Shown here: positions 1 through 32,831 of the stretch, one piece after another | How the letters are laid out: each line of letters opens with the position of its first letter | Position numbering within the stretch: the first letter of the stretch is position 1 | NCBI GenBank assembly: GCA_003599425.1 | Contig: QZKC01000096.1 | Location: 1-32,831, forward strand | DNA length: 32,831 nt | From: Nitrospiraceae bacterium | GTDB taxonomy: Bacteria; Nitrospirota; Thermodesulfovibrionia; UBA6902 | Direction: 5' to 3' | Notes under the pieces: model-generated | The model's database searches: none | What the model saw: only the letters and a program-made list of their open reading frames with translations | What the model was told of the DNA's origin: nothing | Translations under genes and position numbers: made by a program

Positions 1-1311
1 AAGGTAAAGCCTGTCAAACACAGGATCAGAAATGACACCTGTTATGGAGGTCCCGACATTGTTGATAGCGCTAACCGCATTCTCATCCTCTCCTTTTATG
101 AACTGAAGGATGTCAATAACCGACAGCTTATCAGAGCTGTAATTTGTTACGTAGACCTTTCCCTTCTGGTAATCCACATCAAGCGCAATGGGATTCCATC
201 CAACGTCTATATTAATGACCTCCTGACTGCGATGAGTCAATAAATCCATTTTGACTACTGATACAGTATTTGAATAATAGTTCAGTACATATACATAGAA
301 AAATTTCTGGCGAAAGCTCCTGATAATATTGATCTGGTCGAAACTGAGAAACCTTGTTCCAAGCAGTTTCTCAACAGGAGGATCAGCAGCTATTGCAACA
401 GGGCCTTTCCCCACGTCTATTTTTTCTGTCTCCTGGAATGTTGAGGTGTCTATGACAGATACTGAATTGGAATCGAAATTTGTGACAAAAACAAGCTCCT
501 TGCCTGAGGATACTCTCACAGCTGCTATTCCTGCGGGCCCACTGCCGAATCTGACAGGCACTTCAGTTTCAACATGGTTTGTCGTCGGGTCGATCACGGA
601 TATGCTGTTTGATCCTGAGTTGGCAACATAGACCTTCAGCCGTTCTCCTGCGAGCATAGCCGTAATGCCCTTTGGCTTCTTGCCGACCATGATATTGGTA
701 ACGATCTCTCCTGACTGCCTGTTCAGAACAGAAACATTATCAGAACCCTCATTAGTTATGTAGACAAGAGAGGTGCTTAGTTCCGGGACCTTTCCACTGA
801 CTGCCATGCGCGGGCTGAACAAATATCCATCAGTAATGGACCCTTCTGCATCCCAGTGCAGGAAGATCGATGTGTTCTGGCCTTTCCTGACAGTGCTATG
901 TATAGGCATTTCTGTCCCGTCAGGAGGCAATGCCAAACGTGACGTTTGATCTTTCCTCTTTACAGTCGCCTCTTTGATTACAAGCTTGAGTTTTGTGTAC
1001 CTGCCTTCGGGAAGGACTCCTTCAGACAGTAGCACCTGACGTCCTTTAAGCTTAAGAGAGCTTATCTCATTTTGTGAAACAGCAAGTTCATGGAGCGTCC
1101 CGTTTTCAGCAATAAAATCTATAGCCGCAAGCTGAAAGGTAATTTCATCCACCACCTTATCCGGGCCGTTCAGAAAAAGAGCTATCTGCCCCTTGTTTGG
1201 CTCTGAAGGGCTGCTTTTATCCTCAAGATAATAACATCCATAACTAAAGGACAGACAAAATGCTATAAGAACAAACAGAAGACTTTTCCTGTGAGCTGTC
1301 AACTGAATCAT
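1..1311 (-). CDS. YVTN beta-propeller lipoprotein, 3' end cut by window edge
   Basis: This is an open frame of 437 codons on the minus strand that runs off the left edge without a stop. The N-terminus is a signal peptide ending in S-Y-G-C (Cys about 26), an imperfect lipobox, so it is probably a lipoprotein. Residues about 43-175 resemble the DUF4382 beta-sandwich found before surface propellers. From about residue 185 there are at least five YVTN-type blades, each with a V-Y-[IV]-T-N-like strand, a [SD]N-x-[VI]-S-V-[IL] core and a V-G-x-x-P turn (for example VYVTNYSSDKLSVID). These propellers usually bind proteins or polymers at the cell surface; no enzyme function is implied. The start ATG follows an AAAAGGCAAAAG stretch that can serve as a weak ribosome site. 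It lies 41 bases after the NHL gene, probably in one transcript. Confidence 0.85.
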   Translation of the reverse strand, partial: MIQLTAHRKSLLFVLIAFCLSFSYGCYYLEDKSSPSEPNKGQIALFLNGPDKVVDEITFQLAAIDFIAENGTLHELAVSQNEISSLKLKGRQVLLSEGVLPEGRYTKLKLVIKEATVKRKDQTSRLALPPDGTEMPIHSTVRKGQNTSIFLHWDAEGSITDGYLFSPRMAVSGKVPELSTSLVYITNEGSDNVSVLNRQSGEIVTNIMVGKKPKGITAMLAGERLKVYVANSGSNSISVIDPTTNHVETEVPVRFGSGPAGIAAVRVSSGKELVFVTNFDSNSVSVIDTSTFQETEKIDVGKGPVAIAADPPVEKLLGTRFLSFDQINIIRSFRQKFFYVYVLNYYSNTVSVVKMDLLTHRSQEVINIDVGWNPIALDVDYQKGKVYVTNYSSDKLSVIDILQFIKGEDENAVSAINNVGTSITGVISDPVFDRLYL

Positions 1312-1352
1312 CTTTTGCCTTTTATTATGATTACTACATGACATACCTTGCA

Positions 1353-2336
1353 TTATTTCTTGCTCAATACAGCAACCCTGGTAGCAAATACCTGAACACG
1401 ATGGTTAAAGTAGTCGGCTATGAATATTCTTCCTGCGTCATCCACAGCAATATCTGTAGGGAACTGAAACCACCCTGCTCCTAAACCCAAGCCTCCAAAT
1501 TCAAACAGGTAAGCCCCTTTATTATCATATGCACTTACGGTGTGCCGCATATAATCAACTACATACATTGTGCCGCTATGCTCATCTACTCCCACCCCTT
1601 TGGGCCTGCTGAGTTTCCCTGAACTCCCCCCTTTTTCACCGAACTTAAACAGGAAGTTCCGGTTTTCATCATAAACATATATCCTGCCTTCTTCCTCACT
1701 GACCAGATATATCTTTCCCGAGCTGTCCAGTTTAACATTCGTCAGCTTTGCCTTGCGCCCCTCTTCATCAGGGGTCATGATATCCAGAAATGTCCCGTCA
1801 TTGCCAAGAATGATGACGCCTGGATATTGACTTGCAACGGCATAAATGTTCCCCTGTTTATCTACGGAAAGCCTTGACGGAATAAATGAATCTGCCCCCT
1901 CAAAACCGCTGAAATAAATGTCCCTCTCCCATGTAAGACACGGCCTTAAGACAGTAATCCTGTGCCTCGGATTATCAGCGTTGGCAGATTGTGCGATGTA
2001 AAGATTCCCATTTTTATCAACAGCTAAACCCTGAGGGTTATTAATGCCGTATTTATTGTTTACCGTAAGGACCGGGAACATATCTTTTGTATACACAACA
2101 ACCCTTCCCCTTCCATCAATGATGTAAATCTCTTTCATCTCCCGATCAACCGTGACGAAAGACGGGAATGTGAGCTTCTCCTCCTGCTCATCGAAAATTA
2201 TGCTGTCTCTGTATATGACAGCATCAGGCTCTGCATAAAGCCGCGGAATACCGAGCAACAAGTAAATTGCGAGTATTATTGCTTTCCTCAGAAAACTATG
2301 GAGTGTTTTATTCTTTTCTATGAAAACTATACCCAT
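1353..2336 (-). CDS. Secreted NHL-repeat six-bladed beta-propeller protein
   Basis: The protein has 327 residues. A basic n-region and a hydrophobic stretch (about residues 17-30) ending near LYA-EP form a signal peptide or anchor. The rest is a series of NHL blades with the usual N-P-Q-G-L-A-V-D, R-P-K-G-V-G-V-D and F-P-T-D-I-A-V-D turns and N-H-R-[VI]-x-V strands, enough for six blades. It contains no CXXCH. NHL propellers are interaction scaffolds. Two further NHL proteins in this window are embedded in cytochrome operons, which suggests a shared partnering role with multihaem cytochromes. The start has no good Shine-Dalgarno sequence, but no other Met precedes the signal peptide. It is cotranscribed with the YVTN lipoprotein downstream and lies after the terminator of the cytochrome gene at 2572. 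Confidence 0.85.
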   Translation of the reverse strand: MGIVFIEKNKTLHSFLRKAIILAIYLLLGIPRLYAEPDAVIYRDSIIFDEQEEKLTFPSFVTVDREMKEIYIIDGRGRVVVYTKDMFPVLTVNNKYGINNPQGLAVDKNGNLYIAQSANADNPRHRITVLRPCLTWERDIYFSGFEGADSFIPSRLSVDKQGNIYAVASQYPGVIILGNDGTFLDIMTPDEEGRKAKLTNVKLDSSGKIYLVSEEEGRIYVYDENRNFLFKFGEKGGSSGKLSRPKGVGVDEHSGTMYVVDYMRHTVSAYDNKGAYLFEFGGLGLGAGWFQFPTDIAVDDAGRIFIADYFNHRVQVFATRVAVLSKK

Positions 2337-2504
2337 TGTCAGCGTTTTTATGATAGCAATAATTTCTGTTTAAATTCCAATGATCATTTCCCCTGCTGTA
2401 TCATTATCAAATGAGGGAATTGCAAATGATCAACAGGTTACTTCAAAAGACTTTTATACTTTTTCTGGTCAGCTATAAAGGTATTGCGTGTCCGTGATAT
2501 CTTG

Positions 2505-2540
2505 CAAAAATGGGTATCATGCTTATCGCATGATACCCAT
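2505..2540 (-). terminator. Rho-independent terminator of the 2572-3744 cytochrome gene
   Basis: A perfect 12-bp stem (ATGGGTATCATG at 2510-2521 pairing with CATGATACCCAT at 2529-2540) encloses a 7-base loop. Read on the minus strand it is followed directly by TTTTTG. It lies about 30 bases after the cytochrome stop codon and separates that transcript from the NHL/YVTN pair. Confidence 0.9.
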
Positions 2541-2571
2541 CTGCTTAAGACCAACTATTTTCTGAAAAAAT

Positions 2572-3744
2572 TTAATTCTTGTCAGTATGACAGACAAAGC
2601 AGCCTGTTGTGGTGCCGGCTCCTACAGTGATCGTTGTATAATCCCATCTCAGGAGGTCTGCATAGGGTGATCCATGCGCCCTGTGGCATGACAAACACAT
2701 GACAATAGCACCTGTCCTTGTCGTGCTGTCTCCAGGGCTAACAGTACTGCTGCTGCCTTCAGCGTTTGTCGGTACTACTGGTCTTGCAACCGGCACTTGA
2801 AGACTGTAACTGCCTGCTGTATCGTCGCCATTATCAGAATTATAATCATCGTATTCACCGCTGTTCGGCAGTACGATATCAGTCGGATGTCTCACCCATG
2901 GTGAACCAAATGTTGCATCTGCATCAATCCTGGAGTGAAAAAATCCATGACATTCAGCACAAAAGTAACTGGACGTTTCTTTAAATTGATATGTGTCCGT
3001 GGTGTCATTGTCTCTTTCTGTGCTTGTATCATTTTTCCCGTAATATTCATTATGTGACGCAGCGGTCTCATTCCAGTTCCAGTCTGCGTCTTCCAACCCT
3101 TTGATACCACCCAAAAATCTGTAACTGTTGGCTACTGTATTTGCTGCAGATGCAGCAGTGGCTGTTATACCGCTACCGGTATTTGCATTATTATGATGTG
3201 CTCCTGTGATTGCCTGCAAACTGTTTGCTGTTGTATGGTTCCCATGGCAACCATATGTTCCGGCACAGGTAAGCTGGTTCGCCCCCCAGTTTGCCGCCCC
3301 GCCTGCTACCTGGCCAAAAGTAAACCCACTTGTTGCATTCGGCTCCCAGCCCGGAGGCGTTCTTCCTATAGTTGCATCTGCGCTCACTCCGCTGATGTCA
3401 GCTACATTGTGTCCTTTTGCATCGCCGCCACCCTGAGTTACCCAGTAAAAGTCACCCCCGGCATTTGTCGCTCCATTACCCTGTGCGCCTCCAGCAGTGC
3501 CGGCTGAATGAAGCACCGCAGGTGCGCCATATGTTGTTGTCTGTCCAGCGCCTGATGTAGTATGACATCCCGCACAACTTGCCAGTAAAAGTTGTGACTG
3601 GGCGCCGCTGTCTCCCTGGTCTGCCCCGCCCTGGCTGTCATGCATGGTGTGACAGTTGGAGCACTGGCCTGCTACTGCACCAGCATAATTGTATGTCAGA
3701 ACAATTGATAGAAAAACCATAAACGTTATGAGCAGCTTACTCAT
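2572..3744 (-). CDS. Secreted multihaem cytochrome c (five CXXCH plus one CX5CH)
   Basis: From the start chosen here the protein has 390 residues. A signal peptide (MSKLLITFMVFLSIVL..., cleavage near AGA-VAG) precedes a Gly/Ala/Thr/Asn-rich body. Haem c motifs in order are CSNCH, CAGCH, an atypical CAGTYGCH (five residues between the cysteines), CAECH, CLSCH and CFVCH, with additional His residues for bis-His ligation. No catalytic family is recognised. A periplasmic or surface electron carrier is inferred. Three in-frame starts exist. ATG 3828 lies only about 6 bases after the predicted sigma-54 transcription start and is unlikely. GTG 3789 follows AAGGAGGG and ATG 3744 follows GGAGGTG, both well spaced. 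ATG 3744 gives a standard signal peptide and is preferred; GTG 3789 would add 15 residues. The gene is monocistronic, with its own sigma-54 promoter and terminator. Confidence 0.88.
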   Translation of the reverse strand: MSKLLITFMVFLSIVLTYNYAGAVAGQCSNCHTMHDSQGGADQGDSGAQSQLLLASCAGCHTTSGAGQTTTYGAPAVLHSAGTAGGAQGNGATNAGGDFYWVTQGGGDAKGHNVADISGVSADATIGRTPPGWEPNATSGFTFGQVAGGAANWGANQLTCAGTYGCHGNHTTANSLQAITGAHHNNANTGSGITATAASAANTVANSYRFLGGIKGLEDADWNWNETAASHNEYYGKNDTSTERDNDTTDTYQFKETSSYFCAECHGFFHSRIDADATFGSPWVRHPTDIVLPNSGEYDDYNSDNGDDTAGSYSLQVPVARPVVPTNAEGSSSTVSPGDSTTRTGAIVMCLSCHRAHGSPYADLLRWDYTTITVGAGTTTGCFVCHTDKN

Positions 3745-3844
3745 AATCTGCACCTCCATTTTTGTTTTTGGTTTAGTTGCTGTTCCCACTATATTCCCTC
3801 CTTTGATATTGTATATTGAATTTTTCATTTCCCTTTAAGTCTTG

Positions 3845-3861
3845 AGCAATTCATATGCCAA
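3845..3861 (-). promoter_or_regulatory. Sigma-54 (-24/-12) promoter of the multihaem cytochrome
   Basis: On the minus strand the sequence reads TTGGCATATGAATTGCT. It carries the invariant GG and GC with exactly 10 bases between them and a close match to TGGCAC-N5-TTGC[AT]. With -12 at 3846, transcription would begin near 3834. That gives a leader of about 45 bases to GTG 3789 or 90 bases to ATG 3744. A sigma-54 activator gene (4085-5452) lies immediately upstream, which strengthens the call. Confidence 0.85.
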
Positions 3862-3927
3862 GGTTGGAAAATCATAATTATTTTCTCTACTACTCGGATA
3901 AAACAATTTTTTTCTTTAGCGTATCCC

Positions 3928-3947
3928 ATGTTCAATGTGCTGAACAT
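3928..3947. promoter_or_regulatory. Palindrome ATGTTCA-N6-TGAACAT, candidate enhancer site
   Basis: A perfect 7-6-7 inverted repeat is centred about 103 bases upstream of the predicted sigma-54 start. The position suits binding of a sigma-54 activator, and the adjacent NtrC-type regulator is the obvious candidate. It could also bind another dimeric regulator. Confidence 0.55.
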
Positions 3948-3955
3948 ATAGACTT

Positions 3956-3973
3956 TTGACGCACATGCGTCAA
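3956..3973. promoter_or_regulatory. Palindrome TTGACGCA-CA-TGCGTCAA, candidate enhancer site
   Basis: A perfect 8-2-8 inverted repeat is centred about 130 bases upstream of the predicted sigma-54 start. It lies about 27 bases from the second palindrome, or 2.5 helical turns. A Fis-type HTH dimer would fit such a site. A partial copy (GACGCA-TT-TGCG) occurs at 13657-13668 upstream of cytochrome cassette II. Confidence 0.6.
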
Positions 3974-4084
3974 TTTAAACACAGTTTACCGCCTTGCCTG
4001 AAGTTAATTCGTATATATATAACAAATTTGCTATCTTTTAAACAACTGAATTCTGTTTATGGCACTATTTAAGAGAATTATTCT

Positions 4085-5452
4085 TTAAAGAAGCCCGAAC
4101 TTGTGCATCTTGTATCTGAGCGCGTCCCTTGAGATCCCCAGCAACCTGGCTGCCTTTGTCTGGTTGTTATCTGCCTTCTGAAGTGCCTGGACAACGAGTT
4201 CCTTTTCCACATTCTTAAGTGAGAGACCTTCGTTCGGCAGATCTATTGAAGGTTCACCACCTGCTTCAGATGTGGTGTAATGAAGCAGTTCTGACGGAAG
4301 ATGTTCTGGAAGGATGATTTCCGTATCTTCAAGGATACACACCCTTTCGATAATATTCCTGAGTTCTCTCGCATTTCCATACCACGGATAATTGACCAGC
4401 AAACTCTTCGTTTCAGGCGATATGGTTTTGACCTCCTTCCTGAATTCCTTATTGAACTTTTTTATGTAATGCATTGCAAGCGGAATTATATCTTCCTTCC
4501 TTTCTCTTAACGGCGGCAGGAATATTGGAAATACTTTGAGCCTGTAATAAAGGTCTGCCCTGAAACTGCCGTCTCTCACCGCATCTTCAAGGTCTTTCTT
4601 GTTGGTAGTAGCTATGATCCTGACATTGACACGGACGTCCCTGAGCCCGCCAACCCTTTTGAAGGTTTTTTCTTCAAGCGCCCTTAATAATTTCGACTGT
4701 GTGGACAGTTTGATGTCTCCTATTTCATCAAGATATATAGTCCCTCCGCTGGCAACTTCAAAGAGTCCTTTTTTGGAGGTCTTTGCATCTGTAAAAGCGC
4801 CTTTTTCATATCCGAAGAGCTCACTCTCAATGAGGGCCTCGGGTATCGCAGTGCAGGTGACCTCAACAAATGGGTCCGATGAGCGCTGGCTATGGTAATG
4901 GATCGCCCTCGCAAGGAGGCTTTTGCCGGTACCGCTCTCACCTTGAATAAGTATCGTGTTTGCATCACTGAGTGCAACTTTCCTGGACAGTGTTAAAACC
5001 TCTTTCATGGTTGCGGATTCACCGATAATGTTCTGGAAATTGTATGTATCGTATTTTTCCTCTCTGAAATAGCTGACTTCCCTCTTGAGATGAATTGTTT
5101 CCATTCCTTTTTTTATGAGGAACGATATCCTGTCAAGTTCGAACGGTTTTTCCACAAAATCATACGCCCCTGATTTTATGGCTGCGACAGCAGTCTCTAT
5201 ATCCCCATGGGCAGTTATGATTATGACAATGGCCTCGTTATTTATTTTCCTGATGGCTTCAAGCGTCTCCATTCCGCCCATCCCGGGCATCCGGAGATCA
5301 AGAATTATAATATCGGGGACATCTGTCTGAAATATTTCTAACCCGGCCTCTCCAGAGTCTGCTGTCAATATTTCATGCCCCTCTTTCTCAAGATGCTGCT
5401 TGAGGCTTTTCGTTATAAATTTCTCATCGTCAACTACCAGAATTTTTCCCAT
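4085..5452 (-). CDS. Sigma-54-dependent response regulator (NtrC family)
   Basis: The protein has 455 residues and all three domains of the family. The receiver (1-120) has the phospho-acceptor Asp52 in LDLRMPG and Lys102 in EKPF. The AAA+ domain (about 140-375) has Walker A GESGTGKS (171-178), Walker B near 240-243 and the sigma-54 contact loop. The C-terminal Fis-type HTH runs through NQTKAARLLGISRDALRYKM. The contact loop (218-223) reads GAFTDA rather than the majority GAFTGA, a variant also seen in natural family members. The gene begins 4 bases after the kinase stop and forms one operon with it. The likely target is the sigma-54 promoter at 3845-3861, just downstream of this gene. Control of the cytochrome cassettes is possible but not shown. 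No terminator is evident after the stop. Confidence 0.93.
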   Translation of the reverse strand: MGKILVVDDEKFITKSLKQHLEKEGHEILTADSGEAGLEIFQTDVPDIIILDLRMPGMGGMETLEAIRKINNEAIVIIITAHGDIETAVAAIKSGAYDFVEKPFELDRISFLIKKGMETIHLKREVSYFREEKYDTYNFQNIIGESATMKEVLTLSRKVALSDANTILIQGESGTGKSLLARAIHYHSQRSSDPFVEVTCTAIPEALIESELFGYEKGAFTDAKTSKKGLFEVASGGTIYLDEIGDIKLSTQSKLLRALEEKTFKRVGGLRDVRVNVRIIATTNKKDLEDAVRDGSFRADLYYRLKVFPIFLPPLRERKEDIIPLAMHYIKKFNKEFRKEVKTISPETKSLLVNYPWYGNARELRNIIERVCILEDTEIILPEHLPSELLHYTTSEAGGEPSIDLPNEGLSLKNVEKELVVQALQKADNNQTKAARLLGISRDALRYKMHKFGLL

Positions 5453-5456
5453 GCTG

Positions 5457-6995
5457 TCAAATTGCTCCGCTTAATGCTGCATTCTTTTTGCCGCTCTGCA
5501 TGACCGGTAAAAGTATTGAGAAAATGCTGCCGCTGCCAACTTCACTTATGACCGTTATTTCCCCTCCATGCTCCTGGACTATTCTCTGACTTATGGACAG
5601 CCCCAGACCCGTGCCCTTTGTTTTTCTTGTAAAAAACGGATCGAATATGCTGTCCCTATGTTCTGCTTCTATCCCTTCACCGGTATCTTTAAAACTCACG
5701 ATCAGTATTGTATCACTCTCTATCCGGTTTTTTATATCAGCTCCGATCTCCCTGGCATCAGCAACACGAATTGATATTGTGAGGCCTCCTCCCGCAGGCA
5801 TTGCCTGGACAGCGTTGATCATAAGATTCAGAAAAACCTGCTGCATCTGGTCAGGGTCCATCAGGACTTCAGGGATATCTTTTGCGATCAGGGTAGTTAT
5901 CGAAATATGCTGCCTGTTCGCCTCTGGGTACACAAACAGAAGAGATTTCTCCAGGATATCCTGCATACTGTAAGGAATAAAACTCAGCGGCTTAGGCCGC
6001 GCGTAATTCAAAAGATCCTTCACGATCCTGTCAAGGCGCTTTATCTGATTTAATATCTCGGCGGTGATCTCCCTGTTAGAGTCCCCCTCCTTCATTTCAG
6101 ACTGAATTATCTGGACCGCACAACTTATTCCTGTCAGCGGGTTTTTTATCTCATGAGCTATCCCGGAGATGATCTCACCCAGAGATGCCAGTCTCGCGGC
6201 CTTCTGCATCTGCTCCAGATGATAGCTCTCAACGTGTTTTTTCGTCTTTTCAAGTGATGTAACCATACTGTTAAAACTTTTTGCCATAAGGCCAAATTCG
6301 TTCCCTGAGTCTTCTTCCATTCTGGCAGACAGGTCCCCGTTCTCGATCTTCCTGAAAGCTGTTATCATTTTCTTTATCGGCCTGTCGATCAGCATACTGA
6401 CAACAAACAATATTCCGCCGGCCATTATCAGAAAGGCAACGATGGCATCTGTATAATGCTCTCTTTTGAATTCCTGCACTGTCCTGTTGACGCTGGCGAG
6501 AGAAACATCCAGCGCAAGGACTCCCAATATTTCTTTCTCAGAGCCGTGGCATTTATGACAGACAGGTTGGTTGAGAATGATGGTAAGTTTCGATGCAAAT
6601 CCCTGGCCCTCCTTCTCAGTCAGAAACGCATCAGCATCCTCTCTCTTTGTAAAAATCTGCATGTCTTTCTCATGGATCCTTCCTCCGGTGTCCTGAGGCT
6701 CTGAAGATGCTACGATAAGGCCGCTCTCAGGCAGGAATACCCTGATCCCCTTCAATTCCTTCGATTCTTTTACCTGATCTTCCATGAAAGACTGAAGGTC
6801 CTGCCACTGGTTCTTTAACATGAGGATAACAAGATTGTGTGAGATACTGTCTGAAAGGAGCGTGGCTTTTTCTTTTTGCACGGCAAGGAGTTTTTGTTCG
6901 GTGGCCCTGATGTCCCTAACCGTTGACAAGATCATGATGACCGCAATAATCATTAAGGCAGTGACGGCAATATTAACCTTGACACTATTGAACAT
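5457..6995 (-). CDS. Membrane sensor histidine kinase with a haem c motif in its periplasmic domain
   Basis: The protein has 512 residues. TM1 is at about 8-27, followed by a periplasmic sensor (28-182), TM2 at about 183-204, HAMP (205-257), HisKA with phospho-acceptor His281 in HEIKNPLTG, and HATPase_c with N-box, DTGEG and GTGLGLSIS. The sensor contains CHKCHG (Cys146-His150) just before ILGVLALDVSL, an arrangement like single-cache or DUF3365-type domains that bind haem c. A covalently bound haem would let the kinase read redox state or a gas such as NO; this is inference. It is paired with the sigma-54 regulator 4 bases downstream and diverges from cytochrome cassette I. The start ATG has no strong ribosome site. 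The second in-frame option would truncate TM1. Confidence 0.92.
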   Translation of the reverse strand: MFNSVKVNIAVTALMIIAVIMILSTVRDIRATEQKLLAVQKEKATLLSDSISHNLVILMLKNQWQDLQSFMEDQVKESKELKGIRVFLPESGLIVASSEPQDTGGRIHEKDMQIFTKREDADAFLTEKEGQGFASKLTIILNQPVCHKCHGSEKEILGVLALDVSLASVNRTVQEFKREHYTDAIVAFLIMAGGILFVVSMLIDRPIKKMITAFRKIENGDLSARMEEDSGNEFGLMAKSFNSMVTSLEKTKKHVESYHLEQMQKAARLASLGEIISGIAHEIKNPLTGISCAVQIIQSEMKEGDSNREITAEILNQIKRLDRIVKDLLNYARPKPLSFIPYSMQDILEKSLLFVYPEANRQHISITTLIAKDIPEVLMDPDQMQQVFLNLMINAVQAMPAGGGLTISIRVADAREIGADIKNRIESDTILIVSFKDTGEGIEAEHRDSIFDPFFTRKTKGTGLGLSISQRIVQEHGGEITVISEVGSGSIFSILLPVMQSGKKNAALSGAI

Positions 6996-7102
6996 TTTTT
7001 CACTACTATACCATACAATCTGTCATGCTTACTATAAATGTTTTGTCGTTAAACTTATCATTAAGCTTTACGAATAGTAATGTAAAGATAAATATTTTTA
7101 AT

Positions 7103-7131
7103 TTGACTGTGCTCCGGTTTCGTGTTATTAA
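7103..7131 (+). promoter_or_regulatory. Candidate sigma-70 promoter for cytochrome cassette I; notes on the 6996-7303 gap
   Basis: TTGACT (7103-7108), a 17-base spacer and TATTAA (7126-7131) form a plausible housekeeping promoter about 170 bases ahead of the first cassette I gene. The remaining AT-rich divergent region between the kinase and the cassette has no gene. I found no GG-N10-GC sigma-54 element there. A short repeat of GCTGTAT occurs near 7211-7226. Confidence 0.4.
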
Positions 7132-7303
7132 ATTGTATATTTTTTTGCGCTAATTTTTATTCTACTCGTAAAAAATAAATTCTCCTGGGGACGAGGGATG
7201 AATAAAACTGCTGTATTTGCTGTATAGACTGCTTATGTGCCAGAAGCAACAAGAATGTTTCTATAAATAATTATTATTTCGAGTGAAGAGGGAGGGAACA
7301 ATA

Positions 7304-8383
7304 GTGAAGCAAATAAAGTTTTTCCATATGACAGTACAGTTCCTTGTTATGTTCAGCATTCTCTCATTTTCCGGTTTCAGCGCTGAGGCAGCAGACAAGG
7401 AAAATTGCCTCATGTGTCATAAGTACCGTCAGATCGGGCGGATTGATGAACAGGGCAGAAAAAGGAGTTACTATGTAGACGAGCACATTTACTCTAATAC
7501 CACACACAGAAACGTGCCGTGCAGGGACTGCCATACCTACATTAGTAAACTTCCCCATGACCCTGTTACCGAGGAAGTGAACTGCGCTAATGAATGTCAT
7601 ATTAAACCTCCTTTTGCAAACGAGAACTTTTCTCACAAGAAAATAATCGAGACATACAACCGGAGCGTTCACGGGATAAAACCCGCTGACTCGCCCCAGT
7701 TGAGGGACGCAAAGCCATACTGCAAATATTGCCACCTGAACCCAATTTATACAAAAGTGTCAGAAGAGCAGGTTGCTTCAACCAGTCTCATCCGGTGCCT
7801 GAACTGCCATGAAAAGCAGGGAGTGACTATGGCTTACAAACATATAACTCACCGGCTCAGGCATAAAACTTCCCGTTCACCCCAGCAAATCGTACAATTA
7901 TGCTCAAAGAACTGTCATGAAGAAGTTGCGCTTATGGGCCGCTTTAAGGCGTCCGAAGAAAGTCTCGCTGCAGTGGAAACGTATAAGCGTTCCATCCACG
8001 GGAAGTCGGTGGCGCTTGGCGCCCAGGATGCAGCAGATTGTATAAGTTGCCATGCTACGAATGCGATACACGACGTCTATAAGAAGGACGACAAGCAGGC
8101 AACCATTCATAAAGCAAACCGTATAAACACCTGCAGGCAATGTCACGCAAAGGCGAATGACCGTTTTGCACAGATCGATGTTCATTCAGAAATAGACCAG
8201 CATAAAAAGCCGGTTCTTTACTTGACAAATACAGCGCTTGGCTTTGCATTTTACGGCTCCGTATTAGGCCTTGTCGGGCTTATGCTCCTTGAGACCTACG
8301 GCAGGAAAAAAGATGGTATTAAATGGCAGATAAGAAAAGGCACGACCTGGCGCGGACAATCAAAACGCGGGCCAAAATTATAA
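7304..8383 (+). CDS. Octahaem cytochrome c with C-terminal membrane anchor (cassette I, gene 1)
   Basis: The protein has 359 residues from GTG 7304, which follows GAGGGAGGG with 7 bases spacing. An upstream in-frame GTG at 7283 overlaps that ribosome site and is rejected. A signal peptide ends near AEA-ADK. Haem motifs in order are CLMCH, CRDCH, CANECH, CKYCH, CLNCH, CSKNCH, CISCH and CRQCH, so the third and sixth have three residues between cysteines. One TM helix near residues 305-328 is followed by a basic cytoplasmic tail, placing the haems in the periplasm. With the cytochrome b encoded 27 bases downstream it resembles the CbcA/CbcB pairing of Geobacter quinol oxidoreductases. Its inferred role is to take electrons from haem b and pass them to the 3-haem subunit. 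A paralogue is at 13883-14941. Confidence 0.9.
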   Translation: MKQIKFFHMTVQFLVMFSILSFSGFSAEAADKENCLMCHKYRQIGRIDEQGRKRSYYVDEHIYSNTTHRNVPCRDCHTYISKLPHDPVTEEVNCANECHIKPPFANENFSHKKIIETYNRSVHGIKPADSPQLRDAKPYCKYCHLNPIYTKVSEEQVASTSLIRCLNCHEKQGVTMAYKHITHRLRHKTSRSPQQIVQLCSKNCHEEVALMGRFKASEESLAAVETYKRSIHGKSVALGAQDAADCISCHATNAIHDVYKKDDKQATIHKANRINTCRQCHAKANDRFAQIDVHSEIDQHKKPVLYLTNTALGFAFYGSVLGLVGLMLLETYGRKKDGIKWQIRKGTTWRGQSKRGPKL

Positions 8384-8410
8384 ATATTACCAAATAAAAA
8401 AGGAGGGAAA

Positions 8411-9286
8411 ATGGCTACAACCGAGAATATGTCAATCACTCCAGAAGCTGCTGAAGCAGCCGGAGATTTTTATACATATGTTGAAGGCGTCGGCAATATA
8501 CCACGGGATATTTACAAGCACGTGAAATCCGATCCCCTGGGCGACCTTCCCCGTTATTCGATACATATTGTCACACAACATTTCCTGACGTTCATAAGTT
8601 TCCTCATCCTGGCAGCAACAGGACTTACCCTGCATTTTGCTGATCTCTGGTGGGCGTCTTTCGCAATATCACTCTTTGGGGGAGCTGAGACCGGACGGCT
8701 CATTCACAGAATATCAGCAATTGTCATGGTAGCAGCAAGCGTTTATCATCTGGTTACCATCATCGGAGGGACCATAAGCAAGTCAATGAGAAAGCGGTTT
8801 GACATAAAAAGGACGCAAATTCCTCTTCCAAAAGATCTGCAGGACATCATTCATGATTTTAGATATTTTATCGGGAAAGAGCCTTACCGTCCCAAGATGG
8901 AAAAATTCATGTACAAACAGAAGCTGCACTATCTCGCTATTCTTTGGGGAACATTTGTGCTGATCTCCGCAGGGAGCATGCTCCTTTTCCCTGAAAAGAT
9001 GGCGACCATCCTGCCTAATCCTGTGTTCTTCCAGGATCTTGCGCGATTACTGCATGCCGATGAGGCAGTGATGGCTATAACTGTGGTGGTTTTCTGGCAT
9101 TGGTCCAACGTTCATCTCGTACCCGGGAGATTCCCGCTGCAGTGGTCATTTATAACAGGGCGGATCACGAGGGAACACCAGATAGAAGAACACTTCCTGG
9201 AATATCTCAACAACCTCAAGGAAATTCCCGAGGAACGTGAATATATGAAAAAAATCTTAAGAGAAAAAGGTCTCGAAACATACTAA
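8411..9286 (+). CDS. Di-haem cytochrome b membrane subunit (HydC/FdnI/b561-like; cassette I, gene 2)
   Basis: The protein has 291 residues, with a strong ribosome site AAAGGAGGGAAA before ATG. After about 45 hydrophilic residues there are four TM helices: about 55-75, 98-120, 175-195 and 215-240. His pairs suit two haem b groups: His52, His57 and His75 on helix 1; LIHR and YHL on helix 2; HADEA and FWHWSNVH on helix 4. This pattern is typical of the cytochrome b subunits of hydrogenase, formate dehydrogenase and Cbc complexes, which exchange electrons with menaquinone. Menaquinol oxidation is the inferred role. Its paralogue at 14945 shares the HxDEA and W-H-W-x-N-V-H signatures but has a shorter N-terminus. 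Confidence 0.9.
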   Translation: MATTENMSITPEAAEAAGDFYTYVEGVGNIPRDIYKHVKSDPLGDLPRYSIHIVTQHFLTFISFLILAATGLTLHFADLWWASFAISLFGGAETGRLIHRISAIVMVAASVYHLVTIIGGTISKSMRKRFDIKRTQIPLPKDLQDIIHDFRYFIGKEPYRPKMEKFMYKQKLHYLAILWGTFVLISAGSMLLFPEKMATILPNPVFFQDLARLLHADEAVMAITVVVFWHWSNVHLVPGRFPLQWSFITGRITREHQIEEHFLEYLNNLKEIPEEREYMKKILREKGLETY

Positions 9287-9301
9287 AGGAGGTGACATAA
9301 A

Positions 9302-10141
9302 GTGCCAGGCGAACCGAAACGATTGGAACATCCGAAATCAGTTTACATCATAGGTTTTATCTTTAAGATAATCACCCTTTCCGTGCTGATTGCCGTTGTG
9401 TATCAGATCACTCTTTCACCACATGGACCGCAGCTCCTGGTTCCGCTGCAAAAGAAAATGGAAGCTAAGCAGAAATCAGCGATCATGGAAGAGGTCAAGC
9501 GTCAGGAAGAATATGAGATCCACAGGCATTTCCACAATATTGTCAGTTACCCTAAACTCCCTGAGAACGTGCAGCCGGTCTGCTATATCTGTCACTCGGA
9601 TTATCCTCACAGCAAGAGCAAGAAAGTAAGGGCCATGCTGAACATGCATACACAGTTCTTTGTATGTGAAACATGCCACATAGAGGAAAAATATGGAGCG
9701 AGTGTCGTATATAAGTGGTACAATCCTCTTGACAAAGACCCCAAAGGACCATTCTTTGGAACTTCATATGATCCTCAGACAGGGAACCTTGTTGAGGTAG
9801 AGGACCAGTTTTCTAAGATCGCCCCTTATTTCAGGGTCGGAGGAGAATTGCAGTCCGCGCTCCAGATACAGGATGCCCCTTTAGCACAGGATTATGTTAA
9901 GGTCAGGGACAAACTTACACCCGAACAGCGGGACAATGTGAAGAAAAAATTTCATGTCAATATCAAGCCCAAAGGCCATGATTGTAAAAAATGCCACGAC
10001 GAAAAAGGCATTCTCGATTTCAAAAAGCTGGGATACTCGGAAAACAGGATCATGGACCTTAAACAGCTTAATATAGCAGGGATGATAACAAAGTACGAGA
10101 AATTCTATATTCCCAATCTTTTCTCGGATTCACCGCAGTGA
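9302..10141 (+). CDS. Membrane-anchored trihaem cytochrome c (cassette I, gene 3)
   Basis: The protein has 279 residues. GTG 9302 follows AAAGGAGGTGA, a near-perfect ribosome site. An N-terminal TM helix (about 15-38) tethers a periplasmic domain. Haem motifs are CYICH, CETCH and, far downstream, CKKCH. A charged, probably coiled helix separates the TM from the first haem. Other His residues (HRHFHN, YPHS, NMHTQFF) could be distal ligands. The two N-terminal haems followed by YKWYNPLDKD recall small NapC/NrfH-like or c3-like modules, but this is not a member I can name. It is expected to relay electrons from the 8-haem/cytochrome b pair to the giant cytochrome. A paralogue is at 15772-16692. 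Confidence 0.88.
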   Translation: MPGEPKRLEHPKSVYIIGFIFKIITLSVLIAVVYQITLSPHGPQLLVPLQKKMEAKQKSAIMEEVKRQEEYEIHRHFHNIVSYPKLPENVQPVCYICHSDYPHSKSKKVRAMLNMHTQFFVCETCHIEEKYGASVVYKWYNPLDKDPKGPFFGTSYDPQTGNLVEVEDQFSKIAPYFRVGGELQSALQIQDAPLAQDYVKVRDKLTPEQRDNVKKKFHVNIKPKGHDCKKCHDEKGILDFKKLGYSENRIMDLKQLNIAGMITKYEKFYIPNLFSDSPQ

Positions 10142-10219
10142 TGCAGTGATACATGGGAATTTGCTATAGCCGTTTTTTGCACTAAACCTGCAGTTTATTC
10201 TATACTTTTACAAAACGAC

Positions 10220-10256
10220 AGGCCGTCGGGCAGAGCAATGCCCTGTTCGGCGGCCT
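10220..10256 (+). other. Stem-loop between trihaem and NHL genes (cassette I)
   Basis: AGGCCG (10220-10225) pairs with CGGCCT (10251-10256), and GGGCA (10228-10232) pairs with TGCCC (10239-10243) inside it. It is followed by only three T, so at best it is a weak terminator or a processing hairpin that lowers downstream expression. An alternative NHL start ATG (10238) lies inside the loop. A possible -10 box TATACT (10201-10206) lies just upstream. Cassette II has no counterpart. Confidence 0.5.
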
Positions 10257-10291
10257 TTATCCAGGCTACTGATCGGACGAGCTATAGTGCA

Positions 10292-11248
10292 ATGAACTTA
10301 TCATCGAAAATTCTTAAAAATACCACATTGCAGCGACTATATTTATTTCTGATAATACTCCTGATTCCTGCAATTCATTTCATCCCTGTTAATACCTTCG
10401 CCCAGGAATGCATTAACACTAAATTCCTTTTCGATGTCAAGCCAAATGCCGACCAGCCGAGCGACCTCGCGATTGCCCCGAATGGGGATATATACCTGGT
10501 CGACGGCATAAACAACAGGATAGTCGTGGTCGACAGTGAAGGCCGATGGAAATTTGAATTCGGCACTGAAGGAGCTGGCAACGGCCAGTTCAACAGGCCT
10601 TTGGGGATAGACATATCTGAAAATGGAAATGTTTTCATAGCAGACACCGGCAACCACAGGATCCAGGCCTTTGACCTCAAAGGAAACTTCCAGAATGCAT
10701 TCACTGTCAGAACAGGTTCCCAGCAGACAAGATCAGACCCGGTTGATGTTGCAGTTTCCAAATTCAAAAACTATCTATACGTATCTGATAATGATAATCA
10801 GAAGATCAGGGTTTATGACAGAAGCGGCAACCTTGAATTTGAGTGGGGCAAGTTCGGCGAAGGACAAGGCGAGTTCAGATATCCCGGAATCATGGCAATT
10901 AATCAGATCAATGAGGTCTTCGTGGTGGATGTCCTGAACACGCGGGTTCAGAAATTCGATCCCTTCGGCCAGTTTATCACTTCTATCGGCATATGGGGCG
11001 TTTTGCCGGGAAAATTTTTTCGTCCCAAGGGAGTAGCCATAGACAAACAGAACAGGGTGTTTATCAGTGATAGCTATATGGGGGTCATACAGGTCTTTAC
11101 GGACGTGGGAAGTTTTATCGGCATTGTTTGCGATACCGGAAAGAAGAGGACTTTCAATACGCCTGTAGGTATTGCTGTCGACAAGAACAACAGACTGCTG
11201 GTCGTGGAGATGAGAAGCAATAAAATAACCGTTTTGAAGATACTGTAA
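10292..11248 (+). CDS. Secreted NHL-repeat propeller (cassette I, gene 4)
   Basis: The protein has 318 residues from ATG 10292. The start was chosen because the resulting signal peptide (basic n-region, LYLFLIILLIPAI core, cleavage near TFA-QE) is normal, whereas ATG 10238 lies in a stem-loop and adds an 18-residue non-basic extension. Neither start has a good ribosome site. Six blades carry QPSDLAIAPNG, RPLGIDIS, DPVDVAVS, YPGIMAIN, RPKGVAID and TPVGIAVD turns. It has no haem motif. Its paralogue (16696-17682) shares long identical stretches such as SDSYMGVIQVF. It lies between the trihaem and giant cytochromes in both cassettes, which argues for a structural role in the conduit, such as docking or scaffolding. 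Function is otherwise unknown. Confidence 0.87.
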   Translation: MNLSSKILKNTTLQRLYLFLIILLIPAIHFIPVNTFAQECINTKFLFDVKPNADQPSDLAIAPNGDIYLVDGINNRIVVVDSEGRWKFEFGTEGAGNGQFNRPLGIDISENGNVFIADTGNHRIQAFDLKGNFQNAFTVRTGSQQTRSDPVDVAVSKFKNYLYVSDNDNQKIRVYDRSGNLEFEWGKFGEGQGEFRYPGIMAINQINEVFVVDVLNTRVQKFDPFGQFITSIGIWGVLPGKFFRPKGVAIDKQNRVFISDSYMGVIQVFTDVGSFIGIVCDTGKKRTFNTPVGIAVDKNNRLLVVEMRSNKITVLKIL

Positions 11249-11342
11249 CCATTGGAAGGCGCAAAAGGTAGTCTGCGGAAGACCTATAGGCATGGAAAGA
11301 CGTTAAATAAAATTTAATACGTTTGGAAATTTACAATATATA

Positions 11343-13598
11343 ATGAGATCGTTATATCTTATCCTTCTGTTTTTTTGTTTCATAATAATTTTTGCCTGCC
11401 TTCAGCCTGCGCATGCTCTCGAAATGGCCTCCAAAAGGGACTGCGTTATGTGCCACATAATGTGGAGCGAGGAGTTCAGAACAGATAAGGAACCTTTGAT
11501 CGAATGGCAGCCCGGCAACGTCCTTATGAAAGATACCCAGGGGGTTGTCAGCTCTGAGGATATCTGCTATAGCTGCCATGACGGTTATGTCCAGGATTCA
11601 CGCAATATTGTCTGGAAATATAACAGGCACAAGGTATTCGTTAAACCGTCCAAAAATGTCACTATACCGCCAAATCTGCCGCTCAGTGTAAAAGATGAAA
11701 TATACTGCGGGACGTGCCATTCAGCACACGGCAAGGGCGCTGCGCCGCATGGTGAGATCGGCAGGACCGCTGTTTACAGAGAAATAAATATTGATTCCAG
11801 CCTGTGTGAACAATGCCACAGGAATGAGGCTTCCTTTAAATATTCAAACAGCCATCCCATCCACACCGGAGCGCTCGAACTACCTGACGAGATTTTTGCC
11901 CAGGGAGCCAAAAAAGCTTCCAGTAAAAATACCGTTATCTGTCAGAGCTGCCATAAGGTGCACGGAGCAAAGGGAGACAAGATCCTTCTTCTCAACAATA
12001 ATAATTCTGAACTTTGCGTCATATGCCATGAGAAACAGAAATCCTTGGCGGACACAAAACACGACCTCCGCATAACACTTCCAGAAGAAAAAAATCTTAA
12101 AAAACAGGCGCTCTCAGAATCCGGCCCTTGCAGCGCTTGCCATACACCTCATAATGCCGCCGGGAAAAAGCTGTGGGCACGCCCGCTCGATGAGGGGAAT
12201 CCCGCGACCCAGATGTGTCTTACATGCCATGGCGAGGACAAGCCATATAAAATAAAGCGCACCGGGACATACTCTCATCCCATAAACGTTGACCCTCCTG
12301 CCCAGGGGAAACACCCGGCACATCTTCCTCTTTTCTCGGAAGACGGGACAAAGAATCCGGAGGGAAAGATCCAGTGCTTCACCTGTCACGATGTGCATGT
12401 ATGGGATACTGCTTCTCCGGAAAATAAAGGAGGAAAAGACATTGAAGGTGATTCCTCCAACAGCTTTCTGAGGGTTACCAATGTTTCAGCAGCCCTATGC
12501 CTTGAGTGTCACTCCGAAAAAAAACAGATCGTGACCTCTGACCATAATCTTGCGGTAACAGCGCCTGAGGAAAAAAATGTCCAGGGATTTACTGCCTCGC
12601 AATCAGGACCGTGCGGTGTATGTCACATACCCCACAATGCGGCATCAGCCCGTCTCTGGTCCAGGAACCTTTCCGGAAAAAATGATTTCGTCACGCAACT
12701 GTGTACAGGCTGTCACAATAAAAAAGGCCCTGCAAAGGAAAAACTTACCGGTGAACATTATCATCCTGTGGACGTTTCATTGAACAGATTCGGAATTAAA
12801 ACGTCACTGCCTCTTTACAATAGCGACGGCGGCAAGGCCCCGGACGGGAAGATGGTCTGCCTTACCTGTCACGAGCCGCATGTATGGGATCCGGCAAACC
12901 CGGTAATAAATTATGAGTTGAAGAATATGGAAGGAAACGCCTCAACCAGTTTTCTGCGCAAGCCCAATGTCCCTTCCTCTGATCTGTGCAAAAGCTGCCA
13001 CGCAAGCCAGGCTCTTGTTGACGGAACAGACCATGACCTGAACATAACTGCTCCTGATGAAAAAAATCTTCTCGGACAGGCCGCAATAGAATCCGGACCA
13101 TGCGGGGTATGCCACCTGGTTCACAACAGTCCCAACACGTTAAAACTGTGGGCACGGCCATACGGCAACGTCACACATAATGAAGACATCATAAATGGTT
13201 TATGCTACAGTTGTCACTCAAAAAGGAAAATAGCTGCAAGCAAAATTCCAGTCATCGCAACGCACCCTGAGGGTAAGCTGATAAATAACATCCTGAGAAG
13301 TGATCATCTTGCGATAGATTATGCCCCCATCTATGATAAAAAAACCGGGGAGGAGACAAATGTCGGCAACATTTCCTGCCCCACATGCCACAACGCCCAT
13401 CAGTGGAGTCCTCTGGCAAAGGAAAAGGGCAGCAACGAAAATCTCGAAGGCAACGCGACAAACAGCTTTCTGAGAAATGCAGGATATAACAATATCTGCA
13501 TCGACTGCCACGGCCTTGATGCCCTTTTCAGATACAAATATTTCCACGACCCGGAAGAACGGGTTGAAACCCGCCAGATAATCAAGATCATCAAGTAG
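11343..13598 (+). CDS. Giant 18-haem cytochrome c (cassette I, gene 5)
   Basis: The protein has 751 residues and 18 CXXCH motifs, from CVMCH near residue 34 to CIDCH near 719. A signal peptide ends near AHA-LEM. An upstream Cys (I-F-A-C) is an imperfect lipobox, so lipidation is possible. The N-terminal third holds 6 haems. The rest is three tandem repeats of about 140-150 residues with 4 haems each. The repeat order is: DHDL-x-[IV]-T-[AL]-P-x-E-K-N, CxxCH-x-x-H-N, LW-[AS]-R, CxxCH, HP-[IV], CxxCH-x-x-H-x-W, EG-[ND]-x-x-x-SFLR, CxxCH. No transmembrane helix follows the signal peptide, so it is periplasmic or exported. The role is inferred to be a long-distance electron wire. It has no recognisable ribosome site and starts 95 bases after the NHL gene. 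Confidence 0.9.
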   Translation: MRSLYLILLFFCFIIIFACLQPAHALEMASKRDCVMCHIMWSEEFRTDKEPLIEWQPGNVLMKDTQGVVSSEDICYSCHDGYVQDSRNIVWKYNRHKVFVKPSKNVTIPPNLPLSVKDEIYCGTCHSAHGKGAAPHGEIGRTAVYREINIDSSLCEQCHRNEASFKYSNSHPIHTGALELPDEIFAQGAKKASSKNTVICQSCHKVHGAKGDKILLLNNNNSELCVICHEKQKSLADTKHDLRITLPEEKNLKKQALSESGPCSACHTPHNAAGKKLWARPLDEGNPATQMCLTCHGEDKPYKIKRTGTYSHPINVDPPAQGKHPAHLPLFSEDGTKNPEGKIQCFTCHDVHVWDTASPENKGGKDIEGDSSNSFLRVTNVSAALCLECHSEKKQIVTSDHNLAVTAPEEKNVQGFTASQSGPCGVCHIPHNAASARLWSRNLSGKNDFVTQLCTGCHNKKGPAKEKLTGEHYHPVDVSLNRFGIKTSLPLYNSDGGKAPDGKMVCLTCHEPHVWDPANPVINYELKNMEGNASTSFLRKPNVPSSDLCKSCHASQALVDGTDHDLNITAPDEKNLLGQAAIESGPCGVCHLVHNSPNTLKLWARPYGNVTHNEDIINGLCYSCHSKRKIAASKIPVIATHPEGKLINNILRSDHLAIDYAPIYDKKTGEETNVGNISCPTCHNAHQWSPLAKEKGSNENLEGNATNSFLRNAGYNNICIDCHGLDALFRYKYFHDPEERVETRQIIKIIK

Positions 13599-13882
13599 CC
13601 CAAAGCCCATCATTATTCACAAACCGTAGCAAGTATGGCGAAAAAATATATTTTGCGACGCATTTGCGGTAGTCATTAAACCACTTCCTGTGACAGAGCT
13701 TTCTGCATGCTCTTTAAAAAAACCTGTCGCGTAAAAGATGTTTTTGCGTTATGCCTGCTACGGTTAATCTTTATAATCAATCATCATCTTTTCATTAAAA
13801 TTAATTATTTTACAAACCGGAAATTTCTGCTATAAAGAAGTTAAGGAACGTTTAACCGTATTTCATATTTAAGGGGGCATCT
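13599..13882. other. Intercassette region with long-range inverted repeat and -10 box
   Basis: No gene is seen here. AACCGTAGCA (13622-13631) is perfectly complementary to TGCTACGGTT (13756-13765), so a 144-base segment could close on a 10-bp stem. Inside are a smaller hairpin (AGAGC/GCTCT, about 13697-13715) and a GACGCA-TT-TGCG motif (13657-13668) like the palindrome near the sigma-54 promoter at 3956. TATAAT at 13772-13777 is a perfect -10 box without a good -35, about 105 bases ahead of cassette II. Whether the repeat is RNA structure, operator sites for DNA looping or a relic is undetermined. Confidence 0.5.
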
Positions 13883-14941
13883 ATGCGAGAATTAAAAATA
13901 ACTTCCGTAACTTTGCCAACTTTTACCCTGGTCCTTTCCCTGCTCATGATTTTCCTCACACCAGACGTATATTCGGCAGATATCGGCAACTGCCTTCTCT
14001 GCCACAAATATCCCGGCCTCAGCAGGGTCGATGAAAAAGGGAAATTGCGGCTTCTTTATATTAACGAAGATATCTTCAACAACAGTGTTCATGCCAAAGT
14101 AAAATGCGAGGGCTGCCATTTGGATATTCAGAAAATCCCGCATGACCCGGCAAAAAAAGTTGACTGCCTTGCCGAATGCCATATAAAAGAACCATCAAGC
14201 GAGCAGAAATTCTCCCACAAAGATATAGAAAAAACGGTTGCCATGAGCGTGCACAGCAAGTACGACAAGGATGGAAAAGAAAAAAAATTCAGTGAAGACC
14301 TCCCCACCTGCAAGGAGTGTCATGATGAACCGTTATACAGGCCTATTTCTTTTTTTAAGCAGGTTCGTGCCGGAATTTCAGAATTATCGTTAAGCAGGTG
14401 CAAATCATGTCACAAGAAGGAGGATTTCATATACAAATTTTACAATCATGTCACGTCGCGTATGCACAGGACCAGAAATCCGCTGAATATCGCCGAATCC
14501 TGCTCCAGATGTCATGACGATCTGCAGATCATAAAACGGCATAATCTTTCCGCCAAAGCCGCCTTTTCATACGGAGAAACATTCCATGGCAAGGCTGCCA
14601 GGTTCATGGATGAACGTATCCCGGACTGCCTCGACTGCCATGTCAAAAAAGGGGATGCTTCTCATTTGATGCTCAGCAAGGAGAATCCTGAGTCTGCAAT
14701 ACATGAAAAGAATAAAGGGAAGATCTGCGCAAGCATTGATTGTCATCCCAGTGCTTCGCCAAAACTTGCCAAATATGGGGTGCACTCAGAATTCAGTCTT
14801 GACAGAAGCCCTGCCCAATACTATTTTACGGTCTTCTTTATCATTCTGACCGGCGGCACATTGCTTCCGTTAATGGGAATTATCTTGCTTGATCTGATCA
14901 GAAAACTCTTCCCGAATGCCATGATAAGAAGGAGGAAATAA
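13883..14941 (+). CDS. Octahaem cytochrome c with C-terminal membrane anchor (cassette II, gene 1)
   Basis: The protein has 352 residues. AAGGGGG lies 6 bases before the ATG. It is a paralogue of 7304-8383 with the same order: signal peptide (cleavage near YSA-DIG), eight haem sites, one TM helix (about 312-335) and a basic tail. The haem motifs are CLLCH, CEGCH, CLAECH, CKECH, CKSCH, CSRCH, CLDCH and CASIDCH. The third keeps the three-residue spacer. The sixth is standard here, and the eighth has a four-residue spacer. It is expected to pair with the cytochrome b encoded 3 bases downstream. Confidence 0.9.
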   Translation: MRELKITSVTLPTFTLVLSLLMIFLTPDVYSADIGNCLLCHKYPGLSRVDEKGKLRLLYINEDIFNNSVHAKVKCEGCHLDIQKIPHDPAKKVDCLAECHIKEPSSEQKFSHKDIEKTVAMSVHSKYDKDGKEKKFSEDLPTCKECHDEPLYRPISFFKQVRAGISELSLSRCKSCHKKEDFIYKFYNHVTSRMHRTRNPLNIAESCSRCHDDLQIIKRHNLSAKAAFSYGETFHGKAARFMDERIPDCLDCHVKKGDASHLMLSKENPESAIHEKNKGKICASIDCHPSASPKLAKYGVHSEFSLDRSPAQYYFTVFFIILTGGTLLPLMGIILLDLIRKLFPNAMIRRRK

Positions 14942-14944
14942 GCA

Positions 14945-15775
14945 ATGGAAAAACATCCTTTAATCAAGATAAAAGACGGGAAAAAATACTTTTACAGGTT
15001 TACCCTGAACCAGAGGATACAGCATATCATCCTCGCATGGTCTGTTGTAACATTAGTGCTCACAGGAATGCCTCTCAAATTCCCCGATGCGTCATGGGCG
15101 CCTTACCTTTACGCCCTCTTCGGAGGTATAAAGTATGCACCAGTCATTCATAAGGCATTTGGTTCGATCCTGCTTATCCTCTTTGTTTATCATGTCGTTT
15201 ACGTCATATATCTGATCTATAAATACCAGATCGTCCCGCTGAAAGCAGCAGGGAAGAAGAACGCCAGGAATATTCTGCTGGCTTTCGCAAAGCAACCGCT
15301 TGTTCCAAACCTCAAAGACGCTTATGACATAAAAGACCTTATGAAGTACCTCCTCTTTTTCACGAACAGGCGCCCTGAAGGAGACAAGTTCACCTGGAAG
15401 GAGAAGTTTGATTACTGGGCCCCTTTCTGGGGCATGGTCGTCATCGGCTTTTCCGGGCTTGTCATGTGGAACAAAGAACTTGCAACCATGATACTGCCGG
15501 GACAGGCCATAAATTTTTCCCTGATAGCCCACAGCGATGAAGCCCTGCTCGCAGCGCTGTTCCTGTTTATATGGCACTGGTACAACGTACATTTTTCAAT
15601 CACTGTCTTTCCCATGGGAAAGGTATTTATTACAGGATATCTGCCGGAAGAACTTATGGTTGAGGAGCATTATCAACACTATACAGAAGTAATGAAACAG
15701 GCAGGCCTGGAACATGAAATTCTTCCGCCGCACGGCTCGCACGAAGTGAATCAGGAAGGGGGGCACACCTTATGA
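14945..15775 (+). CDS. Di-haem cytochrome b membrane subunit (cassette II, gene 2)
   Basis: The protein has 276 residues, with ribosome site AGGAGG about 10 bases before ATG and overlapping the end of the preceding gene. Four TM helices carry histidines in RIQHIILAWS, VIHKAFG, VYHVVYVIY and HSDEALLA...WHWYNVHF, giving ligands for two haem b. It belongs to the HydC/FdnI/b561-like family, as does 8411-9286, but lacks that protein's 30-residue N-terminal extension. The role is inferred menaquinol oxidation, with electrons delivered to the octahaem partner. Its 3' end overlaps the next start (ATGA), so translation of the two is probably coupled. Confidence 0.9.
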   Translation: MEKHPLIKIKDGKKYFYRFTLNQRIQHIILAWSVVTLVLTGMPLKFPDASWAPYLYALFGGIKYAPVIHKAFGSILLILFVYHVVYVIYLIYKYQIVPLKAAGKKNARNILLAFAKQPLVPNLKDAYDIKDLMKYLLFFTNRRPEGDKFTWKEKFDYWAPFWGMVVIGFSGLVMWNKELATMILPGQAINFSLIAHSDEALLAALFLFIWHWYNVHFSITVFPMGKVFITGYLPEELMVEEHYQHYTEVMKQAGLEHEILPPHGSHEVNQEGGHTL

Positions 15776-16692
15776 AAAACCTGTTCTACAAGTTCTATAT
15801 CGTAGGATTTATGGCCTTGACCGTATGGTTCATAGTCATCATCTGGAAAGTGACATTTGCGCATATCATCGAAGAATACCACACAAGAAAAGAGGCTATA
15901 GAGATAGCAAAGATCAAGCAGCAGCAGGAAGGCGAGATGAAAAAAAGCACATTTCAGAAACTCATCCTTGAAGGAGATGAGCGTGTAAAAGTATATCTCG
16001 GATACAAGATCCTCGAAGAAAAGAGGATAAAAGGGCACTTCCATCACATCGGATTCGATATCGGCCCTGACAAAAGGTCGCACTGCATCATGTGTCATGG
16101 CGATATGCCGCATGACAATCTAAAGGAGCTGCGCGCTTTTCTGAATATGCATGCATTTTTTGTATCATGCCAGACCTGTCATATGCGGCTTGAAGGAACT
16201 GCGAAGACAGGCATTTATAAATGGTACGACAGGGCCTCCGGTGAGATAGTTGACAGCCCTGTAAAAAAGGCAAGGCCTGGTTCTTATGTAGCAAAGATCA
16301 TCCCGTTTGAGCGTGTAAACGGTCAGCTTGAACGGATAGACTCTCAGGACAAGATCGATTTTGCCCTGGAGTTCAAGGACAAAGAGAAGACGCTGACAGA
16401 GGCCCAGAGATCAAAGGCAAAAAAGATGATACACCAGGTAGTGAACAAGCAGCCCTATGTCTGTGAGGACTGCCACCGCAAAGACTCTCCGCTGCTGCCG
16501 TTTTCCGAGCTTGGATATCCGAAAGAAAGAATTGACTCCCTGACAAGCACGGAAGTCGTAGGCATGATAAAAAATTATACTCAGTTCTATATGCCGAGGA
16601 TGCTGCATCCTGGAGAGACCGCACCAAAAGAAATACAGCGTGATGGCACAGAGAGCAAACCGACTACATTGACCTTAAAGACAAAACAATGA
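15772..16692 (+). CDS. Membrane-anchored trihaem cytochrome c (cassette II, gene 3)
   Basis: The protein has 306 residues and starts in the ATGA overlap with the cytochrome b stop. It has an N-terminal TM helix (about 8-30), then a charged, probably helical region to about residue 85. Haem motifs are CIMCH, CQTCH and CEDCH. It is paralogous to 9302-10141: both share H-x-x-MP/YPH after the first haem, LRAFLNMHA/VRAMLNMHT, YKWY and a C-terminal ELGYPKERI/KLGYSENRI segment. It carries a longer hydrophilic C-terminal tail (about 20 residues) that the paralogue lacks. Its inferred role is relay from the inner-membrane subunits to the giant cytochrome. Confidence 0.88.
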   Translation: MKNLFYKFYIVGFMALTVWFIVIIWKVTFAHIIEEYHTRKEAIEIAKIKQQQEGEMKKSTFQKLILEGDERVKVYLGYKILEEKRIKGHFHHIGFDIGPDKRSHCIMCHGDMPHDNLKELRAFLNMHAFFVSCQTCHMRLEGTAKTGIYKWYDRASGEIVDSPVKKARPGSYVAKIIPFERVNGQLERIDSQDKIDFALEFKDKEKTLTEAQRSKAKKMIHQVVNKQPYVCEDCHRKDSPLLPFSELGYPKERIDSLTSTEVVGMIKNYTQFYMPRMLHPGETAPKEIQRDGTESKPTTLTLKTKQ

Positions 16693-16695
16693 ACA

Positions 16696-17682
16696 ATGTG
16701 CAATGAACACGCATCTATCAAAGGGGCTTATTCTGGTTATCCGGCGTTAAACATTTGCCTTTGTTTGTTGCTTCTTGTTCTTGCCGGACTTCTGGTCCCG
16801 GCAAACAATGCCTATGGGCTGCGGCTCACGCATGTAAAGCACCTTTTTGACCTGACCCAGAGCTTCAAGCAGCCCAGCGACGTCGCCGTATCACATGAAG
16901 GACAGATATACGTTGTGGACGGCGTTAATAACAAGATCAAGGTATTCAACCAGAACGGAAAGTTTTCCTTCTCGTTCGGGCAAAAAGGTTCCGGCAACGG
17001 TGAATTCAACTTCCCGCTTGGAATCTGCGTTGACAGGACTGGCAGGGTATACGTCGCTGACTCAGGCAACAGCAGGGTACAGGCATTTACCACAGCAGGG
17101 AATTATCTCGGCCAGTTAAAACTCCAGTCAAAAAACGGAACCGCTCCGGACCCAACTGATGTGGCTGTTGATCATAACGGAAGGACCCTGTATGCAATTG
17201 ACAACAACAACCATAATGTTCATGCATATAATCTTTCCAATGGAAGGCTGACAGGAATTTATGGATCCCCCGGCGAGGGGAACAGGGAGTTCAGGTATCC
17301 GTTCTTCATCAGCCTCGACAGTGAAGATTATCTCTATATCGTTGATGTCATCAATACCCGTGTTCAGGTACTGAATCCGGAAGGGCTCTATGTGGCGAGC
17401 ATCGGCAAATGGGGAGTTGAAAAAGGGTCATTTTTCAGGCCAAAGGGAGTGGCTCTTGATGCAAAAGACCGTATTTATGTAAGTGACAGCTACATGGGTG
17501 TTATCCAGGTCTTTGACCCCGAGGGAGTGTTCTATTCCACCATAGGCGACCCTGTAACGAACTCCGTCAGGAAGTTTACCACCCCGACAGGCATATATAT
17601 CGACGACAATAACAGGCTCTATGTAGTGGAGATGTTTGCTGAAAAAGTAAGCGTGTATCAGATAGAGAAAGACACTGAATAA
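16696..17682 (+). CDS. Secreted NHL-repeat propeller (cassette II, gene 4)
   Basis: The protein has 328 residues. The start is 3 bases after the trihaem stop with no ribosome site, so it probably depends on coupled translation. A hydrophobic h-region (ICLCLLLLVLAGLLV) ends near AYG-LRL. Six NHL blades follow (QPSDVAVSHEG, FPLGICVD, DPTDVAVD, YPFFISLD, RPKGVALD, TPTGIYID). It has no haem site or enzyme motif. It occupies the same position as the NHL gene of cassette I, directly before the giant cytochrome. Confidence 0.88.
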   Translation: MCNEHASIKGAYSGYPALNICLCLLLLVLAGLLVPANNAYGLRLTHVKHLFDLTQSFKQPSDVAVSHEGQIYVVDGVNNKIKVFNQNGKFSFSFGQKGSGNGEFNFPLGICVDRTGRVYVADSGNSRVQAFTTAGNYLGQLKLQSKNGTAPDPTDVAVDHNGRTLYAIDNNNHNVHAYNLSNGRLTGIYGSPGEGNREFRYPFFISLDSEDYLYIVDVINTRVQVLNPEGLYVASIGKWGVEKGSFFRPKGVALDAKDRIYVSDSYMGVIQVFDPEGVFYSTIGDPVTNSVRKFTTPTGIYIDDNNRLYVVEMFAEKVSVYQIEKDTE

Positions 17683-17709
17683 AATGTTGCGGGATAAAAA
17701 CCCCTTATC

Positions 17710-20235
17710 ATGCGAAAGAAATCAGCAATAAGAGAAAGCGTTTGGAAGGCTGTTATAACGGCTTTCTTAATGCTGATTTTTGCATTCTGTGTTCTGCGCC
17801 CCTTTGATATCGCATCTGCACAGGCCGTTGCCCCCAAAAACCCTGACTCGGCCAAGGAATGCGCGATATGCCATTACAACTGGATAGATACCTTCTTTGT
17901 TCATGGCAGAGGCTCTGACCTCGTTGAATATACAGCAGAGAAGGTTGCGGCAAAACCCGAGATGTGCTTTTCGTGCCATGACGGCAGCGTAGTCGATTCA
18001 CGTGCGCGGGTATATAACGACCACAGGCACAGGATCAATCAGCCTCCTCCTCACGGGATGGAGATACCAAAGATATTCCCGCTGGACCAGGACGGGAAAA
18101 TGCAGTGTTTTACCTGTCATACTGCTCATGGCGTGCCCAGCGATATGAGCATTGAAACGACTATTTTCCTGAGGACATTTAATAACAATTCCGAAATGTG
18201 CCGCATGTGCCACGCCGACAAGACCGGTGGGATTGAAAAGGGGAATCATCCGGTAGATACCACAACTATGGATATACCGAGGCGGCTTTTTGACGGTGGG
18301 GCAAAGGTTGGAGAGAAAAAAAACCAGATCATCTGCGAGACCTGCCATACAGTGCATGGGTCACCGTATGAAAGTTTTCTGGTGGAAAGTGCACGGGATA
18401 CCTCACTCTGTGTTGATTGCCACAGTGACAAAGATATTTTTACTCCGGAGGGAAACAGAAACCATAACCATGTAATCAATGTTGTCCCGGTAAAGACCAA
18501 GATACCTGAAGACCTCACTAAAAAGGGGGCCCGGCTGGGCCGTGAGGGTGAGATCATCTGCCAAACCTGCCACAAGGTCCACAATAACAAGATTGAGAAG
18601 AAGCTGCTTTTAATAAAACAGGACAATAAATCTTCGTTGTGCCTGACCTGCCACACAGACAAGCAGTATATTGCCGACACGAAGCATAACCTCATGCACT
18701 CAGCTCCGGCAGAAAAGAACATGGAAGGGAAAACGGTCGAAGAAGCCGGTATATGTTCAGCCTGTCATCTTCCTCATAAGGACGCACGGAAACCGGGAGA
18801 AGGCACGGATTTCACAACGCAGCTCTGCCTCAGTTGCCACAGCAAGGATAATATAGCAAAGGAATCCATTCCCAAAGATACGACGCACCCTTTGAATGTG
18901 AAATTTTCAAAGGATAAGGATGCCGCGGGAACAGCCGTAATTGACAGGGAAAACTTCTCGCTTCCGCTCTATGAGAGGTCTGGGGTCCAGAATATTGAAG
19001 GAGAGATCACGTGTTCGACATGTCACGACCCTCACAGATGGCAGGCGGATTCCACAAAAGGCGAAATCTCAAAAGAAGTCAAAGGTGACAAGACAACATC
19101 ATTCTTGCGGAAGCCGGCTCCTGAGATATGCAGGGAATGTCACGGGAATAAATTCTATATTGCCAATTCAAAGCATGATATCGGCCTGGTTGCCCCTGAA
19201 GAAAAGAACATCCTTGGACAGGCCCCGAAGGAATCCGATATCTGTGGCTCATGCCATCTTGTGCATGGAGGCGGGAGGGACTATTTATGGGCGCGGGAGG
19301 AGACAAAGATCAAAGGTGAGAACCCTGCTGCGGCCCTCTGTGTCAGATGCCATAATGAAAAAGGCATGGCCAAAAAGAAAGTGATCACGGACTATTCACA
19401 CCCGCTCAATATCTCTCTTTCCGAAAAAGGATTATCCACTACCCTGCCTCTTTACGGCAAAGACGGGAAAGTCTCGCAAAACGGCGTCATGGTCTGTCAG
19501 ACCTGTCATGACCCTCACCGCTGGGACCCTGCAAGAATTATTCAGGAAGACCACTCAAAGACAGAAGGGGACTCGCGCAACAGTTTTCTGAGAACTGAAA
19601 ATTCCCCTTCATCACGTCTCTGTGAAAACTGTCATCAGGAAAATGCCTATGTCCAGAAAACAGATCATGACCTTATAATCACCGCGCCTGATTTCAAAAA
19701 CAGTACAGGACAGGTCCCGTCCGAATCAGGGACCTGCGGCGTTTGCCATCTCGTGCATAACAGTATGATACAGGTGAAACTTTGGGCACAGGGATTTGCA
19801 AAAGGCAGCAGCGTCATGGACATGATGTGCAATTATTGCCATAACACTGCAGGGGTGGCGAAAGATAAAATACCTAAAGTTACATCACATCCCGAAGGGC
19901 AGCTCATTATCAATATTGGCAGGGATGTAAAGAACGCCCCGAACTACTTCCCTCTTTTTGATAAAGATAAAGGAGCCTTTGTAACAGTCGGCAATATCTC
20001 ATGCTCTTCCTGTCATAACGTGCATCAATGGGACCCGAGGTCCCACGTCAAAGGTGATGGGGTCAATATCGAAGGGAGCGCAACGAACAGTTTTCTCAGG
20101 ATGCAGACCTTTAACCTGCTCTGTGTGGACTGCCACGGGCTTGATGCATTATTCAGGTACAAATATTATCATGACCCTGAGGAACGGGTTGAGACCACGC
20201 GGAATCCCTTAATTCCTGTCATAAAAAGCAGGTAG
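17710..20235 (+). CDS. Giant 20-haem cytochrome c (cassette II, gene 5)
   Basis: The protein has 841 residues and 20 CXXCH motifs. The signal peptide (basic MRKK, then a hydrophobic core) ends near ASA-QAV, with no lipobox. The N-terminal part has 8 haems, and the C-terminal part is three tandem 4-haem repeats like those of the 11343-13598 paralogue. The extra two haems come from one added di-haem unit: both CETCHTVHG...CVDCH and CQTCHKVHN...CLTCH are present where the paralogue has one such unit. The C-terminal ends are nearly the same (CxDCHGLDALFRYKY-[FY]-HDPEERVET). No TM helix is present. It is inferred to be a periplasmic or exported electron wire. The last 27 bases overlap the convergent VanZ-like gene. 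Confidence 0.9.
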   Translation: MRKKSAIRESVWKAVITAFLMLIFAFCVLRPFDIASAQAVAPKNPDSAKECAICHYNWIDTFFVHGRGSDLVEYTAEKVAAKPEMCFSCHDGSVVDSRARVYNDHRHRINQPPPHGMEIPKIFPLDQDGKMQCFTCHTAHGVPSDMSIETTIFLRTFNNNSEMCRMCHADKTGGIEKGNHPVDTTTMDIPRRLFDGGAKVGEKKNQIICETCHTVHGSPYESFLVESARDTSLCVDCHSDKDIFTPEGNRNHNHVINVVPVKTKIPEDLTKKGARLGREGEIICQTCHKVHNNKIEKKLLLIKQDNKSSLCLTCHTDKQYIADTKHNLMHSAPAEKNMEGKTVEEAGICSACHLPHKDARKPGEGTDFTTQLCLSCHSKDNIAKESIPKDTTHPLNVKFSKDKDAAGTAVIDRENFSLPLYERSGVQNIEGEITCSTCHDPHRWQADSTKGEISKEVKGDKTTSFLRKPAPEICRECHGNKFYIANSKHDIGLVAPEEKNILGQAPKESDICGSCHLVHGGGRDYLWAREETKIKGENPAAALCVRCHNEKGMAKKKVITDYSHPLNISLSEKGLSTTLPLYGKDGKVSQNGVMVCQTCHDPHRWDPARIIQEDHSKTEGDSRNSFLRTENSPSSRLCENCHQENAYVQKTDHDLIITAPDFKNSTGQVPSESGTCGVCHLVHNSMIQVKLWAQGFAKGSSVMDMMCNYCHNTAGVAKDKIPKVTSHPEGQLIINIGRDVKNAPNYFPLFDKDKGAFVTVGNISCSSCHNVHQWDPRSHVKGDGVNIEGSATNSFLRMQTFNLLCVDCHGLDALFRYKYYHDPEERVETTRNPLIPVIKSR

Positions 20236-20610
20236 CCAGCCCTTTTGAATGAGGAACAATCTCGCAACAAAACTCCCCAGCACTGCTCCGGCAAAATCTG
20301 CTGCCACGTCACCCACTGCAGCATCCCGGCCCGGAACAAAAGACTGGTGTATCTCGTCTATAATGCCATAGAGCAGTGTCAGTAGCAGAGCGGCTGCAAA
20401 GACGTATTTTCTCATGCCGCTTTTGCTTAGTGAAAGATAAAAAAGAAAAGCAAGAGGTGCATATGCCATCGTGTGAATGAACTTATCAGAGTTCCCAGGC
20501 AGTTCGGGCAAGCTAAATGTCTGAGAAGAGAGAAAGAATATTAAAGACATATAACCAATGGTGCCAAGCCAGAGGATAACTGCTGTTCTTATGTTTTCTT
20601 TTTTCTCCAT
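20209..20610 (-). CDS. VanZ-like small membrane protein
   Basis: The protein has 133 residues from ATG 20610. An in-frame ATG at 20649 would add 13 residues before a normal basic n-terminus. Four hydrophobic segments are present. The VanZ signature is visible as FLSSQ, DKFIHTMAYAPLAF, DEIHQSFVPGRDAAVGDVAADFAGAVLG. VanZ-family proteins are polytopic and of largely unknown function; the founding member affects teicoplanin sensitivity. It is downstream of feoB on the same strand and overlaps the 20-haem cytochrome tail to tail. Confidence 0.8.
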   Translation of the reverse strand: MEKKENIRTAVILWLGTIGYMSLIFFLSSQTFSLPELPGNSDKFIHTMAYAPLAFLFYLSLSKSGMRKYVFAAALLLTLLYGIIDEIHQSFVPGRDAAVGDVAADFAGAVLGSFVARLFLIQKGWLPAFYDRN

Positions 20611-20649
20611 ATATATAAAACTAATGTTCTTATATATTAATCCGGACAA

Positions 20650-20697
20650 TGCAATTACACAACAAGACAGTAGGCAGAGACGCCTGCTGTAATTGCC
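20650..20697. other. Nested hairpin between feoB and the VanZ-like gene
   Basis: CAGTAGGC pairs with GCCTGCTG (one G-T pair) around AGAGAC, and the flanking GCAATTACA/TGTAATTGC arms can extend it. No T-run follows on either strand, so it is not a classic terminator. It may stabilise the feoB 3' end or reduce read-through. Confidence 0.35.
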
Positions 20698-20718
20698 ACC
20701 CGGTACAATTTTAGGGGA

Positions 20719-22695
20719 TCAGTTGAAGATTTTCATCCACAAAAGCACTCGATGGAGCACCCCGCCGACCAAGACCGCAAAGGGGAATACAAAAATTGAC
20801 ATAGCAACGGCTGTTCTCATTCCCCGCTCCTTGATGATCATGAACAGATTGGCAATACAGGGAATAAAGAGCGTGATCGTTACGAGGCTTACAACCACCT
20901 GCTCTGTATTCAGCAATCCCTGTTCCTGTAAGGCAAACAGCCCCGCAGCCCCATAATCACGTCTCAGAAATCCCATGATAAATGATGCTGCAGCTATTGA
21001 AGGCAGTCCAAGGATATTGACCACGATCGGCGAGGCTGCTTCCTCCAGGAACGGAATTATTCCCAATTTGTCTGCTACGAACAATATGAACGTACCGAGT
21101 ACAAAAAGCGGCACCGCTTCCCGGAGATACCATTCAATGCGGCTCAAGGTTTTTATCATGACGTTAGAGAACTGGGGCTTGCGTATCGGGGGCAGTTCAA
21201 GAATGAAATCCGTCCTCTGACCCGGGATGACCTTTGAAGCTATGAAACCCACAAACAGTATCACCATAGTCAATATCAGTATCCATATCATCAGCGCCCC
21301 GATCGGCTGCTTGCCGAACATGCCAAGGATGACGCCGATCTGGGCTGAACAGGGAACGCCAAGAGCAAGGAGAAGCGTGACAATGATCCTTTCTTTTCTC
21401 GTATCAAGTATCCTGGTCGTCAGGGTTGCCATGGTGCCGCAGCCGAGGCCGAGGACCATAGGGAGCACAGCCTTTCCGTTCAGTCCCATGGTCTGAAAAA
21501 GCTTGTTCAGCATAGCTGCAAGTCTCGGCAGATATCCGGAATCCTCCATGATCGAAAATGCGATGAAAAATGTGGCGGTTATCGGCAGAATGATCGCAAT
21601 CGCATAAGTAAGCGCCATTGTTATCAGGCCGTAAGGTCCGATAAGAAGCTCCTGCAGCAACTGCACCGGGACCAGGGATGTGACTATTTTTTCCGCCCAG
21701 GGATTCAGATAGACTCCGAAAATAACTTCTTCAAAATAATCAACAAGGACCCCTGCGCCAAGCCTGCCGACAAATTCGTAAAGGACATAGATGACAAATA
21801 TAAGGAAGGGGATTCCCCATACCGGATGTGTCGTGATCTCTCCTATAAGTCCGGCAAGTCCCTTCTTTTCAGCTTCAGCTTTTGTCATCACTTCAGCAGC
21901 AATGCCGTCGACTATTTTGAGTCTCTGCTGGCTTATGGCATAACTTAGCGGTATCGAATATTTTTCAGCCGCCCGGTCCCTGAGCAATTCCATCTCTTTG
22001 ATCTTTTCTGCTGATACGTTCTTAAGGAGCCAGTCTTTTAAGGTCTTGTCACCGGACAATATCATGACAGCAATTGATCGCCTTGATATATTCGACTCCG
22101 GCAGCAGGCGGTCTATCTTTGAAATGTATTCCTCAATATCAGGGTCATAAGAAAAACTGTAATGTGAGACCATGGGATGGATAAATGTTTTTTTAAGTGA
22201 GGATATCCCCTTTTTCTGAACAGCGATCGTCGATACGACCCCGGTCCCAAAAATGCCCGTGAGCTTACTCTCGTCGATCTCGATCCCTCTGTTCAATGCC
22301 TCGTCTTTCATATTCAGGTCAAGGACCAGCGGCACTCCCATCTCGACCAACTGGAGGGTGAGGAAAAGCGACCTTTTGACATTCTTCGCATCCATCACCT
22401 GGATCACCACTTTTGGTTGCTCTTCAAGGAGTATGTCCCGCGTGACTTTCTCGTCCTCGCTCATGGGGATGAGGCTGTTGACGCCGGGGGTATCGACTAC
22501 AAGAAACTTTTCTCTGTGTATGGAGGTTTCGCCTCTGGTAACTTCAACCGTTGTTCCCGGATAATTGGAGACCGTTACATATTTCCCGGTCAGCAGTCCG
22601 AATATGGCGCTTTTCCCCACGTTGGGATTGCCGACAAGGAATATTTTTTCATGGTCGGTTATTATGGCTGTTTTTTTATCGCCGTGTTCATGCAT
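20719..22695 (-). CDS. feoB: FeoB ferrous iron transporter
   Basis: The protein has 658 residues from ATG 22695, which overlaps the fur stop as TAATG. An upstream in-frame ATG at 22722 would overlap fur by 28 bases and is less likely. The N-terminal G domain has GNPNVGKS (G1), NYPGTT, DTPG (G3) and NMKDE (G4). Gate/core transmembrane domains follow, ending with a final helix near LVGGVLHRVLLWM. The first gate region reads GLGCGTMATLTTRILDTRKERI followed by GVPCSAQIG, keeping the two conserved Cys but differing from the Enterobacteria sequence. The protein imports Fe(II) across the inner membrane using GTP. No feoA is adjacent. Coupling to fur and the Fur-like box upstream implies iron regulation. 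Confidence 0.94.
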   Translation of the reverse strand: MHEHGDKKTAIITDHEKIFLVGNPNVGKSAIFGLLTGKYVTVSNYPGTTVEVTRGETSIHREKFLVVDTPGVNSLIPMSEDEKVTRDILLEEQPKVVIQVMDAKNVKRSLFLTLQLVEMGVPLVLDLNMKDEALNRGIEIDESKLTGIFGTGVVSTIAVQKKGISSLKKTFIHPMVSHYSFSYDPDIEEYISKIDRLLPESNISRRSIAVMILSGDKTLKDWLLKNVSAEKIKEMELLRDRAAEKYSIPLSYAISQQRLKIVDGIAAEVMTKAEAEKKGLAGLIGEITTHPVWGIPFLIFVIYVLYEFVGRLGAGVLVDYFEEVIFGVYLNPWAEKIVTSLVPVQLLQELLIGPYGLITMALTYAIAIILPITATFFIAFSIMEDSGYLPRLAAMLNKLFQTMGLNGKAVLPMVLGLGCGTMATLTTRILDTRKERIIVTLLLALGVPCSAQIGVILGMFGKQPIGALMIWILILTMVILFVGFIASKVIPGQRTDFILELPPIRKPQFSNVMIKTLSRIEWYLREAVPLFVLGTFILFVADKLGIIPFLEEAASPIVVNILGLPSIAAASFIMGFLRRDYGAAGLFALQEQGLLNTEQVVVSLVTITLFIPCIANLFMIIKERGMRTAVAMSIFVFPFAVLVGGVLHRVLLWMKIFN

Positions 22696-23162
22696 TATTT
22701 CTTTCTCTGTCTTTCTCCGCATACATTGCAGTAACCGTAAAACTCCATCTTGTGTGTAACTATCCGGAATCCGAACTCCCCGGCGATCTTTTCCTGCAGG
22801 CGCTCAAGTTTCAGATCTTCAAACTCTGTGATCGACCCGCAGTTAATACAGATGAGATGATCGTGATGGTCCTCGGCAGAGAGCGGTTCATATCGTGTGA
22901 GGTTGTCTGCAAACACCCTTTCAGTCGCAAGTCCGGACTTTGCGAGGAGTTTCAAGGTCCTGTATACGGTCGTAAAGCCAATGTCCCTGTGCTTTCTGCT
23001 GACCTTTTTGTACATCTCTTCGGCTGTAATGTGCTCTCCGCTTTTGAGAAATTCATCAGCAATGATATCCCGCTGCCGGGTAGACTTAAATCCTCGCTGT
23101 TTCAGAAAAGCCTTAAGCTTCTCTTTTCTATCGATAGTATTTCCCCCTTTTGTCTGAGGCAT
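22695..23162 (-). CDS. fur: Fur-family ferric uptake regulator
   Basis: The protein has 155 residues. The winged-helix domain (about 12-90) includes RGFKSTRQRDIIADEFL, HITAEEMYKKV and GFTTVYRTLKLLAKSGL. The dimerisation domain carries DHHDHLICINCGSITEFED and a C-terminal CNVCGE, supplying the regulatory metal site and a Cys4 zinc site. The HHDH and T-V-Y-R-T-L pattern fits Fur or PerR; the operon with feoB favours iron control. No ribosome site precedes the ATG. The predicted promoter puts the transcript start at the ATG itself, suggesting a leaderless mRNA. Confidence 0.92.
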   Translation of the reverse strand: MPQTKGGNTIDRKEKLKAFLKQRGFKSTRQRDIIADEFLKSGEHITAEEMYKKVSRKHRDIGFTTVYRTLKLLAKSGLATERVFADNLTRYEPLSAEDHHDHLICINCGSITEFEDLKLERLQEKIAGEFGFRIVTHKMEFYGYCNVCGERQRKK

Positions 23163-23168
23163 GTATTA

Positions 23169-23219
23169 ACGATAGCAGAAAGCAGCCGACACTGTCAAGG
23201 AAATTGAAATTCATTTTCA
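23169..23219 (-). promoter_or_regulatory. fur-feoB promoter with Fur-like box
   Basis: On the minus strand, TTGACA (plus positions 23193-23198) and TATCGT (23169-23174) are 18 bases apart. Immediately upstream of the -35 is TGAAAAT-G-AATTTCA (23205-23219), a 7-1-7 inverted repeat matching 11 of 14 positions of TGATAAT-N-ATTATCA. The transcript start would fall near 23162, the fur ATG. The arrangement suggests iron-responsive autoregulation. Confidence 0.6.
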
Positions 23220-23285
23220 TTTAACGTGTCTAAGTTACTGGAGTTTCCTTACAGCAAGGCCATGGTGATCTCAAACAAAAGAGGG

Positions 23286-23322
23286 AAAAGCCCTGCCAGT
23301 TGCATTTACTGACAGGGCTTTT
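23286..23322. terminator. Terminator after the ferredoxin gene (bidirectional shape)
   Basis: AAAAGCCCTG (23286-23295) pairs with CAGGGCTTTT (23313-23322), with an inner CAGT/ACTG extension around a short loop. It has T-runs on both strands. It lies about 45 bases after the ferredoxin stop and insulates the fur promoter. Confidence 0.85.
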
Positions 23323-23365
23323 ATGGTTTTTTATCCCTGCGACCAAGTTGCAGGGCCGGAAATTT

Positions 23366-23551
23366 TTACTCGAAAGATATTGCCTCTGACGGGCAGGTAT
23401 CTGCGGCTTCCTGGCAATCACACGTGTCGCACTTGTCTTCTGCCTTCACAAATGCCTTTCCGTCATCGCCAAGTTCAAAGACCTCGGGACACAATTCAAC
23501 ACATGTGCCGCATCCAGTGCACGCGTCATAATCAACTACCGGTTTCTTCAT
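23366..23551 (-). CDS. Small ferredoxin
   Basis: The protein has 61 residues, with ribosome site TAGGAGGT 4 bases before ATG. The N-terminal motif CTGCGTCVELCP binds a [4Fe-4S] or [3Fe-4S] cluster. The distal half has CDTCDCQEAADTCP, with a Cys before PSEAI closing the first cluster and two or three extra Cys (DKCDTCDC) that could form a disulfide or part of a second site. Acidic composition suits a soluble electron carrier of the Desulfovibrio ferredoxin I/Thermotoga type. It is monocistronic, between a 118-base gap downstream of the cupin gene and its own terminator. Confidence 0.88.
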   Translation of the reverse strand: MKKPVVDYDACTGCGTCVELCPEVFELGDDGKAFVKAEDKCDTCDCQEAADTCPSEAISFE

Positions 23552-23669
23552 ATCTACCTCCTAAAATGATTGGATATTTAGTCTGGTTCATCAGACGGTT
23601 AAGGATTCTGCATTTCAGAAAACATGATACCACATTTTACCATAATAATTCGCACCCGAGGACCTCTTC

Positions 23670-23984
23670 CTACTCCACCGGGGTCACAACGGCCATGACC
23701 ACAAGTTTCTGTCCCTTGTCTGCGTTAAAGCCATGCGGTATCATGGGATCACAGGTGATACAGGTCTTCTCGTCTGCTTCGATCTTTTCATCTCCAACAG
23801 TGAAAGTGCCTTTCCCCTCCACAACGTACATAAGGAGCCTCATAGGCGCCTTATGGGGATCGAGTTTCTGTCCTGGTTCAAGGCACATGAGGGCAATCCT
23901 CATCTCGGGTGAATCAAAAAGCATTTCCCTGGATATCTTGTCAGGCTTGAACTTTATTAACTTCTTCAGATCGATTATTTCCAT
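23670..23984 (-). CDS. Small single-domain cupin protein
   Basis: The protein has 104 residues. The start at 23984 is set by GGAGGG 5 bases upstream; the in-frame ATG four codons earlier overlaps that site. The cupin core shows PGQKLDPHKAPMRLLMYVVEGKGTFTVGDE and a second strand pair with DPMIPHGFNADKG, leaving only partial metal ligands (HxxxM..., H). No substrate can be assigned. It begins 15 bases after the polyferredoxin stop, so it is in the same transcript. The 118 bases between this gene and the ferredoxin gene show nothing else. Confidence 0.8.
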   Translation of the reverse strand: MEIIDLKKLIKFKPDKISREMLFDSPEMRIALMCLEPGQKLDPHKAPMRLLMYVVEGKGTFTVGDEKIEADEKTCITCDPMIPHGFNADKGQKLVVMAVVTPVE

Positions 23985-23999
23985 ATTTCCCTCCATATT

Positions 24000-24980
24000 T
24001 TAACTGCAGGTTTTTTCGTAATGTCCATTTCTCATGGGTTTATTCAGATCAAGGCTGCTGTCGTCATCAGGGCGTTTCGTGATCTCCTTCCCGGGGAGCC
24101 CACAATGTCTCGTCTGGGAAAAACTGAAGATCGCCTTTTCTTCTCCCAGCTCTTTCTTGCACGCAGAGATACATTCGCCGCAATTCACACAATTTATGTC
24201 CTTCCTGAGCAGCCGCGGTTTCACATTCATGAAACAGACCTTTTCGCATCCCTTGCAGTCTGTGCACGCGGCCAGCTTTGCAGGGTCTGTTTTGATCCTC
24301 ACTGAGAGGGGGCTTGCCCATCCAAACAGCATCTGCATGAGGCCTGCGCCGCATACGTATTTGCAAAGTGTATGACGGACTATCATGGCAGAGATGAATA
24401 TATAGATAGAAACCCCGATGATGCCTGTTTTCACTCCAAAGGTAAACTCCCAGTTCATGATCTGGCCCCAGATGGTTCTCGGGTTCACAAAATATCCTGT
24501 CAGTGCAACTCCCATAAGAAATGGAATTGCAATCATACAGAGCAATGCAAGTATAACGTATGGCGCCCTGTTTTGCGCACTGATACCCGGATCATTCGGT
24601 TTTTTTCCAAGAAGGCTTCTCCTGCCGAATATCTTTACGGTAAGAAAATCAAAGAGCTCAAACAGCGCCCCTTCAGGGCAGAACCATCCGCAGAAAAACC
24701 TTCCTGTAAGCGCTCCGAGGATCGGGAAGACACTGAGAACTATTATCCAGGGGAGCAGCGCCTTCAGGAAAAAACGCCATGCAACGTGCGATGCATTTTC
24801 AAGAGACGGGTCCACGGAAAAGCCCTCTTTCAGTCCAATGCTCCACTCATGTCCGAACACGATAAGGCTCCTTGTGTCAGTGTCTATTCTCAGGATATCA
24901 AGAGCAGGCGCAAGGATTATGAGAAGGATAAAAAATATCTGCGTAGTTCTCCGTAAAATGTGCAGCCAGTTTCTGTTCAT
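24000..24980 (-). CDS. NapH/NosR-like membrane polyferredoxin
   Basis: The protein has 326 residues with four or five TM helices (about 12-30, 70-92, 140-165, 185-205). Two Cys motifs typical of NapH, NosR and CcoG face the membrane: FFCGWFCPEG and CKYVCGAG. Two ferredoxin motifs follow near the C-terminus: CTDCKGCEKVC and CVNCGECISACKK, completing two [4Fe-4S] clusters. Such proteins move electrons from quinol toward periplasmic reductases or help their maturation. Its position just after norCB suggests support of NO reductase or another nitrogen-oxide step; this is inference. The norB terminator lies between them, so it may have its own promoter. Confidence 0.85.
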   Translation of the reverse strand: MNRNWLHILRRTTQIFFILLIILAPALDILRIDTDTRSLIVFGHEWSIGLKEGFSVDPSLENASHVAWRFFLKALLPWIIVLSVFPILGALTGRFFCGWFCPEGALFELFDFLTVKIFGRRSLLGKKPNDPGISAQNRAPYVILALLCMIAIPFLMGVALTGYFVNPRTIWGQIMNWEFTFGVKTGIIGVSIYIFISAMIVRHTLCKYVCGAGLMQMLFGWASPLSVRIKTDPAKLAACTDCKGCEKVCFMNVKPRLLRKDINCVNCGECISACKKELGEEKAIFSFSQTRHCGLPGKEITKRPDDDSSLDLNKPMRNGHYEKTCS

Positions 24981-25028
24981 GAACTTATTATCATCTAAAA
25001 TCAGAATTTAAGGTATGAGACAGGTCAT

Positions 25029-25055
25029 AAAGGGGTGAACAATTTCACCCCTTTT
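25029..25055 (-). terminator. Terminator after norB
   Basis: AAAGGGGTGAA (25029-25039) pairs with TTCACCCCTTT (25044-25054) around a 4-base loop: an 11-bp perfect stem with a short T-run. It lies about 12 bases past the norB stop. Confidence 0.8.
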
Positions 25056-25066
25056 ATGGATCATAT

Positions 25067-26428
25067 TTATGCGGCCGGTTTTCTTCCGAGTATCAAGACA
25101 TCTTTCACGAGCATCCACACACCAACAATGAATGTGACTCCAAAGATCGCCCTGAATATCCAGAACCAAAGGTTATAACTCGCCTTTACCGTCACATAAT
25201 CAAGGCCTAGGAGACGTTCAAGATATGTCTGGACCATGCCGGCGCCAGTTATGGTAATCACTATGAAGATCATGGAGATGGTCATCCACCAGAAAGACTG
25301 AAATCCTCTGGACTGGTTGAATTCCTTGACGCCCCTGATCGATGGCAGCGTTACATAGATCATTGCCACAATCAGGAGCACGTAAGCTCCATAAAACGCG
25401 AGATGCCCATGAGCTGTAGTGAGCTGAGTCCCATGCGTCCATTTATTCACCTGCGGGAGCGTATGTATAACGCCCCAAAGCCCTGCACCGACAAAGTTGA
25501 ATATCGCATGGGCGACTGTAAGATACAGGCCTATCTTATTCTCCACTACCCCGCGGGTTTCACGTGTGGTCCTGAAAGCGTCCCATACCATCAATAAAAG
25601 AGGGATCGGTTCCAGCGAGCTGAAGATGCCGCCTACCCACAGCCAGTATTCAGGGGTGCCGATCCAGTAATAGTGATGCCCGAGGCCGAGGATGCCGGTA
25701 AAAAGTACCAGTCCGACCTCAATGTACATCCATTTTGCAAGGACTTTTACATCAGTGCCGAGAAGTTTATGCAGCATGAATGCGAGAAGCGCAGCAGCGA
25801 TCAACTCCCAGGAGCCCTCAACCCAGAGATGTACAACCCACCACCACCAGAACTGGTCTTTTACCATGCTCTTTGTATAGAACATGCCGGGGATATACAT
25901 AAGGGCCAGGAATGTCAAACCTCCCAGCAACACACCCTGCACAGCAGTGAATTTTTTTGTTTTCAGGATGGTCATAAAACAATTTAGCAAAAAGAGCAGT
26001 ACTGAGACCACTATGAGTATATCTGCCCAGCGTGGAGCTTCGATATATTCCCTTCCTTCATTCAGTAAACGGGTCCCGAACACTTCTATGTTGGCCTGAG
26101 GGTTCAGGCCCATAATGATATATCCGACTACCACGGCACTGACCGCTATGACGGTTGCCCAGAACTGCAAGTGTCCCAAAGGTATGCTCCACAATTCGGT
26201 TTCTGATTCTTCAGTGACCACATAATACGTAGCTCCCATCATTCCCATGAGAAGCCATACAACAAGCGCGTTAATGTGAAGCGTCCTTATGGTATTGAAG
26301 TTCAAAATGAAAAAATCCGGCCATATGAACTGAAACGCTGCAATTATGCCTACAAGCGCCTGAACGAGAAACAGCAGAACCGAGGCCGTGTAAAAGTTCA
26401 ATGCTATCTGATGACTCTGATATTTCAT
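25067..26428 (-). CDS. norB: Nitric oxide reductase catalytic subunit NorB (cNOR type)
   Basis: The protein has 453 residues and 12 hydrophobic segments typical of the haem-copper oxidase superfamily. It has the NorB hallmarks: low-spin haem ligand His51 (LHINALVVWLL) and His342 in TAHGHLAFYGAY; FeB ligands His200 in VVHLWVEGSWELI and His251/His252 in GLGHHYYW; and the NO-reductase glutamates Glu204 and Glu273 (SSLEPIP). It lacks the long N-terminal extension of quinol-dependent qNOR, matching the presence of NorC. It reduces NO to N2O with electrons from cytochrome c. It is translated 20 bases after norC, with AGGGAGG before ATG. Confidence 0.93.
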   Translation of the reverse strand: MKYQSHQIALNFYTASVLLFLVQALVGIIAAFQFIWPDFFILNFNTIRTLHINALVVWLLMGMMGATYYVVTEESETELWSIPLGHLQFWATVIAVSAVVVGYIIMGLNPQANIEVFGTRLLNEGREYIEAPRWADILIVVSVLLFLLNCFMTILKTKKFTAVQGVLLGGLTFLALMYIPGMFYTKSMVKDQFWWWWVVHLWVEGSWELIAAALLAFMLHKLLGTDVKVLAKWMYIEVGLVLFTGILGLGHHYYWIGTPEYWLWVGGIFSSLEPIPLLLMVWDAFRTTRETRGVVENKIGLYLTVAHAIFNFVGAGLWGVIHTLPQVNKWTHGTQLTTAHGHLAFYGAYVLLIVAMIYVTLPSIRGVKEFNQSRGFQSFWWMTISMIFIVITITGAGMVQTYLERLLGLDYVTVKASYNLWFWIFRAIFGVTFIVGVWMLVKDVLILGRKPAA

Positions 26429-26448
26429 AATCCTCCCTCCGTGTATTC

Positions 26449-27120
26449 CTATTTCAATGTTATCAAATACTCTGCAAGTTGCCTGAGTTCTTCCTCACTC
26501 AGGTCGTTGAAGCCTGGCATGGCTGAATCAGGCACAACTGCATCCGGGGCTTTCAGGTGTCTGATATGCCATTCGACATCAGGCCTTTCGTTCCCAATAT
26601 AAGTAAGATCAGGGCCTGCTGTTCCCCCTATCCCCTGTATCTGGTGACAGGCAGAGCAGTCATGTTTCTGGAAGAGCATCTGTCCCATGCTTGCGGTCCT
26701 TGTACCAGCGGCTGCCGCAAGGATTGGTTTTGGAGGCCATCCGTTGGTGTCCACTTTTGACGTCCAGTCCAGAAATGCTATCAGGTCATCAGCCTCCTGT
26801 TCGCTCATTCCGAAACTCGGCATTGCTGTGCCCGGATTGATCGCCCGGGGATCAATAAGAAACTTCTTCAGATACCCTTTTGGTTTTCGTTCAGTCGCCT
26901 TTGTCATATCAGGTGCGAAATACGAACCGTTCCCAAGGATCGTATGGCATCCTATGCAGTCGTACTTGTGCCATACTTTCTTCCCGGCATCGACTTTCTC
27001 CGTTATTACCGGAGCCCTCTGATCCAGTTTCCCCATTGTATCAATGGTAAGGATCACCAGGACGACAAAGCAGAGAAGGCTGCCATAGATAAAAAGATTT
27101 TTTGCAGACGTGGTAGTCAT
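26449..27120 (-). CDS. norC: NorC with an additional C-terminal cytochrome c domain
   Basis: The protein has 223 residues against about 150 for usual NorC. An N-terminal TM helix (about 9-27) precedes the canonical NorC domain: CIGCH at 55-59 with TILGNGSYFAPD, axial Met100 in GTAMPSFG, and the usual family end SKVDTNGWPP near 121-130. A second class I cytochrome c domain is then appended: CSACH at 155-159, GTAGPDLTYIG, and axial Met201 in DSAMPGF. Electrons would enter at the extra domain and pass through NorC to NorB. AGGGAGG lies 7 bases before the start. A CRP/FNR-type box is upstream. Confidence 0.9.
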   Translation of the reverse strand: MTTTSAKNLFIYGSLLCFVVLVILTIDTMGKLDQRAPVITEKVDAGKKVWHKYDCIGCHTILGNGSYFAPDMTKATERKPKGYLKKFLIDPRAINPGTAMPSFGMSEQEADDLIAFLDWTSKVDTNGWPPKPILAAAAGTRTASMGQMLFQKHDCSACHQIQGIGGTAGPDLTYIGNERPDVEWHIRHLKAPDAVVPDSAMPGFNDLSEEELRQLAEYLITLK

Positions 27121-27226
27121 AGACTAACCTCCCTTTCCCTCAGATAATTACTGCTACCTGGTTTGTATTCAAAATGCTGCTTATTTTATATATGAATTAT
27201 TTAACTAATAAAATGACCTTCATCAT

Positions 27227-27240
27227 ATGATATAAATCAT
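27227..27240 (-). promoter_or_regulatory. CRP/FNR-type operator upstream of norCB
   Basis: ATGAT-ATAA-ATCAT is a perfect 5-4-5 inverted repeat matching the TTGAT-N4-ATCAA consensus in its TGAT/ATCA core. If centred at -41.5, the -10 would fall in the AT-rich TAAATA near 27198-27203. A class II activation site for an FNR, DNR or NnrR-type regulator responding to anoxia or NO is the natural reading for nor genes. Confidence 0.65.
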
Positions 27241-27271
27241 AAGGGGAACTACTATCGGGGATTAACGGATA

Positions 27272-28141
27272 TTATTGTGATACAAAGGAACAGGTTGAAC
27301 AGATATCCCTGAATCCCCGCCCTTTGCATAACCGCGATATCCCGTGATGGCAGAGAGCAAAATCATATTTCAGAGGATCATCAGGATCGAACTGTTTCAG
27401 AGATTCGGTAATCTCCTTTGCGGTCTTCCAGTCAGATGCCTTTCTCTTCGTTAGTGAAAGACACCGCGAAATACGCGCTATGTGAGTATCGAGGGGAATG
27501 ATCAGTTTCGAAGGAGAGATATTGTCCCACACCCCAAGATCTATATCCTTCGTCCTTACCATCCACCTCAGGAACAGATTCAGGCGCTTGCAGGCGCTGC
27601 CGCTCTCAGGTGAGGGAAAAAACTGTTTCAATCCGTACGGCCTGATATCCCTTCCATAGACCGGAGAAGTATCAATGTTCATTAAATAATGAACGAACTT
27701 GCCAAGCGCCCTTCCGATATCATTATCTTCAGGCCTGTAATGATGGTTGAACAGAGCTTTCAGGGAACCCCGCTCCTTTAGAGTCTGATTCAGAATAAAA
27801 AGGAGACAGAGTATGTCCTTCCCCTTATTGAACCTGTAGTTGATCCGCTCAAAATATGGACCGTCTTTCTTTAGAGAAAAACTTTTGAAGTATCGCGCCG
27901 GATGCCTGCCTCCGGGGCTGAGAATGCCTTCTATGACAGGTTTGAAGAGCTCTATTCTTCCATAAGCGAAACAGGATGCAATAAACCCTGCTACTTCAAC
28001 ATCAGCGGGGACTGAATACCTGTGCGGGAATTCTATCGGGTCATGTTTTAACCGCTCCCTGAAATTGTAGTCGAGATAAAACCTTTCGAGTTTTTTTTTA
28101 AGGGAAGTTTGCATCGTTACCATTGAAGTCCGTTCCGGCAT
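27272..28141 (-). CDS. TIGR02757/DUF2400 family protein
   Basis: The protein has 289 residues. It has the family pattern: F-L-x-x-Y-N at the start, F-P-H-R-Y, FIASCFAYGRIELF, a central RLNLFLRWMVR, LIIPLDTHIARISRCL, and a C-terminal CHHGISRLCKGRGFRDICSTCSF with four Cys. The family is annotated as hypothetical, with a helical fold distantly like HhH-GPD DNA glycosylases. The C-terminal Cys set recalls their [4Fe-4S] loop, but no activity can be assigned. The start has two other in-frame Met within 10 residues (MVTMQT) and no clear ribosome site, so the true start may be slightly shorter. Confidence 0.82.
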   Translation of the reverse strand: MPERTSMVTMQTSLKKKLERFYLDYNFRERLKHDPIEFPHRYSVPADVEVAGFIASCFAYGRIELFKPVIEGILSPGGRHPARYFKSFSLKKDGPYFERINYRFNKGKDILCLLFILNQTLKERGSLKALFNHHYRPEDNDIGRALGKFVHYLMNIDTSPVYGRDIRPYGLKQFFPSPESGSACKRLNLFLRWMVRTKDIDLGVWDNISPSKLIIPLDTHIARISRCLSLTKRKASDWKTAKEITESLKQFDPDDPLKYDFALCHHGISRLCKGRGFRDICSTCSFVSQ

Positions 28142-28267
28142 AGGTCATATTAACATAGTCCTGCTAATTCATAAATTTTTTCTGAAGCAAGCCATAGCTC
28201 AAAAACATCTTGTACACGATATGGTTTTATAAATTTTTTTGAATATCTTTATCTCACAGAATGCAGC

Positions 28268-28296
28268 TTACTGTTATCGTTAAGGTATCGTACAAT
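28268..28296 (+). promoter_or_regulatory. Candidate tpiA-secG promoter
   Basis: TTACTG (28268-28273), a 17-base spacer and TACAAT (28291-28296, five of six -10 matches) lie about 130 bases ahead of tpiA. A short hairpin ATCAGG/CCTGAT (about 28368-28387) lies in the predicted leader. The -35 is weak. Confidence 0.35.
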
Positions 28297-28428
28297 ATGT
28301 TTTTTCTCCATACTTGCTTCAGGTCTATGAATAATGCAGAGCTGCGAACGGCGGAGATTGTTGAAATATCAGGTTTAATCCCCTGATTACCTTGACTTTA
28401 AGACTTATATTCAACTAAAGTATTCTCT

Positions 28429-29175
28429 ATGCGAAAACCGTTTATTTCTGCAAATTGGAAGATGAACAAGACCATTGAGGAGACCGTTGAGTTCATCAAT
28501 GCGTTCATACCATTAGTGAAAGATATAACCGACGTTGATATGCTGATCGCACCACCTTTTATATCTTTAAGCACTGCTGCCGGCTTCCTGAAAGGGACCA
28601 ACATAAAGCTTGGAGCGCAGAATGTCTTTTATGAAGAAAAAGGCGCATTTACCGGAGAGGTTTCTCCGGCCATGCTCCTGTCCGCTGGATGCACACATGT
28701 TATCCTCGGGCATTCCGAGAGAAGGCAGTATTTCATGGAAACCGATGAGGTTGTCAACAAGAAGGTCAAAATCGCGCTAAAGAACGGGCTCGATGCAATC
28801 CTCTGTGTCGGTGAATCACTGAAAGAGCGGGAAGAGAACCGGATGTTTGAGGTGCTGGATAAACAACTTTCAGGTTCCCTCAAGGACCTGTCCATGGACG
28901 GAATAACGATAGCATATGAACCTATATGGGCGATCGGGACAGGCAAGACCGCCACAAAAGAGCAGGCTAATGAGGCGCATGCCCACATTCGGGGCTGGCT
29001 CAGGGAGAACAAAGAGGGCGCTGATACCGTAAGGATACTGTACGGAGGGAGCGTAACACCTGAAAATGTTGCGTCTCTTATGTCAGAACCCGAAGTGGAC
29101 GGGGGGCTCGTCGGCGGAGCAAGCCTTAAGCCTGACAGCTTCGCACAAATCGTAATAAATTCGAGGAGGAAATAA
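28429..29175 (+). CDS. tpiA: Triosephosphate isomerase
   Basis: The protein has 248 residues, the usual length for the family. Catalytic residues are all visible: Asn and Lys in SANWKMNK, His in LGHSERRQYF, Glu in AYEPIWAIGTGKTA (followed by the flexible loop), and the phosphate-binding YGGSVTPEN and GGLVGGASL. It interconverts dihydroxyacetone phosphate and glyceraldehyde-3-phosphate in the cytosol. No ribosome site is obvious before the ATG. secG follows 7 bases after the stop, a common gene order. Confidence 0.97.
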   Translation: MRKPFISANWKMNKTIEETVEFINAFIPLVKDITDVDMLIAPPFISLSTAAGFLKGTNIKLGAQNVFYEEKGAFTGEVSPAMLLSAGCTHVILGHSERRQYFMETDEVVNKKVKIALKNGLDAILCVGESLKEREENRMFEVLDKQLSGSLKDLSMDGITIAYEPIWAIGTGKTATKEQANEAHAHIRGWLRENKEGADTVRILYGGSVTPENVASLMSEPEVDGGLVGGASLKPDSFAQIVINSRRK

Positions 29176-29182
29176 ATTTTTC

Positions 29183-29551
29183 ATGTATACATTGGTAGTA
29201 ATAATTCATTTGATCGTCTGTCTGTTCCTTATATTCATCATCCTAATACAAAGCAGCAAAGGCGCTGAGATGGGGGCGGCCTTCGGCGGTTCAAGCCAAA
29301 CCTTGTTCGGTAGCAGAGGGGCTGCAACAGTCCTCAGCAAAGTTACCACCATCGCGGCAATAGTTTTTATGCTGACCTCGCTGTTACTGGCAGTCTTTTC
29401 CATAAACAGGGGATCAGTGGTTTCCTCAGTTCCTGTGAAAGAATCACCAGCAAAGATGCCGGAAACAACAGCCGGACCCATGCAGGAGCAGCCGACTGCA
29501 CCAGGACAGGGTCCTGCACCGATGCAACAACCCGCTGCCCCGGCAAACTGA
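29183..29551 (+). CDS. secG: SecG preprotein translocase subunit
   Basis: The protein has 122 residues. Two TM helices (about 2-22 and 53-73) flank the SecG signature QSSKGAEMGAAFGGSSQTLFGSRGA. A Pro/Ala/Gln-rich C-terminal tail (about 85-122) is longer than the minimal family length. It stabilises the SecYEG channel, which must export the many signal-peptide proteins here. The GGAGG near the tpiA stop is its likely but distant ribosome site. Confidence 0.93.
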   Translation: MYTLVVIIHLIVCLFLIFIILIQSSKGAEMGAAFGGSSQTLFGSRGAATVLSKVTTIAAIVFMLTSLLLAVFSINRGSVVSSVPVKESPAKMPETTAGPMQEQPTAPGQGPAPMQQPAAPAN

Positions 29552-29588
29552 CATCCTGATTAAGCACAATACGAATTTTATAGAAAAT

Positions 29589-29624
29589 AAAAAGGACACA
29601 TCTCTTGCGAGATGTGTCCTTTTT
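29589..29624. terminator. Bidirectional terminator between secG and the large lipoprotein gene
   Basis: A perfect 16-bp stem AAAAAGGACACATCTC / GAGATGTGTCCTTTTT closes on loop TTGC, with T-runs on both strands. It serves the two convergent genes. Confidence 0.95.
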
Positions 29625-29642
29625 TAAATACTTGTTATACGG

Positions 29643-32018
29643 TTACTGAACCACGCCGCCTATTACAGCAGGAGCATTTGTTACCGTTGGTTCACTTCCA
29701 ATACCGGGATCTTCCCAGAGACCTATTAAAGGCAGATCATATGACGTAATGCTCATCCCGTCACATTCGCTAAGATCAACACTGGCCATCCGCTGCTCTT
29801 TTCTGAGCGCTTTGATGAGATAATCACTGGTCCCGTCAGTGGCTTCTGAGCCGTCCGGGATCGTAAACTCTGGCACCCATCTCGTGCCTGGCCCGCAGTT
29901 GATAGGTTCTCCGGTATCCATATCAATACATGTGCCTGGAATACCATGGAGATTTCCAAAGCCGCTGTATTCGAGATAGAAGGTAACGCCTTCATACTTG
30001 TGGCCGCTCTCCACATGCGTATACTGCACCTGCATCGGAGGCTGAAACTCAAGAACGTTTCCATCGGAATCCTTCAGGACTGTAAACTGGTTCCATGAAT
30101 TCGCGCCTGTTTCCCATGTGTAATATACACTCAATGCACTCCATGCCTTCCAGCCGCAAATGCCTTCATCCGGCTGACCATTGCCGTTCCAGTCATCACA
30201 TGCAAGCAGGGCAAGATTTGCGTCTGAAGGGTCAAAGAGCGGGCCGCTCATGACGCCCCACTGATTCTGCCCGCTGCCATCACTTGCCCACAGCAGTGAA
30301 TTGCCGCTTTCTTTGAGGATCATGTCATTAGCAGATGAGCTGAATGTATACGTATAAGACGTTGTCCCATCTGAAGGGTCGAAATCAGGCGGATATGTTG
30401 GAGCTGAAGGTACAACACCACCGGCTTCAGCAGTATATTGAGGACAGTTATCATAGCACCTGAGCGATGATGGCACTGTGTCGCCTGGGAACACAACATC
30501 CTCTTTGAAGTAGATCACCGGCGTGCTGCTGTCAGGATCTCCGCAGGAGAAAGTCCCCTCAATCCACAAGCAGTTCGGCAGGGTTACCCTGACCTGCCCT
30601 CCAAGAGATTGTGACCAGAAGTTGAGGTCTCCATACGTCAGAGCACTCAGATCCAGAGGCGTTTCTTCTATATTCTCCCACATATAATTATCCTGGTTCA
30701 TCTCCGCGAATACTACAAACTGGGAACCATCCCATTTAACGCGTTGATTACTGCCATTATTCCACCAGTCAAGGGGTATATTTTTGATATTCCCCAGTGT
30801 GGTAGTATTTCTTGTGTGCTTTTTAAGTCTGCCGCCTTTTTTAACTACTGTATACGGCGTTGCTGTCTCACCGCTCTGGCTATATGAGACTTTATAAACA
30901 GTATCGCCGTCGTTAACTGATGCATCTTCAGGGAGCCATAACCCGTAATATCCTATCCATCCATAAGCATTCCCCTTCTTGATGGAGAATCCGGAATTGC
31001 GGTTCACCCTTGCACCGTTTGAATCATAGAGACCGTAGTCCCATGCGGTTTCTTCAAACTCTTCCCTGCTGAAACACATGGGGGTATCACCGTCATCCCT
31101 GAGAAAGTGCGTTGTATTGAAGGCAATATCATAATATGTATCGCCTTCCCAATCATCAGACATCTCGGTACTGCCTGAGCCTCCTGAGCCGTCTGCTGCC
31201 CTGTTCAGCACAACTTTCTCGCTGAAGGTTCCGCCTTCATCACCTTCACAAACGAACTTCAGCAATACCTGGTCTGATCCGGTGTCTGTTTCTGTTTTCA
31301 GATACCCTTTGAATAAAAGTGTGCTTGTGTTCACAACACCTTCGATAACCGGATACGATTTGAAATTTATTGTAAAGATACCATATGGATTTGTTTCGCT
31401 CTTGCCTTCGGTTATCGTGGTCTTTACATAAATTACCTTTGCCGGCATATCATGTTCTGCTGCCTCATGCATCCATACTTTTACAATATGTGGAGAATTA
31501 TCATCGAGCCTTGATGAGTTGACCGTCCACATCTCATACTTAGGCGCCGTGGAACCTGATGACTGGTTCTGAGAACTCTCCCCAGCGCTTGAGGCGTCAT
31601 CTTTGCTGCTGCTGCATTTATTCATATCGATCTGCGCCTTGTAGTTCCCCTGGTTGACCATCTCATCATATTTGGATTGCGCCATGGCGCACAGAATCTC
31701 ATTTATGATGTTGAAGGATTCAGCAGACCGTTCATGTACATATATCTCCTGTGGATCATTGTTGTAAGCCGAATTAGCCGGAACATCTGATGGACTGAGT
31801 GAGAGTTTCCCTATTTTCATAGGACCAACCTCGCCGCCTCCCTCCTGAGCCTCCACAACACTCACCTGTTCAGCCACTGTTAAAGCTGTACCCGTTGCAA
31901 TGACATCACCGCTGCTACTGCTGCTTCCTCCTCCTCCGCCGCCGCCGCAAGCAGTCAATAATGTGAGTGATGCGAGAACCAACAGTGTGTACATTGCAAA
32001 CACAATCTTTCTTTTCAT
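29643..32018 (-). CDS. Large lipoprotein of unknown function
   Basis: The protein has 791 residues. The start is fixed by AAGGAGGT 6 bases before ATG. The signal peptide ends in the lipobox LTAC, and the modified Cys is followed by seven Gly and five Ser, a flexible linker. The body is rich in Ser, Gly, Thr, Asp and aromatic residues and predicted to be beta-rich. It contains scattered Cys (for example CDDWNGNGQPDEGICGW and CIDMDTGEPINC) that may form disulfides, plus Asp-rich loops such as DWNGNGQPDEG that look calcium-binding. No CXXCH or known catalytic motif is present. The family was not recognised; it is probably an outer-surface or outer-membrane protein. It is monocistronic, facing secG. 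Confidence 0.85.
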   Translation of the reverse strand: MKRKIVFAMYTLLVLASLTLLTACGGGGGGGSSSSSGDVIATGTALTVAEQVSVVEAQEGGGEVGPMKIGKLSLSPSDVPANSAYNNDPQEIYVHERSAESFNIINEILCAMAQSKYDEMVNQGNYKAQIDMNKCSSSKDDASSAGESSQNQSSGSTAPKYEMWTVNSSRLDDNSPHIVKVWMHEAAEHDMPAKVIYVKTTITEGKSETNPYGIFTINFKSYPVIEGVVNTSTLLFKGYLKTETDTGSDQVLLKFVCEGDEGGTFSEKVVLNRAADGSGGSGSTEMSDDWEGDTYYDIAFNTTHFLRDDGDTPMCFSREEFEETAWDYGLYDSNGARVNRNSGFSIKKGNAYGWIGYYGLWLPEDASVNDGDTVYKVSYSQSGETATPYTVVKKGGRLKKHTRNTTTLGNIKNIPLDWWNNGSNQRVKWDGSQFVVFAEMNQDNYMWENIEETPLDLSALTYGDLNFWSQSLGGQVRVTLPNCLWIEGTFSCGDPDSSTPVIYFKEDVVFPGDTVPSSLRCYDNCPQYTAEAGGVVPSAPTYPPDFDPSDGTTSYTYTFSSSANDMILKESGNSLLWASDGSGQNQWGVMSGPLFDPSDANLALLACDDWNGNGQPDEGICGWKAWSALSVYYTWETGANSWNQFTVLKDSDGNVLEFQPPMQVQYTHVESGHKYEGVTFYLEYSGFGNLHGIPGTCIDMDTGEPINCGPGTRWVPEFTIPDGSEATDGTSDYLIKALRKEQRMASVDLSECDGMSITSYDLPLIGLWEDPGIGSEPTVTNAPAVIGGVVQ
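31912..31951. repeat. Triplet-rich simple-sequence tract in the lipoprotein linker
   Basis: Runs of CTG/CTC/CCG-type triplets encode the Gly7-Ser5 linker right after the lipid-modified Cys. Slippage here would change linker length by whole codons rather than break the frame. Confidence 0.6.
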
Positions 32019-32199
32019 ACAGTTACCTCCTTAATATAGGGTTTATTTTATGGAAGCAATATGACCCGACCCCGGGTTCAAAATACTGCATCCTGCAATG
32101 CTGTAATACTTGCATGTATCGGTTTTAGAGGAGGAAAACTTTAGGGGAATTCTTAAGGGAAGTTCCTTAGTGATGGCAGGCAATAAAGAAAGCTATCAG

Positions 32200-32640
32200 T
32201 TATTTAACCTTTAGGGCTTCTGCTTTGCAAAGGGCTAATTTTGCCTTTACGAGCTTCCTGAAATACTTGTCAACTTTTTCAGGTTTTTTGCCCGCGACAG
32301 CCTTCAGCAGATCGCCCTCGATCTCCGCTACATCAAGGCGCATATAGTAATCGAGGGATTCCTTAAGATGGGCTAATACGATCTTACCTGTAAGGATGGG
32401 ATGATTATTGGTGACATTTGCATCCTTGAATCTTGTGCCATGTTCAAGCTCAACCTCAAGCCCGGTACGGAAATCCTCAATGCTGATCTTCATGCGTTCT
32501 TTATTGACCGCTTGAAGGATGATCCTTGCCTCATTGGCCATGACGTCCGGCTTTTTCATTTTTGTCCAGTCCCGTATCCGGAGTTCCCTGCAGACCCTTT
32601 GCACTTCCTGAACCGTCACATATTCCGGCAATTTCATCAT
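32200..32640 (-). CDS. DUF5661-like protein
   Basis: The protein has 146 residues. GGAGG lies 8 bases before the first of two adjacent ATG codons. The segment FRTGLEVELEHGTRF followed by TGKIVLAHLKESLDYYMRLDVAE matches what I recall of the DUF5661 signature, an E-x-E-H-G/H-L-x-E pattern suggesting a helical bundle with possible metal ligands. The N-terminal part (about 1-50) is extra helical sequence and the C-terminus is Lys-rich. Function is unknown. The bases downstream (32019-32199) hold the lipoprotein promoter region, and those upstream (32641-32831) show nothing I can name. Confidence 0.75.
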   Translation of the reverse strand: MMKLPEYVTVQEVQRVCRELRIRDWTKMKKPDVMANEARIILQAVNKERMKISIEDFRTGLEVELEHGTRFKDANVTNNHPILTGKIVLAHLKESLDYYMRLDVAEIEGDLLKAVAGKKPEKVDKYFRKLVKAKLALCKAEALKVK

Positions 32641-32831
32641 GATCTCATCCTCCGTTTCACATTAGCCGTCATCATTCATAGCGAACTCTGTTCCAATAGA
32701 AGGCACAAAGGTGAGGCTGACGAAGATTTCTGTACGACACCTTTGAAAAAAAGACTTCGAATCTTATCGAAAGATTACATCTGCAAAATGAAAAGACAAA
32801 ATGCAAACAATTCTGTCGATTATAGAAATCC

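Follow-up and report, generated by a model that had tools for sequence, protein, structure and literature searches.

The window, by which we mean the whole stretch of 32,831 nucleotides analysed here, carries two paralogous five-gene cassettes, which on balance we take to be a quinone-linked relay across the cell envelope, between the inner membrane and the outside, with a Uet-like far end in part of the carriers. In the proposed scheme, the cytochrome b (B) would exchange electrons with the (mena)quinone pool via two b-haems, and the octahaem (A) and trihaem (C) cytochromes, each held at the periplasmic face by one predicted membrane anchor, would take electrons from B. The exported 18- or 20-haem cytochrome (E) would form a wire of bis-His haems across the periplasm, and the NHL propeller (D) may serve as a scaffold, positioning E against its partners; the five proteins may thereby form a complex. 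In at least part of the carriers, the window's genome included, E would probably hand over to a Uet-like outer-membrane conduit made of a porin, two NHL propellers, and tetra- and dodecahaem cytochromes, and with such a conduit at the far end the whole would therefore be a pathway for extracellular electron transfer. Between them, the cassettes would supply two long-diverged quinone modules (ABC1 and ABC2); electrons may flow in either direction.

Beyond Shewanella and Geobacter, the exit from the quinone pool and the crossing of the periplasm are among the less settled steps in extracellular electron transfer. In Nitrospirota, Desulfobacterota and Gammaproteobacteria, of which many have dsrA, the cassette provides a defined and genetically linked candidate for this stretch of the path, beginning at the quinone module and ending at the wire, and it singles out a propeller, itself non-redox, as a conserved component.

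Two paralogous cassettes in tandem

The two cassettes lie head to tail at positions 7304-20235, with all ten genes on the forward strand and the order A-B-C-D-E repeated twice. In the first cassette, A1 (7304..8383) is an octahaem cytochrome c (six CXXCH and two CX3CH motifs) with a leader and a predicted C-terminal membrane anchor, a TM-like segment at residues 318-336 of the 366-residue ORF. The mechanical ORF starts at 7283; the start at 7304 given in the initial annotation is plausible, being a GTG preceded by GGGAGG. B1 (8411..9286, PF01292) is a formate-dehydrogenase-gamma-like cytochrome b, probably di-haem and with a likely quinone site. It is followed by C1 (9302..10141), a trihaem cytochrome c (three CXXCH) with an N-terminal anchor predicted from a TM-like segment at residues 14-32, and by D1 (10238..11248), an exported NHL beta-propeller (PF01436, 4e-29) with a hydrophobic leader at residues 34-52; judged by eye, the true start of D1 is probably an internal Met near 10292, ahead of the leader. 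E1 (11343..13598) is an exported 18-haem cytochrome c (18 CXXCH; Paired_CXXCH) and the likely periplasmic wire.

The second cassette repeats this series with A2 (13883..14941; six CXXCH, one CX3CH and one CX4CH), B2 (14945..15775; PF01292), C2 (15772..16692; three CXXCH), D2 (16696..17682; PF01436, 3.5e-32) and the 20-haem E2 (17710..20235; 20 CXXCH; Paired_CXXCH), which are 35, 31, 32, 45 and 44% identical to their counterparts in the first. Motif counts give 29 c-haems for cassette 1 and 31 for cassette 2. The tandem twin order, the paralogy throughout and the haem totals of the initial annotation are thus borne out by motif counts, Pfam matches and pairwise identities. Its word "giant" is too strong for E, which has 751 or 841 residues, and relatives have up to 24 haems.

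Conservation of the gene order across phyla

The five-gene order pointed out in the initial annotation proved to be conserved across phyla. Among the best 80 of 165 relatives, ABCDE was intact in 54 loci from Nitrospirota, Desulfobacterota/Delta and Gamma/other Proteobacteria, groups that are coarse in that the first takes in two records titled Deferribacteres and the last Thiobacillus and a record titled Polarisedimenticolaceae, both also within the 22 "gamma genomes" discussed below. The Sedimenticola and Thiobacillus records in the set are MAGs. When only loci with at least 2.5 kb after C were counted, 53 of 64 were intact; locus L143 was scored as non-intact only because the frame start of E was placed before D. 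ABC occurs without adjoining D-E in L095, L099, L103 and L106, and an intact E is missing from L078 and L087. Since the haem motifs are conserved and the synteny extends across phyla, chance is not a serious alternative. Two versions are also maintained, as had been proposed: a tandem of two cassettes was found in 8 of the 20 Nitrospirota carriers, the window's genome included (contig breaks permitting). Neither of the two outcomes named beforehand as contrary, unrelated origins of the subunits and a synteny seen nowhere else, was obtained.

The initial annotation also saw in the propeller and the long cytochrome an undescribed electron conduit. This stands for the cassette itself, of which we found no description in the open-access full-text literature (subscription journals and preprints were outside the scope), but not for the general association, as NHL propellers beside multihaem clusters are known from Uet and are encoded among putative extracellular electron transfer cytochromes of Desulfovibrio ferrophilus, Geoalkalibacter and Dethiobacter. 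In the excerpts available for the latter three, the order octahaem-cytochrome b-trihaem-NHL-long cytochrome does not appear.

A and B resemble a split quinone module

With PF01292 scores of 35.5 (B1) and 43.1 bits (B2) against a gathering score of 30.1, both B proteins belong to the cytochrome b561/Ni-hydrogenase b family. Their matches to TIGR01583 (formate dehydrogenase gamma), 35.7 and 56.6 bits, are both under the cut-off of 115.85, and a sequence search of B1 against the PDB gave zero matches. The conserved His residues of B1 are 57, 99, 113, 215, 230 and 235.

The profiles of A and B align to the N- and C-terminal halves, respectively, of all seven fetched gammaproteobacterial fusions of nine haems and a cytochrome b (640-674 residues). 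The full-protein E-values of the A1 profile range from 9.5e-29 to 6.7e-39, taken without an unrelated multihaem control, with the match broken into pieces in three of the seven; those of the B2 profile range from 2.5e-51 to 4.9e-56. The fusions were classed as CbcL/MtrH/MtoC type by architecture, not against any named CbcL, and rows L104_B1_11112, L105_B2_734 and L046 were omitted from the profile and ligand-conservation comparisons. CbcL, MtrH and MtoC (Geobacter, Rhodoferax, Gallionella and others) are described as having a multihaem c region at the N terminus and, after it, a cytochrome b of the formate-dehydrogenase-gamma-like kind, and are tied to extracellular electron transfer clusters. 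The cassette differs from that description in that two genes encode A and B, both in the window and in the mapped loci, in that A has eight c-haems rather than nine, and in the addition of C, D and the long E. On sequence, A plus B therefore resembles a split CbcL/MtoC/MtrH-type quinone module, in line with the kinship to Cbc-type modules suggested earlier.

Two further systems are close by description. Dester_0351 and Theam_0871, associated with Pcc in Desulfurobacterium and Thermovibrio, have six CX2CH and two CX3-5CH motifs and resemble the cytochrome b of formate dehydrogenase (Shi et al. 2014, PMC4245776), which is the haem inventory of A plus B; they are, however, single polypeptides, and the available part of their description mentions no propeller or E. 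PCC3 of Sideroxydans and Leptothrix likewise combines, in the excerpts seen, a porin with an inner-membrane protein that probably binds two b-haems and with a periplasmic cytochrome of some 21 haems, regarded as able to bridge the periplasm (PMC5566968, PMC10734462). Its inner-membrane protein has two WX3HX13H motifs, whereas B, a PF01292 protein, has HX13H (His 99/113 in B1) and HX14H (215/230), with Gly and Ala instead of Trp four residues before 99 and 215. The same excerpts on PCC3 include no octahaem, trihaem or NHL subunit.

An outer-membrane porin locus in part of the carriers

A porin lies within the fetched flank in 14 of 42 gammaproteobacterial loci (three of them cut), and in L123 and L145 the series c4-NHL-porin-NHL-c12-c8 directly precedes ABCDE. 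At the level of genomes, the porin was found in 15 of the 22 gamma genomes searched, in 13 of these on the same contig as the cassette, and one Desulfobacteraceae contig (L104/L162) carries cassette and porin locus together. The window's genome has a tetrahaem c, a porin, two NHL propellers and an 11/12-haem c in one locus on contig 13 (L156), which match the L145 proteins at 48% (c12), 39-42% (NHL) and 22% (porin). The L145 porin was modelled as a large beta-barrel (pLDDT 85.3). Among the 50 Foldseek matches listed for it, MtrB from the Mtr complex (6r2q_B) has the top TM-scores, 0.44/0.46 and thus below 0.5, and ranks 36th by E-value. An outer-membrane conduit accordingly accompanies the cassette in part of the genomes.

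By gene inventory, this locus resembles Uet (undecahaem electron transfer; Ca. Tenderia and Gallionella), in which the described cluster further includes a TPR protein, a PPIase and three cytochromes of the trihaem type, according to the parts consulted of PMC10734462 and PMC5371394. No trihaem ORF is among the L156 ORFs listed, and L123 and L145 have none except C. The ABCDE cassette, in turn, is absent from those parts of the Uet descriptions.

As the strong c12/porin locus was found in only 6 of the 20 Nitrospirota carriers, the porin conduit is not an obligate partner. Its absence from the other 14 suggests a different and less likely reading, which we nevertheless take seriously: the quinone-linked relay may end in the periplasm, feeding or draining soluble reductases or dehydrogenases, with the outer-membrane locus as an occasional neighbour. 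We rejected co-occurrence of c12 and cassette as support for our scheme. Carriers make up 6 of the 9 strong-c12 genomes against 20 of 395 (p 6e-7), a difference confounded by relatedness, and within the family the strong cut (800 bits, chosen after the scores were seen) was passed by 6 of 15 carriers and by none of the 6 non-carriers (p 0.09). At a looser cut (E 1e-60), a c12 relative was found across the phylum in 8 of 20 carriers and in 64 of the 375 others (p 0.016), but within the family the direction was reversed, with 6 of 15 carriers against 5 of 6 non-carriers, which would fit a periplasmic end. The MtrB family PF11854 was likewise dropped as a general outer-membrane partner, with two matches among the 20 carriers, barely over the cut-off and covering about 130 positions, and none in the window's genome. 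A periplasmic end would also be consistent with the genes upstream of the cassette in L082, which, named by eye, encode a pair of multihaem cytochromes, a ferredoxin-like protein and a large protein whose leader is of the TAT type, and with dsrA, which was over the cut-off in 48 of the 60 genomes searched, in cassette carriers and in 5 of 6 family non-carriers alike. Against it stand the contiguity of porin-cytochrome locus and cassette in 13 of the 22 gamma genomes and in the Desulfobacteraceae contig, and the length of E, which seems greater than a periplasmic donor needs; some carriers may also have other outer-membrane conduits of an unrecognised type. We thus continue to prefer the trans-envelope relay.

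A probable difference in age between the ABC and D-E halves

For A, B and C, types 1 and 2 split before the gammaproteobacterial forms separated from those of Nitrospirota and Desulfobacterota (AU p 9e-4 to 2e-47). These AU trees were made on a sample of loci without L104_B1_11112 and L105_B2_734, with the Nitrospirota family f26 counted as Gamma, where it groups. In the first B tree, L104_B1_11112, which is type 1 by best match, fell in a third, divergent group. Rows of low coverage, rows above 90% identity and C rows exceeding 4 haems or 420 residues were removed for those first trees. Left unconstrained, the D tree groups the D1 and D2 proteins from Nitrospirota and Desulfobacterota together at 100/96, but the AU test on D (a sample of loci without L102_D1_1) rejected neither a D1+Gamma (p 0.154) nor a D2+Gamma clade (p 0.166). 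A similar grouping was seen for E on a midpoint-rooted tree without an outgroup, for which 85% coverage and 29% identity were required and eight of the Nitrospirota loci were offered as input. Both B types are present in 14 of the 22 gamma genomes, and 11 of those 14 have a single cassette-type E.

Duplication of the cassette as a single unit, which the initial annotation had raised, is thus rejected by the trees for A, B and C, while D and E look younger, the AU test on D not being decisive. Judging from these phylogenies, the ABC half most likely goes back to an ancient pair of distinct quinone modules, whereas the D-E half, propeller and haem wire, was probably copied later than the ABC split. 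We consider it rather unlikely that, instead, the whole cassette was duplicated once and the gammaproteobacteria later lost one D-E pair. The two D clades left standing by the AU test would permit this, as would the 3 of 14 two-module gamma genomes that hold more than one cassette-type E; the well-supported union of D1 and D2 in the free tree, the like grouping of E and the higher identity within the D and E pairs than within the A, B and C pairs argue against it.

The apparent mismatch in age between ABC and D-E offers a clue, itself open to test, that the quinone modules may be separate from the wires and exchangeable. As a tentative extension, ABC1 and ABC2, whose divergence would predate their exchange or inheritance among the phyla, might dock on one shared D-E wire and act as two gates that differ in potential or work in opposite directions. 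In Nitrospirota and Desulfobacterota, D-E would later have been copied, giving each gate a wire unit to itself. The one E haem that has no conserved distal His might then be ligated by a partner subunit, with the junction thereby forming part of the complex.

Haem ligands of A and E

In the alignment, each of the eight haems of A1 has a distal His that is invariant across the 67 type-1 rows, and none of these haems is thus expected to be open; A2 has nine conserved non-proximal His for eight haems (26 rows). In octahaem reductases of the HAO, OTR and ONR type, one of the haems is a catalytic site, either open or non-His, a feature that A1 does not share. Conserved distal His were found for 17 of the 18 haems of E1 (42 rows) and 19 of the 20 haems of E2 (32 rows), at a density of about 42 residues per haem. 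With A fully bis-His and E nearly so, both would be wires and not catalysts; the one remaining haem of E leaves room for a catalytic or partner-ligated site. The AF2 model of E1 was middling (pLDDT 70.2, pTM 0.61, poor at N-terminal residues 20-96) and had zero Foldseek matches in the PDB at E 0.001, and a PDB sequence search with E2 gave three marginal matches. That A or E is a terminal multihaem enzyme fed by B and C, such as a sulfur or nitrogen oxyanion reductase, is very improbable given the distal His and the lack of any known enzyme family over the cut-off among the NCBIfam matches listed, even with that one E haem and although Foldseek matched the E1 model weakly, at no significant score, to hydroxylamine oxidoreductase and MccA.

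A conserved His of D was considered as an axial ligand for E and dropped, as D1 of the window has Gln at the position, which we take to be that of the usual His of the NHL repeat.

Flanking genes

Divergent from the cassettes, on the reverse strand, lies a sensor histidine kinase (5457..6995; HisKA, HATPase_c, HAMP) with a CXXCH at residue 146, in its sensor part. Its match to PF21563 is weak (20.6 bits, under the cut-off of 27), and the motif makes it a possible c-haem redox or ligand sensor. Its partner is an NtrC-type sigma-54 response regulator (4085..5452, reverse strand; Response_reg, Sigma54_activat, HTH_8). We saw no convincing sigma-54 promoter upstream of A1; the window has 19 matches with at most two mismatches, against 31.6 expected. 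Relatives of the kinase adjoin A1 in part of the related loci, and among the best 80 of 165 relatives a response-regulator relative (72-78%) precedes A1 in 7 of the 16 Nitrospirota loci with at least 5 kb upstream. Further left, also on the reverse strand, are a multihaem cytochrome (2572..3828; five CXXCH and one CX5CH) and an NHL propeller (1353..2336; PF01436). Both have relatives at the equivalent place in L073, L079, L080, L085 and L087, and the cytochrome in L089 as well.

Gene content and distribution of the cassettes

The window corresponds to contig 26 of a draft genome (2.9 Mb in 106 contigs). Mapping of open reading frames and haem motifs revealed ten plus-strand genes at 7304-20235 in the order A1 B1 C1 D1 E1 A2 B2 C2 D2 E2, where A is an octahaem cytochrome c, B a cytochrome b, C a trihaem cytochrome c, D an NHL propeller, E an 18- or 20-haem cytochrome c, and the suffix indicates the first or second cassette. 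This confirmed the twofold five-gene order proposed in the initial annotation, and the motif counts for cassettes 1/2 (A 8/8, C 3/3, E 18/20) were in agreement with the 29 and 31 c-haems claimed there. Pfam assigned B to PF01292, D to NHL and E to Paired_CXXCH; under NCBIfam, B was formate-dehydrogenase-gamma-like, with a score far under the family cut-off. Identities within the paralogue pairs were 35 (A), 31 (B), 32 (C), 45 (D) and 44% (E).

A C-profile search was positive in 20 of 395 Nitrospirota genomes, and the five genes recur in order around the matches. Besides the window, seven genomes (G365, G333, G209, G313, G249, G329 and G225) have the tandem ABCDE-ABCDE arrangement; in G369 and G299 both cassette types are present but apart, and the remaining Nitrospirota carriers have a single cassette or a locus broken by contig ends. 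From a GTDB scan with the B gene, the best 80 of 165 relatives were kept for locus mapping. Intact ABCDE was present in 54 of the 80 loci (53/64 among those extending 2.5 kb or more beyond C). Judged by record titles, the hosts of the loci include Nitrospirota, Desulfobacterales and other 'Deltaproteobacteria', Gammaproteobacteria and a Thiobacillus; the synteny is conserved across several phyla. Four loci (L095, L099, L103, L106) had ABC without adjoining D-E despite room on the contig, and two (L078, L087) had A, B, C and D (partial in L087) without an intact E, despite contigs extending about 9 kb further; thus the ABC and D-E halves can part. No description of the five-gene cassette was found in the open-access literature, the only literature covered.

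We also noticed a third, divergent ABC module without D or E (L046:5276-8035, 29-34% identity) and a second, decayed type-1 copy that lacks B and whose A runs at its end in frame into C (L058:8750-10237). Stand-alone hexahaem proteins occur outside the cassettes in ten genomes (L042-L045, L047-L052), including the window's own (L052:588-1640, contig 70); by eye, they resemble a fusion of C to the N-terminal portion of A.

Protein features and kinship of the putative quinone module

Hydropathy indicated one C-terminal membrane anchor in A, one N-terminal anchor in C, about three membrane segments in B, and leaders only in D and E, for which a simple pattern search found no lipobox. In type-1 A (67 rows) the distal His was fully conserved for 8/8 haems. 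The conserved distal His numbered 17 against 18 haems in E1 (42 rows) and 19 against 20 in E2 (32 rows); judging by residue order, the remaining haem is probably the N-terminal one or its neighbour. This region coincides with the poorly predicted N-terminal part of the E1 structural model (pLDDT 70.2, pTM 0.61). Six His are conserved in B (57, 99, 113, 215, 230, 235), enough ligands for two b-haems. The predicted make-up of A, B, C and E is that of a relay and not of an oxyanion-reducing octahaem enzyme.

The B search also matched frames of 644-695 aa in seven gammaproteobacterial genomes. The seven fetched proteins (640-674 aa, nine haem motifs each) match the A profile in the N half in 7/7 cases, in pieces in three, and B in the C half. 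According to passages of PMC6295460, CbcL, MtrH and MtoC, which oxidise quinol or reduce quinone in extracellular electron transfer, share this layout of a multihaem c part fused to a cytochrome b. A Pcc-associated protein described in 2014 (PMC4245776) resembles formate-dehydrogenase cytochrome b and has six CX2CH plus two CX3-5CH motifs. Because of the fusion matches and this described protein, A+B looks like a split form of a CbcL/MtrH/MtoC-type enzyme, likened by architecture and not to a named CbcL sequence; the known enzymes are single polypeptides, whereas A and B are separate genes.

Phylogeny of the two modules

In the A, B and C trees, both types each include Nitrospirota/Desulfobacterota and gammaproteobacterial members. 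A forced Nitrospirota/Desulfobacterota clade of both types was rejected for all three (p-AU 0.00091 for A, 1.8e-47 for B and 7.9e-7 for C; quick trees of sampled loci, with the Nitrospirota family f26 coded as gammaproteobacterial), and the two quinone modules are therefore older than the split between these lineages. Transfer between lineages is suggested by family f26, which clusters with Gammaproteobacteria in the trees of C, D and E.

The D tree, rooted with Uet-like propellers, placed D1 and D2 of Nitrospirota/Desulfobacterota together (support 100/96), and the midpoint-rooted E tree gave the same grouping for E1 and E2; the AU test on D rejected neither D1 (0.154) nor D2 (0.166) with the gammaproteobacterial members. 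B1 and B2 were both present in 14/22 gammaproteobacterial genomes. In ten of these 14 the type-2 module lies inside the mapped locus, and in G408, G410, G413 and G416 a complete A2-B2-C2 lies on a contig other than that of the ABCDE cassette (L172-L175); no D or E relatives were seen near these four separate modules in the 6-6.5 kb fetched. A single cassette-type E was found in 11 of the 14 two-module genomes, and more in G398, G404 and G413. We read this as ABC modules of two kinds that came first and a D-E unit that may have been copied later, with alternatives left unrejected by the AU test on D. Of the original interpretation, the conserved cassette and the Cbc-like quinone kinship stand, and duplication of all five genes as a unit is not supported: the types of A, B and C split early, while D and E look younger, with a test on D that is not decisive.

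Possible outer-membrane conduit

In two loci (L123, L145), genes for a tetrahaem cytochrome (c4), an NHL protein, a 676-693 aa protein, a second NHL protein, and cytochromes with 12 and eight haem motifs (c12, c8) lead directly into A1. The 676-693 aa protein had no Pfam match; that of L145 was modelled as a large beta-barrel (pLDDT 85.3), for which Foldseek ranked many outer-membrane barrels, the highest TM-scores among the 50 matches listed being to MtrB in the Mtr complex (0.44/0.46; E-value rank 36). Relatives of this putative porin lie within the fetched flank in 14/42 gammaproteobacterial loci. Its profile was positive in 15/22 gammaproteobacterial genomes (13 on the cassette's contig) and in 2/5 Desulfobacterota/Delta genomes tried; among the 20 Nitrospirota carriers it was strong in six and weak in one more. 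In the window's genome, contig 13 carries such a putative conduit locus (c4, c7, NHL with lipobox, 5-haem protein with lipobox, porin, NHL, c12, c7) near a kinase/regulator pair, and one Desulfobacteraceae contig unites cassettes and conduit (L104, L162). The conduit has the gene inventory given for Uet in PMC10734462, although Uet as described includes further genes. Overall, the cassette is often, though not always, accompanied by the conduit.

With moderate confidence, we consider the cassettes to encode a quinone-linked trans-envelope electron relay that has two quinone modules and, in this genome, probably serves extracellular electron transfer, in one direction or the other. A less likely alternative is that the relay ends in the periplasm, the outer-membrane locus being just an occasional neighbour. 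At >800 bits, c12 was found in 9/395 Nitrospirota genomes, six of the nine being carriers; at a looser cut (E 1e-60) it was found in 72/395, eight of them carriers, and within the window's family in 5/6 non-carriers versus 6/15 carriers, that is, at least as often without the cassette. The looser-cut result slightly weakened the trans-envelope reading and strengthened the periplasmic one. In Nitrospirota these counts do not by themselves prove that cassette and conduit are linked; the case for the link comes from their contiguity in other lineages.

Regulators and flanking genes

Two regulatory genes lie upstream of A1 and divergent from it, encoding an NtrC-type regulator and a histidine kinase whose sensor portion carries a CXXCH. 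Of 23 Nitrospirota loci among the 80 kept, 16 had at least 5 kb before A1: seven of these have a close regulator relative (72-78%), six of them with the kinase, one has a distant kinase/regulator pair, and eight have neither gene. The f26 loci L143 and L146 likewise have a distant pair ahead of A1. Further left, a multihaem cytochrome recurs in six loci and an NHL protein in five. A sigma-54-like site with one mismatch (3846-3860) immediately precedes the flanking cytochrome gene; it is weak, since chance alone would give more such sites in the window than are present.

The window also encodes a 791-aa protein without a Pfam match at E 0.01 (29643-32018), a DUF4382/YncE-propeller protein truncated by the window edge (1-1353) and, near the cassettes, a protein like subunit I of haem-copper oxidases (PF00115), whose cytochrome c partner contains two cytochrome-c stretches (25067-27120). 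In another locus (L082:568-6983), the tandem cassettes are preceded upstream by two multihaem cytochromes, with 8 and 12 motifs, and by two proteins identified by eye: one ferredoxin-like, the other large and bearing a TAT-type leader.
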